62,931 nt of DNA from positions 1 through 62,931 of the forward strand of contig CALKIZ010000092.1 in assembly GCA_937995735.1 (NCBI GenBank), in the 5' to 3' direction. The notes under the pieces were generated by a model. The model did no database searches. It had not been told where the DNA came from and worked only from the letters and a program-made list of their open reading frames with translations. Position 1 is the first letter of the stretch. Every line of letters begins with the position of its first letter. Shown in pieces: positions 1 to 62,931 of this stretch. Position numbers and translations under genes: made by a program. This DNA comes from an uncultured Neomegalonema sp. GTDB lineage: Bacteria > Pseudomonadota > Alphaproteobacteria > Rhodobacterales > Rhodobacteraceae.

Positions 1-141
1 CACGACTTCCATGAAACGGCCTTAGCCCAAGGCGGAAAAGACGAAGGAAAACCCGGACCCCGAAATTACAGCCCCAACTATTACGGCGCTTACGCTCGTG
101 ACCAAGACAACAATAAAATCCACGTCGCTATCCAAACGTAA
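1..141 (+). CDS. VOC (glyoxalase-fold) family protein, C-terminal fragment
   Basis: Reading frame 1 is open from the window edge to a TAA at 139-141 and encodes 46 residues. The segment contains NYYGAYARDQDNNKIHVA, which matches the last strand-turn-strand of vicinal-oxygen-chelate proteins (usual pattern: PNYYGAFVxDPDGHNIE). Such proteins are small metal-dependent enzymes or resistance proteins; the substrate cannot be told from this piece. The N-terminus lies outside the window. It is convergent with the proW-like gene, whose stop is 20 bp away. Confidence 0.7.
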   Translation, partial: HDFHETALAQGGKDEGKPGPRNYSPNYYGAYARDQDNNKIHVAIQT

Positions 142-161
142 AATTAAAAGATCAGTCGCGG

Positions 162-1703
162 CTAATCGCGCTTACCCTGTATCACACGGTTCAAGATCAT
201 CGCGCAAAATAAGATCGCAAATCCTGCTAAGATACCCTGACCGACAGACGAATACTGTAGGGCCTCGAGAACATCTTCGCCCAGACCTTTCGCTCCAATC
301 AGCGAGGCCACAACGACCATTGCAAGGCTGAGCATGATTGTCTGGTTGACCCCTGCCAAGATCGACGGCGCTGCAAGAGGGAGATCAACCTTTGTAAGCA
401 AATACCATTTCGATGCGCCATAAGCGATGGCTGCCTCGCGGATCGACTCCGGCACACCGCGCATTCCAAGGACTGTTAATCTAACGACAGGTGTCCCGCC
501 AAAGATCATCGTCGTTATCACAGCAGCAGGCTTGCCTACACTGAAGAAGGCGATGACCGGGATCATGAAGACGAAAGACGGCATCGTCTGCATAAAGTCC
601 ATAACCGGACGAATAATCGCGTAAAGTTTCGGTCTCCGCGCGCAATAAAGTCCGAGCGGTATTCCAATCACGATAGAGATGCAGGCGGCGGTTCCGAGGA
701 GAGCCAACGTCGTCATTGCCTTTTCCCAAAACCCAAACAGCCCCATGTAGAGAAGAAAACACGCCGATGCGATGGCTCCGCCGATGCCAGCCGATAACCA
801 TGTTAGCAGGACAATGAAACTGGCAATCACGGGCCAAGGCGTCTCAACAAACAGGACTTCGAGTGCATCCAGTACAACGCGAATACCGTAGCTGATCGAT
901 TCAAATATCGTCTGTCCTTGTGTCTTGATAAAATCGAAGAAAGTTTCCACCCATTCGATTGCTTTGCGCCGGATGCTTTGGTCTGTAGGAAAATCCGCCA
1001 ACCACGCTACTGAGCCGGGGAACGCATAATGGACAATGCTTGCGGCGAAAATCAGCAAGACAAAAGCGATGCTGATCCCGGTGCGCCAAGGCGACAATCC
1101 GGACCGCAATGAACGATTAGAGAGCCATTCGGAGAAGCGGTTTTCCAATGCAGGGTTTGCAATAACCCCTTCGATAATTTTCACAATGGCCAGAAAGCCG
1201 AAACCGAATAAAGCGATTGAAAAGGCATTGGCTTCAGCAGTGGCGACTTCGGATTGAATCCCGGCAATGGCGTTTTCTAGTGAGGTAATGGCGCGCTTGA
1301 AGACATCGACATTGGAGGCCCCGCTTTTCTCTGCGGCTTCGAGTTGCTCGTATCGAAAATTGAGTGTGCCTTGAATTTGGCCGATGCGCTCACGGGCCTC
1401 TGCACCGAGATCACCGAATAAGCCGCGCGCAATTTGGATCACGCCGAAGGTTTCTAAAATCGTAAAGGGAAGCGCCCATTTCCAAATGCTTCTCATTCCG
1501 TACCAAATGGGTCCGAGCAAGGCGGCAATCAGATTAAAGGTCCAAGAGAACTTTGCTGTCGAGCCGATCTTATTGAACTGTGCGCGGTAATAATCCGGGT
1601 TTGTCTCAACAAAAGTCCCGATCAACTCATCGCGGTTTTCCGCGCGGGCATCTGCTAATTCATCGGCGCTTTCGACCGTTAGAATGGAGTCGACTTGGTT
1701 CAT
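162..1703 (-). CDS. proW: Glycine betaine/proline-type ABC transporter permease, long form
   Basis: Inner-membrane permease of an osmoprotectant (ProU/OpuA-type) ABC importer. The last ~230 residues are a ProW core with several membrane segments and the EAA loop (REAAIAYGASKW) that docks on the ATPase. At 513 aa it is much longer than E. coli ProW (about 350). The extra N-terminal part has a membrane segment near residues 55-95, a charged helical stretch near 100-158 that looks coiled-coil-like, then two more membrane segments. The ATG overlaps the proV stop by 4 bp (ATGA), so the two are translationally coupled. Betaine, choline or another quaternary amine could be the substrate. Confidence 0.85.
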   Translation of the reverse strand: MNQVDSILTVESADELADARAENRDELIGTFVETNPDYYRAQFNKIGSTAKFSWTFNLIAALLGPIWYGMRSIWKWALPFTILETFGVIQIARGLFGDLGAEARERIGQIQGTLNFRYEQLEAAEKSGASNVDVFKRAITSLENAIAGIQSEVATAEANAFSIALFGFGFLAIVKIIEGVIANPALENRFSEWLSNRSLRSGLSPWRTGISIAFVLLIFAASIVHYAFPGSVAWLADFPTDQSIRRKAIEWVETFFDFIKTQGQTIFESISYGIRVVLDALEVLFVETPWPVIASFIVLLTWLSAGIGGAIASACFLLYMGLFGFWEKAMTTLALLGTAACISIVIGIPLGLYCARRPKLYAIIRPVMDFMQTMPSFVFMIPVIAFFSVGKPAAVITTMIFGGTPVVRLTVLGMRGVPESIREAAIAYGASKWYLLTKVDLPLAAPSILAGVNQTIMLSLAMVVVASLIGAKGLGEDVLEALQYSSVGQGILAGFAILFCAMILNRVIQGKRD

Positions 1704-2773
1704 GACGTCTCCGTCCCTTCGATCACAGTGCGGAGTAAATCAGCGCGGGTAATAACGCCGATACGATTGCCCGATGCATCAACCACTGCAAAAGGTCGCT
1801 CGTCAGCGATAGCATGTTCGATCATTTGACTCAGGTCGGCGTCTTCGGGGAAAGTCTTCGCCGCAGCGTCGAGCGTTCCTCCCGCACTTTCGAAAGCCGC
1901 TATATCTTGCATCACGGCATGAGCGCGCACGACTTTTAATCGTGAGATGCCAGCAACAAAATCTGCGACATAATCATCGGCAGGATTCATAACGATGTCT
2001 TCGGGCGTCCCAATCTGAACAACACGGCCATCGCGCATGATCGCGATGCGGTCTCCAATGCGTACGGCCTCGTCGAGATCGTGGGTAATGAACACCGTTG
2101 TTTTGTTCATCTGTGATGAGAGCTTCATAAATTCATTTTGAAGCTGTCGCCGGATTAAGGGATCGAGCGCGCTGAATGGCTCATCCATCAAAAGAATTTC
2201 GGGGTCAGAGGCCAGCGCGCGTGCCAACCCGACGCGCTGTTGCATCCCACCGGAAAGCTCGTGCGCGAACTTATTGCCCCAGCCGGTTAGCTCTACCATG
2301 TCAATGGTGCGTTCGGCGATTTCGAGACGGTCGTTCTTATTGATGCCTCTGATTTCGAGAGGTAGCGCGACATTATCCACGACTGAGCGATGCGGCATAA
2401 GGGCGAAGTTTTGAAAGACCATCGCAATATGCTCGTTACGATATTTTCGTAGCGCTGCAGGTCTCATCGCCATAATATCTTGGCCGTTGACGATGATCTT
2501 GCCAGCCGTCGGTTCCAACAGGCGGTTGATATGGCGAACAAGGGTTGATTTTCCGCTGCCGGATAGACCCATGACGCAAAAAATCTCACCGGGACGGACG
2601 TTCATACTGGCATCCGCGACGCCGATAACGCAGCCATGCTTTTCTAAGACTGCTTTTTTTGACAATCCGTTTTGTTGGATGTCTTTTAAAGCGATTCCGG
2701 CTTTGTCACCGAAAATTTTCCAGACGCCATCAATTTCGATTGCGTATTCTGAAGTGTCAGGTGAACCGTTCAC
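1700..2773 (-). CDS. proV: Glycine betaine/proline-type ABC transporter ATP-binding protein
   Basis: 357-aa cytoplasmic ATPase powering the importer with the adjacent proW and proX genes. Visible motifs: Walker A GLSGSGKS, the signature LSGGMQQRVGLARAL, Walker B ILLMDEPFSALD and the H-loop ITHDLDEA. The family-typical insert before Walker A (a segment with LEKHGCVIGVADAS) is present. A CBS-type regulatory region follows at the C-terminus (about residues 280-350, ending VVDASGNRIGVITRADLL). In this family such regions can sense ionic strength. Transcription order is proX, proV, proW. Confidence 0.92.
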   Translation of the reverse strand: MNGSPDTSEYAIEIDGVWKIFGDKAGIALKDIQQNGLSKKAVLEKHGCVIGVADASMNVRPGEIFCVMGLSGSGKSTLVRHINRLLEPTAGKIIVNGQDIMAMRPAALRKYRNEHIAMVFQNFALMPHRSVVDNVALPLEIRGINKNDRLEIAERTIDMVELTGWGNKFAHELSGGMQQRVGLARALASDPEILLMDEPFSALDPLIRRQLQNEFMKLSSQMNKTTVFITHDLDEAVRIGDRIAIMRDGRVVQIGTPEDIVMNPADDYVADFVAGISRLKVVRAHAVMQDIAAFESAGGTLDAAAKTFPEDADLSQMIEHAIADERPFAVVDASGNRIGVITRADLLRTVIEGTETS

Positions 2774-2810
2774 GGATTTTCCAGAAAATAAATGTTTTGG
2801 CGAAAGGTTC

Positions 2811-2843
2811 TAATAGACCGAAACCGGCAGGCTCCGGTCTATT
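2811..2843. repeat. Inverted repeat between proX and proV
   Basis: A perfect 10-bp inverted repeat (taatagaccg at 2811-2820, cggtctatta at 2834-2843) with a 13-nt loop lies in the 84-bp gap between the binding-protein gene and the ATPase gene. No T-run follows on the transcribed strand. It is therefore better read as an mRNA-stabilising or attenuating hairpin favouring proX expression than as a full terminator. Confidence 0.55.
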
Positions 2844-2857
2844 ATCAAAATCATTGC

Positions 2858-3904
2858 TTATTTGATCAGGGCTTCAAGTTCGCTGAGGCGCGCTTGAAGA
2901 GCTTTGATCTCTTTAGCGATGTCGTCTTTGGACATGCTGCTGCCACCGCCGAGACCGAGCCATTCATCAACACGATCACTATTGGCTGCGACCCAAGCTT
3001 TAGCAACGTCAGCCGCATCTTTGCCGCCCTCAATTTCGAATGCGAAATTTGACACATCATCGCCGTTCAGCGCGATGTTTTTCACCAAATCCGCAATCGC
3101 TGGTGAGCGTTCAGCGAGTGAGTTCGAATAGGCAATCTGCACTTGCTTTAGAGCATCCTCGGTTTGAACCTTGGAGTTCTCAAACCAATCTGGGTCTTCA
3201 CTTGGTTGAAGCGCTTTATATTTCGAAGCGTCAAAGGCAGGCTCTTCCAAACGAACGATGTCGTGCTGGAACCAGATGGCGTGCGGCGAATAGCAGTAAA
3301 ATGCGTAGCCGATGCCTTTTTTGATCGAGTCGCCAACGGTTGCTGTCATGACGGACTGATCCGCACGAATTGGCTCCATGAACGGCATCAGGCCATAATC
3401 GCGAACTTTAACCTGATTGACATTGGCCGAGGCCCAACCGGGTGCGCCGATCCAGATTTCACCTTTTCCGTTACCGTCGCTGTCCATCAGCTCCGCGATT
3501 TCCGGACGGGCAAGATCAAAAATTGAAGTCACGCCGTTTTTCTCGGAAAATTCTTTTGATACGCAAAAGCTCTGTTTGCCTTCATAGGAATTTTTTGAAA
3601 GCGATACGTTCCCCGTGCCATCAACATATTTATCGGTGAAACTTTTTTGGTTTGGTAACCACACATCAGGGTGAATGTCGATATCACCTTTCCCGGCATC
3701 CATCGCAGCAAAGATCGCTGCATTATTGCCCGGGACGAGATTTGCTTCGCCGCCGATTCTGGAAACGACGATTTCTTGTACAAGATGTGCAATCGCTTGA
3801 GCGCCGGTCCAAGAGGGTGCGCCGATATTGATTTTTTCAGCCGCAAAAGCAGGTGCGGCGGTCGTGATGGCAACAGCGCAAACAGCGCCAAGGAATCTAT
3901 TCAT
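2858..3904 (-). CDS. proX: Glycine betaine-type ABC transporter substrate-binding protein
   Basis: Periplasmic binding protein of the OpuAC/ProX class, 348 aa from the chosen start. That ATG at 3904 is preceded by GGGGAG and begins a clear signal peptide (cleavage near AFA-AEK); an upstream in-frame start would add 56 residues with no signal sequence. The mature part has family hallmarks such as GAPSWTGAQAIAHLV and DIDIHPDVWLPNQ. It ends in a short helical stretch (AKEIKALQARLSELEALI) that could form a coiled coil. First gene of the proXVW operon. Confidence 0.88.
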   Translation of the reverse strand: MNRFLGAVCAVAITTAAPAFAAEKINIGAPSWTGAQAIAHLVQEIVVSRIGGEANLVPGNNAAIFAAMDAGKGDIDIHPDVWLPNQKSFTDKYVDGTGNVSLSKNSYEGKQSFCVSKEFSEKNGVTSIFDLARPEIAELMDSDGNGKGEIWIGAPGWASANVNQVKVRDYGLMPFMEPIRADQSVMTATVGDSIKKGIGYAFYCYSPHAIWFQHDIVRLEEPAFDASKYKALQPSEDPDWFENSKVQTEDALKQVQIAYSNSLAERSPAIADLVKNIALNGDDVSNFAFEIEGGKDAADVAKAWVAANSDRVDEWLGLGGGSSMSKDDIAKEIKALQARLSELEALIK

Positions 3905-4163
3905 TTGTTTCTCCCCGTTTTTGTTCCGGCAAGCTGAACCTAAATGCTCTGAGTTATCCAGTATTTTTTCGCCGTATCGAATAAGCTGGTAAAAATAACC
4001 GGTTTTGTCGTTCTTTTTCGATTTTCTTACCGCGTCGCAGAGAAACAATCGGCATAGCCAGACAGACGGCAAGGTTATCCGACCGCTCTTAAAGCACTCT
4101 TCCCTTGCAACTTAACAAGATTTTGGGCTGTGTGATCGGGAGACAAGATCATAGGGAATTGGT

Positions 4164-5183
4164 ATGTCGCCCGTTGAACGCCTGACAACAAATCTACGAC
4201 GTTTTCCTAAAGTAGATATTGCGCATCTTCCCACGCCACTCGAAAAATTGAGCAACCTGGGTGAAGACCTCGGTTTGTCGCTGTTTGTGAAGCGCGACGA
4301 TTGTACGGGGTTCGCTTTTGGGGGAAATAAAGTCCGGCAGCTTGAGTATTACATCGGTGATGCGAAGGCGAAACATGCGGATACGGTTTTAATTACAGGG
4401 GCTGTTCAATCAAATTTTGTCAGGACGGCTGCAGCGATGGCGCGGCGCTTTGGAATGCAATGTCATATCCAGCTCGAGGAACGTGTGAGCGGTGCAGGCG
4501 ATCTGTATCGTTCAAATGGAAATGTGCTTCTTGACCGGTTGCTCGGCGCAACGATCCATACTTTTCCGGTTGGTGAAGACGAGTCCGGGGCGGATAAAGT
4601 TCTGTATCAACTTGCCGAAGATTTGCACGGGCAAGGCCGCCGCCCTTACGTGATTACACTGGGGACTGACCATCCGCCGCTTGGGGCACTTGGCTATGTC
4701 GAGTCAGCTTTAGAGTACAATGTGCAAATTCAAGACATGGCCCCGTTTGATGCTATTGTTGTTGGCTCTGGTAGTGCATCAACGCATTCCGGTTTGCTTT
4801 ATGGATTAAGGGCCATCGGCGATCAGACACCCGTGATTGGCATTTGTGTTCGCCGCGCCGCGACTTTGCAAAAGCCTCGCGTTGAAGGCCGTGTTGATGA
4901 CATTGATGATCTGCTTGGTACACATGATACCGTTCAACATGATGATGTGCGGCTTTTCGATGGAGCGCTTGCACCCGGTTATGGCAAGCTCAATGACATA
5001 ACGCGCCGGGCAATTCTGGATACTGCTGGCCGCGAAGGGTTGTTTCTTGATCCAACCTATACCGGTAAAGTCATGGGTGGATTGATGATGCTTGCCGAGA
5101 GTGGCGAGCTTTCTGGTAAGCGGGTTCTGTTCTGGCATACAGGTGGGCAACCGGGTCTTTTTGCCTATGCCGATCAACTATAA
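4164..5183 (+). CDS. D-cysteine desulfhydrase / L-cysteate sulfo-lyase family PLP enzyme
   Basis: 339-aa fold-type II PLP enzyme of the ACC deaminase/D-cysteine desulfhydrase family. The Schiff-base lysine is predicted at K56 in FGGNKVRQLE; ITGAVQSNFVRTAAAMA is the phosphate/substrate loop seen in this family. Members deaminate D-cysteine or ACC, or cleave L-cysteate to pyruvate, ammonia and sulfite (CuyA). Which one applies cannot be decided from sequence. An osmolyte-type transporter runs divergently from a shared 259-bp gap. A start with AGGG upstream supports ATG 4164. Confidence 0.8.
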   Translation: MSPVERLTTNLRRFPKVDIAHLPTPLEKLSNLGEDLGLSLFVKRDDCTGFAFGGNKVRQLEYYIGDAKAKHADTVLITGAVQSNFVRTAAAMARRFGMQCHIQLEERVSGAGDLYRSNGNVLLDRLLGATIHTFPVGEDESGADKVLYQLAEDLHGQGRRPYVITLGTDHPPLGALGYVESALEYNVQIQDMAPFDAIVVGSGSASTHSGLLYGLRAIGDQTPVIGICVRRAATLQKPRVEGRVDDIDDLLGTHDTVQHDDVRLFDGALAPGYGKLNDITRRAILDTAGREGLFLDPTYTGKVMGGLMMLAESGELSGKRVLFWHTGGQPGLFAYADQL

Positions 5184-5199
5184 AGGCCGTGAAGTAAGT

Positions 5200-5961
5200 A
5201 TGGCATATTCAACACTTGCATACACGCGGAAGGGAGATGGCAAGGTAATTGTCTTCGTTCATGGGTATTTTGGCGGAGCAGGACATTGGACAGATCAGAT
5301 CGCTTATTTCAGCAAGAATTACGATGTGATCGCGCCGAACCTTGCGGGATTCGGAGACAGCGCACACCTGACCGCGCCCGAGCGGATTGAAGGACATGCG
5401 GCTTTGATTTGGCAGATGCTAGATAGCCTTGGTGTCGATGAGATTTATCTACTCGGGCATTCGATGGGTGGCATGATCGTGCAGCAGATGACGGCAATGC
5501 AGCCCGCCCGGATTTCTAAACTCGTTGCGTACGGTACAGGACCCGTTGGCAGTTTGCCGGGGCGATTTGAAACACTCGACGAGTCGCGGCGCCGTATTGT
5601 CGAAGAGGGAACAGAAGCCACGATGCGACGGATTGCTGCGACATGGTTGGTCGATGGTAAATCATCAAAAGGCTATAGGGCGTGTCTCGCGGAAGGAATA
5701 AAAGGAACGCAGCAAGCTGCCCTTGCCAGCCTTGATGCGTGGGAACATTGGAACGGTGTCGATGCATTGCCGAATATAATGGTCCCGTCACTGGTTGTCT
5801 GGGGCGATAAAGATCGCTCTTATCCACGCAGCCAAATTGATGCGCTGCTTGCGGGCATTCCTAATAGCCGATTGGCGTTGATGCCGGGTTGCTCTCATGC
5901 GGCTCATCTGGACGACCCGGATCAATTTAATGCTTTGCTTGACCCGTTTTTTGCAGAGTGA
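5200..5961 (+). CDS. Alpha/beta hydrolase
   Basis: 253-aa hydrolase with a complete triad layout: oxyanion-hole motif HGYFGG, nucleophile elbow GHSMGG, acid residue in VVWGDKDRSYP and histidine in CSHAAHL. The substrate is unknown. The start is uncertain. ATG 5200 (MAYSTLAY) gives a standard-length protein; ATG 5167 would overlap the preceding PLP gene by 17 bp. Neither has a strong ribosome-binding site. It is probably co-transcribed with the PLP enzyme. Confidence 0.8.
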   Translation: MAYSTLAYTRKGDGKVIVFVHGYFGGAGHWTDQIAYFSKNYDVIAPNLAGFGDSAHLTAPERIEGHAALIWQMLDSLGVDEIYLLGHSMGGMIVQQMTAMQPARISKLVAYGTGPVGSLPGRFETLDESRRRIVEEGTEATMRRIAATWLVDGKSSKGYRACLAEGIKGTQQAALASLDAWEHWNGVDALPNIMVPSLVVWGDKDRSYPRSQIDALLAGIPNSRLALMPGCSHAAHLDDPDQFNALLDPFFAE

Positions 5962-6068
5962 ATTTCTACAGTTTTGAGACGACGCATATTAGCGTAACCG
6001 CCAGACTCCAGCTCTGACTTGCCAAGGGCAGCCATTCGAGTTTCAATAGCACAGGGGGAGGGGCTATT

Positions 6069-7289
6069 GTGCAAAAATGGTTTGATGATCCGGGCGAAAA
6101 AAACCTCGCCACAGGAATGCACCGGGTGTGCTCGGCAAAGAATACGATTGATAAAATTCTAAAGCAAAAGCACCGCTTCGGTATCACCCGACTTGCGAAT
6201 ATCACCGGGCTGGATCGGGTTGGTGTGCCGGTCACACTTGCGATACGCCCGAACTCCCGGTCAGTGGCGGTTTCTCAAGGTAAAGGGATGACGCTGGATC
6301 ATGCTAAGGCTTCGGCATTGATGGAATCCGTTGAGATTTGGCACGCTGAGACGTTCGACAAGCCGTTGATCTATTCCAGCTTCGCAGATTTATCGGATAG
6401 ACACTCAACCATCAATGTCGGACGCCTTCCCGAAACAAATAATGTCGTGTTCACCGATACCCTTCGCATTCTTTGGGCTGAGGCATTCGAGTTAAACAGT
6501 GGCGAAACCCGCTTGGTTCCATACGATATGATTCACACGGATTATACCGATGCTGAAATTCCCGGACATGGCTGTGTTCCATGCAGCACGAATGGTCTTG
6601 CGTCCGGCAATCATATTCTCGAAGCGATTTGTCACGGCATCTGCGAAGTCATTGAACGGGATGCGCTGTCCGTTTGGGAGGCAGCGCGTAAAAATGGAAC
6701 GAAGATGCGAAGGGTTGCTGCAAGTAGCGTTGAGGACACGGACTGTGAAAAGCTGTTGGCATTATTCGCGACTGCACATTTAGATTGTTATATTTGGAAC
6801 ATGACCACCGACATCGGGATCGCGACCTTTACAGTTGTTATCCGCGAACAGGGCGGGGTGGCAGGGCATCTTGGGCTTGGCTCAGGCGCTCATTTGGATC
6901 GCGGAATTGCCTTGCGTCGTGCGCTAACTGAGGCAGCGCAAACGCGCCTGAACTATATCAGCGGATCGCGCGATGATCTGATGGCGGCAGAATATGCTCA
7001 TGAAGGCGTGTTCCAGAAAAATCAGGCTTTCGAAGAACTTGTAAGTGCGCCGTCTGATAGCATTGATTTTTCCGATGTCCCGACAAGAATGAATCCTGTT
7101 CTGCGTGATGACTTGGATCATCTTTTAGCGCATTTGAATTCAGCAGGCATTGAAGAGGTTGGCGTGATTGATCTAACCCGCGAGGCCATCGCTATCCCTG
7201 TTGTCCGTGTAATCATTCCCGGTCTTGAAGCGCCACATGATGATAGCTCTTATGTTCCGGGACAGCGTGCTCGGGAGCTTGCGATATGA
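6069..7289 (+). CDS. YcaO-domain protein, TfuA-partnered type
   Basis: 406-aa YcaO enzyme. YcaO proteins use ATP to activate a peptide-backbone amide, giving azolines or, with TfuA, thioamides. Family motifs are visible: ALMESVEIWHAE (about 84-95), the STNGLASGN loop (173-181) and ICEVIERDALSVWE (191-204), which carry ATP/Mg-binding acidic residues. The C-terminus lacks the proline-rich tail usual in azoline-forming YcaOs. No E1-like partner or FMN dehydrogenase gene is near. GTG start at 6069 follows GGGGGAGG at good spacing. Its end overlaps tfuA by 4 bp. With the neighbours it forms a candidate RiPP locus. Confidence 0.88.
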   Translation: MQKWFDDPGEKNLATGMHRVCSAKNTIDKILKQKHRFGITRLANITGLDRVGVPVTLAIRPNSRSVAVSQGKGMTLDHAKASALMESVEIWHAETFDKPLIYSSFADLSDRHSTINVGRLPETNNVVFTDTLRILWAEAFELNSGETRLVPYDMIHTDYTDAEIPGHGCVPCSTNGLASGNHILEAICHGICEVIERDALSVWEAARKNGTKMRRVAASSVEDTDCEKLLALFATAHLDCYIWNMTTDIGIATFTVVIREQGGVAGHLGLGSGAHLDRGIALRRALTEAAQTRLNYISGSRDDLMAAEYAHEGVFQKNQAFEELVSAPSDSIDFSDVPTRMNPVLRDDLDHLLAHLNSAGIEEVGVIDLTREAIAIPVVRVIIPGLEAPHDDSSYVPGQRARELAI

Positions 7290-8044
7290 TCGTTTTTGCT
7301 GGTCCATCGATTGTTGGTGTGAACATTCCCGATGAGATTGATCTTCGTCCACCTGCCAAGCAAGGTGACATTTATCTGGCCACCCTCGATAGCCCCGAGC
7401 CAATCGGATTGATTGATGGTTATTTTGAAGGTGTACCGGCAGTTTGGCACAAAGAAATCTTATGGGCGCTGGCGCATGGCATTCCGGTACTCGGGGCGTC
7501 GAGCATGGGGGCTTTACGGGCCGCTGAACTCGATCACTTCGGGATGATTGGCGTCGGCAGAATTTATGAAGGCTACCGTGATGGCATTTATGAAGATGAT
7601 GATGAAGTGGCGCTTCATCACGCGCCGTCTGAGGTCGGATATGCACCTCTGAGCATCGCGATGGTCAATATCAGAACGACAATAGATAAAGCCATTGTAG
7701 GAGGTGTTGTCTCCGTTGAGCAGGGCGCTCACATTATTACAAAAGCAAAAGCGCTCTATTATGGGGAACGCAATTGGAAGCGTATTTTGCTGGATGCGCC
7801 GCCAGAATCTGCGAGCGTCCTCGAAGAATGGTTGCCGGCGAACGAAGTCGATCAAAAGCAGATTGATGCCGTTGTCTTGCTGAATCGTATGATGAGAAAT
7901 GACGTTACAACCCCCTCAGTCACCGACGTCTCAAGTTTTGATTTTGAACATACCCGCCTTTGGGACAATGCAGTGCCGCGCTGGCAATCAGCGGTGATAC
8001 AAAAAGATCGCTCATCGGACTTGCATCTTTTGGGTGATGACTGA
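7286..8044 (+). CDS. TfuA-like protein
   Basis: 252-aa protein matching the TfuA-like core first known from trifolitoxin synthesis: an N-terminal VFAGPSI, then GVPAVWHKEILWALAHGI and the strongly conserved GASSMGALRAAEL followed by MIGVGRIYEGYRDG. TfuA proteins partner YcaO in thioamide installation on peptides, including thioviridamide- and thiovarsolin-type pathways. ATG overlaps the YcaO stop (ATGA), so equimolar expression is likely. Cytoplasmic; no signal or membrane segment. Confidence 0.88.
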   Translation: MIVFAGPSIVGVNIPDEIDLRPPAKQGDIYLATLDSPEPIGLIDGYFEGVPAVWHKEILWALAHGIPVLGASSMGALRAAELDHFGMIGVGRIYEGYRDGIYEDDDEVALHHAPSEVGYAPLSIAMVNIRTTIDKAIVGGVVSVEQGAHIITKAKALYYGERNWKRILLDAPPESASVLEEWLPANEVDQKQIDAVVLLNRMMRNDVTTPSVTDVSSFDFEHTRLWDNAVPRWQSAVIQKDRSSDLHLLGDD

Positions 8045-8146
8045 TCTATCGAATAGCGGTATAAGTGTGTTGGTCTTCTTGTTTAGAGGGCGATTAGATT
8101 TTGCTTAAGCGGTCTTGGCGACACTTGTGCCCCAAGCGCGCTTTGA

Positions 8147-9424
8147 ATGAGTGAGCAACAACGCATGAGCGGTACGCGATTCAGTCTATATCCGCAGCCC
8201 GGTTTCCTTGACCGTTTTGCTGAACCCGAAGTCGTGATGGTCTCGTCACCTCCCGGTTCTATTTCTGCCGGGCCGGCAGATGACCGCATGTATACATTGT
8301 TTCCCGTCGATAAAAAGGAAGCTTATGGAATTTCCGCGACATCGGATGCCGAGGCGCAATCACCGCCTTGGAGAGGAGACATTTTACCGCCACCTGAGCC
8401 GGACGCGGAAGGCCATTTTGACTATTTAGAGCCGGGTACACCACAATTTGAAGCGGCGCATTTATTCGGATGCGTTCGTTTTGTCCTTGACATATGGGAG
8501 GGGTATTTCGGACGTAAAATACCTTGGCACAGTGAGCGGCATTATGAGCGGATTGAGCTTAGTATCCTTCCCTCCTTAGAGAACGCTTACTCGGGTTACG
8601 GGTTCATTGAAGTTGGTGGAGACATCAAACATGGTGGTTACAAACCCTTCAGCTTGAACTTTGATGTTATCGCGCATGAGGTGGGTCATTCTATCATCTA
8701 TTCAGAAGTTGGTGTCCCCGACCCTTCTAAGCAGCAAGGCGAGTATTTTGGATTTCATGAAAGTGCGTCTGATCTCGTTGCCCTTGTTTCATCGCTGCAT
8801 TTTGAATCTGTGATTGAAGAACTCCTTCTGGTCACGCGCGGTAATCTCTATGCTCTGAATAACGTTATTCGGATGGGAGAGCTTTCGGATAATGCGCAAA
8901 TTAGGATCGCAGCAAATGATGTGCAGTTGAGCCAATTTGCGAAAGGATGGACAAAGGAACACAAACTTTCGGAACCCCTGACCGGCGCATTCTTTGATAT
9001 ATTCGTGGATTTTTTCCATGAATGTCTGCTCGATTACAATGCGATTGATCGAACATTAGAAGAGGCTTCAGATGCACTATTAGCGACGAAAAGCTATGCA
9101 CCGATAATGCAGGATATGTTTGACAAAGCCTATGCCAAAGATCCTGATAGCTTTCGGAGTGCGCTTATTGATGCGCGGGATATTTTGGGTACTTTTCTTG
9201 CGGATACTTGGCAACGCTTGGACCCGAATGATTTCAGCTACACCAATGTTGCAAATGCATTTCTTACGGTAGATGCCGAGCATACTAATGGCCGTTATGA
9301 AAGTATCATCTTGGGCAATTTCAAAATGCGTGGCATCGGGCGTGTGCAGATCGGTCCTCAGTTAGTTCCGCTTGGAAAAGACAGCCATGCAAATTCTATT
9401 CGGACACAACTCCCTATAGACTAG
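8147..9424 (+). CDS. Gluzincin-type zinc metalloprotease in a RiPP locus
   Basis: 425-aa protein with zinc motif HEVGH at 177-181 and a downstream HESASDLVAL (204-213). The glutamate of that second motif is the expected third zinc ligand of thermolysin-like (gluzincin) peptidases. No signal peptide is seen, so it probably acts in the cytoplasm. The N-terminal ~75 residues are proline/serine-rich and low in predicted structure. It is 102 bp after tfuA and 71 bp before the GARV-repeat gene. I infer a role in processing that protein. ATG 8147 lacks a clear ribosome-binding site, so ATG 8165 is an alternative. Confidence 0.75.
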   Translation: MSEQQRMSGTRFSLYPQPGFLDRFAEPEVVMVSSPPGSISAGPADDRMYTLFPVDKKEAYGISATSDAEAQSPPWRGDILPPPEPDAEGHFDYLEPGTPQFEAAHLFGCVRFVLDIWEGYFGRKIPWHSERHYERIELSILPSLENAYSGYGFIEVGGDIKHGGYKPFSLNFDVIAHEVGHSIIYSEVGVPDPSKQQGEYFGFHESASDLVALVSSLHFESVIEELLLVTRGNLYALNNVIRMGELSDNAQIRIAANDVQLSQFAKGWTKEHKLSEPLTGAFFDIFVDFFHECLLDYNAIDRTLEEASDALLATKSYAPIMQDMFDKAYAKDPDSFRSALIDARDILGTFLADTWQRLDPNDFSYTNVANAFLTVDAEHTNGRYESIILGNFKMRGIGRVQIGPQLVPLGKDSHANSIRTQLPID

Positions 9425-9495
9425 TCTTGTACTTTATACTAATATTACGAGTGGGTGACGGAATGGGAAAACCCTTCCAAAGGTGAGGAAAATAG

Positions 9496-10014
9496 ATGTC
9501 CGAGTCAATTTTAGATCTATCAAATATCGTTCTTTTCGGGCGCGTCGTTAATGATATTTCTGCTTCGGGGAAGGCGCACTCGAAGAAGCAATTTGCGCGC
9601 ATTTACGGCTTTAGCCATGGCGGTGTGTACTATAATATCGTTGGCCCTACCATGTTCTTGGTCGAGGGAGATGGTGTCAAAGCAAAAACAATCACAGAGC
9701 CGGGTCCCGATCCCGATGATAAGCCGTTCTATGATGACCTGATGGCTTGGACTTGTAATCAAGTTGATACAACTGTTCGTCTCGATTACGAGGCCGGCAA
9801 GTTTGAGCAGGTTCTTTTAGGCTTAATTGACGATGACATGCTCGCAGAAGTTTCTGGAGCGCGTGTGTCAGGGGCGCGTGTTGCTGGGGCGCGAGTCAGC
9901 GGCGCCCGTGTTAGTGGTGCGCGGGTCAGTGGAGCAAGAGTGTCGGGTGCTCGTGTTAGCGGTGCAAGAGTTTCAGGAGCCCGTGTTAGTGGCGCTCGTG
10001 TGGATGGCGACTGA
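9496..10014 (+). CDS. GARV-pentapeptide-repeat protein, candidate RiPP precursor
   Basis: 172-aa protein of two parts. Residues 1-119 are a mixed, apparently folded region with no family I recognise and one cysteine (AWTCNQ). Residues 120-169 are ten consecutive five-residue units, nine SGARV and one AGARV (third), followed by DGD and the stop. GAGG is well placed before ATG 9496. Position after YcaO-TfuA and a protease suggests a multi-core precursor. Alternatively, read in the register A-R-V-S-G, the units resemble pentapeptide-repeat (quadrilateral beta-helix) proteins with R for N/D and V for L/F; ten units would give only about 2.5 coils. Confidence 0.85.
   Translation: MSESILDLSNIVLFGRVVNDISASGKAHSKKQFARIYGFSHGGVYYNIVGPTMFLVEGDGVKAKTITEPGPDPDDKPFYDDLMAWTCNQVDTTVRLDYEAGKFEQVLLGLIDDDMLAEVSGARVSGARVAGARVSGARVSGARVSGARVSGARVSGARVSGARVSGARVDGD
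9853..10002 (+). repeat. Ten 15-bp coding repeats ([S/A]GARV)
   Basis: Ten in-frame 15-bp units encode [S/A]GARV without a single length change. Synonymous positions vary widely: serine uses tct, tca, agc, agt and tcg; arginine uses cgt, cga, cgg and aga; all four glycine-alanine codon endings occur. The amino-acid pattern is kept while the DNA has diverged, which points to selection on the peptide. Confidence 0.9.
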
Positions 10015-10070
10015 CCCTGTTCGCTTTTTCAAGCATGTGTTCTTCTGCCAGTGTCGGATAAGTCCTTCGG

Positions 10071-10127
10071 TATAGGCATTTAGGCGGGCCTACGTTTTCT
10101 TGGCGTTATACCCGCTAGATGCCTATA
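10071..10127. promoter_or_regulatory. Long imperfect hairpin after the GARV-repeat gene
   Basis: Arms 10071-10088 and 10111-10127 pair over about 16 positions with one mismatch and one bulge, around a 22-nt loop. No T-run follows, so it is not a classic terminator. It lies 56 bp past the repeat-gene stop and 40 bp before the CPBP gene. It may cap and stabilise the upstream mRNA so that the putative precursor is made in excess. Confidence 0.55.
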
Positions 10128-10167
10128 TCGACATGGATAGACTGTTGCTAATCGACTTTGGAGAATG

Positions 10168-10830
10168 ATGCCCGTGACCCACACTGTCGTCCGTTCTGGT
10201 ACGTCAAGACTTTGGTTGGAATTCGTTGCGTTGTACTTATTGGCACCGCTTGCTCTTTGGATTTTTTTACCATACCTCAGCCTCTTTGGATCGATTGCAG
10301 TCGTTACTCTAATCGGAGTTTATCTTTTGATCCAAACGCCAGGTTTTGAATTGCGAGAATTGCTTGATGTAGGGCGTTTGCGCGAAACATGGCCATTGGT
10401 CGCTGGATTATCACTATTAGTATCTATTGTAATACTGCCGTTATCCTACTTTATTATGGGAGATCGTTTTTTAATATTGTTGCGGGAGAGGCCAGATATA
10501 TTAATATTAATATGGCTTCTATATCCGTGGCTTTCTGTATTGGGCCAAGAGATATTATACAGACCTTTGTTTTTTAGACGCTATGGAGAGTTGTTCCCTT
10601 CAGAAGGCATAGCGATTGCTATAAATACACTAATTTTTGCGCTCGCCCATGCATTTTTTGAACGCTGGATTACATTTTTATTGACATTAGGGGGTGGATT
10701 TTTATTTTCTGTAATTTACACGAGAACAAAATCATTCTCTACTGTTTTTGTACTTCACTGGATTGCTGGTGGCATTATTTTCACATCGGGAATGAGGTGG
10801 TATTTCTACCATGGCGCGATTGGTCAGTAA
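10168..10830 (+). CDS. CPBP-family intramembrane metalloprotease (Abi-type)
   Basis: About 220-aa multi-pass membrane protein with the three CPBP motifs: QEILYRPLFF in place of the usual EExxxR, FALAHAFF (FxxxH) and VLHWIAG (HxxxG/N). Families of this kind act in peptide maturation, prenyl-protein processing or bacteriocin self-immunity. GGAG sits just before two adjacent ATGs (10165, 10168); the second has better spacing. The gene is AT-richer than the YcaO/TfuA genes. Being last in the cluster, it may process the product at the membrane or give immunity; both are inference. Confidence 0.8.
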   Translation: MPVTHTVVRSGTSRLWLEFVALYLLAPLALWIFLPYLSLFGSIAVVTLIGVYLLIQTPGFELRELLDVGRLRETWPLVAGLSLLVSIVILPLSYFIMGDRFLILLRERPDILILIWLLYPWLSVLGQEILYRPLFFRRYGELFPSEGIAIAINTLIFALAHAFFERWITFLLTLGGGFLFSVIYTRTKSFSTVFVLHWIAGGIIFTSGMRWYFYHGAIGQ

Positions 10831-10869
10831 CCGGTTAGATAGATCTATAATAATCGAATTTTAAAAGCG

Positions 10870-10892
10870 CTGGGTCTTTTTGTACGACCCAG
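10870..10892. terminator. Palindrome between convergent genes
   Basis: Perfect 7-bp stem ctgggtc (10870-10876) and gacccag (10886-10892) with a T-rich 9-nt loop, between the stops of the CPBP gene (+) and the next gene (-). Probably a bidirectional terminator, although neither side has a long T-run. Confidence 0.5.
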
Positions 10893-10937
10893 TAGCAGTA
10901 ATGTAACGTGAGGCAAATCAGATTATCTAGAGTGTTA

Positions 10938-11774
10938 TCAAGTTTTGGTATCACACACCGCGTAACGCTCAGAGCCTAAGGACAAGGACTTTTGATATTC
11001 TTCGGGAACGTAAAGGCCATAATACCCGAAATCTGCCGCAGATAAATACCCGTTTTTTACTAAGTATTCTATACTGGCGATGATAGTTGGATTAAATTCT
11101 TGTGGGATTTTTGCGTTGGTTATATCGAGTCGATCCGGTATTGGTTCACCACGTTCTTTTCTTGATTTTCGTAATGCTTCGCGAGAAGCGACAACTTTAT
11201 CTCGGTACTTTTCAAATGCTAAGACGTTTTGCCTTTTTTGCTTATAGTCTATTAGTTGATTGACGAGTAATTTACGTTCGCTTTGATGACAAAATCGACT
11301 GATATCTGTTCTCATTGCACAGTTCAAAAATTTTGTAACTTTGTCGAAGGCCCTATGCACCTTATGAGGAGCTACACTCGAAAAGTGAGAACTACGTCCT
11401 TGCCGGCATTTTCTGGAAACGGTTCTCATTGCTTCAGAAGTAGATATTGTTTCTTTTGGTGCAATGATATTTGTAAAATCGATTAAAATTCCTGAATCTT
11501 TTATTGCACTATATTTTTTAGGATCTTTTTTATAATTAATAGCATCTTTAATATCTGACTTTGTGTATCGAACAACCTGAGAGCCATAACTATATGGTGC
11601 ACCGAGAATTACAATGCCAAGCATAAATACTATACCAACGACAGATATTATAACCGGTATATTGTGTGTATTTAGTAGTTTTGTGCGTTTTTTTGATTTT
11701 TGATTCTCATCAACTTCGGGTTCTTTTTTTGGCCGATGCCGACGATTGGTTGCTTTGGATTTTCCGAAAGACAT
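10938..11774 (-). CDS. Unrecognised single-span membrane protein, AT-rich gene
   Basis: 278 aa from ATG 11774, which has AGGG upstream; an in-frame extension to 11864 is less likely. Residues 1-35 are very basic (KSKATNRRHRPKKEP and KSKKRTK). One membrane segment follows (about 41-60, IPVIISVVGIVFMLGIVIL), then a mostly extracytoplasmic region with several lysine-rich helices and four or more cysteines. No family recognised. The DNA is visibly more AT-rich than the housekeeping genes, with AAA/ATA codons, suggesting transfer. It is convergent with the RiPP locus, so its link to that locus is unclear. Confidence 0.65.
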   Translation of the reverse strand: MSFGKSKATNRRHRPKKEPEVDENQKSKKRTKLLNTHNIPVIISVVGIVFMLGIVILGAPYSYGSQVVRYTKSDIKDAINYKKDPKKYSAIKDSGILIDFTNIIAPKETISTSEAMRTVSRKCRQGRSSHFSSVAPHKVHRAFDKVTKFLNCAMRTDISRFCHQSERKLLVNQLIDYKQKRQNVLAFEKYRDKVVASREALRKSRKERGEPIPDRLDITNAKIPQEFNPTIIASIEYLVKNGYLSAADFGYYGLYVPEEYQKSLSLGSERYAVCDTKT

Positions 11775-11904
11775 GATGACCCTGATTTTCTTTGCTTTGT
11801 GTCTACTATCCTCAAAGATGGTTAAGACGGTGTTGCCTTCTGGCTGACAGGTGCTCCTGCACATTGTACGGTGTCATGTTATCGGCGATCTGGAGCGATA
11901 TCTT

Positions 11905-12339
11905 ATGGAACTGATACGATTTTTTTGGCGTGGGTTACCGGCCTATGTTTGGGTCGCGTTCGCATATGCAATGGTAGTTGCGGGAGCGCCGGTTCGTGGA
12001 TCGAATATTGTGGCGCTAGAGCGATATTTGGCTGAGCCATTATTTTCTATTCCATTGTTAAACAATGGAATATTTCTTGTTAGTCTCAACGCGATTTTCA
12101 TAGTAGCGGCTTTTGTCGCCGTATGGATAGAAGTCGTGCGCGCAACGTCACTTCAGAGCCGCGCAGGTAACGATTGGATGTCTTTGGTCGCGACCTTCGT
12201 GTCGATATTGGTTTTCGCCGGAGCCGAGTCCTTTGGAACATTGGCGTTTATGGTCGTTCCATTGGCGGGCTTTGGCGACCTCTTGTTGGACCGTTTGGTA
12301 GGGCAAGCTGTTGCAAAGCGAGATTTTGCAATAAACTGA
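11905..12339 (+). CDS. Small unrecognised inner-membrane protein
   Basis: 144 aa from ATG 11905, preceded by GGAG. About four membrane segments are visible (near residues 12-28, 48-72, 92-110 and 113-130), with little soluble sequence. No family motif recognised. It diverges from the AT-rich gene and is followed by a 307-bp gap before proS. Confidence 0.6.
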   Translation: MELIRFFWRGLPAYVWVAFAYAMVVAGAPVRGSNIVALERYLAEPLFSIPLLNNGIFLVSLNAIFIVAAFVAVWIEVVRATSLQSRAGNDWMSLVATFVSILVFAGAESFGTLAFMVVPLAGFGDLLLDRLVGQAVAKRDFAIN

Positions 12340-12646
12340 GAAAATGGAGCAGACCAAACGAGGCTTTCAACTCTGGCACACTGATTGCTTTACTAATTAC
12401 AGCAGACCGGTTTGTTGGTTCGACTACTGAGATTGTCGCCCCCATTCTCTTGAACCAATTACCGGTCTGTTATTTCCCAAACATAATACATCAAGCTCTA
12501 TAGCACAGATTTCATGGGATTTTTGTGTATTCTTGGCTTTTGATTGCACGTTGTAGTGCCATCGCCTACACATCGCAAAGACGACTTCGATGCATGTACC
12601 CCCTTGCATGTGATTTGCAATTTGAGACTCAGAATGGTTCGCCAAA
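12340..12646. other. Intergenic region upstream of proS with a large inverted repeat
   Basis: No convincing gene. It contains an inverted repeat with arms 12403-12421 and 12452-12469: 9 plus 7 pairs separated by a small internal loop, with a 30-nt apical loop. The hairpin could terminate the preceding membrane-protein transcript or belong to an unannotated RNA. The rest should hold the proS promoter; I cannot place its boxes with confidence. Confidence 0.5.
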
Positions 12647-13987
12647 ATGCGCCTGACCCGCTATTTCTTACCAACAATCAAGGAAACCCCTTCCGAAGCA
12701 CAAATCGTTTCGCACCGTCTGATGTTGCGGGCCGGAATGATCCGTCAGGCTAGTGCAGGTATCTATTCTTGGTTGCCGCTGGGCTATAATGTCCTTCGCA
12801 AAATCGAAGCGATTGTTCACGAAGAACAGCAACGCGCTGGCGCTATTCCGGTTTTGATGCCGACGATACAATCTGCGGATTTATGGCGGCAGTCAGGACG
12901 CTATGACGCCTATGGCCCCGAGATGCTGCGTATTGAAGATCGTGGCGGGCGGGAAATGCTCTATGGGCCGACCAACGAAGAACAGATTACCGAGATTGCG
13001 AAAGCGGGTATCAAAAGTTACCGCGATTTGCCGGTCAATCTCTACCATATTCAATGGAAGTTCCGGGATGAGGTGCGTCCCCGGTTTGGCGTGATGCGCG
13101 GACGCGAATTTTTGATGAAAGATGCCTATAGCTTCGACATTGATAAAAAAGCCGCACAAGCAAGCTATAATCGCATGTTCGTAAGTTATTTAAGAACTTT
13201 TGAACGATTGGGCCTCAAAGCAATCCCCATGCGCGCTGAAAGCGGGCCGATTGGTGGTGATATGGCTCACGAGTTTCTCATACTCGCGGACACCGGAGAA
13301 TCCGAGGTGTTCCTCGACCGCAGCCTTGCTGAGCTGACCCTTGGTGATCGTGGGTCGGATTACTGGGATGCGGCGGCTATGCAGGCTATCAAAGACGAAT
13401 GGACGTCGTCTTATGCGCGCACTGAAGATGAACATGATCAGGCCGCATTTGAAGCGGAAGTACCAGCAGACCGCCGCATTACTGCGCGTGGAATTGAGGT
13501 TGGTCATATATTCTATTTCGGAACGAAATATTCCGAGCCTTTCGGCGCTAAGGTCGTGAATGCTGAGGGCAAATCGGTTCCGCTTGAAGGGGGTTCCTAC
13601 GGTATCGGAGTTTCCCGTCTTGTCGGTGGCATTATCGAAGCCAGCCATGACGATAAAGGCATAATCTGGCCTGAAAGTGTGGCTCCGTTCGAGGTGGCCG
13701 TGGTGAACCTCAAACAAGGCGACGCGGAAACAGATGCGGCTTGTGAGAGCCTTTATGAGCGTCTTGGCGCGATGAGCCTCGACGTGCTCTACGATGACCG
13801 CAACGAGCGCGCAGGCGGTAAGTTTGCCACGGTTGATTTGATCGGCTGTCCTTGGAAGGCAGTTGTCGGACCGCGTGGTTTGAAAGAGGGCACGATAGAA
13901 CTCGCCAATCGTCGCACCGGCGATGCTGAAAACTTGACGCCGGATGCTTTGGTCAATCGACTTGCCGAACAATTCGGCCCCGCATAA
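12647..13987 (+). CDS. proS: Prolyl-tRNA synthetase, short alphaproteobacterial form
   Basis: 446-aa class II aminoacyl-tRNA synthetase that charges tRNA-Pro. Motif 2 ([23 protein letters not shown]) and motif 3 ([17 protein letters not shown]) are clear. The C-terminal anticodon-binding domain follows (about 350-440). The editing insertion present in the E. coli enzyme (about 570 aa) is missing, as is usual in alphaproteobacteria. Adjacent lolC/E and lolD follow in an order common in that class. Confidence 0.95.
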
Positions 13988-14005
13988 TTCGGAAGGCGAA
14001 GATCG

Positions 14006-16672
14006 TTGGCAGCAGATAATGAAAGGGATGATGGCGATCCGATTGAACGTGCGATGCGTGCAAAAGAGCGAGTGGGCGGGTCTGCGGGGCGCGATATTAA
14101 TGCCCTTAGTGGTGTAAGAGTTGACGACGATCCGATTGAACGTGCGATGCGTGCAAGAGCCAACGCAGACGAGTCTGCTGGAGAAATTATAGACTCTATC
14201 GCTGAAGAGACGGCTCGCGGCTCGATACTTGGGTCTGCATTGGATCGTCTTGATGAGCAGCCCTCGTCATCTGAGAATGTCCTTTTTGCCGCCCCCAAAC
14301 GCTCTGGCGAGGCGGCTTCCGGTCAGGGTGTTCAATATGTTCCGCAAGAAAAATCTTTCTTTTCAACGTCTGCGCAAGAACGTGCAGAGCAAGCGCGCCG
14401 TGCCGCTACGCGGGTGAGACGACGCTCATTTGATGAAGATTCTCCAAAAGTATCTCAGCAGAAATTTAGGGCTATACCTGAGGAAAATATCGGAAGAAGC
14501 TCGGGTGGCAAATCGACACAGACGCGAGACTCGCTTTCTCGCCTTGAAATACTGAGGCGCCGGGGGTCGCAGAATACTGCAGAGGCAAAAGCGCCTTCGA
14601 CTGGGTATGCAAAGACGACAAATCACACGGCAGCGGCGCAGGACTCTCAGCCTTCCTCGATTATGGATCGTGCGATCAGGCAAAAGCCCGGAGCTGAGCA
14701 AAGCACTGAACCGAAAGTCGATCCCGTTCTTGTTGCCTTGAAAGCCAGCCAAACTAAAAAACCTGCCGCAAAACAGTCTGCTGAAGGCATCGTCGGGCAT
14801 ACTAAACGGCGCATGACAAACCTGAAAGACTCACCTCAAAGCGTTTCGCTTGAACCGAAATCTGATCGTTTATTAGACCGCATCCGTGCCGCGCGGGTTT
14901 CGCAAGATGCGGCTAAAAAGCCCGTTGAACCTCCCAAGGTTTCTGGTAATGCGAAAGTCTCGCCGGTCACAAAGACCCCGCCAAATCGCTTGAATACGGC
15001 CGCGACTGGAAGGATCGGCACTTTTGCTGCACCGCCTGTTGACCCATCCCAGTCCGTGGAAAAGCAGATTGAAGCTAGAAAGACGACCCCTAAGAATAGT
15101 GGGAATAAAGTCGATTTACCGAGTAGGCAATCAAAGATTGCGGCAAAGGCAAAACCTACACGGGTGATGCCAAACCCTCCCGTATCGTCTACGCCTGCAA
15201 CTGAGATACCGCCTATTTTTGGTTCGGCGAAGCCGGGTAGATCGCTTAACCACGGCAATGCGTCACCGATGCTTAAAGCGCCGGCTCCTGAAGCCCATCC
15301 GCTGCGGGCTGGTACGGCAACTGCTCCAACAGTTGAGCCAACTGCGGAAACGCCGCTTTATTCAGAGGATGCGTCTGTTGTTCCAACGTCCGGGATCAAA
15401 ACTGCAAAGACGAAAGCGTTTGCTCCTTTCGAATGGATGGTCGCATCACGGTATTTGAGGGCGCGAAAAAAAGAAGGTTTCGTGTCAGTTATCACCGGAT
15501 TTTCCCTTGTTGGAATCGCGCTTGGTGTTGCGACTTTGATCGTAGTGATGGCCGTGATGACCGGCTTCCGGGAGACACTGATCTCTCAGATTATTGGCGG
15601 TAGCCCGCATATTAATATTGTGTCGCAAGTTGGCCCGTTTGAGAATTTTGACGATGTTGCTGATCAAGTTCGGACTGTTGAGGGCGTCGAAAATGTCGTG
15701 CCGGTCGTGCAAGGCCAAGTTCTCGGGACGGGCAATGGCCGCCATACTGGTGTGCTCGTTCGAGGGATGCGTAAGGGCGATCTTGAACGCCTTATCGAAC
15801 GTGCGGAGCCTGAGGTTGTTAATGGGTCGCTCGAAAGATTTGTAGAAGACGATGGTGTCGCGCTCGGCGCTGATCTTGCTGCAAAGCTCGGGCTGCGTGT
15901 TGGGGATTTCATCACCATGATCTCACCGGACGGGGATATCTCGCCGTTCTCCGCCACGCCTTTGCCACGGGTAAAAGATTATCGCATCATTCAGACGTTT
16001 AAGCTCGGTGTGCAAGAGATTGACTACAACGTTGCCTTCATGACTTTCGGTGAGGCGCAGTTATATTTCAACAAACAGAAACAAGCTGACACTTTGGATG
16101 TCTTTGTTGCCGATGCCGAAAATGTCGAGAAATATTCCGAACCGATCCATGCCGCGTCCCGATCTAGTATCGGACTTTATAGTTGGAAGCGGCAAAATGG
16201 CCGATTGATTGGCGCCATTAATCTTGAACGCCAAGTGATGTTCGTGATCCTGACGATGATTATTCTCGTCGCTTCTTTGAACATTATTTCCGGCCTTGTC
16301 ATGCTCGTGAAAGATAAAGCGCGGGATATTGCGATCATGCGAACGATGGGCATGGCGCGCGGGTCGATCTTGCGTATTTTCTTTATTTGCGGGTCAAGCA
16401 TTGGGGTCATTGGGTCGCTGCTTGGCGTAATTCTTGGCGTGATGTTTGTTTTGAACATTCATGCGATTCAGGGCTTTGTCGAATGGGTTACAGGCACTTC
16501 GGTCTGGGATCCGAATGTCCGCGCCGGGATCGCAGAGATTCCTGCCAAGCTGCAATTTTCTGATGTCGCGTTGACGCTGTTCATTGCGCTGGGCCTCTCG
16601 TTTATTGCGACGCTGTTCCCGGCATGGAAAGCTGCCAAGCTCGACCCTGTAGAGGCGCTCCGGTATGAATAG
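14006..16672 (+). CDS. LolC/LolE-family lipoprotein-release permease with a ~470-residue N-terminal extension
   Basis: Residues from about 473 on are a complete LolC/E permease: [21 protein letters not shown], a first membrane segment, a large periplasmic domain, and three C-terminal membrane segments ending [18 protein letters not shown]. With LolD it extracts lipoproteins from the inner membrane for outer-membrane sorting. The first ~470 residues are unusual: charged, Ser/Ala/Pro/Lys-rich and mostly low-complexity, with [10 protein letters not shown]-type units repeated near residues 10-50. The TTG at 14006 has GGAAGG upstream. The frame is unbroken, so this is either a genuine fusion or two products with an internal start at ATG 15434. 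Confidence 0.85.
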
Positions 16673-17351
16673 ACCGGAAGCCTCAATGGTTTTGCGCGGC
16701 GTCGGGCGGACTTACCGTCAAGGCGAAAATGCGCTTGAAGTTCTGCGTGATGTAAATCTGACACTCTACCCCGGAGAGATCGTTGCTTTGGTCGGGCCGT
16801 CCGGTTCGGGAAAATCAACGCTTCTCCATATCGCGGGTTTGCTCGATCTACCCGATCAGGGTGATGTTTTTATCGGCGGGAAACGATGCGCCAAACTTGA
16901 TGAAGCGGCACGGACGATGCTTCGCCGGACGGCTGTTGGATTTGTGTATCAGTTCCATCATCTGCTCCCTGAATTTTCCGCCGTTGAAAATGTCGCCTTG
17001 CCGCAGCGCATCGCCGGGGTGAATCCCGGAGTTGCAATTGATGTGGCTTCCGATTTGTTATCACGCCTTGGTTTGAAAGACCGCCTCCATCATCGCCCGG
17101 GTGAGTTATCGGGCGGCGAACAACAACGTGTTGCTATCTGCCGTGCTGTTGCAAACAATCCCAGGGTTCTACTCGCCGATGAGCCGACCGGAAACCTTGA
17201 TCCTGAGACATCGGAGAGAGTTTTCGGTGAACTAATGTCGCTCGCACGAACACAAAAGGTTGCCGGTTTGATTGCGACGCATAACATGGACCTCGCGAAA
17301 CGAATGGATCGCGCTGTGACAATGGATGGCGGCCAACTCAAAGACGTTTGA
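16665..17351 (+). CDS. lolD: Lipoprotein-releasing system ATP-binding protein
   Basis: 228-aa ABC ATPase with Walker [10 protein letters not shown]-loop [20 protein letters not shown] (typical of LolD/FtsE/MacB ATPases), signature [10 protein letters not shown] and Walker [13 protein letters not shown]. It overlaps the permease gene by 8 bp. Together they make the LolCDE-type complex; as often in alphaproteobacteria only one permease gene is present, which may act as a homodimer. Confidence 0.93.
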
Positions 17352-17377
17352 AGTCGCTGAAGCCAAAGGAATTTTGG

Positions 17378-18007
17378 ATGATTGATTTCTATACTTGGAC
17401 TACCCCGAATGGACGCAAAGTCTCAATCCTGCTTGAAGAATTGAGCCTCGATTATCAGCCTCACGCTATCGACATCACAAAAGATGAGCAATTCGCGCCT
17501 GACTTTCTGAAAATAAGTCCGAACAATAAAATACCGGCAATCTTTGACCATGAAACAAATATCGCCTTGATGGAATCCGGGGCGATTATGATTTATTTGG
17601 CGGAAAAGACCGGACGGTTTTTGCCGAGTGATCAGAAAAGCCGCGCAGAGGTCATGCAATGGTTGATGTGGCAGATGGGTGGTTTCGGGCCTATGCTGGG
17701 TCAGGCGCACCACTTCCTCAAATATAATGCGGGAAAGTCGGCATATGCTGAGGAGCGGTTCGGCACAGAGGCCAAAAGACTCTATCGCGTTCTAAACACG
17801 CAACTTGAGGGCCGTGATTTTATTTCTGGCGAGTATTCGATTGCTGATATGGCGATTTGGCCTTGGGCATCGCGCTATGAATGGCAGCAAATCGATTTAG
17901 CTGAATTTCCGAATGTTCGGTCTTGGTATCAACGTCTGCTGCAACGTGATGCTGTTCAGCGTGGTTATCAAGTGCCGAAAGATATGGGAGAGATTCCAGC
18001 GGGCTAG
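17378..18007 (+). CDS. Glutathione S-transferase family protein (YfcG/YghU-like)
   Basis: 209 aa from ATG 17378, which has AAGGAA upstream. The N-terminal thioredoxin-fold part begins FYTWTTPNGRKVSILLEEL, the signature of the Nu-class (YfcG/YghU) disulfide-bond reductases, with the glutathione-contact segment NKIPAIFDHE and MESGAIMIYLAEKTG. The C-terminal helical domain follows. Cytosolic. Probably reduces organic disulfides or peroxides with glutathione; the substrate is not shown. Confidence 0.88.
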   Translation: MIDFYTWTTPNGRKVSILLEELSLDYQPHAIDITKDEQFAPDFLKISPNNKIPAIFDHETNIALMESGAIMIYLAEKTGRFLPSDQKSRAEVMQWLMWQMGGFGPMLGQAHHFLKYNAGKSAYAEERFGTEAKRLYRVLNTQLEGRDFISGEYSIADMAIWPWASRYEWQQIDLAEFPNVRSWYQRLLQRDAVQRGYQVPKDMGEIPAG

Positions 18008-18019
18008 CTGTTTTTCTGA

Positions 18020-18054
18020 TCCACCATGCCCGCGAGAAGCGAAGGCATGGTGGA
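18020..18054. terminator. Perfect palindrome between convergent gst and TRAP receptor genes
   Basis: Arms tccaccatgcc (18020-18030) and ggcatggtgga (18044-18054) pair perfectly over 11 bp with a 13-nt loop. The position between convergent stops suggests a two-way terminator, although no long T-run follows on either strand. Confidence 0.6.
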
Positions 18055-18075
18055 CACGTCATTTAATGTAGGTCG

Positions 18076-19122
18076 TTATGGCTTGTAGTTGGCAATAGCC
18101 GAGCGCGCCCAGCGTACAATAGCTTGACCTTTGATGCCCTTGGCTTTTACGTCTTCGACCCAGCGCTCAACCACTTTTTCGCTCAACTCAATTATATTGG
18201 CGGTTACGTCCGGCTCTAAACGGACAAGGGCGCTGCCGCTGCTGTATTGCAGGTTTTTACCGGTGGTTTCGGCAGCATCCCAAACGGCGCCCATTTCTTC
18301 GGCGAAAGCGCGACCAGAATTGTTGTCGATGATTTTCTTGAGATCATCCGGAAGGGCGGCATAGGTGTCATTGTTCATCGCGAACAGGAATACGGATGTG
18401 CCGAACCGTTGTTTATTGCGGCCCTCCATGGACATTGTTGTTTGTTCATGAAGGTTGAGAGCAGAGACGCCTTCAAATGATGCGAGAGCGCCATCAACGT
18501 CGCCACTCGCTATTGCTTGAGCCAGATTTGCAGGGGGTATTTCAACCGGAATACCGCCCATTTCTTCTACCAACCACCCACCGGCACGGGAGAGCGTCTG
18601 AATTTTCAAGCCGTCAATCGTAGCAGTGCCATAAATATCGAGAGGTTGGACGACATGCAGTGCGTTGCCGGCGTGAGCGTGAACCAAGAGTGGATGAATG
18701 TCTTTAAAGTCATCGCTAATAAGATCGGTCGAGTATTGGATCGCAAGATTGGTTTGCTTCGCTGATCCAAGGTGAACGGACGGCAGCTCAAAAACTTCAG
18801 TGCGAGGGAAAACGCCCGGCGTATGCCCGATTTCTGTCCAGATGATATCAACCACGCCGTCGCGAACTTGGCGATAAAGCTCGGGCGGTGTGCCGCCTAA
18901 GGACATCTCAGGAAAGATTTCGAACTCAATACGGCCTTCGGATTCTTTTTCAATGCGTTCGACCCAAGGTTCGATCATTTTGGTTTGCGCTATGGCCTCA
19001 GTGCTGAGGAAATGGTGGATTTTGAAGGAGAACTCAGGGTCCGCCGCCTTTGCGCTAAATGTCGTTGCCAGCGCCACCACCCCGGAAAGCGCGAGTGCGC
19101 TCAATGTCGTCCCAAATCTCAT
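18076..19122 (-). CDS. TRAP transporter solute-binding protein, orphan
   Basis: 348 aa from ATG 19122 (AGAGGA upstream) with a signal peptide ending near SAKA-ADP. The DctP-fold hallmarks are present: KIHHFLSTEAIAQ at the start, MIEPWVERIEKESEGRIEFEIFPEMSLGG, and the region around TLSRAGGWLVEEMGGIPVEIPPANLAQAIASG with the ligand-anchoring arginine. It binds an organic anion in the periplasm. The membrane partners DctQ and DctM are not in the window. Confidence 0.85.
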   Translation of the reverse strand: MRFGTTLSALALSGVVALATTFSAKAADPEFSFKIHHFLSTEAIAQTKMIEPWVERIEKESEGRIEFEIFPEMSLGGTPPELYRQVRDGVVDIIWTEIGHTPGVFPRTEVFELPSVHLGSAKQTNLAIQYSTDLISDDFKDIHPLLVHAHAGNALHVVQPLDIYGTATIDGLKIQTLSRAGGWLVEEMGGIPVEIPPANLAQAIASGDVDGALASFEGVSALNLHEQTTMSMEGRNKQRFGTSVFLFAMNNDTYAALPDDLKKIIDNNSGRAFAEEMGAVWDAAETTGKNLQYSSGSALVRLEPDVTANIIELSEKVVERWVEDVKAKGIKGQAIVRWARSAIANYKP

Positions 19123-19208
19123 CGTGTATATCCTCTTCAAAGACTGCGTCCGAATCGTTATTAATTTTACAAGATACGCTATGTTCAAAGCAAATTAGGA
19201 TCGTAAGA

Positions 19209-20597
19209 TCATTTCGCCAAGGCCGAGAGAATACGAGCCCAACTGCGCGTCCCCCTTTGAAAGCTGTTTAGGTCATACTTTTCATTAGGGGAGTGGATTT
19301 GATCGTCTTTCAAACCGTAGCCGACCAACAGACAATCCATACCGAGCAAGTCCTTGAATTGCCCAACAACCGGAATTGATCCACCCATGCCGATAACGGC
19401 GGCTTCTTCGCCCCATTCATCTGTCAAAGCATCTTTTGCGCTTTTAATGGCTGGGCTGTCCGGTGATAGAGAAATCGCGCCTGATCCGCCATGCGGTGTG
19501 AACTCTACGGTACAATCGGAAGGAAGGCAGCTTTCGACATAGGCACGCAGGTTGATGCGAATTTTATCAGGGTCTTGGTCGCCCACTAGGCGGCAACTGA
19601 CTTTGGCCGATGCTTGAGCAGGCAGGACAGTTTTAAAGCCCTCGCCGGTATAGCCGCCGGTTATGCCGTTGAATTCACATGTAGGTCGCGCCCAAACCAT
19701 TTCGAGTGCAGAGCGGCCTTGCTCACCCGCAAGTTCGGATAGCCCGACACCGCCTAGAAATTCCTCGGTCTTGAAGCCAAGTGTATCCCATTGCGCTTTT
19801 ACGGCTTCGGGGGTCTCGCTAACGCCCTCATAGAAATCGGGGATCGTAATCCGTCCCGTATTATCGTGGAGGCCCGCAAGTATTTTGGCCAAGACACGGA
19901 TAGGGTTGGCTGCGGGACCACCAAATGTACCGGAATGAAGGTCCATATCCGCCGCTTTGATTGTAATTTGTTCGCCGAGCATTCCGCGCAACCCGATACA
20001 GATAGCAGGGCGTGTCGGATTCCACATCTCAGTATCGCATACAAGCGCGGCGTCGGCCTTCAGCTCGTCACCGTGCTCTGCGAGAAACCCGGGGAGGCTG
20101 GGCGAGCCGCTTTCTTCTTCTCCTTCGAGGAAAACGGTTATGCGGCAGGGTAGCTTGCCCGTTTTGAGCTTCCATGCGCGGCAAGCCTCAACAAAGGTCA
20201 TGAGTTGGCCTTTATCGTCCTGCGCCCCGCGCGCAACGATCATTTTTGAGCCATCGGCGCGTGTGACTACCTGAGGGTCGAAAGGGTCTGTGTTCCACAG
20301 ATCGAGAGGGTCCACAGGTTGTACGTCATAATGACCGTAAAATAAAAAGTGCGGTGCGTTTTCTCCGGCACTGTCGTTGTGGCCGACAACCATTGGATGA
20401 CCCTGCGTATCGCGCAAGTTGGCGTCAAAGCCGATGCTGCGTAAATCCTCAGCCATATGTTCGGCGGCTTTCCGGCAGTCGTCCTTATAAGATGGATTCG
20501 TTGAGATCGACGGAATACGCAAAAGAGTCTGCAGGCGGTGCAACGCGGCTTCTTGATCAGCATCAAGGTGCGATAAAACGGTGGCGAGTTCGGACAT
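19209..20597 (-). CDS. M20-family metallopeptidase (dipeptidase/ArgE-DapE type)
   Basis: 462-aa di-zinc amidohydrolase. The first metal motif is YGHYDVQP, the bridging aspartate is in RGAQDDKGQLM and the catalytic/metal pair is FLEGEEESGSPS. A dimerisation domain lies in the middle (from RGMLGEQITIKAADMDLHSGTFGG). Length and motif set match cytosolic dipeptidases of the CNDP/PepV-like group. The leader contains a small GC hairpin at about 20632-20647, and GGGG precedes the ATG. Confidence 0.9.
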   Translation of the reverse strand: MSELATVLSHLDADQEAALHRLQTLLRIPSISTNPSYKDDCRKAAEHMAEDLRSIGFDANLRDTQGHPMVVGHNDSAGENAPHFLFYGHYDVQPVDPLDLWNTDPFDPQVVTRADGSKMIVARGAQDDKGQLMTFVEACRAWKLKTGKLPCRITVFLEGEEESGSPSLPGFLAEHGDELKADAALVCDTEMWNPTRPAICIGLRGMLGEQITIKAADMDLHSGTFGGPAANPIRVLAKILAGLHDNTGRITIPDFYEGVSETPEAVKAQWDTLGFKTEEFLGGVGLSELAGEQGRSALEMVWARPTCEFNGITGGYTGEGFKTVLPAQASAKVSCRLVGDQDPDKIRINLRAYVESCLPSDCTVEFTPHGGSGAISLSPDSPAIKSAKDALTDEWGEEAAVIGMGGSIPVVGQFKDLLGMDCLLVGYGLKDDQIHSPNEKYDLNSFQRGTRSWARILSALAK

Positions 20598-21089
20598 GCA
20601 GACCCCTGAGAGAGTTATCGTTCGGCGGATGTCCGCCTGAGCAAAAAGGACGAGTGAATATTACTTTAAATCAGGATTGTCCTTTCGACAAACCGGTAAG
20701 CATAGAGAGCAACAATCAATAATAGCTTTTAAGGATATGCGCACCCGCTACCACAATTTACAGCGGAACCATAGCCCCGCGACGACATAATACATCGCAA
20801 TAACGGGGAGTTGACCTGCCCGGATTGTGATGGGGTGTTTCCGTGGCTTGACGATATGTATGTTCCTGAATGCAAGTAATCACAGGAGTCATGTCTATGG
20901 CTTGCGGGAAGAGTTGCGTTTGGCGTGATTGCCAATAATACGTGCCGGAAATGTTATCGGATCAATCTTCGCTCCGAGAGTCACGTGAACCTTAATATCG
21001 GTCCTTCAACTGCTCTGAAACGACGAAAATGCCGTGGCCCGAAACGTGTCCATTCCGGGCGCAGGGTCAGTTTTAGGTTTGCGCGACTG
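20598..21089. other. 492-bp gap, no convincing gene
   Basis: It should hold the promoter of the M20 gene and the end of the dynamin operon. A weak hairpin with GGCCCG/CGGGC arms near 21033-21062 may be the operon terminator on the minus strand. A 15-codon frame at 20891 (MSMACGKSCVWRDCQ) has AGGAG upstream but is too short to call. No tRNA or known RNA seen. Confidence 0.4.
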
Positions 21090-21590
21090 TTAGAGCGCGA
21101 GGCGCGCTTTAACTTCGCCAACCCAATGATGCTTTGTCAAATGATTGGCAACGTCAGCCAAAGATGTCCCTTCACCCGCAGCGTCAAGCTGATGGCGCGT
21201 TGCTGCAATAACAGGATTGTTTGCAGCGTCGGGCAGTTTTTCAGCTTGGACCATCGCGATAAACATGCCGTTTTGATTGGCGCGCATAAAATCGGGGTCT
21301 TCACTAGATGCAAAGACCATTGATTGTTCGCTGATGCTCTTGCCTTTCTGACCGGAAAGGGTTCCGAGGCACTCGACAACGACCCGGCCTTTGTCAGCAA
21401 CGCTCAAACTATCACCGCCAAAAATTGACATAAAGGCGTTGATTTGACCCATTAGAAAGCCAAGGACATAAGAATCGTCCCAAAAACCACTTGGAACGCC
21501 ATGTTGGTTTTCGACCATTGTCACAGTCATACGGGTTGCTTTGCTGATATCATCTGCAAGCGATTTGTTTTTATTGGATCCAAATATCAT
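21090..21590 (-). CDS. Unknown 166-aa protein, last gene of the dynamin operon
   Basis: No family recognised. It is soluble, has no signal peptide, and is rich in helices (for example YVLGFLMGQINAFMSIFGG and KGRVVVECLGTLSGQKGKS). The C-terminal third (about 120-166) looks like a separate helical segment. It starts 3 bp after the small GTPase gene stops, so it is almost certainly co-translated with it. Its place in the operon suggests a partner or regulator of the GTPases; this is inference. Confidence 0.8.
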   Translation of the reverse strand: MIFGSNKNKSLADDISKATRMTVTMVENQHGVPSGFWDDSYVLGFLMGQINAFMSIFGGDSLSVADKGRVVVECLGTLSGQKGKSISEQSMVFASSEDPDFMRANQNGMFIAMVQAEKLPDAANNPVIAATRHQLDAAGEGTSLADVANHLTKHHWVGEVKARLAL

Positions 21591-21593
21591 CGT

Positions 21594-22346
21594 TTACTCC
21601 GCAGCCTTTTTTGCTGCCTTCATCGGCGTGACGACAAGCTCATGGGCGATGCTGGCAAGTGCAGCGCCTCCCGTTTCTTCCCAAGCGCGCGTTTCAGAGA
21701 CCGCACGGTTTAATTTTTCTGTTGATGCTTGCATGAAAACAATTTCAGAAAAGAAATTATGCGCGTCAGATTGAAGCCGCGTTTCAATCTTATCCAGATC
21801 GGCACCGGTTTTAAGTTTGTCTGCGCGGGAGATAGCAAGAATCGACTTGTCGCGAACATTGTAGGGAAGTTGCTCGATGATTGCTTTTTCTGACAAGCGC
21901 CATGCCTGCGAAGCAATCGTTACCCATACGATCATGTCCGCATCGCTGATTACTTCAAGGTCACGCTCGCCTATGCCGCCTGTGGGGTGAAACGGCATTT
22001 CCATGATTTCTATCCCCCTCAAATCGCCAAGCGGGATCTTCAATGTGCAATGTGCAAGAAACTTATTATCTACCAGCTCGTTCATGGAAGATGCGTTGAA
22101 TTCGCGGCCCATTGTATCTTCAGCGCGAATGACTGGCGTTATTGCATGAGAAATTCTGATTTTAGGGCGAGCCACCAAAGCAGGATTTGATGGGAGGATT
22201 GGCCGGCGTAGCATTGCATTGATGACCGTCGACTTGCCGCTTTCGAACTCGCCGGCAACGACGACGCGCCATACGTCTGACGTTCGCACACGCGGCTTTT
22301 CGATTTCGTCGACCAGATCTTGAAGTGAGACATTCTTTTGCATCAA
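21594..22346 (-). CDS. Small dynamin-superfamily-like GTPase with altered G3 motif
   Basis: 250 aa. P-loop GEFESGKS at 32-39 is intact. Where G3 should read DxxG, the sequence is IMEMPFHPTGG, so the aspartate is replaced. The G4-like motif is SRADKL, matching TRADKL in the 389-aa paralogue. A shared segment (MIVWVTIASQAWRLSEKA then VRDKSILAISRADKL) links it to the 389-aa and 435-aa proteins of this operon. Nucleotide binding is likely; hydrolysis is doubtful. It lies 9 bp after the 700-aa GTPase gene. Confidence 0.82.
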   Translation of the reverse strand: MMQKNVSLQDLVDEIEKPRVRTSDVWRVVVAGEFESGKSTVINAMLRRPILPSNPALVARPKIRISHAITPVIRAEDTMGREFNASSMNELVDNKFLAHCTLKIPLGDLRGIEIMEMPFHPTGGIGERDLEVISDADMIVWVTIASQAWRLSEKAIIEQLPYNVRDKSILAISRADKLKTGADLDKIETRLQSDAHNFFSEIVFMQASTEKLNRAVSETRAWEETGGAALASIAHELVVTPMKAAKKAAE

Positions 22347-22355
22347 GTTTTCCAG

Positions 22356-24458
22356 TTATGCAGCTTGTTCGTCACGGTCAGTGGAAAGTGCATCTTCTTT
22401 GGATGCGATCACCTGAAGACGATTATCGATAATTTCGATGTCGTTATGCAGGCGATTAAGAATTTTAGATTTCGCGGCTTCGTCATTTCCACTCTTGAGA
22501 AGTTTATGGTCTTCGCGCAAGCGCATAATGCGGTCATTCAGCGATTGCTCAACAATTTGAGCAACGAGGTTCAGGCGGCTTTTCCCGACCATTGCACGTT
22601 CAGTCATCGTGTTGGTGAACGCTTCTACCATCTTGTTTGTGGCAGGGCGAACTTCTGCGGACGCAATACGTCTGAATGCGTCTACTGTTTTATCGAGATC
22701 GATTTTTTTCTTCCAAAACATGAGGCCACGCCTTGGAACCAGATCAAATGATAATGTCTTTTTCGATGTTGCAAAAGTTACCGCGACAAATTCACCGGGC
22801 AGCCCGGACATTGAAATTTGTGCGCCCAGTCCTTCTGTTGCGCGGTTCGCGATGGCGATGGCATCTGAAAGTGCTTTGTCCAATATCTTGTCAAGATTGA
22901 AGCGCGTTTTTTCGTAACTATCACGAAGCCGGTTTTCCATTGCGACACGAAGCGGAAGAAGGTCGACTTCTTTTTCTCCGGCCTTCAGATCACCACTTAA
23001 CAATTCGCTGATTGCGTTTCGTTGTGTCTTGATGAATTTGGCTGTTTCACCATCCATGTGCTGTTGAATGGCAACCCAACTTGTATTGACAGTTTCGTCA
23101 ATTCCTTGGTCTGCCTCTTCAATCAACTCCGCCAATGCCGTGTATGTTTCGGCCAACAGTGTCATTTCATCTTCGAGCTGTTCGCGATATTCGGCAACCT
23201 TGCCTGATCCGTAAATCTCGATTTGGTCCTGCAACTCGTTGCGTTGGCGACGGGACAGTGACTTCATCGCTGCCAGTTGAGCATTTGTTTCCAGCTGAAC
23301 ACTTTCGACCAAACGCGCACCGGCTCCATTGTCAATTGCATTAGATAATGCGCGTTCGATTTCAGGAAGTCCTGACGCGACCATCAGTTTTTCCCGCAAA
23401 GTTTGCGGGGTTTCTTCGCGATTTAATGCGTTGAATTCATCAACATTTGTGGACCGCATCAGTTTGCGCAATTCCGCATCCGCAAAGTCTTCGTTCATTG
23501 CGGTTTCGGCCCAGTGGGCACTGCCAAAGATGATAGAAAATTTAGCTTCCGGAACAGCATCGGTTACGCGGTCGGTAACATCGTTGACGATACGTTTAAT
23601 TCTTTGAGGGCCATTTTCCAATTCATCGACACGATTGATATAGATGATGACATCTTTATCGCCTTGTAGGGCGAGCATACGGATCAGGGCAATGTCCACT
23701 TCTGTCAAGGCTTGATGCGCGGACAGCATTACAAGGAAGATGTCTGATTGATCGAGGCTTTGGCAGGTGAATTCATCACGAACCAGAAATGGATCATTTA
23801 CGCCCGGTGTATCCGTGATGATGGTTGGGCCGGCATACCGGTCTGATTGCATAAACAGATGTGCAACTTTGGTGATTGATGAATAACGACCAATGCTGTC
23901 ATCGTCTTTTATCTGAGCCGACCCGGCGCCGGCGCAAACATAACTTTCGAGAAGTTCACCGGACAGAAGATCGTAGTCATGCTGTTTGCCAAGCAATTTT
24001 ACATAAGATGGACCAAGCCGTCTGGCAGCATGCTGTCTCATTTCTTCGGTTTGTGATCGCAAAATTTCAGGATCAAAGCCGGGTAAGAATTTTTTTGCGG
24101 CTTCACGTAAATTCGGATCACCGTTAATGATCCGGTCCCATGATTGTTCGTCAAAAAATTCAAAACGTGCGCCGCTTTTCGGGTCACCGGGAATGTTCAA
24201 GCGCATATTGGTGACCACAGATGTCCATGGGTTCACATCCGCAGGAAGAAAGCCTAACTCGCCAACAAGTGCATTCAATGTAGATGATTTTCCGGCTTTA
24301 ACTTGCCCAATCGCCGCAACACGTGCTGTCCACGTATTGAGCCGCTTTATCTGTGTATCGAACGCGGCGACGAATTCTCCTGTCGAAACAGTTCTCAGGT
24401 CCTTAAGAGCCTGACGGAGCGCTGTAAGCCGTTGATGATGTGCGATGCCAATTTGCAT
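22356..24458 (-). CDS. Dynamin-like GTPase, large (700 aa)
   Basis: Dynamin-family GTPase domain with G1 GQVKAGKS (51-58), G2 region PADVNPWTSVVTNM, G3 TDTPGVND and G4 NRVDEL. A long helical region follows, consistent with bundle and stalk (about 330-700). Near residues 575-586 there is a hydrophobic/basic patch, GLMFWKKKID, flanked by helices, at the place where dynamin-like proteins often carry a membrane-binding paddle. The 672-aa protein of the same operon has the same plan, suggesting a heteromeric pair as in other bacterial dynamin pairs. No membrane-spanning segment is obvious. Confidence 0.9.
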   Translation of the reverse strand: MQIGIAHHQRLTALRQALKDLRTVSTGEFVAAFDTQIKRLNTWTARVAAIGQVKAGKSSTLNALVGELGFLPADVNPWTSVVTNMRLNIPGDPKSGARFEFFDEQSWDRIINGDPNLREAAKKFLPGFDPEILRSQTEEMRQHAARRLGPSYVKLLGKQHDYDLLSGELLESYVCAGAGSAQIKDDDSIGRYSSITKVAHLFMQSDRYAGPTIITDTPGVNDPFLVRDEFTCQSLDQSDIFLVMLSAHQALTEVDIALIRMLALQGDKDVIIYINRVDELENGPQRIKRIVNDVTDRVTDAVPEAKFSIIFGSAHWAETAMNEDFADAELRKLMRSTNVDEFNALNREETPQTLREKLMVASGLPEIERALSNAIDNGAGARLVESVQLETNAQLAAMKSLSRRQRNELQDQIEIYGSGKVAEYREQLEDEMTLLAETYTALAELIEEADQGIDETVNTSWVAIQQHMDGETAKFIKTQRNAISELLSGDLKAGEKEVDLLPLRVAMENRLRDSYEKTRFNLDKILDKALSDAIAIANRATEGLGAQISMSGLPGEFVAVTFATSKKTLSFDLVPRRGLMFWKKKIDLDKTVDAFRRIASAEVRPATNKMVEAFTNTMTERAMVGKSRLNLVAQIVEQSLNDRIMRLREDHKLLKSGNDEAAKSKILNRLHNDIEIIDNRLQVIASKEDALSTDRDEQAA

Positions 24459-24504
24459 GTTTTACTCGTCAGTTTCTATGAGGCGCGGACGTTCAGGCTG
24501 TATG

Positions 24505-25269
24505 TCAGAGATATTGCCGAAGGCTGTTGATGCTTTTCTCGAGTGTATCGAACGTAGCCGGGTCTTCAGCGACGATAAGACAACCGGAACCCTCTAACCA
24601 TGCCATTGCTATCGCTTGCGGTTTGTCACCGTCCAAAACGAGGAAGCGAAGATCAGAATTTTTTTCCGCTAAAGTTGGTATTATTCCGTCAATTTTGGCT
24701 TTGAACCACTCCGGATTAAGCTGTGAGATATCCGGAACAAACATAGTGTCATCGTCTCCAAAGCGCACGCGGGCCATGGTCGGGAAGTCGTCGAAAAGCT
24801 CTTCGATAACAGTCGATGCAGACGGATAATTTTGTGCTTGTTTGATGTGCTGTGCAAGCATTGATGCCTGATAACCGGAACCGGTGCCGCTTATGGTGTC
24901 GTCTATTAGAGCTTGATCAATTTGTATTGCTTCATCACCAATAACTTTCGTCAGGGTTGATGCGAACGGGTGAGCAAAAGTTTCGTAATCTGAGACGCAT
25001 TTGATCTCTTGTGGTGAAATCTCATGATCCCAAAGCTCAGGCGGGTGAACTTCGGCAATCTTAAGCACGCGCCGGTTTTTTACGACGACTGATAGGCGCG
25101 ATCCGTTTTCTGCCCGCGCGGTAATACGGCGGGGTAGGATCGTGCCGGAAAGAATATTCTGGAAGGCGCTTACGGCGTTCTCAGGGCTATGAGGAATAGC
25201 AGCTGGCGGCGGCGACTTTCCCTCTATAGTGTCAATGATGCTTTGGTATCTTGCGGATAACTCGCTCAT
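24505..25269 (-). CDS. Unknown 254-aa protein of the dynamin operon
   Basis: No family recognised. Soluble alpha/beta composition; a strand-rich part (RLSVVVKNRRVLKIAEV) precedes a helical middle, and the C-terminal ~90 residues alternate strands and helices (LRFLVLDGDKPQAIAMAWLEGSGCLIVAEDP). It begins 2 bp after the Roadblock-like gene stops, so the two are probably translationally coupled and may interact. A 46-bp gap separates it from the 700-aa GTPase gene. Confidence 0.78.
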   Translation of the reverse strand: MSELSARYQSIIDTIEGKSPPPAAIPHSPENAVSAFQNILSGTILPRRITARAENGSRLSVVVKNRRVLKIAEVHPPELWDHEISPQEIKCVSDYETFAHPFASTLTKVIGDEAIQIDQALIDDTISGTGSGYQASMLAQHIKQAQNYPSASTVIEELFDDFPTMARVRFGDDDTMFVPDISQLNPEWFKAKIDGIIPTLAEKNSDLRFLVLDGDKPQAIAMAWLEGSGCLIVAEDPATFDTLEKSINSLRQYL

Positions 25270-25271
25270 GA

Positions 25272-25673
25272 TTAAGCCGCCTCCACGTCAGTCGATAAAT
25301 TAAAAATTTGTCCTGCTGCATCGCGTAAATCAGAACGGTTCGGCATAGTCTTGAATTGGCAGACGAGCATATCTTCAGTAGAGCCTTGCGATTTAATAAC
25401 CGCGAGAATTGATTGTTTGCCAATGTTGAAACTGGTGAGGGAATCCTTACCGGCTGCGTTGCTCGTGAGAGCCGACGCTAAAGGACCGTCTAATTCGACC
25501 AGCGCGGAATCTGCAAGTCTGTCAAGTTGATCTTGTGAAACCGGCTTTTCGCTGCTTTTACACAAAACCAGATTCGTTTCCGGGTCGATCAAAATGACAA
25601 GATCACATCCATCGACGCGATCCCGTAATTTATCGGCGGCTTCTTGGATTTTTTGTCTCAGCTCTGACGCCAT
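25272..25673 (-). CDS. Roadblock/LC7-like small protein
   Basis: 133 aa: an N-terminal helix (ELRQKIQEAADKLRDRV), then DLVILIDPETNLVLCKSS, a helix (QDQLDRLADSALVEL) and strands (TSFNIGKQSILAVIKSQ, DMLVCQF). This order resembles the Roadblock/LC7 fold, whose bacterial members such as MglB act as partners or GTPase activators of small GTPases. The match is by pattern only. Its place between a small GTPase gene and the unknown 254-aa gene fits a switch-regulator role. Confidence 0.55.
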   Translation of the reverse strand: MASELRQKIQEAADKLRDRVDGCDLVILIDPETNLVLCKSSEKPVSQDQLDRLADSALVELDGPLASALTSNAAGKDSLTSFNIGKQSILAVIKSQGSTEDMLVCQFKTMPNRSDLRDAAGQIFNLSTDVEAA

Positions 25674-25678
25674 CGGAT

Positions 25679-26848
25679 TTATCCTGCAGCTTTCATCGAG
25701 ACTTGGTTCTTCAGATTTGCGATCTCTGAGTCGATCCGTTCAAGAAACATATCGAACGCCAGAGCGTAGGCGTCAGCGTCATCTGAGGGAATACTATTTG
25801 CCATGGATGACCAAAGCTCAGTTGCATACCCGAAGCCGCCTTCTGTATTCTCAGGGTGTGCGTTTTTCTTTGCCTGAATGGATGAATTCATCGCTTGGGA
25901 ATCAAGGCGGTCGACCTGTGCAGGCTCTGGTTCAATTGGAACCGATGCTGTGAGTGCGGCAAGGACATCATCGGTATCGTCGAATTCATCTTGCGTTGAG
26001 GCCAGTGCCGCGAGATCGACCTCAAGGTCGTCGAATTCATCGTTTTTCGTTTTCTGCACGTGATCGCCTTTTAATTTAGGAGTCGCGACTTCAGCTTTGT
26101 TAGGTTCCGGCGCGCTGGTACTTTCATCCAATAGGCTGTTGGCAACAGCAACGCTTGCTTCAGAACTAACTTGTGAAGCTGAGTCTACAGTATTGCACAA
26201 GGCCATAAGATCATTGAGGACCTCGTTTGCATTTGAGAAATTTATCAGTGATGCCATGTGGATATGCGTAAACTGATCGCTGGCTTCATGCTGTACGCGG
26301 CGTAATACTTTCTTTCGGTCCGTCTCATTAGTGAGTTTATCGGCCCTTGTCAGAAGCAGAATACTTTTTGCGCGCACATGCCCGGGAACTTCTTTCCATG
26401 CGGATAATTCGCTTTGGCGCCACGCCTGGGTCGACGGCGAGCACCAAATCGCAATGTCTGCAATCTTCGCCACGCGCTCCCAAGCCTCTGAAGCGATATT
26501 TGGATCGGAATTGCCGGGCGTGTCTATAAAATCGCATAACTTTAGGGCAGGGGCTTCAACAAATGATCGAATGTAAGCGGTCTCGCTGACAGAGATAGAA
26601 TCAGGATTTAACAAATCTATAGGGTGTTTCTTTCCGGCCAGATCAACACCGTAGGAGTCACCTGTTCCGTATGATATCCAGACGGCAGGCATTTGGGTGG
26701 CGGTAACTTGAGTCCTCAAGCTATGCGCACCGGTCAATAGGTTAATGAGAGTAGATTTTCCGGCACTAAACTCACCCAAGACCACGACACGGGCACGCCG
26801 GGTTTCGTTGGCTTTTTCTTCGGTCTCAAAGGGTTCTGGACTGGTCAT
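25679..26848 (-). CDS. Small dynamin-superfamily-like GTPase with acidic C-terminal extension
   Basis: 389 aa. All G motifs are intact: GEFSAGKS (25-32), a threonine-rich G2 (RTQVTATQMPAVWIS), G3 IDTPGNSDPN and G4 LTRADKL. After the GTPase domain (about 1-220) comes an acidic, disordered-looking linker of ~110 residues (DEFDDLEVDLAALASTQDEF and similar), then a C-terminal helical segment (ADAYALAFDMFLERIDSEIANLKNQVS). It is the best-preserved of three related small GTPases here. The linker may tether partners. It starts 9 bp downstream of the 672-aa GTPase gene. Confidence 0.85.
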   Translation of the reverse strand: MTSPEPFETEEKANETRRARVVVLGEFSAGKSTLINLLTGAHSLRTQVTATQMPAVWISYGTGDSYGVDLAGKKHPIDLLNPDSISVSETAYIRSFVEAPALKLCDFIDTPGNSDPNIASEAWERVAKIADIAIWCSPSTQAWRQSELSAWKEVPGHVRAKSILLLTRADKLTNETDRKKVLRRVQHEASDQFTHIHMASLINFSNANEVLNDLMALCNTVDSASQVSSEASVAVANSLLDESTSAPEPNKAEVATPKLKGDHVQKTKNDEFDDLEVDLAALASTQDEFDDTDDVLAALTASVPIEPEPAQVDRLDSQAMNSSIQAKKNAHPENTEGGFGYATELWSSMANSIPSDDADAYALAFDMFLERIDSEIANLKNQVSMKAAG

Positions 26849-26857
26849 AATGGATCC

Positions 26858-28876
26858 TTAGGCCGCAAGATTTTCGATGAGTTTGCGGGTATGATCTAGG
26901 GCTTCCGCCTTCTCTGATGGTGCAACGGTATCAATCGATGAATCGCCACCGTCGTCGCTTGCTAAAGACAGAAGCGCATCGCGTTGAGTTTCTATGAAAT
27001 CTTTGAGTATCGCAGCGTTTTCTGAGCATAATGCCGGAGCCATCTCATCGGAAAGTTCCGATACAATCGAACCTGTTTCTTTGAGAACAAGCTCGGAGTA
27101 TCGTTCGGTAGCCGCATTCGGACCGCGCAAATTGCGCCACCATTTTTTCCACCACGACACATTCAGATCGAGTGCGATTGTTTGACCGACAGTCGTAGGG
27201 GGTAAAAGACGTGCGGATGCAGGTGCGTTGAGACGAACTGCGCCCGGTTCTACGCCGAAAGTGTCGACATAAATGTCCTCAAAACTGCGGCAAGCATCGT
27301 GAAAAACGCCTTGGGTCGATTTTTCAATAGCAGAACCGAATGCTGAATAAGCAGAGCGCAACATCATTCTGAGGCCGGCGGGGTTGTACTGCCAAACTTC
27401 GTCCGAACCATGTGCTTCGAGGTGTGAGAGTAATGCTTCTACCGCACGATTTGCAAAGACACCTTGTGACCTTGTTAAGCGTTCGGATAATTCATCACGG
27501 GCAAACTCACTCGCATCTGATAGTGAGTTTGTCAGCCTTTTTTCAACTTCTTTAATTTTGGCTTTCAGAGCTTTTTCATCAATATCCGTTTTTGTCGCGC
27601 TTTGCCGGCGCAACCCTATTTCGCGGTCTGCTGTCTCGATAGATGTGAGCAAGTTACCCACTTCGTCCCGAACCTCTTTGAGCATCGCTTGGCCTGGTCC
27701 TTCGATGATTCTGTCGGCAATACAGCGATGCAAACTTGGTACGCCTGACAGGTTCCATGCCAAACCGCGAAGGTCCTCATATTTATTCAGGTCGTGGTCA
27801 CCCAAATTACTTTTTGCCCATTTTTCCAGTGCCGTTCTCGATGCGTCGGGGAGATTATCGAGTGTATCCGATATTGCATTGAGCGCCCAGAACGCGCTGC
27901 CAAAGACGATTTGTACGTCTTCAGCGACATCATGTTTTTTGAGAGTTTGGCGGAAGTTCTTCTCGATCTCCGGAATTTCATTTGCGGGATCGTCGAGTTC
28001 GTCAATGCGATTAACAAACAGAACAACTTCACGCGCATCGACATTAGCGATCAGACGCAGCAAGGCCATGTCCATGGTCGATAATGCTTGATGTGCTGAC
28101 AAGACGACGATGCAAAGGCGGGAGTCGCGAATCGAGTTTATCGTGATTTGCTCGCGCATCATGAACGTATCATTCACGCCCGGCGTATCGCGGAGACACA
28201 ATCCCGTAGGGTATCCCGGCAGGTCAAGATAAAGATTAGCGAGTTTCGTGATATCGGCAAAGCGTCCGCGGGATTTTGCCTCTTCTTCATCTTCCCAGGC
28301 ACCATAGCATACATACCGGTTGATCAGATCCTGATCAATCATATCGTAGTTATGGCTGGTCCCGAGTAACATTTCGAATTTTTTGCCGAGACGAGCGCGG
28401 CTTTTTTCACGCATCGCGATGACTTGTGCTTGAATTTCATCTTTTTCGTTGTTGAAGCCAGCCCGTTGCGCCAACTCACCCAGACGTCCGCCCGTGCTGA
28501 CGAGACGGTCCCATTCTTCTTCATCGAAGAAATGGAACAGAGCTTTTGTTCCTTCAGGTCTGCGGCGCGAATTTAAATGCAAACTGGTCACAACCGATGT
28601 CCAGGGGTTCACATCGGACGGAAGCAATTCGGTTTGACCGACCATTGCGTTTATCAATGCTGTTTTGCCGGCCTTTATTTGGCCTATTAATGTGATCGTT
28701 GGTTCAAATGATTCGATCTTGTTGGCAATTTTGTCCGTCTGTTTTTTTGTATCTTCGCCTCCGACTTCATTGATACGGGATAGCGCGGATTTCACATCAT
28801 CGAAGGATTGCCAAAGCGCGTTAAGCTGCTCTAGGCCTTCTGGTGCAATCGCTGGAGAGGAGACAAAAGAACTCAT
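26858..28876 (-). CDS. Dynamin-like GTPase, large (672 aa)
   Basis: G1 GQIKAGKT (65-72), G2 region PSDVNPWTSVVTSL, G3 RDTPGVND, G4 NRIDEL: an intact dynamin-type GTPase. The helical C-terminal half carries a tryptophan/lysine-rich motif, SWWKKWWRNLRG, at about residues 571-582. It lines up with the FWKKK patch of the 700-aa paralogue and is a strong candidate membrane-inserting paddle. The two large proteins share many positions across the GTPase domain and probably arose by duplication. Cytoplasmic and peripheral to the membrane by inference. Confidence 0.9.
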   Translation of the reverse strand: MSSFVSSPAIAPEGLEQLNALWQSFDDVKSALSRINEVGGEDTKKQTDKIANKIESFEPTITLIGQIKAGKTALINAMVGQTELLPSDVNPWTSVVTSLHLNSRRRPEGTKALFHFFDEEEWDRLVSTGGRLGELAQRAGFNNEKDEIQAQVIAMREKSRARLGKKFEMLLGTSHNYDMIDQDLINRYVCYGAWEDEEEAKSRGRFADITKLANLYLDLPGYPTGLCLRDTPGVNDTFMMREQITINSIRDSRLCIVVLSAHQALSTMDMALLRLIANVDAREVVLFVNRIDELDDPANEIPEIEKNFRQTLKKHDVAEDVQIVFGSAFWALNAISDTLDNLPDASRTALEKWAKSNLGDHDLNKYEDLRGLAWNLSGVPSLHRCIADRIIEGPGQAMLKEVRDEVGNLLTSIETADREIGLRRQSATKTDIDEKALKAKIKEVEKRLTNSLSDASEFARDELSERLTRSQGVFANRAVEALLSHLEAHGSDEVWQYNPAGLRMMLRSAYSAFGSAIEKSTQGVFHDACRSFEDIYVDTFGVEPGAVRLNAPASARLLPPTTVGQTIALDLNVSWWKKWWRNLRGPNAATERYSELVLKETGSIVSELSDEMAPALCSENAAILKDFIETQRDALLSLASDDGGDSSIDTVAPSEKAEALDHTRKLIENLAA

Positions 28877-28929
28877 CGGATAACTTTCCCGGTATCGGCT
28901 ACACTCAAGTCAAATTCAAAAGTCGAGCG

Positions 28930-30237
28930 TTAATTGCTGAAAGATACTTTCTCAATTTCTGTAAGATTTCGTGTACCGCTTACTGACTTTGACGGCAGGC
29001 GAAGCCAAGTGTCCATCGTGATTTGGCGAAAAATGTCTGTCGCTTCGTTTGCAGCATTCTCATTGTTCTCGTAACTGAGCAATCCAATTAATTCGGACGC
29101 TTCTGTAATCTGCCGTTTCATAAGGTCGTGATCGCGAGTGAGGTTGAGATCGTTGGCGATCACTTTCGACAAGGATGATAAAACTTCGTTCAACGGATCG
29201 AACATCGGAGAATAATTGTTTGGCTCACAATTTTTGACAGCTGCCTGACATCGTTTAGCACCATTCAGTATGATGTTTTTCGCATGGGCTTCAGGCGATA
29301 ATTGTGAGGCCGGTTTCGCTGCGACCGCTAAAGTTGGTCCCGCTGCGGATAATGGAACAGAAGGAGCGTCTTGCAGAGCACCTATCGGAATTGTGTCAAT
29401 CTCTGCACGCACCGCCTTAGCCTGAGCAAGGAGGTCACCCTGACCGATTTGAACCAATGCAATAACATGCTTCATAAGAGACATCGCGCCGCTTGACACA
29501 AATTGGTCATTGTCAAGCACCGTGCCTGAGTGAACAGTTGTCTTGGCCTGCTCAACATTTACTTTTGCCGAGGTATGAAATTCACCAGAAACAAATTCCA
29601 GTTTTTGCTCAAGAGCTGTCGTGGCTTCGTCAGTTGTCAGAAGCTCTGCATTTGTTAATGCCAAAACACTGTGTTCTTTGAGTGTATCCGGAACCGTGAA
29701 CCACAAGCGTCTTTCCTGCGGCGACCATTGGTTGGTCGCATCCGAGCACCACACAATTACTTCTGTATTATCGAGCAAATTAACGAGGTAGCCTGCCCGA
29801 TTGTCATCACCATCATAAGCGGGAAGAATGGTGAAATCTATATCGGCTAAAATCGGATACGGTAGTTGAATGCGTATCGCCGATGGCTTTTTGCCGGCTA
29901 ACGCAACCGATAACGATATGCCCGGATAACTTTTGAGCGTGTCTCCAAAGATAGCTTCCGTCTTTGCTTCTTTGCCAAAACGAACCTCGATTACTGGGCA
30001 GGATTTCGCTTCATCTGCGGAAGCGAAAAGCCGCTCGCCGATAAACAGTTCACCAACAGCGCGGTGTTGTGATGCAGACAGACCTGCAATGGCCACCTTC
30101 GCAGGCGTGCCCAATCTATGAATTGTTTCTGTCAAACGAGAAACCAGATCGGCATCAAGATTGTTCAGCTCGTCGCCCATCATCCCGCAAAATGATTTGA
30201 GGCGTTTGCGTAGCTTTTGCTTCTCTGTGAGCTTCAT
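28930..30237 (-). CDS. Pseudo-GTPase of the dynamin operon
   Basis: 435 aa from ATG 30237 (AAGGG upstream; an in-frame extension to 30330 is less likely). The fold of the small GTPases is recognisable, but the nucleotide motifs are gone: AGLSASQHRAVG replaces the P-loop, ILPAYDGDD replaces DTPG and ALTNAELL replaces TRADKL. The intervening VIVWCSDATNQWSPQERRLWFTVP still aligns with IAIWCSPSTQAWRQSELSAWKEVP of the 389-aa protein. The second half is helical with a variable linker. First gene of the operon. Probably a structural or regulatory subunit that no longer binds GTP in the standard way. Confidence 0.8.
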   Translation of the reverse strand: MKLTEKQKLRKRLKSFCGMMGDELNNLDADLVSRLTETIHRLGTPAKVAIAGLSASQHRAVGELFIGERLFASADEAKSCPVIEVRFGKEAKTEAIFGDTLKSYPGISLSVALAGKKPSAIRIQLPYPILADIDFTILPAYDGDDNRAGYLVNLLDNTEVIVWCSDATNQWSPQERRLWFTVPDTLKEHSVLALTNAELLTTDEATTALEQKLEFVSGEFHTSAKVNVEQAKTTVHSGTVLDNDQFVSSGAMSLMKHVIALVQIGQGDLLAQAKAVRAEIDTIPIGALQDAPSVPLSAAGPTLAVAAKPASQLSPEAHAKNIILNGAKRCQAAVKNCEPNNYSPMFDPLNEVLSSLSKVIANDLNLTRDHDLMKRQITEASELIGLLSYENNENAANEATDIFRQITMDTWLRLPSKSVSGTRNLTEIEKVSFSN

Positions 30238-30562
30238 AGGTAACCCTTCGAAGTGTTGCGGTTCCGAAAAGGGTAGCTTGTAAAAAAACAAACAACGCCT
30301 TCGACCCGAAACACGAATCTGTACGCCCAATTTTTAATCACTGGCGTCTGTATTTTTGGTTAATTAGTCCCGAAAGATTGCAGCTTATTTATTTGAATAT
30401 TTATTAGGTAGTGTAATTTGCATCAAAGGTAATTCTGGTGTCGTCATTTATCGGGGTAGCAGGTATCCTTTGTATTTTTTTTGGTAAATATGCCTCCGGT
30501 TTCATCCGATTTTTACTATCTGCGGTCAAAAACTGTCCGCAGTAAGGAAAGAGGATTCCCCC
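30238..30562. promoter_or_regulatory. Divergent intergenic region of the dynamin operon and the amt-kinase gene
   Basis: 325 bp, AT-rich, holding promoters for both directions. A hairpin with arms ctgcgg (30520-30525) and ccgcag (30537-30542) sits immediately before the amt ribosome-binding site (AAAGAGG) and could influence its translation. I cannot assign sigma-54 or other boxes with confidence. Confidence 0.5.
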
Positions 30563-33500
30563 ATGACCGAACCGTTAACAGCGCTTTCTGGCGCGACGTT
30601 ATGGATGACCATTGCTGCCTTTATGGTCTTCCTGATGCAAGCAGGCTTCCTGCTCATTGAGGCTGGCATCTGTCGTTCGAAAAATTCAACGAACGTCGCA
30701 CAGAAGAACGTGTCGGATATGATTATCTGCATGTTCTGTTATTCGCTTATCGGCTTCGGTTTGATGTTTGGTGCTTCAACCACCGGCATTTTCGGTTGGG
30801 GTAGCGTCAAAGAGACGTTGATCGAAAACGAGCAATGGCCCGTTCAATTGATCTTTAACCTCGCATTCTGTTCGGTTGTTGCGACGATTGTGTCGGGCGC
30901 TGTGGCGGAACGTATGCGCATTGGTGCGTATTTCATCAGCACCATTGCAATTGCAACGCTCGTGTATCCTGTCTTTGGTCACATGGCCTGGGGTAATACG
31001 ATCATCGCATCCAACGAGCCTCTCTTGGCTTCGATCGGATTTATCGATCACGCGGGTGGTATTACCATTCACGCCCTTGGTGCATTTTATGCTCTTGCGG
31101 CTTGTATCGTTCTTGGCGCACGTCAAGGTCGGTTTGATTCGAATGGCAACGTCCTTCCGATTACCGGATCGAGTTATGTCCTTGCACTGTCGGGTGGTCT
31201 GATTCTTTTCGTGACCTGGATTCCCTTTAACACCGGTGCGATGGCTCCGGGGTCGCAAGCCTTTGCGGATGCTGCGTTGAACACGATCATCGCGGGCGCA
31301 GCCGGCGGTATCGGCGGTAAGATCATCGGTTACTTCCTGAACGATAGAACATTCGATCCGATGGCGTCCACGAACGGATTGCTTGGTGGTCTGGTGGCGA
31401 TTACGGCGGGTGTTTCCTACGTTGATTTCTTCGGCGCGACTGTGATTGGTGCGGCGGGTGGCTTCATCGGAATCATGGCCAACCACATCATTTTGCATAA
31501 GTTTAAAATCGATGACCCCGTAGGCGTTGTTGGCGTTCACGGTATTGCTGGATTGTTCGGCGGTGTCGTATTCCCACTTCTCGCTGTGAATGAAATGCCT
31601 CTTGAGCCGGTTGCGCAAGTTGGTGCACAGGCCGTCGGTGGAGCCGTAGCTTTTGCGTGGGGCTTTGGCGTGGGTTTCGTCGTTCTCCTCGCGATGAAGA
31701 AGTTCGGTATCCTGCGCGTGACTGCTGCGCAAGAACACCTTGGCTTGAACTTCGGTGAGCACCTTGCCGGCGTTACCGCCGATCACCTGAAAGCCGCCTT
31801 TGATGTTTCCAAGCCAGCGACGGGGTCGTTGCTGGAGACAGCAGCCGCTCCTGCCGCTATGGGCGCGGGTGCGATGGCCGCTGCCGCTGCGATGCCATCG
31901 GATATGATGCCATCGGGCGAGGTTGGCTTCGCGCTGACCAAGATGACCGATGCTCACGCCGCGAAAGCACAAGAGCTGTCGGCAACGCTTTCGGTCTTCG
32001 AAACTGCCATGGAGAGCATGGCCGATGGTATGCTTATCTTTGATGGTGAAGGAAAAATTGTTCAGGCGAACAGTGCCTTTAAAGCCACGATGGCATCTTT
32101 GAAAGTCGGCGTCAGAATCGGTATGTCGCGTGATGAGTTCACCGAGAGCCTGTTCAAGTCGGGTGCGTTCAACCCTGATGACTTGGCTATCGAAGATTGG
32201 ATGCGTTCCGGTATTGCACCAAGTGAAACTGATGCGGCGCGTGAAGAACGGATTACGACACCAAATGGTCGTTACTTCATTCAACGTATGATGCCAACCG
32301 CCGATGGTGGTCAGGTTATCAGTTTGACCGATGTTAGTGAGATCCAAACGGCCCTCACCGCAGCAGAAGCTGCGCAAACAGCGAAGTCCGAATTCTTGGC
32401 CAACATGAGTCACGAAATTCGTACCCCGATGAATGGTATCATCGGCATGACTGAGCTGCTTGGTAACTCTGACCTTGGACCGCGTGAGACTCACTTCGTC
32501 GATACGATCTCCAAGTGTGGCACGGCGTTGATGAAAATCATCAATGACATCCTTGATTACTCGAAGATCGAAGCTGGCCAAGCGAAGATCGATAACGCAC
32601 CATTCTTGCTGCGTGAGAGCATTGAAGATGTCACGACCCTGCTGGCGAGTTCGGCAGCGGCGAAAGATATCGACTTGCTTGTGCGCTATCGCCCAACGCT
32701 GCCATCGACCTTCGATGGTGATATTGGCCGGGTCCGTCAGGTGATGACGAACCTGATCGGTAACGCGATTAAGTTCACTGAAAAAGGTCATGTTCTCATT
32801 GATGTTGAAGGTGAAGTGAACGGCGATGTTGCTGATCTGGTGATCCGTGTTGAAGATACCGGCATCGGCATCCCGGAAAATCAGCTCGGAACCGTGTTCG
32901 AAAAATTCCGTCAGGTCGATGGATCGAATACACGCAAATACGAGGGAACCGGCCTTGGCCTTAGTATCTCGGCAAGCCTTGTCGATATGATGGGCGGCGA
33001 TATCTCGGTCGAAAGTGTTGTTGATCAAGGAAGTACCTTCATCGTCAAGCTATCCCTGCCGGTTGCGGAAGACATCAAGGTCGCCAAGCCTGCTCCTGTT
33101 GAGATCATCGGATCGAAAGTTCTGATCATCGACGACAATGCAGTGAACCGCGATATCCTGACCGAACAAGTCAGCCACTGGAAGTGTCAAAGCGCTGCGG
33201 TTGATAGTGCTGAAAAAGGCCTTTCGGTTCTGCGCAAAGCGCGGGCAAAGGGCGTTAACATTGATCTCGTCATTGTTGATTTCCAGATGCCGAATATGAC
33301 CGGTGAAGATTTCTTCGATGAGCTGCGGGCGGATAAGTCAATTTCTGATATTCCTGTTCTGATGTTGACTTCAATCAGCGAAGATGAAATGGCGCGCAGA
33401 ATGTTGGATAATGGTCTGAGCGGTATTCTCATCAAGCCTGCACGGTCCTCGCAACTGCTCGACACAATCGCAACCTGCTTACACAAGGCGCAGGCTGATT

Positions 33501-34102
33501 TGACCGAGTTGGAAATTGAAGCTGATGCTGAAGAAAAATGGGCCGAGCCTGTCTCGGAAAATCTTCCCAAGCCGAAAGTTTCAGATGCCGTTGCCGTTTC
33601 TCCTGTGGTTGCCGCGTCCTTCGAAGATCGTGATGATGCGGATGATGTATCCGGGGTCATTGACGCTCAAGAAGATGAACCGCAAGAAGCTGTTGCCGGT
33701 GGCGAAGGATTGGATATCCTTGTTGCTGAAGATAACGAAACCAATCAGAACTACATCGAATATATCCTCGATGATGTTGATGTGGAGTTCGCTATCGTTG
33801 ACGACGGACTTGCTGCGGTCGAAGCATGGCGCACTCAATCGCCGCGCATCATTCTGATGGATATTTCGATGCCTGAGATGAACGGCCACGAAGCCACCAT
33901 TAGAATCCGCGAACTTGAAGCGGAACTTGGCCGCGATCGCACGCCGATCATCGCGTTGACCGCTCATACTCTGAAAGGCGATAAAGAAAAATGCCTCGAA
34001 GTTGGTATGGACGATTACATGAGTAAGCCTGTCTCGGTGCAGAACGTCCGGGATATGTTGGAGAAATGGGAAATCACGCCGGGCGAAAGCGAAGCGGTCT
34101 GA
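30563..34102 (+). CDS. Ammonium transporter fused to hybrid histidine kinase with two receiver domains
   Basis: 1179 aa in one frame. About 1-400: Amt/MEP channel with eleven membrane segments and the family marks GFLLIEAGICRSKN and FGWGS. About 400-470: Ala-rich linker. About 480-590: PAS-like region (FETAMESMADGMLIFDGEGKIVQANSAF). Then the kinase H-box FLANMSHEIRTPMNG (His617), ATPase motifs DTGIGIPENQ and GTGLGLSIS, receiver 1 with phospho-acceptor D906 (VIVDFQMPNM), and receiver 2 with D1100 (ILMDISMPEM). It likely senses ammonium flux and signals by phosphorelay. No separate Hpt or GlnK gene is adjacent. Confidence 0.93.
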   Translation: MTEPLTALSGATLWMTIAAFMVFLMQAGFLLIEAGICRSKNSTNVAQKNVSDMIICMFCYSLIGFGLMFGASTTGIFGWGSVKETLIENEQWPVQLIFNLAFCSVVATIVSGAVAERMRIGAYFISTIAIATLVYPVFGHMAWGNTIIASNEPLLASIGFIDHAGGITIHALGAFYALAACIVLGARQGRFDSNGNVLPITGSSYVLALSGGLILFVTWIPFNTGAMAPGSQAFADAALNTIIAGAAGGIGGKIIGYFLNDRTFDPMASTNGLLGGLVAITAGVSYVDFFGATVIGAAGGFIGIMANHIILHKFKIDDPVGVVGVHGIAGLFGGVVFPLLAVNEMPLEPVAQVGAQAVGGAVAFAWGFGVGFVVLLAMKKFGILRVTAAQEHLGLNFGEHLAGVTADHLKAAFDVSKPATGSLLETAAAPAAMGAGAMAAAAAMPSDMMPSGEVGFALTKMTDAHAAKAQELSATLSVFETAMESMADGMLIFDGEGKIVQANSAFKATMASLKVGVRIGMSRDEFTESLFKSGAFNPDDLAIEDWMRSGIAPSETDAAREERITTPNGRYFIQRMMPTADGGQVISLTDVSEIQTALTAAEAAQTAKSEFLANMSHEIRTPMNGIIGMTELLGNSDLGPRETHFVDTISKCGTALMKIINDILDYSKIEAGQAKIDNAPFLLRESIEDVTTLLASSAAAKDIDLLVRYRPTLPSTFDGDIGRVRQVMTNLIGNAIKFTEKGHVLIDVEGEVNGDVADLVIRVEDTGIGIPENQLGTVFEKFRQVDGSNTRKYEGTGLGLSISASLVDMMGGDISVESVVDQGSTFIVKLSLPVAEDIKVAKPAPVEIIGSKVLIIDDNAVNRDILTEQVSHWKCQSAAVDSAEKGLSVLRKARAKGVNIDLVIVDFQMPNMTGEDFFDELRADKSISDIPVLMLTSISEDEMARRMLDNGLSGILIKPARSSQLLDTIATCLHKAQADLTELEIEADAEEKWAEPVSENLPKPKVSDAVAVSPVVAASFEDRDDADDVSGVIDAQEDEPQEAVAGGEGLDILVAEDNETNQNYIEYILDDVDVEFAIVDDGLAAVEAWRTQSPRIILMDISMPEMNGHEATIRIRELEAELGRDRTPIIALTAHTLKGDKEKCLEVGMDDYMSKPVSVQNVRDMLEKWEITPGESEAV

Positions 34103-34127
34103 TTTCTCCTTTCTTATGTTCGAAAAA

Positions 34128-34156
34128 CCCGTCCGGTCACTCCGGGCGGGTTTTTT
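34128..34156 (+). terminator. Rho-independent terminator after the amt-kinase gene
   Basis: GC-rich stem with arms cccgtccgg (34128-34136) and ccgggcggg (34142-34150), a 5-nt loop and a run of six T. It starts 26 bp after the stop codon. Confidence 0.85.
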
Positions 34157-34240
34157 CTTTGGGGCTTGCTGAAACCGCAGAGCAAAACGCATCCAGCCCT
34201 TGCGGGAGTGGACGGTTTGACATTTCCTGAGTGGAATCTT

Positions 34241-34975
34241 TCAGGCTTTATCCGGCGGTCGCGGTTCCTGCCGGATCAGACAATGGCAATCCCATAGGAT
34301 TTCATCGACCTTGTGGAGATGCTTTCGCCGGTAGCCCGGCGGCAGGCCCATCCTTAAAGGCGGAACGCTTTTCGGCCCCGGCGCGGCGGCTTTGCGTTTG
34401 GCGACTTCGCGGACATAGCGCTCGGCTTGCTTTGGCATGTCTTCCAGCGCCAGCTTGAGCGCCAACAACCGACGGCACAAAGCCTTGGCCGAAACCTCAT
34501 CCTCCGGCGTCAAAACCGCTTTGGGTTCCGACCACAGGATAAAATCTGGCTCGCCGTCAAACGTGCCAATCCGCACTTGAATATGCGGGTCTGTCGAGCC
34601 ATTGGCCTTGCGCTTTCGACGCGGTTTGCGCCGGTTGGGATGCAGTTCGGGAAAATATTTGCGCGGATCAATCAAACAAAATTGCGGTGCACGCGACCCG
34701 CGTTTTTCGCCCGTGCCTTTATTCCCGGAACGCTTCCTTTTCGGCGGAGCCACATATTCCGGCACAGCCATATCCCGCGCCACAATCGCAGCAATCCGTC
34801 GCGCCGCCGATTCCGCAGGCCGCAAAATCAGCAAAACCGCATTACGAACACGGCGTGGCAGTTTCTCAACAACAGTATCATCCGAAGTCATCCCCGCAGA
34901 CACAAACAACCCCGCCACAATGCGCAACAGCGCGAGGCGGTAGTTTTCGGTCATACGGTCGAGGCTCCAGATCAT
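34241..34975 (-). CDS. Conserved hypothetical protein, basic
   Basis: 244 aa. Residues 1-60 form a helical segment (MTENYRLALLRIVAGLFVSAGM then LPRRVRNAVLLILRPAESAARRIAAIVA). A very basic linker follows (PPKRKRSGNKG, PNRRKPRRKRK), then a C-terminal part with FDGEPDFILWSEPK and a Cys-His pair near the end (DEILWDCHCLIRQ). I recall similar proteins in other alphaproteobacteria but know no function. The start may be ATG 34954 (MTENYR). It is convergent with the amt-kinase gene. Confidence 0.65.
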   Translation of the reverse strand: MIWSLDRMTENYRLALLRIVAGLFVSAGMTSDDTVVEKLPRRVRNAVLLILRPAESAARRIAAIVARDMAVPEYVAPPKRKRSGNKGTGEKRGSRAPQFCLIDPRKYFPELHPNRRKPRRKRKANGSTDPHIQVRIGTFDGEPDFILWSEPKAVLTPEDEVSAKALCRRLLALKLALEDMPKQAERYVREVAKRKAAAPGPKSVPPLRMGLPPGYRRKHLHKVDEILWDCHCLIRQEPRPPDKA

Positions 34976-35055
34976 GGTGTCTTTCTATTAAAGACAAACC
35001 AAGAACAATTAAGTTGAAAAGTTTGAGCTTGTCAAGCAAAAGCAGCACAGCTTCT

Positions 35056-35713
35056 GTCATGCCCGCGTAGGCGGGCATCCACTTCTCACAATCATTCAAT
35101 CGTTAAGTTTTGAGGGTGGTAGATTCCCGCCTGCGCGGGAATGACAGAGCAAAAATCATCGAGAGTCGAAAAAGTTCGAAAACACAGGTAGGTTTCGCAA
35201 AGCGAATGCGTTCAACCTCACCAAACGCACGCCACGCAATAGCTGTCATGCCCGCGTATGCGGGCATCCACTTCTCACATCATTCAATCGTTAAGTTTTG
35301 AGGGTGGTAGATTCCCGCCTGCGCGGGAATGACAGAGCAAAAATCATCGAGAGTCGAAAAAGATCGAAAACACAGGTAGGTTTCGCCCAGCGAATGCGTT
35401 CGACCTCACCAAACGCAAGCCGCGTAATAGCTGTCATGCCCGCGTAGGCGGGCATCTACTTCTCACATGATTCAATCATTAAGTTTTGAGGATCGTAGAT
35501 TCCCGCCTACGCGGGAATGACAAAGCAAAAATCATCGAGAGTCGAAAAAGATCGAAAACACGGGTTGGTTTCGCAAAGCGAATGCGTTCGACCTCACCAA
35601 AACGCAAATCACGCAATAGCTGTCATGCCCGCGTAGGCGGGCATCTACTTCTCACATGATTCAATCATTAAGTTTTGAGGATCGTAGATTCCCGCCTACG
35701 CGAGAATGACAAA
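35056..35713. repeat. Tandem array of ~189-bp units carrying paired palindromes
   Basis: Four copies of a 90-bp element start at 35056, 35245, 35433 and 35622, so the period is 188-189 bp; the last unit lacks its spacer. Each element opens with a GC palindrome (gcccgc-gtag-gcgggc, with a preceding gtcat) and closes with a second one (ttcccgc-ctgc-gcgggaa, followed by tgac). The whole element is bounded by gtcat/atgac inverted ends. The ~99-bp spacers are also nearly identical. This resembles REP/BIME-type or dispersed-repeat elements of proteobacteria amplified in tandem. In the last copy one base change weakens the right palindrome. Confidence 0.88.
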
Positions 35714-36099
35714 AGAAAAATCACCGGGAGCCAAAAAGAATAACGACCAAAAGTCCGCCATCTCGCACCGTCAAGTCCGCGCTTTAAACCACGAAACCCC
35801 TGCTTATGCCGCCGGGACGGACCAGCACATTACGCAGAGCGGAGATACTGACGCGCAAGGTTTTAGATCGAATCTCACGCTGCCTCCTTCTGATTCTAAA
35901 AGGAGGTATGGTCAGGGCGGAAAATGCTTTTTCTCGCTGTATAGACGGGATTTACGATCACAGATTAGCACATGATATCAATTTTAGGAACTTAATCAGA
36001 ACATTGATGCATCCTATGCTTGGAATTTTAACGGTGGATGGGTATGAACGATCAAACAGTGTAGGGAATACCTATACAAATCCGGCCATGGAGAGACGT
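35714..36099. other. Gap between the repeat array and bamD
   Basis: About 385 bp. Open frames cross it, but none shows a recognisable protein or a good start. It should contain the bamD promoter. An in-frame extension of bamD reaches back to 35806 but would precede the lipoprotein signal and is not credible. Confidence 0.4.
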
Positions 36100-36960
36100 A
36101 TGCCTTCACCCCGTGTTTCGTCAGCCCTTCGCGCCACAGCTTTGTGCTTTGGCCTGTTCAGTTTAGCCGCATGTAGCGGTTCGGTTGGGAACTTGTTCAG
36201 CGAGAGCAAACCGCCCATCGAAACGCAGACTCCTGAACAAATTTTCGCAGATGCTCAAAAAGAGCTGGCGAAGAAAAACCACCGCCGGGCGGCGAAGATG
36301 TTTGACGAGATTGAACGTCTCTATCCGTATTCGGACCTGACGAAAAAGGCGCTTTTGCTCTCGGCGTTTTCGTCTTATGAGGCGGCGGAATATGATTCTG
36401 CAATTACCTCGGCGCAGCGTTATCTCGGGTTCTTCCCCAGTGATGAGCAGACAGACTATGCGCGCTATCTTGTCGCACAAAGCTATTATGAGCAGATCGT
36501 CGATGTGGGCCGGGATCAGGGCGTCACTAAGGAGGCGCTCGCAGCGCTGCGCGAATTGATCGCGCGTCACCCCGACAGCGAATATGTCGATGATGCACGG
36601 CTCAAGCTCGACACGGCGCTCGATCAGCTTTCGGGCAAGGAAATGACCATTGGCCGCTATTACCTCAAGCGCGGTGATTACCTCGCGGCGATCAATCGTT
36701 TCCAGACGGTCGTAAAGCAATATGACACGACCACCCATGTTCAAGAGGCGCTGCACAGACTCGTAGAAGCAAACCTCTCGCTCGGGCTTGTTGAAGAAGC
36801 AAAATCGGCGGGTGCAGTGCTGGGGCATAATTTCCCCGGCTCGGACTGGTATTCAAACAGCTATGAGATGCTGACCGAAAGCGGCGCGATCATTGGCGGT
36901 CAGAAAGATGCCTGGTTCCGCCGCGCGTATCGCCAAGTCATCAAGGGTGAGTGGCTCTAA
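36100..36960 (+). CDS. bamD: Outer-membrane assembly lipoprotein BamD
   Basis: 286 aa from ATG 36100, which has GGAGAG upstream. The lipoprotein signal ends LFSLAAC, with the cysteine as lipid anchor. Tetratricopeptide-like repeats follow, with EQIFADAQKELAKKNHRRAAKMFDEIERLYPYS and GRYYLKRGDYLAAINRFQTVVKQYD typical of BamD. It works with BamA to insert beta-barrel proteins into the outer membrane. recN follows after 3 bp, a common alphaproteobacterial order. Confidence 0.93.
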   Translation: MPSPRVSSALRATALCFGLFSLAACSGSVGNLFSESKPPIETQTPEQIFADAQKELAKKNHRRAAKMFDEIERLYPYSDLTKKALLLSAFSSYEAAEYDSAITSAQRYLGFFPSDEQTDYARYLVAQSYYEQIVDVGRDQGVTKEALAALRELIARHPDSEYVDDARLKLDTALDQLSGKEMTIGRYYLKRGDYLAAINRFQTVVKQYDTTTHVQEALHRLVEANLSLGLVEEAKSAGAVLGHNFPGSDWYSNSYEMLTESGAIIGGQKDAWFRRAYRQVIKGEWL

Positions 36961-36963
36961 ACG

Positions 36964-38649
36964 ATGCTGCGACGCCTGTCGGTACGTGACATTGTCCTGA
37001 TCGACACGCTCGATCTGGACTTTGAGCCGGGTTTAGGCGCAATGACCGGCGAGACGGGCGCTGGCAAGTCTATCCTCCTCGATGCGCTGGGTGCGGCGCT
37101 CGGCGCACGGGTCGCCGGGTCGCTGGTTCGGGCTGGCGCAAGCAGCGGTACAGCAACAGCCGAGTTTGACGTTGTGCTCAGCCATCCCGCTTGGGAATGG
37201 CTCCGCGATCAAGGCTATGACATCGAAGACGAAACCCTCATCCTGCGCCGTGTAATTGGCGAAGAGGGCCGCAGCCGTGCCTTCATCAATGATCAACCTG
37301 CCAGCGTTTCGGCCTTGCGCACCCTCGGTTCGATGCTGGTGGAAATCCACGGCCAATTTGATGACCGCAGTTTGACCAATCCGGCGGCGCATGGATTCTT
37401 GCTGGATGCCTATGCCGGTTTTGAAAAGCGCGTCTTAAAAGTGCGAAAGCTCCACGCGGCATGGCGGGCGGCGGAAAAAGCACTGATTGAAGGGCGCACA
37501 GAAATCGAAGCCGCCCGCGCCGATGCCGATTATGTCCGCCACTCGGTCGAAGAACTGGAAGAACTCGCCCCTGAAAGCGATGAAGAAGCCACGCTCGATT
37601 CCGAACGCCGCTCCATGCAACGGGCGGTCTCCATCGCCGAAGATGTTGCAAAAGCCGCAGATGCGCTTGGTGTAAAGGGGGCGGAGGGCCGATTGGCCGA
37701 GGCTGTACGCTGGCTCGATATGGCCGCCCCCAAAGCCGATGGCCGCCTCGACGCATCCCTCAGTGCGCTCGACCGGACCCTGACGGAAATGTCCGAAGCG
37801 ATGCGCGAAGTTGATGCCGCGATGGAGGCATTGGCCGTTGACCCCAATGTGCTGGAGCAAATCGAAGAACGTCTTTTTGCCTTACGCGGTTTGGCCCGAA
37901 AACACCGCATGAGCGTGACTGATCTTGCAACGCTGCGGTCAAAAATGAACGAGCGTCTTGCCTTTATCGAGGCGGGCGAAGAACGCTTGGGTGCACTGGA
38001 AACTGCCGCCCGCGATGCCCATGAAGCCTACCTGACGGAAGCCCGCGCCCTCAGTGCTGCACGGCAAAAGACCGGCAGCGCGCTGGACAAAGCGGTCATG
38101 AAAGAATTGCCGCCCCTCAAACTCGAGCGCGCAAAATTCCGCACCGAGATTGTCGCGGATGAAGAACACGGAACCGCCGACGGCATCGACCGTGTGTCCT
38201 TTACCGTGGCGACCAATCCCGGCTCGCCTTTTGGGGCCATCGACAAAACCGCATCGGGCGGCGAGCTATCGCGGTTTTTGCTGGCGCTCAAAGTCTGCCT
38301 TGTCGGAAATGCCAACGACAAGACCACGATCATCTTCGATGAGATTGATCGGGGTGTTGGCGGCGCGACCGCAGCAGCCATCGGAATGCGGTTGCGGCAA
38401 TTGGGCGATGCGGGGCAAGCGCTGGTCATCACCCACGCTCCACAAGTCGCCGCCGAAGCCTCAAAGCATTGGCGCATCAATAAATCCGTCACGAAAAAGG
38501 GCGGCAAAGAAATCACCACGACCCGCGTCGCGGTGCTGTCCGAGACTGAGCGGGTAGCAGAATTGGCGCGGATGCTGGCGGGTGAAACGATCACCAAAGA
38601 AGCCCGCGAAGCCGCGCGCAGCTTGTTAAAACAGGTTCCAGCCGCGTAA
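36964..38649 (+). CDS. recN: DNA repair protein RecN
   Basis: 561-aa SMC-like ATPase acting at DNA double-strand breaks. N-terminal Walker A MTGETGAGKSILLDALG and VEIHGQFDDRSL; a central coiled-coil-rich region; C-terminal signature TASGGELSRFLLALK and Walker B TIIFDEIDRGVGG. It ends with a D-loop/H-loop (QALVITHAPQVAAEA). The 3' end overlaps the convergent phosphatase gene by 24 bp. Confidence 0.95.
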   Translation: MLRRLSVRDIVLIDTLDLDFEPGLGAMTGETGAGKSILLDALGAALGARVAGSLVRAGASSGTATAEFDVVLSHPAWEWLRDQGYDIEDETLILRRVIGEEGRSRAFINDQPASVSALRTLGSMLVEIHGQFDDRSLTNPAAHGFLLDAYAGFEKRVLKVRKLHAAWRAAEKALIEGRTEIEAARADADYVRHSVEELEELAPESDEEATLDSERRSMQRAVSIAEDVAKAADALGVKGAEGRLAEAVRWLDMAAPKADGRLDASLSALDRTLTEMSEAMREVDAAMEALAVDPNVLEQIEERLFALRGLARKHRMSVTDLATLRSKMNERLAFIEAGEERLGALETAARDAHEAYLTEARALSAARQKTGSALDKAVMKELPPLKLERAKFRTEIVADEEHGTADGIDRVSFTVATNPGSPFGAIDKTASGGELSRFLLALKVCLVGNANDKTTIIFDEIDRGVGGATAAAIGMRLRQLGDAGQALVITHAPQVAAEASKHWRINKSVTKKGGKEITTTRVAVLSETERVAELARMLAGETITKEAREAARSLLKQVPAA

Positions 38650-39177
38650 CTGTGCGCCGAACTTATTGATCCTGAACAGCGCCCGCCCGCCCCATTCAAT
38701 CTCCAACCGGAGTGAGTGTTCAAGCGGGATACCAAGCAGATGCGCACCGAGAATCCTCCACGGCCCGCCATGGGCCACGGCAATAATCGTCTGATCGCGC
38801 GGCAGGCTTTCCCACCAGTCGATTGTCCGTTCGGCCACTTCGCTCAGCGCTTCCCCGCCGGGCGGCGTAAAGCCAAGCAGATCATCGGTCCAACCGTCGA
38901 TCTCGTCGCGCGGCAGCGCATCCCAACGCTGCATCTCCCACGCGCCAAAATCCATTTCGACCAAGCGCTCATCCGTTTCAACCGCGCCAAAACTTTCGGC
39001 AAGCAACCGCGCGCGCTGCATGGGGCTGGTGATAGTACGGGCATCTTTAGGCAGCATGGGCGCAATACGCGCGGCATCAGACGCCAATCGCTCCGGGTCT
39101 GGCGCGACATCGGTCGAGCCATAACAGACACCGCGCTGAACCACCGTTTTAGGATGGCGGACTAAGACCAAATCCAT
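38626..39177 (-). CDS. cobC: Histidine phosphatase-family protein, probable alpha-ribazole phosphatase
   Basis: 183 aa from ATG 39177. The catalytic motif is VRHPKT (proline in place of the more common glycine of RHG). The second histidine is in VAHGGPWRIL, with a WYGSTDV-like loop (CYGSTDVAPDP). Being last in cobT-cobS-phosphatase suggests it removes the phosphate of alpha-ribazole phosphate in cobalamin nucleotide-loop assembly. The start overlaps cobS by 16 bp. Confidence 0.75.
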   Translation of the reverse strand: MDLVLVRHPKTVVQRGVCYGSTDVAPDPERLASDAARIAPMLPKDARTITSPMQRARLLAESFGAVETDERLVEMDFGAWEMQRWDALPRDEIDGWTDDLLGFTPPGGEALSEVAERTIDWWESLPRDQTIIAVAHGGPWRILGAHLLGIPLEHSLRLEIEWGGRALFRINKFGAQLRGWNLF

Positions 39178-39947
39178 GCACAAAACCCGATCAGGAAAAA
39201 GATTTCAGAGATGATCTGCGTTGCCCCGGCGGTGTCCCCTGTCCATCCGCCAATGTGCGTTTTCGTCAGCTTGGTGAAGGCAACACTGCTTATAATGGCA
39301 ACGATTATTCCGGCGGCCACTGCACCATAAGAGACGATATGCGCCAGCGGCAAACAAACGATAAGTACAGTGATAACAGGAATAACGGCATCCCGACCTG
39401 AGAGCGGTGACAAGAGCGCCGCATCCTCACCCCGCGCGTAAGGCAACATCGACAGGTGCAATAACATCAAAGTCCGGCTCATGGCATGGGCTGCAATAAA
39501 CGCCGCAGCGATTGTCACGGTGAAAGAAGCGCTCGCGATGCGCGCCGAGTAAAACTCTTCGTAGAGCGAAATCCGCAATAGGATTGCAAAGATAAGAGCG
39601 ATTGCCCCATATGTTCCAATGCGGCTATCGCGCATGATGCTCAGACGCTTTTCAGAATCGCGCCCGCCGAAAAAACCATCGGCGGTATCGGCGAAACCAT
39701 CTTCATGCAGCGCGCCGGTAATCAACACACCAAATAAAACGGAAAGCTCGACGAGCGGCAGCCCCCGATAGGAGAGTAGCCCAATTAAATACAGCACCAC
39801 TCCGCAGATCAAACCAACCAGCGCGCCCACCAGCGGAAACCATTTCGCGGCGCGGTCAAGCCGTCCGTCTTCCCATCCCGGGTCAGGAACCGGCAGGCGT
39901 GTCAGGAATTGAACCGCCGATAAAAAAGCGAGCCATTCGCGTTTCAT
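39162..39947 (-). CDS. cobS: Adenosylcobinamide-GDP ribazoletransferase
   Basis: 261-aa integral membrane enzyme joining adenosylcobinamide-GDP and alpha-ribazole in the last step of cobalamin synthesis. The acidic active-site motif GALHEDGFADTADGFFGGR is characteristic, preceded by FLTRLPVPDP and followed by several membrane segments and GGWTGDTAGATQIISE near the end. Overlaps cobT by 4 bp. Confidence 0.93.
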   Translation of the reverse strand: MKREWLAFLSAVQFLTRLPVPDPGWEDGRLDRAAKWFPLVGALVGLICGVVLYLIGLLSYRGLPLVELSVLFGVLITGALHEDGFADTADGFFGGRDSEKRLSIMRDSRIGTYGAIALIFAILLRISLYEEFYSARIASASFTVTIAAAFIAAHAMSRTLMLLHLSMLPYARGEDAALLSPLSGRDAVIPVITVLIVCLPLAHIVSYGAVAAGIIVAIISSVAFTKLTKTHIGGWTGDTAGATQIISEIFFLIGFCAWIWS

Positions 39948-40951
39948 CGCGGGTAATCCGCCAGATCGGTCAAAATTGCAGCGGCTGCGCGCACCAGCGG
40001 AATGGCCAGCGCCGCACCGGACCCTTCACCCAACCGCAAATCAAGATCGAGCAACGCATCCGCCTCCAGCGTATCAAGAATTGCCTTTGCTCCCGGTTCA
40101 GCCGAACGGTGCGCGAAAACCATCCGCTCGCGCGCGTGCGGCGCGATGCGACACGCGGCCAAAGCTGCGGCTCCGGCGATAAATCCGTCAACAAGTATGA
40201 TGCGGTTTTCAGCCGCTCCGCCGAGCATAAATCCGCACATCATCGCGATTTCAAATCCGCCGAACTCCGCCAGCACCGTGAGAGGCTCTGCACTGTCCGT
40301 GCGCGCGGCGGCTTTTTGCACAGCAGCACGCTTTCGAGCCAACCCGTCATCATCCAGCCCTGCACCGCGCCCAATCACCGCGTCAAGCGTCGCGGGGGCG
40401 AGGCGATGCACGATCAGGCTGGCGGATGTCGTATTCCCGATGCCCATTTCGCCGGGTGCGAGAATGTCAAAACCCTCCGCAACGGCTTCCTGTGCCAAAG
40501 CGATGCCTTTCGCCATTGCCGCCTCGCATTGCGCGCGGGTCATTGCTGGTTCTCTCGCCGCATTCTTCGTGCCATCCGCAATGCGCGCATTGGTGAAACC
40601 GGGACCGGGTGTGACCGGAAACTTCACCCCGGCATCGACCACTTTTAGCTCGGCTCCGGCAATGCGGGTAAAGGCCGAGATTGTCGCGCCGCCTGCGATA
40701 AAATTCTGAACCATTGCGGCGGTCACTTCGGGGGGATGCGACGAGACGCCTTCCTCGGTTATCCCGTGATCCCCTGCAAAAATTATCGACAAAGCCTTGC
40801 CTAATGTCGGTTTAAGCGCCCCCCGGATCAATCCGATATTGCGGGCGAGGTCTTCCAATCGCCCGAGCGACCCAACCGGCTTGGCCTTTTCATCAAGCAA
40901 CTTTTGCAGGGCCGGTTCGTGCGTCCGGTCGAGGGGAAGAATGTCGATCAT
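39944..40951 (-). CDS. cobT: Nicotinate-nucleotide-dimethylbenzimidazole phosphoribosyltransferase
   Basis: 335-aa cytosolic enzyme that makes alpha-ribazole phosphate, the lower-ligand nucleotide of cobalamin. Marks: KPVGSLGRLEDLA at the N-terminus, IFAGDHGITEEGVSSHP and GEMGIGNTTSAS, and the C-terminal HRSAEPGAKAIL. First gene of the cobT-cobS-cobC operon. I see no cobalamin riboswitch in the short 54-bp gap upstream, and the rest of the corrin pathway is not in this window. Confidence 0.94.
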   Translation of the reverse strand: MIDILPLDRTHEPALQKLLDEKAKPVGSLGRLEDLARNIGLIRGALKPTLGKALSIIFAGDHGITEEGVSSHPPEVTAAMVQNFIAGGATISAFTRIAGAELKVVDAGVKFPVTPGPGFTNARIADGTKNAAREPAMTRAQCEAAMAKGIALAQEAVAEGFDILAPGEMGIGNTTSASLIVHRLAPATLDAVIGRGAGLDDDGLARKRAAVQKAAARTDSAEPLTVLAEFGGFEIAMMCGFMLGGAAENRIILVDGFIAGAAALAACRIAPHARERMVFAHRSAEPGAKAILDTLEADALLDLDLRLGEGSGAALAIPLVRAAAAILTDLADYPR

Positions 40952-41005
40952 TGCGGCTCTAACTCTCCCTTGTACTCAATGCTGCGCGCATGGATCATGC
41001 AAAAA

Positions 41006-42385
41006 TTAATTCAAAGAGACCAGCTTGCCGGGGTTCAAAATGTTTTGCGGATCGAACATCCGCTTGATTTCCGTCATCACGCCATAGGCGGCCCCGTGTT
41101 CCGCCTCCATATATTTTATCTTGCCGAGTCCCACGCCGTGTTCGCCGGTGACAGTCCCGCCGAGTCTCAACGAGCGTTCGGCAATCGAATGAGATAAGCG
41201 TTCGGCGGCTTTCATTTCATCGGGGTCGTCAGGGTCAATCATAATCGCGAGGTGGAAATTTCCGTCGCCCACATGCCCGACCATTGGCGCGATTAACCCG
41301 CTTGCCTCAATCTCGGCTTTTGTTTCGCGGATGGCTTCGGCGAGTTTTGAAATTGGTACGCAGGAATCCGTTATGTACCCGCGCTTTCCGGGCCACATCG
41401 CTTTGACACCGTAATAGGCATCATGGCGGGCGCGCCACAGGCGGTTGCGGTCTTCTTCGCGCGTGGCCCAATCAAACCCGAGTCCGCCATGCTCCGATGC
41501 AATCTCGCCAAAGCGTTCGGCCTGTTCCGCGACACTGTTTTCGCTGCCGTGGAATTCTAAAAACAGAGTAGGGCGTTCGGGAATGTCCATTTTTGAATAG
41601 GCATTGACAGCGCGGAGCTGTAATTCGTCCAAAAACTCGATGCGGGCAACCGGCATTCCCATTTGGATGGTTTCGATAACCGCCTCTACCGCGCCTTCGA
41701 GCGTCTGGAACCCGCAGACAGCAGAGGAGACCGCTTCGGGTTGCCCGAATAACTTGACGGTCAATTCGGTCATAATCCCCAAAGTGCCTTCTGATCCGAC
41801 CAGCAATTTGCACAGATCATACCCCGCCGCAGATTTTCGCGAGCGCGATCCGGCACGGATCACCCGGCCATCTGCTAGGACGGCTTCGCACGCGAGAACA
41901 CATTCGCGCATCGTGCCATAGCGGACGGCGTTTGTACCCGATGCCCGTGTCGCGGCCATCCCGCCGATACTGGCATCTGCACCGGGATCGACAGGAAAGA
42001 ACAAGCCGGTGGCGCGCAAGTCTTCATTGAGTTGGCGGCGGGTGACACCCGGTTGCACCACGGCGTCCATATCTTCCTGATTTACCGCTAGAATTCCATT
42101 CATTCGGCTCATGTCGAGGCTGATCCCGCCGCGCACCGGCACAATATGCCCTTCAAGCGATGTTCCCGCACCATAAGCCGTGACCGGACATTGCGTATCG
42201 CGGCAAACTTCGATGATTTGTCGCACTTCATCGGTTGATTCCGGGAATAAGATCGCATCCGGTCTGACCGGCGTGTGATGCGCCTCGTTCTGCGAATACT
42301 GCTGACGCATGGCGTCGGTGGTGACGCAACGGTCCTGAAACTGGGTGTTCAGGCGTTCAATCGCAGCAGAGTTCGGCATAGGCAT
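41006..42385 (-). CDS. dld: FAD-linked D-lactate dehydrogenase (cytochrome type)
   Basis: 459-aa flavoprotein with an N-terminal PCMH FAD-binding domain (PVTAYGAGTSLEGHIVPVRGG, DPGADASIGGMAATRASGTNAVRYG, GSEGTLGIMTELTVKL). The C-terminal FAD-oxidase domain ends with the metal/substrate motif GTVTGEHGVGLGK. It matches D-lactate dehydrogenases that feed electrons to cytochrome c; glycolate oxidase GlcD-type or 2-hydroxyglutarate specificity is possible. No signal peptide. Confidence 0.85.
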   Translation of the reverse strand: MPMPNSAAIERLNTQFQDRCVTTDAMRQQYSQNEAHHTPVRPDAILFPESTDEVRQIIEVCRDTQCPVTAYGAGTSLEGHIVPVRGGISLDMSRMNGILAVNQEDMDAVVQPGVTRRQLNEDLRATGLFFPVDPGADASIGGMAATRASGTNAVRYGTMRECVLACEAVLADGRVIRAGSRSRKSAAGYDLCKLLVGSEGTLGIMTELTVKLFGQPEAVSSAVCGFQTLEGAVEAVIETIQMGMPVARIEFLDELQLRAVNAYSKMDIPERPTLFLEFHGSENSVAEQAERFGEIASEHGGLGFDWATREEDRNRLWRARHDAYYGVKAMWPGKRGYITDSCVPISKLAEAIRETKAEIEASGLIAPMVGHVGDGNFHLAIMIDPDDPDEMKAAERLSHSIAERSLRLGGTVTGEHGVGLGKIKYMEAEHGAAYGVMTEIKRMFDPQNILNPGKLVSLN

Positions 42386-42470
42386 TCTCCAGAGTTCCGG
42401 CGCTTATGTTTAGCGCAGGATCGGCGCGGGGAAAGGTGAAATATCGCCGCCATTCTTCGCTTGCCCATGA

Positions 42471-42500
42471 AAAAAAGCTCCAACCGTCAGCGGAGGAGCC
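42471..42500 (-). terminator. Terminator after the parvulin gene
   Basis: Read on the minus strand the stem gctcc/ggagc closes a 12-nt loop and is followed by six T. It lies about 55 bp past the parvulin stop codon. Confidence 0.7.
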
Positions 42501-42554
42501 TTTTGATTGCCTCAGGCCACAAACGATAAGCCGCTTGTTCCTTCAGATCGGTGT

Positions 42555-43445
42555 TTATTTTTTGCCCGAATACATTTCTTCGCGTCTGATGAGGAAAGCC
42601 GGAGGTGTTTCTTCGGCTTTTTCCACGCTCGCGCCTTCTTTTACCTCTGCGATAATGGCCTGTGCCGTCGCTTGCATCAGTTGTTGGCGCAGTTGAGGCT
42701 CCAATTCTTCAAACGAGGGCGGCTTGCTCGTGCGGCGATCTTCCAATTTGATCACATGCCAGCCGAACTGCGTTTTAACCGGATCGGAAATATCGCCGGG
42801 CTGCATGGCGAATGCGGCCTCTGCGAAGGGCGCAACCATGTCGCCTTTTTTGAAATAGCCAAGATCACCGCCGGACGCGCCTGACGGCCCTGTGGATTTT
42901 TCCGCAGCGAGTTTGGCGAAATCCTCATCGGTTCCACGCAAAGCCTTCGCTATGGCTTTTGCATCGTCTTCTTCATCGACGAGGATATGGCGTGCGCGGA
43001 CTTCTTCCTCTTCGGGGAAGTCGCGTGTCATTTTATCATATCCGTCGCGCAGCGCTTCATCGTTAACGCGCTCTGCCAGTTCAGAGGTGATATAGGCTTC
43101 CGCCAGCGTTGCGCGACGTGCGGCGACCAGGCGTGCCTGCACTTCACGGGATTTTTCCAGCCCGGCTTCGAGGGCTTTATCCATCAAAGCATATTCGCTG
43201 ATCAATTGCTCTGTGATCGCTTCGAGCATGGTGTCGTCAGGTTGACTCCGCATTTGCTCGGGCAATGTCGAGAATGTCAGGGCGGCATCGCCGATCGTGA
43301 CATTATTTTCGCCGACGGTTGCCAGCACTTCAGTACCGTCGTTCTGTGAGAGAGCGACTTTGATCTCACTTTCGCCCACAGATTGGGCGGATGCCGTGCC
43401 AAGGCAGAGGGTTAGGGCAATCATGCTGGTCAGTATGGTTTTCAT
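42555..43445 (-). CDS. Periplasmic parvulin-type peptidyl-prolyl isomerase
   Basis: 296 aa from ATG 43445 (GAGG upstream) with a signal peptide ending TASA-QS. The N-terminal helical chaperone part covers about 50-155. A parvulin PPIase domain follows with EVRARHILVDEEDDAKAIAK, GGDLGYFKKGDMV and FGWHVIKLEDRR. It probably folds envelope proteins, like SurA or PpiC/PrsA. Longer in-frame starts have no signal peptide and run into the secA promoter region. Confidence 0.9.
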   Translation of the reverse strand: MKTILTSMIALTLCLGTASAQSVGESEIKVALSQNDGTEVLATVGENNVTIGDAALTFSTLPEQMRSQPDDTMLEAITEQLISEYALMDKALEAGLEKSREVQARLVAARRATLAEAYITSELAERVNDEALRDGYDKMTRDFPEEEEVRARHILVDEEDDAKAIAKALRGTDEDFAKLAAEKSTGPSGASGGDLGYFKKGDMVAPFAEAAFAMQPGDISDPVKTQFGWHVIKLEDRRTSKPPSFEELEPQLRQQLMQATAQAIIAEVKEGASVEKAEETPPAFLIRREEMYSGKK

Positions 43446-43684
43446 CAAACGTAATCCTCGTTTCTCGGTATCGACGGAATTGGGTATATATGGCCTAAAC
43501 CCGTGACATTGACATCCCTTTACCTGCTGCATAAGTCTCCCGCTAGTTCGCCGCTGAATAGGTTGCGGAATAATTAACGTGTGCGGGCTGTTAATGCTCA
43601 GCCGGTTATCGACAAATCTTGCGAGATTCGCATGGTCGAAATAAGACAATACGCGGAGATAAACCCGCAGAAAGGCACTGACGC

Positions 43685-46426
43685 ATGTTGGGTCTCGATA
43701 AGATCGCCAAGAAGGTTTTCGGCACCGCAAATGACCGTAAGGTCAAGGTGGCGATGAAATCATTGACCGGCGTTGAGGGACTCGAAAGTGGCCTTGAGGC
43801 GTTGTCTGACGATGATTTGCGTGGAAAAACAGACGAATTCCGCGCTCGTTATGAAAAAGGCGAGTCGCTTGACGATCTGATGAACGAAGCCTTCGCTGTG
43901 GTCCGAGAAGCCGCAAAACGTTCGCTTGGTCTTCGGCCTTTTGATGTTCAATTGCTCGGTGGTTACATCCTTCACCAAGGTAACATTTCCGAGATGAAGA
44001 CGGGTGAGGGTAAAACCCTCGTCGCAACTCTGCCGGTTTATCTAAACGCTCTGACCGGCAAAGGCGTCCACGTCGTCACCGTGAATGACTATCTTGCGTC
44101 GCGTGATGCGGAATGGATGAGCGCGGTTTACAAGTTTTTGGGCCTCACTGTCGGTACAATCATCGCCGGTATGGATGATGATCAGCGCCGCGAAGCCTAT
44201 GCCTGCGATGTGACCTATGCGACCAATAACGAGTTGGGCTTCGATTATCTGCGCGACAACATGAAATACTCGACCGCAGAGATGGTCCAGCGCGGCCATA
44301 ATTACGCGATTGTCGATGAGGTTGACTCGATTCTTGTGGATGAGGCGCGGACCCCGCTGATTATCTCCGGCCCGGCTGAAGATTCCAGCGAGCTGTATAT
44401 GGCCGTCAATCAACTGATCCCTCAGTTGGCTGAAGAGCATTACGAAATTGATGAAAAACAGCGATCTTCGACACTGACCGAGGACGGTAACGAGGCCACA
44501 GAGCGGTTGCTGCGCGAAATGGGCGTATTGAAGCCGGAGGCGTCGCTCTACGACCCAGAAAACGTCTCTATCGTCCACCACGTCAATCAAGCCTTGCGCG
44601 CGCACAAGATGTTCCTGCGTGATCGCGATTACATGATTAAAAACAATCAGGTCATGTTGATTGACGAATTTACAGGCCGCGCGATGGAAGGCCGTCGCCT
44701 CTCCGAAGGTTTGCATCAGGCAATCGAGGCGAAAGAGGGTGTGCAGATCATGCCCGAAAACACCACGCTGGCCTCGATTACGTACCAAAACTATTTCCGC
44801 CTATACGAAAAACTCGCGGGTATGACAGGTACTGCTCTGACCGAAGCCGAGGAATTTGCCGAGATTTACGGCCTTGAAGTCATTGAAATCCCGACCAATG
44901 TTCCAATTGCGCGTGAAGACGTTGATGATGAAGTCTACCGCACGACCCGTGAGAAATACGAAGCCATTGTCGAGGAAATCGAGGTTGCCCGCACCAAAGG
45001 CCAGCCCGTTCTCGTTGGTACGACATCCATTGAAAAGTCTGAGCTTCTCGCGGATTTGCTGATCAAAAAGGGCTTCAAGCTCAAAGATACCTCTAATGTA
45101 AATGCTTTTGAGCCGCTTTATGATGGTGATCAAGGCACGGCGGAGGAGCGCGTGTTCGCGGTTCTCAACGCGCGCTATCACGAACAGGAAGCCGCGATTG
45201 TCGCGCAAGCCGGCGTGCCGGGTGCGATTACGATTGCAACCAACATGGCAGGCCGGGGCACGGACATTAAGCTCGGCGGCAACGCGGAAATGCGGCTTGA
45301 GCACGAGCTTGGCGGCACACCAGACGAGCAAAAAGAGCTTGCGATCCGCGAGGCGGTCCAACAACTCGAAACGAAGGCGAAAGCGGCGGGCGGTCTTTAC
45401 GTTCTGGCGACAGAGCGCCACGAAAGCCGCCGCATTGATAATCAGCTTCGGGGCCGCTCAGGTCGTCAGGGTGATCCCGGTAAATCAAAATTCTTCCTGT
45501 CGCTGGAAGATGATCTGATGCGGATTTTCGGCTCCGAGCGCATGGACAAGATGCTTCAGCGCCTTGGCTTGCAAGAGGGCGAGTCGATTGTTCACTCATG
45601 GGTCAACAAAGCCATTGAACGCGCGCAAGGCAAAGTCGAAGCACGGAACTTCGATATTCGTAAGAACGTCCTGAAATACGATGATGTGATGAACGATCAG
45701 CGGAAGGCAATCTTCGAACAACGGCTTGAGGTTATGGAAGCCACCGATGTTGAAGAAACCGCACGCGATATGCGTCATGCGCTGATTGATGATCTCGTTG
45801 GCATCCACATTCCGGCCCGCTCTTATGCGGAGGAGTGGGATACTCAAGGATTAAACCAAGAGCTTGCGACGATCTTTGGCCGCGAATTCCCGATTGCGGA
45901 ATGGGCAGAAGAAGAGGGCGTTGCCGACGAAGAAATCCGCGAGCGTCTTTATGAGCTGGGCGATCAGGTTGCCGCCGAGAAAACCGAACTTATCGGCGAA
46001 GACCGGATGCGGGCGGCGGAAAAAGAGCTGATTTTGCGGGCGATTGACGATGAATGGCGCGCGCACTTGCTGCGCATGGAGCATTTGCGTCAGGTTGTTG
46101 GCCTGCGCGGTTATGCTCAGAAAGACCCGCTGAACGAATACAAGACCGAAGCCTTCACGATGTTCGATGGCTTGCTGACCCGCCTGCGCGGCGCGGTGAC
46201 ACAGCGATTGATGCGCATTGACGAGGCGATGGAAAATCAACGCCGCCAGTTCCTCATGATGTTCCTGCAATCGGATGAAGGTCAGCAAGCGGTTCAAAAA
46301 GCCGTCGCAGAATCGGGTGTGACCCCGGATAATGGGGATGCAGAAGTCACGGTTGAAACCCCGTTTGGACCGGCAACAATCCGCCTGACATCACAAGCCC
46401 CGAATGCGGGTCAAGGCGCGGCTTAA
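43685..46426 (+). CDS. secA: Preprotein translocase ATPase SecA, no C-terminal zinc motif
   Basis: 913-aa motor of the Sec pathway. Walker A is [14 protein letters not shown] and the DEAD-like box is [14 protein letters not shown]. The preprotein-binding domain, NBD2 ([15 protein letters not shown]) and helical scaffold ([29 protein letters not shown]) are intact. The C-terminal tail ends ...NAGQGAA without the CxCxGxGKxxKxCH zinc-binding element common in proteobacterial SecA, and no such sequence follows in any frame. It diverges from the parvulin gene. Confidence 0.96.
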
Positions 46427-46436
46427 TCAAGTCGGT

Positions 46437-46466
46437 GGGCCGCACGTTTCAGCGGCGGTCCCCTTT
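46437..46466 (+). terminator. Probable terminator after secA
   Basis: Imperfect GC-rich stem (gggccgc with gcggtccc, allowing a G-U pair) followed by cttttc. It sits 10 bp after the secA stop and before the folB-like gene. Confidence 0.5.
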
Positions 46467-46493
46467 TCTGATGACTGATCCGGCGAGAATACT

Positions 46494-46862
46494 GTGAGTC
46501 AAAAGACCATCGTTCGCATTGACCGACTGAAATTGCCGTTATTTATCGGTGTGTTACCTCATGAGCGCGAGGCGGCACAATCGGTCGTCATTTCAATCGA
46601 TATGACCGTCAATATCCCGGATCAGCCTAGCGAGGCAGGACAGGATTACGTCTCATACGCGCCGATAGTTGAGTACCTGCAATCCGTCTCTGACAGCCAG
46701 CGTCATATTGATCTTGTCGAAGAACTCGCGGATGAGATTTTCGCGCAGTTATTTACAGACGCTCGCGTTGAAGCTGTGCGGGTTGAAGTAATTAAACCGG
46801 AGATATTCTCCCAAGCCGCTGGTGTCGGTGTCGTTATTGAGCGTACAAACCCCAATTCATAG
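46494..46862 (+). CDS. folB: Dihydroneopterin aldolase-family protein
   Basis: 122-aa protein of the tunnelling (T-fold) FolB/FolX type: IVRIDRLKLPLFIGVLPHEREAAQSVVISID at the start and VEVIKPEIFSQAAGVGVVIER at the end, where the family has its conserved KP and active-site residues. FolB converts dihydroneopterin to 6-hydroxymethyl-dihydropterin in folate synthesis. GTG start at 46494. No other folate gene is adjacent, so an epimerase or other T-fold role is possible. Confidence 0.78.
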   Translation: MSQKTIVRIDRLKLPLFIGVLPHEREAAQSVVISIDMTVNIPDQPSEAGQDYVSYAPIVEYLQSVSDSQRHIDLVEELADEIFAQLFTDARVEAVRVEVIKPEIFSQAAGVGVVIERTNPNS

Positions 46863-46983
46863 ACGAATCGAGCGTAAAGCCCCTTAAAATGTCGGTTTTT
46901 CGCTGTGATTTGTGTTCTGATGTGTCAGCCTGTTATCGTTGGGACATAACAAATCCAAAAGAACTAAGTTTCAGGGAGAAACA

Positions 46984-48579
46984 ATGACTGATAATCAGAG
47001 ACTCATCGAAAATATTCTGGCTGATAAAAGCACCAGCCGCCGTGACTTTATGGTGGGTGCTACAGCTCTGGGTATGGCTGCGACATCTGCATCGGCCCTA
47101 TGGTCAAGCCGCGCATATGCCGCGAAACCGAAAAAAGGCGGCCATATGAAGGTTGGCCTGAACGATTCGAACACCATCGATTCGCTCGATTCCGCGACTT
47201 ATAACGCGACGTATATGATCGCCGTCAGCCGCGCATTCCGCGACAGCCTCGTTGAAGTTGGCCAAGACAACACGGCGACACCTGCACTGGCCGAAAGCTG
47301 GGAAGCAAGTGACGATGCAACGGAATGGCGCTTTAAGCTGCGCTCCGGTGTTGAATTCTCGAACGGCAAAAGCCTGACGACAGAAGACGTGATCAACTCG
47401 ATCAACACGCACCGCGGGGAAGATTCAAAATCCGGCGCGAAAGGTGTTTTCGAGGCGATTGAAGACGTTTCCGCAGACGGTAAAGACACCGTTGTTGTCA
47501 AGCTGGCTTCCGGCAACGCTAACTTCCCGTTCCTGCTGACGGATTATCACCTGACCATCGTTCCAACGGTTGATGGCAAAGCGGATGTTTTGTCCAAGCA
47601 CGGCACGGGTACATACCTTCTGAAAGACTTCGAGCCGGGTATCCGTACCAGCTTCGAGAAAAACCCGAATGCTTGGCAGGGCGATGAGTTCGGCCATGTC
47701 GATAGTGTTGAGATGGTTGCGATCCTTGACGACACCGCGCGCGTCAACGCACTCGTCACCGGCGAAGTTGATGTGATCAACCGCCCAGCACTGAAAACGA
47801 TCAACCGTCTGAAGCGCAAGTCGGGCATCAACATCATTGATGTTGAATCGAACCTTGCCTTTACCCATCCAATGCGGATGGAAGGCGCGCCATATGACAA
47901 CTACGATTTCCGCATGGCGCTTAAGCTTGCAACCAACCGTGAAGCCTTTGTTGAAAAAGTGCTCTACGGCTACGGTAAAGTCGGTAATGACCAACCGCTT
48001 GGTCCACAATTTGCCAGCTATGACCCTGAGTTGAAAGTTGAGCAGGATCTTGATCGTGCGAAGTTCCACCTCAAGAAATCGGGTCATGCAGACACAGCGA
48101 TCAAATATCGCTTTGCTGACACGGCCTATGGCGGTGCGGGCGATGCGGCCGAACTCTTCCTCGAAGATTGGCAAGCTGCGGGCATCAATGTTGAACTGTC
48201 GCGTGAGCCTAAAGACGGTTACTGGTCAAACGTTTGGAACGTGCAACCGTTCTGTGCGTGTTACTGGGGACCACGCCCTGTTGAAGATATGATCCTCTCG
48301 ATCTGTTACATCGGCGGCGCTCCTTGGAACGATACCAATGTCGACATCGCATCGGTGAACGCGCTCGTAAAAGAGTGCCGTGCCGAGCTGGATGATGCCA
48401 AGCGTAATGAGATGTACCAGACCGTACAGCACATCCTGTCGGATCGCGGGGGCACGATTATCCCTGCATTCGGTAAAGACGTTGCAGCGGTTTCGGACAA
48501 GATCGGTGTCGGACCAGATCTCGGCGGTGGCTGGGAAATGGATGGCGGTCACTTCATCAAGCGCTGGTGGATGGCTTAA
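46984..48579 (+). CDS. Tat-exported family 5 (oligopeptide-type) ABC substrate-binding protein, orphan
   Basis: 531 aa from ATG 46984, with GGGAG well placed. The N-terminus has a twin-arginine signal, STSRRDFMVGATALGMAA, ending near AYA-AKP. The mature protein matches DppA/OppA/SBP_bac_5 proteins: PALAESWEASDDATEWRFKLRSGVEFSNGKSLTTEDV and later the NDQPLGP region. Ligand unknown (peptide, opine or other). No permease or ATPase genes are next to it. A strong hairpin and a terminator follow. Confidence 0.88.
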   Translation: MTDNQRLIENILADKSTSRRDFMVGATALGMAATSASALWSSRAYAAKPKKGGHMKVGLNDSNTIDSLDSATYNATYMIAVSRAFRDSLVEVGQDNTATPALAESWEASDDATEWRFKLRSGVEFSNGKSLTTEDVINSINTHRGEDSKSGAKGVFEAIEDVSADGKDTVVVKLASGNANFPFLLTDYHLTIVPTVDGKADVLSKHGTGTYLLKDFEPGIRTSFEKNPNAWQGDEFGHVDSVEMVAILDDTARVNALVTGEVDVINRPALKTINRLKRKSGINIIDVESNLAFTHPMRMEGAPYDNYDFRMALKLATNREAFVEKVLYGYGKVGNDQPLGPQFASYDPELKVEQDLDRAKFHLKKSGHADTAIKYRFADTAYGGAGDAAELFLEDWQAAGINVELSREPKDGYWSNVWNVQPFCACYWGPRPVEDMILSICYIGGAPWNDTNVDIASVNALVKECRAELDDAKRNEMYQTVQHILSDRGGTIIPAFGKDVAAVSDKIGVGPDLGGGWEMDGGHFIKRWWMA

Positions 48580-48609
48580 AGCACTTTGCGTTTACATTGA
48601 GGCATCAAC

Positions 48610-48648
48610 GGATCGAAAGGCATGTACTCTTGGCATGGCTTTCGATCC
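48610..48648. repeat. Strong hairpin downstream of the Tat-exported binding protein
   Basis: Arms 48610-48624 and 48634-48648 pair over 14 of 15 positions (one G-G mismatch) with a 9-nt loop. No T-run follows directly; a true terminator is ~90 bp further on. It probably protects the 3' end of the binding-protein mRNA. Confidence 0.6.
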
Positions 48649-48740
48649 AGCTTTAACGCAATGTGCTCGGAGTCTTTTTGAGACATGTCTTTCGGGTTTC
48701 AGGCCAAATTGAGCTTGGAACCTGATACATTTAGCAAAGA

Positions 48741-48770
48741 ACCGCCGGGAGAAATCCTGGCGGTTTTTTT
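48741..48770 (+). terminator. Rho-independent terminator
   Basis: Stem accgccggga/tcctggcggt with a short AAA loop region and seven T, on the plus strand. It ends the transcript of the Tat-exported binding protein. Confidence 0.85.
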
Positions 48771-48805
48771 ATGATTATGCGTTCAGTCGGAAAACCAACG
48801 CCGCA

Positions 48806-48836
48806 AACAAAAAGCCCCGCCATTTCTGGCAGGGCT
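48806..48836 (-). terminator. Terminator for the lipoprotein gene
   Basis: On the minus strand the stem agccctgcc/ggcggggct (one mismatch) is followed by TTTTTGTTTG. It lies 64 bp past the lipoprotein stop. Confidence 0.75.
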
Positions 48837-48900
48837 AGGAGACGAAAATCCAATTCCGGCATTCAATGGCGGGCGCTCACCTGCCACCGTGCGTACGCTA

Positions 48901-49326
48901 TTAACCGCGGAAGTTTAGATAGGTGTCGAGCGTGTAGCCCGTGCCGTCTGCCGCGATTTGGCAGAAGCCAGCGCCGGACGCTTGGATAACGGTGTGACCG
49001 TCAGCCGTACATGCTTCAGCAGCGGCAGCCGTGTTACCCGACCCTGATGCGACGCCGGTTCCTGCTGCTCCGACAGGTGTTGCACCCGGACCGGACCCTG
49101 CAGGGGCGACGGGAGGCGGCGCGTAAGTGATTTTAACTTCTTCACCCGGCTTCAAAGTCGAAGTCGCGGCATTCGCAGCACCTGCGGCAGCATTGACAGC
49201 ACCCGAAGCAGCAGATCCAGCAGCCGACGCTGCGGAAGAAGCGGCATTAGTAACGCCGTTCACTGCGGAGCAGCCGGCCAAACCGAAGACAGCAACCGTT
49301 ACGGATGCAAAAAATACGTTTTTCAT
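48901..49326 (-). CDS. Small Ala/Gly-rich lipoprotein of unknown function
   Basis: 141 aa with a lipoprotein signal ending FGLAGC, so it should be lipid-anchored. Residues 20-60 are alanine-rich and repetitive (AASSAASAAGSAASGAVNAA), followed by a proline/glycine linker. The short C-terminal domain has two cysteines (EACTADGHTVIQASGAGFC) that could form a disulfide. A good ribosome-binding site (AGGAGG) precedes the ATG. No family recognised. Confidence 0.78.
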   Translation of the reverse strand: MKNVFFASVTVAVFGLAGCSAVNGVTNAASSAASAAGSAASGAVNAAAGAANAATSTLKPGEEVKITYAPPPVAPAGSGPGATPVGAAGTGVASGSGNTAAAAEACTADGHTVIQASGAGFCQIAADGTGYTLDTYLNFRG

Positions 49327-49638
49327 GTGAGTTCCTCCTGAATTTCAGAGTTCCCATCGCGGCCAAGCGAATGGTCTCAGTTCCACAACAATGCCGAAAA
49401 CCGCTAAGGGTCAATATTCTATGTGAGTGATGTTGACTTAAAGATGCCAAACGCCCACACATGAAGCCATTTCGTCACATTTTTGCCCAAAAATTGATAA
49501 GTACGCGCTCATTCCGATGATTGGCGGCTTGAAAGTTGGAGGTGCTGCTTTGGTGTACGGATGTTATCTCCACGGCTATTTCAATTTTTCGTCCTGCTTC
49601 CTATCTGTTACAAGAGTTACAGTCAGGGGGGACTTCAG

Positions 49639-50028
49639 GTGAATATCGGCGAAGCGGCAAAGCGTGTAGGCCTTCCGGTGAAAACTGTACGCTATTACGC
49701 GGAGATCGGTCTGGTCAGCCCGAACGGCAGAAATTCGAGCGGGTATCGCGAATATGATGAAGCATCGGTTCGGAAACTTAGGTTCGTCGCCCGATCACGG
49801 GCTTTTGGCTTCGGAATTCCGGCGTGCCGGGAGCTTCTGTCCCTGTACGAAGACCGCTCCCGCGAAAGTGCCGACGTAAAGCGCATCGCCTCAGAGCGCA
49901 TCGCCGAACTCGATGAAAAATTGCGGGATATGCAGCTTTTACGCGATGAACTGGCTCATCTTGCCGAAAGTTGTGCGGGAAATTCGCGGCCCGATTGCCC
50001 GATTATTGACGGGCTGGCCAACGCATAA
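49639..50028 (+). CDS. MerR-family regulator, CueR/HmrR-like
   Basis: 129 aa from GTG 49639, with GGGGG upstream; the longer frame from 49561 adds non-homologous residues. The N-terminal MerR helix-turn-helix is NIGEAAKRVGLPVKTVRYYAEIGLV. The dimerisation helix ends in a metal loop with C-x7-C (CAGNSRPDC) followed by PIIDGL, as in copper/silver-sensing CueR and HmrR. It likely activates copper efflux genes, but none is in the window. The 312-bp region upstream holds the lipoprotein leader and no other gene that I see. Confidence 0.85.
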   Translation: MNIGEAAKRVGLPVKTVRYYAEIGLVSPNGRNSSGYREYDEASVRKLRFVARSRAFGFGIPACRELLSLYEDRSRESADVKRIASERIAELDEKLRDMQLLRDELAHLAESCAGNSRPDCPIIDGLANA

Positions 50029-50109
50029 TGAAAACTCTTGAGAGACTGACCTCGACGTAACGCTCGCCCGTAGCCATATAAGATGCGAAACAATGAAAGG
50101 AGCGCGCTC

Positions 50110-50757
50110 ATGTTTGGGCTTTTCAAATCCTCCACTGTACCCGCTGCGGAAAATGCACTGCCGGGACGCCCGGACCCGATCCCGACGGCAAAGACCCATA
50201 CAATCCTCGGCACGCCCCTAAAGCCGCCTTTCCCAGAAGGTATTGAGATAATCTTTTTTGGCTTCGGGTGCTTTTGGGGGGCAGAGCGCAGGTTGTGGGA
50301 GGTCGAAGGCGTCTACGTGACGGCGGTGGGCTATGCGGGTGGATCAACACCAAATCCTACCTACAAAGAAGTATGTTCAGGCAAAACCGGTCACAACGAA
50401 GTCGTCATGGTTGCCTATAACCCTGAAAAAGTGGGCGTAGACGTACTGCTCAAAGTCTTTTGGGAGGCCCATAATCCGACTCAAGGGATGCGTCAGGGCA
50501 ATGATGTCGGTACGCAATATCGTTCCGGTATCTATGTGACGTCAGAGGCGCAGCGCATCGCCGCGATTGCAACCCGCGATGCGGTAGGAGAGCAGCTTTC
50601 GGCAAAAGGATTTCCGGCGATAACGACAGAAATTCTCGATGCCCCGAAATTCTATTATGCGGAAGATTACCATCAGCAATATCTTGATAAGAATCCCAGC
50701 GGATATTGTGGGCTTCGCGGAACCGGCGTGACCTGTCCGATTGGTGTCTCTGCATGA
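50110..50757 (+). CDS. msrA: Peptide methionine sulfoxide reductase A
   Basis: 215 aa from ATG 50110 (AGGAG upstream). Catalytic cysteine is in [10 protein letters not shown]; the substrate pocket [26 protein letters not shown] and the C-terminal resolving cysteines ([12 protein letters not shown]) are present. It reduces methionine-S-sulfoxide in proteins. An N-terminal extension of ~45 residues precedes the core, as in the longer MsrA forms. Overlaps prmA by 4 bp. Confidence 0.93.
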
Positions 50758-51662
50758 GCGGTGATGCAGGCGAGATCCATACGATCTTTGCAACAGTTGA
50801 CGGCGAAAGCCGCGCTCAGGCGCTCGCAGATGCCATTGAAAAAATGGACCCCGAGCCGTCCGGCATTGGCTGTTTCGAAGTTGATGAAGACAATGATGTT
50901 TGGGAGGTCGCCGGATATTTCGGCTCCAATCCCGCCGGGTTGTCGTTGACCGTTCTGGAGATGGCATTTTCTGAGTCAAAGTTTGTTGTCTCGAAAGTTC
51001 CGCCCGAAGATTGGGTCGCAAAAGTCCGTCGGGAATTAACCCCTGTAAAGGCAGGCCGTTTCACACTGCATGGCGGCCATGATGAAGGTGATGCTCCGCC
51101 CTCGGCCATCCGGCTACAAATCGAAGCAGCGATGGCGTTTGGCACAGGGCATCACGGCACGACGCGCGGCTGTTTAATCGCTATGGATACGCTTGCCAAA
51201 CAAGGGATGTATGCACGGCGTGTTTTAGATTTGGGAACCGGAACCGGCGCATTGGCGATGGGCGCTGCAAAGCTCTGGAAGGCACATTGCGTCGCTACAG
51301 ATATTGATGAGGTTGCTGTGGCGACTGCCCGCGAAAATATTCGCTTTAACGGAACCGCTTCAATGGTTCAGGTCTATGAGGCGGGCCGGGCGACCAGTCC
51401 TGCGGTTCTGCGCGCGGCCCCGTATGATCTTGTTTTTGCGAATATCCTCGCCGCCCCACTCAAACGCCTTGCCCCGCAAATTGCGGCAGTGGTCGAGCCG
51501 GGCAGCGCGATCATCCTTTCCGGTTTGTTGCATCGCCAAGCCCCCGGCGTTGCTCAAGTCTTTGCCGGATGGGGTATGAACGTCAAACAGCGCATTAAGC
51601 TGGGCGAATGGACAACGCTCCGGCTAGAACGAGTGAGTAAGTTGGGCAATCACGACGGATAA
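50754..51662 (+). CDS. prmA: Ribosomal protein L11 methyltransferase
   Basis: 302 aa from ATG 50754, coupled to msrA by ATGA. The SAM-binding domain has [30 protein letters not shown] and [12 protein letters not shown], the PrmA signature. An N-terminal substrate-recognition domain occupies about residues 1-95. It methylates lysines and the N-terminus of ribosomal protein L11. The 3' end overlaps the convergent photolyase-like gene by 13 bp. Confidence 0.92.
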
Positions 51663-52864
51663 AGATCTTCGATCAAGCGCGGGATTTGCTTTTTCACTTT
51701 GAAAAATCCGGCGCTTGCCAGCGGCCATACCGCATCATCCCAATCGCAGTGTATTTCAGCCAGCGTAATGCCTGCGTTATCCAAGGATGGGACCGCTTGA
51801 TCCAGCCAATCGCGGGTCGGACCAAGGGGCACATAAGACGTCACGATCTGAGTGGCCCCGGCCTCTTGCGCCCACTCGGTCAGCCTGCGCGGATCGCTCG
51901 GGTCAAGCATTGTCGCGGAGGGTGCGCCAAGCCTCTGTGCCCGCACAGCTGCATCAGCAAGCGATGCAGCATCAAATTCATGCACGGCCTTCGCTGCATG
52001 GGGCGGCGATAGGCGCAACGTCGCAGCGGCAACCATGTTGCCAAGGGACGGAACCAGCGTTTCAGACATGCAATCTTCAACGGTAATCAAAAAGGCTGTT
52101 TTCCGGGATGGATCAAACAGTGTCACTTTGCGAACGGCTTGAGCCAAGCCGGGATCAAACGCCTCCGTCAGAGGCTCGGGGTCTTCCGCCAGTTCTGACG
52201 CGCTGGGCGTAAACCGTCCGTTTGTAAATTTCGCGATGTTCCAAGATTGCGCGACGTAATTCTTGCCGCGCGTATGCAGCCCCGCGACCCACCGCCAGCT
52301 CAATGTATTAGACGCCGGATCACCATCGAGCAGGTGACGCATAAAGAAATCAGCACCAAGCTCCCACGGCAGTTTTAGAGTGAATATCCAGATTGACGCG
52401 AACCACATGCGCGCGTGATTGTGCAGGTAATGCGTCTCGACCAACTCGCGCGCCCACGCATCAAAACACGCGAGCCCCGTGGAGCCTGTCTCCGCCTCTC
52501 GTAACAGCCGGTCATCCGCGTTACGAAGTTTAACGGCCTCCAATTGGCTTTTGTATTGAGACCAAACGGTCGGACGACGCTCTAACCAGCCTTTGAAATA
52601 CGTGCGCCAAAAAACCTCTTGCACGAACTTTTCCGACCCTTCGTACCCGTGAGTGCAAAGCGCCGCCGCCACCGTTTCATGTTCGGTAAGCAACCGCCGG
52701 CGCAGATAAGGCGACAGAATGGACGTGTTTGTTCGCTCGCCCGGTCCCAAATCCGTATTTCGCATCGCCGCGTAATGCCGTCCCATCGAAGGAGAAAAAG
52801 CATCGAGTTGCATAAGGGCGGCACTTCGGGAGGGCGTCCATGGTGTCAGGTGAGAATCAATCAT
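51650..52864 (-). CDS. Photolyase/cryptochrome-like FAD protein with permuted domain order
   Basis: 404 aa. The N-terminal ~245 residues are a photolyase FAD-binding helical domain: VFWRTYFKGWLERRP, HYLHNHARMWFASIWIFTLKLPWELGADFF, and TLSWRWVAGLHTRGKNYVAQSWNIAKFTNGRF. The usual N-terminal alpha/beta antenna domain is not in front. Instead the last ~140 residues resemble it (SLADAAVRAQRLGAP, AGATQIVTSYVPLGPTRDWLDQAVPSLDNAGI, and a closing WPLASAGFFKVKKQIP). The product would be a circularly permuted photolyase relative. It may repair DNA or sense light; no activity can be assigned. Confidence 0.8.
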   Translation of the reverse strand: MIDSHLTPWTPSRSAALMQLDAFSPSMGRHYAAMRNTDLGPGERTNTSILSPYLRRRLLTEHETVAAALCTHGYEGSEKFVQEVFWRTYFKGWLERRPTVWSQYKSQLEAVKLRNADDRLLREAETGSTGLACFDAWARELVETHYLHNHARMWFASIWIFTLKLPWELGADFFMRHLLDGDPASNTLSWRWVAGLHTRGKNYVAQSWNIAKFTNGRFTPSASELAEDPEPLTEAFDPGLAQAVRKVTLFDPSRKTAFLITVEDCMSETLVPSLGNMVAAATLRLSPPHAAKAVHEFDAASLADAAVRAQRLGAPSATMLDPSDPRRLTEWAQEAGATQIVTSYVPLGPTRDWLDQAVPSLDNAGITLAEIHCDWDDAVWPLASAGFFKVKKQIPRLIEDLYPS

Positions 52865-53009
52865 TTCTCGGACTTAGTTTTCTTTAAGGCCACGGCCACA
52901 ATCTGATCCCCGTAATTGTTTCCGACGTTTCCTCGATCACAACAGAGATAATAGATTAACGGCCCGTTTTTCGCAGTGCTTTTGATTAAATTATCAGGAG
53001 TGCTCACGA

Positions 53010-53507
53010 ATGAAGCGTTTGATAGCAGCGGCTAGTCTATTCTGTCTCGTGTCGGGAACGGCAGGGGCGGCAACGCCCGTCATAGAGCGCGAAACCTATC
53101 TTAGCTTAAATCTGACTGCGGCTGTCGACAGCAATTGTAACGGTGAGCTTGCCGACGAAACGCTAGAAAATGCCAGCTTTGACACTGAAAAACTGCTGGC
53201 ACCCGGTCAATGCTTGATTTACCGGACCGATTACAGCAATGATGGTGACTTCGCGATCCGCAAGGTTGAAGTGCGCACCCCTGTTCCTGATTTTATGGTT
53301 TATCAGCCAGGTTCTGCCACTCATATCGAGACGCCGCCGGGTCTGTGGCCTGACAAACCAAAACCACCCGAAAATGGTCGTGGCGGTGATCTGGTTTGGC
53401 CTTTCAAGGGTGGCCTTGCCCCCGGCGAGGCGGGAAGAGTTGAATTTACGGTGAAACTTGACCCGTTTACTGGCAAGGTCGATTTCTACCGCGACGCGGC
53501 AGAGTGA
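53010..53507 (+). CDS. Secreted single-domain protein related to the 1017-aa secreted protein
   Basis: 165 aa, signal peptide ending GAAT, AGGAG before the ATG. The mature domain runs through DSNCNGELADETLENASFD, APGQCLIYRTDYSNDGDFAIRKVEVRTPVP and a closing LVWPFKGGLAPGEAGRVEFTVKLD. It aligns with the C-terminal domain of the protein at 56982-60035 (DTDCDGDLNDERIQDALFE, SPGDCVNFRIAF, LVWTFEGLFEPGSEGEVSYAVRLKD). It looks like a DUF11-type immunoglobulin-like surface domain with one disulfide. Function unknown. Confidence 0.8.
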   Translation: MKRLIAAASLFCLVSGTAGAATPVIERETYLSLNLTAAVDSNCNGELADETLENASFDTEKLLAPGQCLIYRTDYSNDGDFAIRKVEVRTPVPDFMVYQPGSATHIETPPGLWPDKPKPPENGRGGDLVWPFKGGLAPGEAGRVEFTVKLDPFTGKVDFYRDAAE

Positions 53508-53544
53508 ATTGTCAGAAGATATTCACTGAAATTTTAGCGCAGGA

Positions 53545-54231
53545 TCAAAACATGTGTCCAAACAACGTTTGATGCCTCTGGTAATTTTCTTCGGATAAGA
53601 GCATGGCGGCAAGCGTTGATGCGGCTTCGATGACCGTGTGTTTTGTCCGTTCGATGAGGATCGTGTGGCGCTGATCACTATGACAGTTTCCGGCCTTCAC
53701 ATCCCGCTCAATCGTTCGGAATGAGGCGATAAAATCATCGCGAATTTCGCCAATAACATTGTTGCAACCGTTGACGTATTCTTTCGGGTATCCGCGTGGA
53801 TGAGCAACAAGATTAAGGGTTCCGGCTCCGGCCATGTCCTTGGGCAGCATCATCGTATTCCATGCTTCGACAGGATAAAGGTCGCAGATTTCCAGTAAGA
53901 AAGCGGCGTGGTCTCTTTGCCACAACTCCCAAGGTAATATTGCAAATGGGATCACCTTCACACCCGCAAGCGGATCTGTGTTGTAATATTCAAAGAAAGC
54001 GGCTTGTTCTGCAAATTTCTTATTAAAATTGCGTTCGGACCGGGTTTCGTCAGCGATGATATTATTGACCCCATCGGGCGATAATCCGAGCGCGCGAAGC
54101 TGTTCCCCAAGCCGGCCATCCCACATACTGTTTGGGATTATCCGCCGAACACCGTCAGCATCACATGCAGGGTAGATTGAGAATCCGGTCTGACGTGTCC
54201 GGGATGATCCTTGTTGTCGTTTCTCAAACAT
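53545..54231 (-). CDS. Unrecognised 228-aa protein
   Basis: No family recognised. No signal peptide. The sequence is mixed alpha/beta with several His/Cys/Trp positions (ILPWELWQRDHAAFLLEICDLYPVEAWN, GCNNVIGEIRDDFIASFRTIERDVKAGNCHSDQRHTIL). It might be an enzyme, but no motif supports a call. Its ribosome-binding site (GGGG, 8 bp from the ATG) lies inside a strong hairpin in the leader. It is convergent with the preceding small secreted protein gene. Confidence 0.6.
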   Translation of the reverse strand: MFEKRQQGSSRTRQTGFSIYPACDADGVRRIIPNSMWDGRLGEQLRALGLSPDGVNNIIADETRSERNFNKKFAEQAAFFEYYNTDPLAGVKVIPFAILPWELWQRDHAAFLLEICDLYPVEAWNTMMLPKDMAGAGTLNLVAHPRGYPKEYVNGCNNVIGEIRDDFIASFRTIERDVKAGNCHSDQRHTILIERTKHTVIEAASTLAAMLLSEENYQRHQTLFGHMF

Positions 54232-54236
54232 GCTTC

Positions 54237-54283
54237 AAACCCCGCCACAGCCTTCGGTATCGAATTCTAAAGCTGTGGGGTTT
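54237..54283 (-). promoter_or_regulatory. Leader hairpin covering the ribosome-binding site of the 228-aa gene
   Basis: Arms 54237-54251 and 54272-54283 form 12 pairs with a 3-nt bulge and a 20-nt loop. The hairpin ends 5 bp before the start codon at 54231, and its arm contains the GGGG that would bind the ribosome. This may limit translation until the structure opens. The rest of the 322-bp gap to hisB holds no gene that I can see, only the hisB promoter region. Confidence 0.5.
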
Positions 54284-54553
54284 CGGAACCGCTAATTTAC
54301 GAAAAATACTTAGTAATTCGTGACTTGAGATGGTGCCATACGGTTGATGTACTTTTTTCTACATCTTTGGGGATGCGATGCGCTCCTGAGTGAGTATGCC
54401 GGTGTTTAACTTGTATAAAGTTTCATAACCTAAACCTTACGAATTACGTGCGGGCAAAGTGACCTTCTAAAATTCTATGAAACCCTTGCGTAAATGAACG
54501 CCATTCAAATTGGCGCTGAAATATCTTAAACGTGTGTACGAAGGGATGTGTAT

Positions 54554-55147
54554 ATGCGTAGAGCAACGATCGAACGAAACACTTCGGAAACCAAGGTCAG
54601 CGTCGAGGTTTCCCTTGATGGTACTGGATTATACGACATCCAAACGGGTGTGGGCTTTTTTGATCATATGTTAGAGCAACTTGCCCGGCACTCACTCATT
54701 GATATGAAAGTGCGTGCAGAAGGCGACCTGCATATTGACGATCACCACACTGTCGAAGATGTGGGGATCGCGCTGGGCCTCGCCTTGGTGAAGGCACTTG
54801 GGGATTACAAAGGTATCCGGCGTTACGCTTCCTGTTTGCTTCCGATGGATGAAGCATTGATGCGCGCTGCACTTGACCTCTCGCGGCGGCCTTTCCTTGT
54901 TTGGAAAGTTGATTTCGACGCTCAAAAGATCGGCACATTCGATACCGAGTTGGTTCGCGAGTTTTTTCAAGCCTTCGCAATGAATGGTGGTATAACGCTC
55001 CATGTAGAGAAGCTCGATGGGGTAAACGCACATCACATTGCGGAGAGCGTGTTTAAAGCGGTTGCCCGGTCATTGCGTGAGGCCATAGAGATCGACCCGC
55101 GTAAAGCGGATTCAGTGCCGAGTACAAAAGGCGTTTTAGGATCATGA
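54554..55147 (+). CDS. hisB: Imidazoleglycerol-phosphate dehydratase
   Basis: 197 aa from ATG 54554 (AGGG upstream; GTG 54548 is an alternative). It catalyses the sixth step of histidine synthesis. Metal-binding motifs are DDHHTVED and AHHIAES, with the substrate region [16 protein letters not shown] and the glutamate region [14 protein letters not shown]. It is the single-domain form without a phosphatase. Other his genes are not in the window. It overlaps the next gene by 4 bp. Confidence 0.95.
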
Positions 55148-55665
55148 ACTCTGAAGGCTCAATCATCTACTATCGGACGCCGAGAGCCACGCATTTTTTC
55201 AAAATAATGGCGTTTGGGTTTTTTCTACTCGGTGGTTGGTTGGTGCTTGGAGACTTGGATGCGGAAAGACCGCTTATCTTTCGTATTGCCGGTTTGATCA
55301 GTTTTTTTTGCTTTGGAATTTGCGCTTGGATCAGCGGGCGCAGGCTAAAACGGCGTTTCCGGGTTTATGGAATTAATCACGACGGATTCTCGCTTGCCGG
55401 AGCAGATGGCGAATGGTCATTGTCGGTTGATTGGAAAGAAGTTCAGGGCGTCGGTCTCTCTGACTTTGGTTATGGTAATGTTCTAACCTTTGCTTTTCGC
55501 GATCCCGAAAAGGTAAAGGCCCGCATGACTGAAAAGCAACGGAAGAGGGCGGACGACAATGAAGCCGTCGGCATCCCCATATTAACCATTCCCCAAAACG
55601 AGTTTGATATTAATATCGAAGAAATACGCAATGTAAGCACGCGGTTCTTCTTTGGAGCGGGCTGA
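55144..55665 (+). CDS. Unrecognised membrane protein with two N-terminal spans
   Basis: 173 aa. Two membrane segments near residues 20-37 and 47-64 ([30 protein letters not shown]) are followed by a soluble ~100-residue domain with [24 protein letters not shown], a PH-like pattern. No known family name. Its ATG overlaps the hisB stop, so it is co-translated; such an unknown is sometimes found behind hisB in alphaproteobacteria. Confidence 0.75.
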
Positions 55666-55716
55666 CGCGCAATAGCATTGCGATGCATCCAAATTATGGA
55701 CTGCCACTACCTGATT

Positions 55717-56739
55717 TTATCCCTTTTTGAGCACCCGCCGACCCAGTAATTCCGCGATTTGAACGGCATTCAGCGCTGCGCCTTTACGCAGGTTATCGGA
55801 TACGCACCACAGATTCAGGCCGTTCTCGATGGTTGAATCTTCGCGGATACGGCTGATATAGGTCGCATATTCACCGACACATTCGACTGGTGTAATATAT
55901 CCGCCATCCTCGCGCTTATCGACGACCATAATGCCGGGGGCTTCACGCAATATATCACGTGCTTCATCTGCGGAAAGCGAGTCCTCGAATTCGATATTGA
56001 CCGCCTCGGAATGCCCAACAAAGACCGGCACACGCACACAAGTCGCGGTGACTTTGATCGACTTATCAACGATCTTTTTGGTCTCGGCCACCATCTTCCA
56101 TTCTTCTTTAGTGGACCCGTCATCCATGAAGCTGTCGATATGAGGAATGACGTTATAGGCGATTTGCTTGGTGAATTTTTTCGGCTCGACCTCTTGGCCA
56201 GGCACAAACATGCCCTTGGTCTGATTCCACAGCTCGTCCATGGCTTCTTTGCCGGAGCCGGAGACCGATTGATAGGTCGAGACGACGACGCGCTTGATCT
56301 TGGCCCGGTCATGCAAAGGCTTGAGCGCGACAACCATCTGCGCCGTTGAGCAGTTCGGGTTCGCGATGATGTTCTTATTCTTATAATCCATAACCGCATC
56401 AGGATTAACTTCCGGCACGATCAGGGGGACTTGTGGGTCATACCGATATAAAGACGAGTTATCGATGACGACACAACCTGTTTTGGCGGCGACGGGCGCG
56501 TACTTCTGTGTCGCTTCTGAGCCGATGGCAAACAGGGCAATATCCCAGCCTGTCCAGTCGAATTGCTCAATATCCTGACATTTCAGCTCTGTGTCGCCCA
56601 TATAGACGTCTTTGCCTTGCGAGCGGCGTGATGCGAGCGCGGCAATGTCATCAATCGGAAACTCGCGTTCAGCAAGGATATTCAGCAATTCGCGGCCTAC
56701 ATTGCCCGTAGCGCCAGCGATAACGATGCGATAGCCCAT
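55717..56739 (-). CDS. asd: Aspartate-semialdehyde dehydrogenase
   Basis: 340-aa cytosolic NADPH enzyme of lysine, threonine, methionine and diaminopimelate synthesis. N-terminal Rossmann GATGNVGRELLNIL; catalytic cysteine in NPNCSTAQM; later QSVSGSGKEAMDEL and RVPVFVGHSEAVNIEF. The length is normal for the bacterial type. It is transcribed away from the secreted-protein gene at 56982. Confidence 0.96.
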   Translation of the reverse strand: MGYRIVIAGATGNVGRELLNILAEREFPIDDIAALASRRSQGKDVYMGDTELKCQDIEQFDWTGWDIALFAIGSEATQKYAPVAAKTGCVVIDNSSLYRYDPQVPLIVPEVNPDAVMDYKNKNIIANPNCSTAQMVVALKPLHDRAKIKRVVVSTYQSVSGSGKEAMDELWNQTKGMFVPGQEVEPKKFTKQIAYNVIPHIDSFMDDGSTKEEWKMVAETKKIVDKSIKVTATCVRVPVFVGHSEAVNIEFEDSLSADEARDILREAPGIMVVDKREDGGYITPVECVGEYATYISRIREDSTIENGLNLWCVSDNLRKGAALNAVQIAELLGRRVLKKG

Positions 56740-56981
56740 GACGGACTCCCAGTCTTAAAAGAAGTATCAGGAACCGTGCTATTAAGGGATTAAGGCGCAG
56801 AACGGAAATGCTTTTCGGTGATGTGAACGATTTACAGCGTTTGTCCAAATGCGTAATCATTTCGGTACTTTTAGAACAAATGCAGTCCTCACTGCACAAT
56901 GCGGCATGATTGGCCACCGACGCACAAAAGGATGACGTTCCAGACGTTGCCGCGATGCATTTCGCCGCATATGGTCACGGG

Positions 56982-59900
56982 ATGAACCGGCTCCTTGCGG
57001 CCTTTGCGCTGATGATGTTTGTAACCTCTGCGTTAGCGCAGACGGATGATGCTCCACTGATTGTGGAAACGGGGCAGCCTGTTCCACTTGCGGGCGCGGC
57101 GTCTCCGGATCTTGCATTGGCGGGCGACAGCTATCTGCTCTCTTTCTCCGTCAGGAACCGCACTTCTGAACCGGTTCGCTTGCGACGTATTGCTGTTCGC
57201 CCTGTACCGAGCATCGAGGTGCTCGACCCGAATCTCGATGGCATCGACAATGACCGCGATGGTAGTGTGGATGAGGGTGACGAGGGGTTTAACCAGTTTG
57301 ATGAGCTTACCAGCGCGTGGCGCATAGAAGAGGCAATTCCAGCCATTGCCCCCGGCGAGACTCTGGAGCGTGCGATTGTGGTCCGCTTGCCCGAGACATC
57401 AGAGGCGGGTTCGACGCAAACACTTGCTTTGATTGCCGCCGGTTCTGCTGCCAATGTGACCATGCGGGCAGAAAAAGAAGTCTCCTTCTCGCTTGCACCA
57501 CCAACTCTCGCGCTTACGCTTAACGGAATCGAAAAGACGGCTCTTTTTGTCTCCAGCGACACGCCATTGCTGGAAATGAAAGCCACGATCCCAAGTGGCC
57601 GACTCACAAATTTTAGCCTCGTTGTCGAAGGTGCTCCATCCATTGACGGGTATCGTGAACCGCGTCTTTTTGTTGGCAGCGGAATATCCTGCAAGTCTTT
57701 GCAAGAGCCTGTCATTGACATGCGAAAATTATCGGCCTCTTTCGGTGAGTGTCAGGTTATGGAAGACGCTCCTGTCTCTCAGCATTATGTGATGCTTCGG
57801 GCGAAAGCTGAATTCACTGATGCCGACCCTTTCTCCGAGCCGGAAGTTATTCAAGCACGGCGCGTTGCGCGGTTTGCCGGATTTCTATCTGGATCGGCGG
57901 GTGTCATTGGCAAACCGGCGATTATCTCCGGTGCGCTGTCAGGTCCGTTAATCGGGGCGCAATTGCTTTCGGCATCCGAACAATCTGTAGATGCTGGGGA
58001 TGCATTCAGCGCGACTTTTCGTTTGGTGAATCGGGGAGATGAGACAGCAACGGGATTGCGTTTGATCGCACCGGATGATGGGCTTTTCGACTGCAAGCGG
58101 TTTCAGATAGGCGCTTCGAAACGGGCTATCGACGCTTGCGATGTGGGGTTGGCAATAGAAGATATACCCCCCGGATCGCAGCGCGAGATCAAGGTGAGCA
58201 CCGCCTTGCGCGATGATGCGTTTATCGGCTCTCCTGCTGCGCTGCGTTTATCAACAAAAGACAGTAATGATGTCGTGACAGCATTTCCTTGGGCTGAATT
58301 AAATAGACGTCAACCAGCCCCGCCTGTGTTGACAATTGACTCCGAAGGGCGTTGGAAAGCTCAAGGAGATTTATTGACCACGCGGATCGGTGATGCAGGC
58401 ACGATCTCTATTTCCGGAACCCTTCCCGAAGGGCAATACCCCGGCAGTATTCGCATTCTTTCACGGGTCGTGGATGCCCAAACGGGTGATCTGATTGGGC
58501 CTGCCTCGTTCACGATACAAAGTTTCACTGCCTCTGCGTCTGATGGTGCAAAGTTAGAAAAAAGCAACGGCGCACCAACCACAGAAATCATCGCGGGATG
58601 GACGGCAGTAACGTTTCCTTTGGGGATGATATCGGTTCCGGTAGCTTCAGGGCCTTCTGTGACTAACGTCAAAGCGAATGCGCGTTTGTCGTTACGCGAT
58701 TTGCCGGAGATACAAGCGGGCAGGTTGATCGAAGTTGCCGCTGAATTGAATATTTATGGCGATACAGATATTCGCAGCAATGACTTGATCGAACTGCTCA
58801 TTTCAGAGCCTTCGTTAGACCTTACCTTACGGTCGCCCGATGAAGATCGTACTATTAATCTGCATGATGTTACGCCCGTTGTGGTCCTTAGTTGTAATCA
58901 GGGAAACTCCAGTGCTGAAGCTCTTATTCTAACGGCGCAATTGCCTGACGGATTACTCATGGATTCTTCAAAAGAGGCGCGCGTCTTTACGTTGACAGCC
59001 GCGCACGCGAATGATCCTCCGATATTATTCTCCAGTGAAATACTATCATCAGGTGATATTCATTATGATGCTGATGATCGCGTTTTGCGTGGCGCTTTGA
59101 CCGTAGGCAAAGCGTTAGAACCTGATACCTGTATGGCCCTTGCGTTTCAGGTCCGTCGGTCCAACGCTTTCAACCTGAATGAAGCATCTGCCGTGATCCA
59201 CGCAGACCTCGGACCCTTCACTGGCCATGACGGAAGTTACGCGCGCGTTTATCCGGGCATCAATGCCGGAGAAATACGGTTTGATGTGCCTCCAATTTTA
59301 TTCGGCCCTGTCTCCGAAAAGGAAATCTCTGATGAAAGCGATGTATCGCATATTGTGTCTCTGGAGATCCCCAAAGCCGCCGGCGCGCATCAAATAGATG
59401 TTTCGACATCCAGCAGCGAGGGATTGGAATGGACGATCTTAAGGTTGGATGACAGCGGAGCGCCATTGCCGTGGCGAAACGGAACGAAGGTTGCGTCAGG
59501 GGAAACAATTCGTTTCAAATTAGAAGCGAATAGTTCAGGTGCAAAACCGTTGGGGTGGATCGACACAACATTGGTTCGCGCTCTAGCGTTTTCCGATTCA
59601 ACGCTCCCAATCGCAGTAAGTACCCGTTTGATCACCCGGCGTGATGCGCCGGAGGGAGGGCTGATCACAGTTTCAAAAACGATGGCGCTTGATACCGATT
59701 GTGATGGTGACCTCAATGACGAACGCATTCAAGATGCATTATTTGAACCTGCGAAAGATGCGTCTCCGGGAGATTGTGTAAATTTTCGAATTGCCTTCAA
59801 ACACGCTGGTGACAAAAGCATGGAGAAAATTGTACTCCGTGACCAGGTTCCGACAGGAACTGAATTGCGTGTTGATGCGGTCGGCGTACTTCGCGCTCCT

Positions 59901-60035
59901 GAACCCGTGCAAGACAGCACCATCGAAATGCCAACCAGTGAAAGTAATGATTTGGTCTGGACCTTTGAGGGACTTTTCGAACCCGGATCTGAAGGTGAGG
60001 TTAGTTACGCTGTTAGATTGAAGGACGCATTGTGA
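56982..60035 (+). CDS. Large secreted multi-domain repeat protein
   Basis: 1017 aa from ATG 56982, which begins a signal peptide (LLAAFALMMFVTSALAQ); a longer frame from 56910 lacks one. It contains an acidic loop, LDPNLDGIDNDRDGSVDEGDEG (about residues 85-105), of the calcium-binding thrombospondin type 3 kind, several beta-rich immunoglobulin-like segments, and a C-terminal domain shared with the protein at 53010. No membrane anchor is obvious. A surface or secreted structural role is inferred. The last gene in the pair overlaps it by 4 bp. Confidence 0.78.
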   Translation: MNRLLAAFALMMFVTSALAQTDDAPLIVETGQPVPLAGAASPDLALAGDSYLLSFSVRNRTSEPVRLRRIAVRPVPSIEVLDPNLDGIDNDRDGSVDEGDEGFNQFDELTSAWRIEEAIPAIAPGETLERAIVVRLPETSEAGSTQTLALIAAGSAANVTMRAEKEVSFSLAPPTLALTLNGIEKTALFVSSDTPLLEMKATIPSGRLTNFSLVVEGAPSIDGYREPRLFVGSGISCKSLQEPVIDMRKLSASFGECQVMEDAPVSQHYVMLRAKAEFTDADPFSEPEVIQARRVARFAGFLSGSAGVIGKPAIISGALSGPLIGAQLLSASEQSVDAGDAFSATFRLVNRGDETATGLRLIAPDDGLFDCKRFQIGASKRAIDACDVGLAIEDIPPGSQREIKVSTALRDDAFIGSPAALRLSTKDSNDVVTAFPWAELNRRQPAPPVLTIDSEGRWKAQGDLLTTRIGDAGTISISGTLPEGQYPGSIRILSRVVDAQTGDLIGPASFTIQSFTASASDGAKLEKSNGAPTTEIIAGWTAVTFPLGMISVPVASGPSVTNVKANARLSLRDLPEIQAGRLIEVAAELNIYGDTDIRSNDLIELLISEPSLDLTLRSPDEDRTINLHDVTPVVVLSCNQGNSSAEALILTAQLPDGLLMDSSKEARVFTLTAAHANDPPILFSSEILSSGDIHYDADDRVLRGALTVGKALEPDTCMALAFQVRRSNAFNLNEASAVIHADLGPFTGHDGSYARVYPGINAGEIRFDVPPILFGPVSEKEISDESDVSHIVSLEIPKAAGAHQIDVSTSSSEGLEWTILRLDDSGAPLPWRNGTKVASGETIRFKLEANSSGAKPLGWIDTTLVRALAFSDSTLPIAVSTRLITRRDAPEGGLITVSKTMALDTDCDGDLNDERIQDALFEPAKDASPGDCVNFRIAFKHAGDKSMEKIVLRDQVPTGTELRVDAVGVLRAPEPVQDSTIEMPTSESNDLVWTFEGLFEPGSEGEVSYAVRLKDAL

Positions 60036-61081
60036 CGTTGAAATACCTGAACGCTGCCAGCCATGGATTGCCGGACCGTGCAGTGCTGAACCGCATGAGC
60101 GCGCATCTTGAATTAGAGGCACGTATCGGACCCTTGGCGGCTGTCGCAGAAGTGGACACGACATTGCAGGCCGTCAGGTCTGACGCGGAAACTCTTCTGA
60201 ATGCGGAGGAGGGGACACTCGGTTTCGCCACCGGAACCTTGAGCGCATGGCACACTTACGTTGCCGGTCTTCCAATTGCGGGAAAGCGTCTTTTGGTCGC
60301 GCCGCATGAATGGGGAGAAAACATCGCGGCTTTACATAAACTCGCAGCGAAAGATGGCGCAATAATTGAGGTGCTTCCGCTTCTCGATATGGCATCACCT
60401 GATCTCGGGCTTTGGCAAGACCGGATCGACGATGGCGTCGACGCGATTTTTCTGCCAATGGTTAGCAGCGTGTCCGGATTGCACTACCCTGTTGAAGCAA
60501 TCGGCGCGTTGCGGCGTCCGCCCCATACACAAATCATCATCGATGCCGCGCAAGCCATCGGACAGGTCGATATAGATGTGCAGCGTCTTGGCTGTGACGC
60601 TTTGTTTGCGACGACGCGCAAATGGGTGTGCGGCCCAAGACAAACGGCGGTTTTCTGGACAGCAGACCCGAGCCGCCGTGCAGAGATTGAACGCCTTGAC
60701 ACCAATGCAGCGCTTCGATTGGGACTTGGTGTTGCCTTGCGCCAATTGTTAGAGCGTGGCCTGGATCAAACGAAAGCGAGTCTGCTCGAACGCTCAACAC
60801 GTATCAGAGAACACGCAGATAGACTTAATCTGGAATGCCTTAGTGTACCTCAATGCAGCACGGCTGCGGTTACGATTCTGATCCCTGAGCATAGCGTTGC
60901 GAAAATTGACGCCGCTTTCAATGCGGCACAGATCATTGCGAAATGGCCGAACGCCTTAGAAGACGAGCCTTTTTCGCAATTTCAGGCGATAGCGAGAAAA
61001 CCCTTACGCCTCGCTCCGCACCTCTCGACGACGATGGCAGATATAGACGCGGCCTTCGATGCTATTGCGGCGGCGTTGTAA
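60032..61081 (+). CDS. Class V aminotransferase-fold PLP enzyme
   Basis: 349 aa, GTG start coupled to the preceding stop. The fold matches the cysteine desulfurase/kynureninase group: LNAASHGLPDRAVLNRM at the start, the PLP aspartate region IIIDAAQAIGQVDID and the Schiff-base lysine in ATTRKWVCGPRQTAVFWT. The catalytic cysteine loop of SufS/IscS is not seen, so a desulfurase activity is doubtful. Substrate unknown. Coupling to a secreted surface protein is unexpected. Confidence 0.82.
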   Translation: MTLKYLNAASHGLPDRAVLNRMSAHLELEARIGPLAAVAEVDTTLQAVRSDAETLLNAEEGTLGFATGTLSAWHTYVAGLPIAGKRLLVAPHEWGENIAALHKLAAKDGAIIEVLPLLDMASPDLGLWQDRIDDGVDAIFLPMVSSVSGLHYPVEAIGALRRPPHTQIIIDAAQAIGQVDIDVQRLGCDALFATTRKWVCGPRQTAVFWTADPSRRAEIERLDTNAALRLGLGVALRQLLERGLDQTKASLLERSTRIREHADRLNLECLSVPQCSTAAVTILIPEHSVAKIDAAFNAAQIIAKWPNALEDEPFSQFQAIARKPLRLAPHLSTTMADIDAAFDAIAAAL

Positions 61082-61134
61082 TCGGCGCGCTGCACTGATA
61101 GGCGCTGCACGACCCTTATGACTGGATTGCATCA

Positions 61135-62328
61135 ATGACAGACGCCGCCTATCCCGTAATCCGCACACGCCCAAAAAGAGATGGGCGGTTTCGTGACGGT
61201 CACCCTTGGGTTTATAAGGACGAGTTGGTCTTGGACCGACGCGCCCGCGCACTGTCGCCCGGCAGCGTGGCCATTTTAGAAAATTCCCTGCGCGAGCCGA
61301 TGGGCCTTGTGGCGCTGAACAGTGAAAGCGGCATCGCTGCGCGTGACTTGGATCGGGATATAACCAAGGTAATTGATGCAGCTTGGATTCATGCCCGCCT
61401 TGAACGCGCATTGGCACAGCGGACCCGTTTATTCTCAGAACCGTTTTATCGTCTCACCCATGCGGAAGGCGACGGCCTGCCGGGATTGGTAATTGACCGG
61501 ATGGGCGATGCATTTTCTATTCAACCAAATACGGCTTGGGCAGAAACGATGGTCCCGCATGTGCTCTCGGCACTGGATGCGTTGTTGTCGCCAAAAACCG
61601 TGGTGGTCAATCGGGACTCCCGTGGCCGCACCCAAGAAGGATTGGGGGTAGGGCGCACGCTGGAACGCGGATCAGATGAAGGCCCGGTTGAGGTTCGACA
61701 GAACGGCGCGGTCTACCTTGCTGATTTAATGAGTGGACAAAAGACAGGAGTGTATTTTGACCAACGCCCTAATCATGCATTTGTGGCTCGGCTTTCCGGC
61801 GGCGGTGATGTCTTGGATGTCTTCGGTCATACCGGCGGATTTTCGATGGCCTGCCTCGCTGCCGGGGCAACATCAGCTTTGTGTATCGACAGCTCGGAAC
61901 CGGCGCTTTCTCTCGCGACCAAAGCAGCCGTATTGAACGGGTTTGACCCGACATTCAAGACCCAGCGCGGCGACGCTTTTGATGCCATGAAAGCGCTCGC
62001 CGCTGAGGGCCAGAGTTTTGAGGCTGTTATATGTGACCCTCCAGCTTTTGCTCCTTCGAAACAGGCGCTAACCGCTGGGCTGCGTGCCTATGAGCGAACG
62101 GCCCGCCTTGCTGTACCGCTGGTAAAATCGGGCGGCACACTCACCGTCTGCTCATGTTCCCATGCTGTCACCCCGGATGCGCTGCGCGAAACAGTGGTCA
62201 GCGCCCTTCGGATCGGACGCCGAACCGGGCGCCTTCTACGCTCAGGTCGAGCTGGAGCCGATCACCCCACTCATCCTAGTCTGCCTGAAGCTGGGTATCT
62301 CAAGGCATTAACCTTCTCGGTAGATTAG
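61135..62328 (+). CDS. rlmI: 23S rRNA cytosine-5 methyltransferase, RlmI type
   Basis: 397 aa. An N-terminal PUA-like RNA-binding domain (FRDGHPWVYKDEL, about 1-75) is followed by a SAM-dependent methyltransferase: VLDVFGHTGGFSMACLAAGA, VICDPPAFAPSK and the catalytic-type cysteine motif TVCSCSH. E. coli RlmI makes m5C1962 in 23S rRNA. The C-terminus (LPEAGYLKALTFSVD) is intact and stops 30 bp before an IS relic. Confidence 0.9.
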   Translation: MTDAAYPVIRTRPKRDGRFRDGHPWVYKDELVLDRRARALSPGSVAILENSLREPMGLVALNSESGIAARDLDRDITKVIDAAWIHARLERALAQRTRLFSEPFYRLTHAEGDGLPGLVIDRMGDAFSIQPNTAWAETMVPHVLSALDALLSPKTVVVNRDSRGRTQEGLGVGRTLERGSDEGPVEVRQNGAVYLADLMSGQKTGVYFDQRPNHAFVARLSGGGDVLDVFGHTGGFSMACLAAGATSALCIDSSEPALSLATKAAVLNGFDPTFKTQRGDAFDAMKALAAEGQSFEAVICDPPAFAPSKQALTAGLRAYERTARLAVPLVKSGGTLTVCSCSHAVTPDALRETVVSALRIGRRTGRLLRSGRAGADHPTHPSLPEAGYLKALTFSVD

Positions 62329-62357
62329 AGCATTCTGATTTTCATACCGCTCAGGAC

Positions 62358-62541
62358 TCATAGCCAGAAAATAACAAGGGCGGCGGGTGCGATAGCTGAG
62401 CGCTAGACGGTCGGGCTTCTGTCGTATCGTGTAGCAACGCGCCGCCAATCCTTGAGCCTGCCGAACATGATCTCGAGCTTGTGCCGCTCCTTGTAGAGTT
62501 TTTTGTCGTGGGGGATTTGCTCCTTACGGTTTTTGCGGGAC
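62358..62541 (-). pseudogene. IS5-family transposase, 3' fragment with an internal stop
   Basis: The minus strand encodes SRKNRKEQIPHDKKLYKERH, then KLEIMFGRLKDWRRVATRYDR, the C-terminal end typical of IS5-family (IS427-type) transposases. An in-frame TAG interrupts the next segment before APAALVIFWL and the final stop at 62358. The 5' part is missing because an IS3-family element begins at 62542. Inactive remnant. Confidence 0.85.
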
Positions 62542-62931
62542 TGAACCGTGCCGGGTTTACCGGAGGGTGATTGGATCAAAAGTCATGCTATTTTATCCAG
62601 ACGGTTCAATTTTTCATAGAAGATATCCTCTGCTTCATTTGGTGTGATATAACCGATAGGCTCGAGAAGACGGGTGTTGTTGTACCAATCGATCCATTTC
62701 ATGGTTTCCCATTCGACAGCGCTGGTTGATTTCCACGGGCCAAGGCGCTTGATAACTTCGGTCTTGAACAAACCGATGATGCTTTCAGCCAGCGCATTGT
62801 CATAGGAATCTCCGACGCTGCCGACCGAGCCGTCGATACCTGCATCCGCCAATCTCTCAGTGTATTTTATAGACAGATATTGGCTGCCGCGATCACTATG
62901 ATGGATCAATTCATCCGCCTCAGTTGGACAT
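62542..62931 (-). mobile_element. IS3-family insertion sequence, right part
   Basis: The terminal inverted repeat begins TGAACCGTGCCGGGTTTACC at 62542, matching ends of known IS3-family elements. The transposase gene inside runs off the window. It is inserted in the IS5-family transposase fragment. The other end, and any target duplication, lie outside the window. Confidence 0.85.
62583..62931 (-). CDS. IS3-family transposase OrfB, C-terminal part (runs off the window)
   Basis: Integrase-core (DDE) segment open to the window edge. LIHHSDRGSQYLSIKYTERL holds the second catalytic aspartate, and SVGDSYDNALAESIIGLFKTEV the glutamate. The tail has WIDWYNNTRLLEPIGYITPNEAE, as in IS3 family members. 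It catalyses element transposition with OrfA. No frameshift in the visible part, so the element may be active. Confidence 0.9.
   Translation of the reverse strand, partial: CPTEADELIHHSDRGSQYLSIKYTERLADAGIDGSVGSVGDSYDNALAESIIGLFKTEVIKRLGPWKSTSAVEWETMKWIDWYNNTRLLEPIGYITPNEAEDIFYEKLNRLDKIA

Follow-up and report, generated by a model that had tools for sequence, protein, structure and literature searches.

Two dynamin-like GTPases in a conserved Neomegalonema gene run with small GTPases and a protein of predicted Roadblock fold

As far as we are aware, few regulators or triggers of bacterial dynamins are known. The pairing of bacterial dynamin-like proteins (DLPs) has been described (PMC6104087), and in the paired systems Cj-DLP1/2 of C. 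jejuni, LeoABC, DynA/DynB of Streptomyces and BDLP1 of Nostoc two large dynamins share one operon. The gene run reported here also holds two large dynamins (about 670-700 aa) with a Dynamin_N GTPase domain, with three genes between them, but the putative operon adds small GTPases, a pseudo-GTPase and a predicted Roadblock-fold protein, and its relatives in the family also a kinase-FHA-phosphatase trio; PMC6104087 mentions neither a kinase nor roadblock. With LeoABC there are only partial LeoA/LeoBC model matches (PADLOC, best 2.4e-12) and the gene content differs. The adjacency of the Roadblock candidate and a possible second regulator is reminiscent of the bipartite Roadblock GAP complex of PMC9481161. 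In the MglA/MglB system of Myxococcus a Ras-like GTPase lies beside a Roadblock protein; the predicted fold of our candidate matches MglB, whereas its partner GTPases here are dynamin/Era-like, with the dynamins as the likely output. PpkA, PppA and Fha act in the post-translational control of type VI secretion, and relatives of the window possess the same kinase, PP2C and FHA trio. Unlike the type VI threonine phosphorylation pathway (PMC5995506), the relatives' trio is linked to dynamins and GTPases, and at two of these loci a scan of 10 proteins (G018) and of 7 (G020) gave no type VI genes. The Kuenenia ammonium sensor histidine kinase joins an Amt domain to a histidine kinase (PMC5764959), as does the divergent neighbour of our operon, which differs in that its kinase is of the hybrid type, has two receiver-domain stretches and lies beside a dynamin operon. 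Finally, for GAP1-N2 GTPase neighbourhoods PMC7159879 gives a kinase in about 10%, usually with a PP2C phosphatase, proposes a near-membrane role and does not mention dynamin or roadblock; these systems have vWA and FNIII parts that are not seen here. A literature search found no description of the operon or of the wider cassette to which it belongs.

The window, by which we mean the whole stretch of DNA analysed (62,931 nt), holds a co-directional run of eight minus-strand ORFs at 21090-30237. The sequence-only reading had proposed an eight-gene run with gaps of 2-53 bp, and all ORFs and spacings were verified, the intergenic gaps being 53, 9, 5, 2, 46, 9 and 3 bp. The eight genes form a putative operon. 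The features are, in order of transcription and followed by the upstream neighbour:

28930-30237, minus strand: P435, pseudo-GTPase of 435 aa, first gene of the putative operon (P-loop, DxPG and G4 patterns absent)
26858-28876, minus strand: DLP1, dynamin-like GTPase of 672 aa (Dynamin_N, 8.8e-13)
25679-26848, minus strand: G389, intact small dynamin-type GTPase (Dynamin_N, 6.9e-10)
25272-25673, minus strand: RB133 (RB), predicted Roadblock-fold protein (AlphaFold2 model, PDB fold matches)
24505-25269, minus strand: P254, possible second Roadblock/longin-type regulator (AlphaFold2 model, weak fold matches)
22356-24458, minus strand: DLP2, second dynamin-like GTPase, 700 aa (Dynamin_N, 9.7e-13)
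21594-22346, minus strand: G250, small GTPase with a TTG start (P-loop and G4 present, DxPG lacking)
21090-21590, minus strand: P166, uncharacterised protein, found only in the genus among the loci searched
30238-30562, no strand: intergenic region from which the operon and the Amt-HK gene diverge (aligned in 5 genomes; no promoter called)
30563-34102, plus strand: Amt-HK, ammonium transporter fused to a hybrid histidine kinase (Pfam)

Against a curated Pfam cut-off of 27 bits, Dynamin_N scored 49.1 in DLP1, 48.9 in DLP2, 39.6 in G389 and 39.9 in G250. Nothing in Pfam or NCBIfam exceeded the curated cut-off for P435, RB, P254 or P166; the best sub-threshold match was of P254, with a model for a phage tail terminator (E 0.0024; 18.4 bits against a cut-off of 23.8). 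Searching the PDB with sequence profiles gave nothing convincing for the same four proteins (best E 0.28 for RB, 0.10 for P254, 0.99 for P166 and 0.038 for P435), and the P435 match was to a dynamin-like GTP-binding protein (5owv, chain C). There was no clear excess of promoters (9, with a shuffle mean of 11.2) or terminators (15, with 11.5 in the shuffles, sd 3.4).

It had been set in advance that genes not kept together in relatives would refute the operon reading, and the operon survived this gene-neighbourhood check. The gene order is the same in all eight P254-carrying relatives among 13 same-genus genomes (six loci complete, two cut by contig ends), and because the order recurs in relatives the arrangement is not due to chance. 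Within the genus P166 is conserved, in 8 sequences counting that of the window, with no match at 40 family loci or at 7 other family loci and none below E 0.2 at 5 plasmid loci. On a GyrB tree of 13 genomes, 10 of them of the genus, with four weakly supported forks, operon presence changes three times within the genus (G006, G007, G008 and G013 were left out, since only ParE was obtained for them). The Amt-HK gene, whose product is an Amt domain fused to a hybrid histidine kinase according to Pfam, is divergent from the operon and linked to it in the genus: an orthologue was found in 9/9 genomes with the operon and in 0/5 without it, and a short block near the Amt-HK start is conserved in the intergenic alignment of five genomes.

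P435, DLP1, G389, RB and P254 also belong to a wider family cassette. The exact order Ser/Thr kinase - FHA - PP2C - P435 - DLP1 - G389 - RB - P254 was found at 27 of the 40 sampled family loci, and these fall in 27 genera; G389 directly follows DLP1 at all 40 and P254 directly follows RB at 33. DLP2 and G250 are paired at 4/40 family loci and in Rhodobacter sp. CZR27, and DLP1 is separated from DLP2 by three genes in the window and by one at 4/40. Of 292 genomes sampled from the order, 98 have a DLP1 orthologue, and every one of these belongs to a single family; a class-wide sample of 385 gave none outside that family. The named carriers are Rhodobacterales; the same gene set is present on two annotated Leisingera plasmids, and carriers with sequenced plasmids include Leisingera, Ruegeria and Rhodobacter, while phage records and viral contigs contained no relative. 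The FHA proteins of the cassette also match Yop-YscD_cpl, a domain model named after type III secretion; the G018 'FHA' protein matches only this model, below the cut-off, and is FHA by homology, its group having built the search profile. A paralogous locus in one genome (G003) brings FHA, PP2C and kinase genes together with P435, RB, P254, DLP2 and G250. Next to the operon of the eight genus relatives the kinase-FHA-PP2C trio was not detected, and a Pkinase search found none in 7/9 operon-carrying genomes, that of the window included, so any phospho-control there is hypothetical.

Both dynamins appear intact. The G1, DxPG (G3) and G4 motifs are each complete in 55/56 DLP1 members (one gene being counted as two split pieces) and in 15/15 DLP2 members, and a WW..W Trp/basic stretch is conserved in 12/13 DLP1. 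At E <= 1e-4 the only PDB sequence matches of either dynamin are the bacterial dynamin-like 2j68 and 5owv, over part of the GTPase domain, which we take to be BDLP1 and the Cj-DLP pair; such family membership suggests that the operon acts on membranes. The small proteins had been called three related GTPases, one of them a pseudo-GTPase, and both calls held up: a P435 profile retrieves G389-type proteins (E 4e-13 to 7e-18), and P435 of the window lacks P-loop, DxPG and G4. Its P-loop is absent in 8/8 genus members and retained in 27/34 family homologues. Among G389 members the P-loop is present in 49/49, DxPG in 46/49 and the G4 pattern in 35/49, and among those of G250 the P-loop in 13/13, G4 in 12/13 and DxPG in 0/13. 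The best Pfam match of G389 and G250 is Dynamin_N, with no Ras-type model listed; the operon's small GTPases are dynamin/Era-like and not Ras-like.

The AlphaFold2 model of RB (pLDDT 74.6) runs helix, two strands, helix(es), three strands, helix, and its best PDB matches are MglB/Roadblock structures (E 8.1e-7, TM 0.65 by query and 0.69 by target, rmsd 4.6), which supports a Roadblock fold. Pfam matched no Roadblock model in 10 RB members; the earlier label 'Roadblock-like' thus stands by predicted fold and fails by sequence profile, and for want of a profile match we speak of a Roadblock-fold protein and not of a Pfam family member. With the conserved order, this predicted fold supports the proposal of a dedicated unit that has a second GTPase family and a Roadblock partner. 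P254 is possibly a second regulator of Roadblock/longin type: its best model (pLDDT 73.0, pTM 0.54; five models span pLDDT 73 to 38) weakly matches MON1-CCZ1, Ragulator and EGOC, mixed with unrelated folds and over about half of the protein, and its C-terminal half aligns collinearly, if weakly, with RB (probability 3.5, E 0.013). The C-terminal tails of some GTPases also look Roadblock-like by pattern and by a weak profile comparison, mostly at loci without a separate RB. Eight tails chosen by eye, seven of them from loci at which no stand-alone RB turned up (the eighth locus, L017, has one), gave together an hhalign probability of 41.0 (E 2.8e-4) to the RB profile, the usual bar being 90%, and the single tail groups A to D gave 23.9, 2.7, 0.1 and 0.3. 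Pfam found no Roadblock match in the eight tails, nor did the PDB for the one tail compared.

The core gene set, kept together and usually beside an on/off phosphorylation switch, has the look of a membrane machine that is controlled by signals and has not been described before. Beyond the observed gene content, order, conservation and motif state and the predicted RB fold, our reading, to which we give a probability of roughly 55%, is that the genus has, in this operon, its own form of a dynamin/GTPase/Roadblock cassette that belongs to a single alphaproteobacterial family, and that the unit works as a GTPase relay, under signal and Roadblock control, which drives two dynamins on the inner membrane. 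Input would arrive via a kinase, which at most sampled family loci would be a Ser/Thr kinase, opposed by PP2C and read by the FHA protein, and in the window's genus perhaps via the Amt-histidine kinase linked to the operon. RB, probably partnered by P254, would determine the nucleotide state of G389 or its choice of partner, while G250, without DxPG, and P435 may be scaffolds or decoys. The GTPases would then recruit or release DLP1 and DLP2, and this pair may assemble on the inner membrane through the Trp/basic stretch and tether, seal or cut it under the sensed condition. This relay is favoured by the order in the eight genus relatives, the 27/40 exact cassettes, the constant DLP1-G389 adjacency and the Leisingera plasmids, as well as by the RB-MglB match, the G003 locus, the Roadblock-like tails, the WW..W stretch and the co-occurrence of Amt-HK. 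Against it are the missing Pfam Roadblock matches of RB and the tails, the moderate P254 model, the low tail probabilities, the absence of the kinase trio next to the genus operon, the purely genomic nature of the Amt-HK link, and small GTPases that are dynamin/Era-like, unlike the Ras-like MglA of MglA/MglB.

The nearness of RB to MglB, the graded set of GTPases (intact, partly degenerate, dead) and the kinase, phosphatase and FHA genes at most sampled family loci would also suit a GTPase-based switch for polarity or signalling, of the MglA/MglB kind, with the dynamins serving as scaffolds or polymers and not as membrane remodellers. We think this unlikely, as the operon is without a Ras-like GTPase, G389 comes right after a full-size dynamin at 40/40 loci, and the dynamins match only the bacterial dynamin-like 2j68 and 5owv by sequence in the PDB at E <= 1e-4. 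Patchy occurrence (98/292 genomes), partial PADLOC matches to LeoA (DLP1 2.4e-12) and plasmid-borne copies might instead indicate a defence against phages, or a system for some other conflict, whose membrane effector is the dynamins. An exact eight-gene order at 27 loci in 27 genera makes this distinctly improbable, as does the lack of relatives in phage records or viral contigs and of defence genes at the five plasmid loci (viewed by eye in incomplete gene tables). PADLOC 2023 matched no known anti-phage system in all components, and four of the eight proteins (RB, P254, P435 and P166) had no match at all. A post-translational control unit of a secretion system, as PpkA-Fha-PppA is for type VI secretion, would explain the trio at most sampled family loci and the Yop-YscD_cpl matches of the FHA proteins. 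We hold it to be very improbable, since secretion-system genes are neither annotated at the five plasmid loci nor, the Yop-YscD_cpl match aside, present in the 10 proteins scanned at G018 and the 7 at G020, and since the search in the eight genus relatives gave no trio next to the operon.

Returning to the relay, a bolder version of it would place a machine not described before in about a third of the sampled genomes of the order. In it a circuit of kinase, phosphatase and FHA protein, or else an ammonium-sensing kinase, would act through a Roadblock-plus-longin-like regulator pair on dynamin-family small GTPases and thereby on inner-membrane dynamins, so that bacteria would have their own version of the eukaryotic scheme in which a longin/Roadblock regulator and a small GTPase precede a membrane-remodelling effector. 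This we put forward tentatively, as a possibility with less than even odds. The cassette offers candidate regulators and triggers for bacterial dynamins, namely its Roadblock-fold protein, its small GTPases (intact, lacking DxPG or dead) and either a circuit of Ser/Thr phosphorylation or an ammonium-type sensor linked to it, and it would extend Roadblock regulation past Ras-like GTPases. As genera with names and sequenced plasmids are among the carriers, it can now be tested directly what turns a bacterial dynamin on.

A search around the 40 family loci for more conserved neighbours gave no extra partner common to all; the largest extra group, present at 13 loci, resembles generic ABC transporters by eye.

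The genes considered here lie in the window as follows.

30237 to 21090, minus strand: operon of eight genes, in the order P435 (pseudo-GTPase), DLP1 (dynamin-like GTPase, 672 aa), G389 (small GTPase), RB133 (predicted Roadblock-fold protein, RB), P254 (possible Roadblock/longin-type regulator), DLP2 (dynamin-like GTPase, 700 aa), G250 (small GTPase) and P166 (uncharacterised protein)
30563 to 34102, plus strand: Amt-HK, an ammonium transporter fused to a hybrid histidine kinase, divergent from the operon

Successive intergenic gaps in the operon are 53, 9, 5, 2, 46, 9 and 3 bp. DLP1, DLP2, G389 and G250 exceeded the Pfam Dynamin_N cut-off, and the Pfam and NCBIfam scan gave no match above the curated cut-offs for P435, RB133, P254 and P166. 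For DLP1 and DLP2 the sole PDB sequences matched at E <= 1e-4 were 2j68, a bacterial dynamin-like protein, and 5owv, with alignments that span a part of the GTPase domain. No description of such a dynamin/GTPase/Roadblock cassette was found among the matches listed in the open-access literature (titles and starts of abstracts).

The nearest named relatives are metagenome assemblies labelled uncultured Neomegalonema. In a single-sequence search 8 of 13 relatives of the same genus had P254, against 0 of 47 genomes at greater distance, and gene order was identical in all eight carriers; six of these loci are complete and two (G007 and G008) are truncated at contig ends. Identity to the window proteins at these main loci was 58-95% for DLP2 and 61-93% for DLP1 (the DLP1 of G007 is split into two fragments of 72% and 84% identity). 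P254 is diverging faster than the two dynamins, its identity dropping to about 30%. Genes for a Ser/Thr kinase, an FHA protein and a PP2C phosphatase were not found within the stretches fetched around the eight main loci. A second locus in one of these genomes (G003:C13:75000-94500) carries FHA, PP2C, P435, RB, P254 and DLP2, the last two separated by a gene for a Ser/Thr kinase, as well as a G250 that is extended at its C terminus; DLP1 and G389 are missing from it.

A profile search for DLP1 orthologues (E <= 1e-100) covered 292 genomes of the order and found them in 98, which represent 41 of 113 genera, include the window genome and all bear one family label; a class-wide sample of 385 genomes yielded two, both of the same family and one being the window genome. 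Scoring in both searches was limited to the top 3 or 4 candidates of each genome, so that some carriers may have been missed. We picked 40 loci, each from a different one of the 98 genomes (39 genera in all), for scoring with local profiles. The exact order kinase-FHA-PP2C-P435-DLP1-G389-RB-P254 was found in 27 of the 40, from 27 genera. Among the other 13, one (L125) has all eight genes rearranged, three (L106, L118 and L120) are truncated at contig ends, and three hold partial cassettes, lacking a kinase match (L117), lacking an RB match (L119) or reduced to DLP1-G389 (L126). Two (L121 and L127) read DLP1-G389-RB-P254-second dynamin-P435-kinase, the kinase lying near the end of the fetched stretch, and four (L129-L132) have a DLP1-G389-DLP2-G250 arrangement. 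G389 directly follows DLP1 in all 40 loci and P254 directly follows RB in 33. Least secure are the assignments of P435 at L116 (E 2e-4) and of P254 at L119 and L123 (E near 1e-3); kinase, FHA and PP2C matches all had E <= 2e-69, save one stray kinase match (E 0.0045) outside the L094 cassette. The same genes occur on named Leisingera and Ruegeria plasmids, in canonical order in two and rearranged in two others. Their annotations read kinase, FHA, PP2C, 'dynamin family' or hypothetical protein, and the hypothetical ones match the local profiles of RB, with E from 6e-5 to 1e-11, and of P254, with E from 6e-4 to 3e-9. The DLP2-G250 pair is also present in Rhodobacter sp. CZR27. The window operon thus unites five genes from the common cassette and the DLP2-G250 pair from the second arrangement.

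Some family loci show further peculiarities. An in-frame TGA splits DLP1 in L100 (about 8991-11060), by decay or sequencing error, both being possible. Four loci (L096, L103, L104 and L106) share a protein (longest 544 aa) that, judged by eye, looks exported; a distance of 200-281 bp separates it from the end of the cassette at which P254 stands. In Leisingera sp. S132 the homologue of P435 (L092, 10637-11872) is annotated 'zeta toxin family protein', a label probably due to its P-loop alone.

Motif counts differ between the three smaller GTPases, the patterns being simple so that variants may go uncounted. G389 has the P-loop in 49/49 members, DxPG in 46/49 and the G4 pattern in 35/49; G250 has the P-loop in 13/13 and never DxPG; P435 has the P-loop in 27/34 family members and 0/8 genus members, the G4 pattern in 7/42 and DxPG in 0/42. 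On these counts the operon comprises one intact, one partly degenerate and one dead GTPase, respectively.

In the predicted structure of RB133, from a 4-sequence alignment (mean pLDDT 74.6), helices and strands follow one another as in a Roadblock domain. The PDB entries most similar to it were Myxococcus MglB and further proteins of the Roadblock type (best E 8.1e-7, TM about 0.65, rmsd 4.6); sequence profiles gave no support for this identity. The models of P254 were uneven (pLDDT 73.0, pTM 0.54) and weakly matched longin/Roadblock GTPase regulators (MON1-CCZ1, EGOC and Ragulator; best E 5e-4), with TM by target <= 0.48 among the 50 matches listed and large rmsd; these 50 also include a designed fold, GRP94 and phytochromes, which are unrelated. 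We judge the C-terminal tails of certain GTPases of the G250 and G389 types to be Roadblock-like in appearance, 7 of 8 coming from loci without a separate RB. The RB profile scored these tails with probability 41 (E 2.8e-4), against 0.1-0.2 for PP2C and FHA profiles, which is no more than suggestive of a relationship between tails and RB.

Regarding signal input in the genus, an Amt-HK orthologue was found in all nine operon-carrying genomes (67-94% identity; a 513-residue piece in G007), and the best matches in five operon-less genomes reached 40-44%, in the kinase part only. Amt-HK adjoins the operon in five carriers (G000, G012, G011, G003 and G006) and shares a contig with the DLP1 start in G007; in the remaining three the operon contig stops before its position. 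On a GyrB tree of 10 genus members the carriers do not form one clade (AU p 1.8e-46) and operon presence changes three times; several genomes are incomplete assemblies, and therefore some absences may be false. A genome-wide Pkinase search gave no match in 7 of the 9 carriers, including the window genome, two matches in G003 and one in G004.

What is established is confined to gene content, gene order and the Roadblock fold of the RB model; the most likely working is a relay from signal to membrane. Phosphorylation or an ammonium-type kinase would act on RB/P254, these on the small GTPases, and the latter on the DLP1/DLP2 pair, which would act at the inner membrane. Bacterial dynamins have a paddle that contacts the membrane, and by analogy a conserved Trp/basic stretch (WW..W in 12/13 DLP1, an FW pair in 11/11 DLP2) is a candidate membrane contact.

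Elsewhere in the window, a 172-aa ORF (9496-10014, plus strand) ends C-terminally in eleven SGARV/AGARV-type pentapeptide repeats, its DNA forming overlapping 15- and 30-bp tandem arrays. From 10001 to 12000 the G+C content falls to 0.405, versus about 0.5 on both sides, over what we read as a CPBP-protease-like membrane ORF and a 308-aa uncharacterised ORF on the minus strand.
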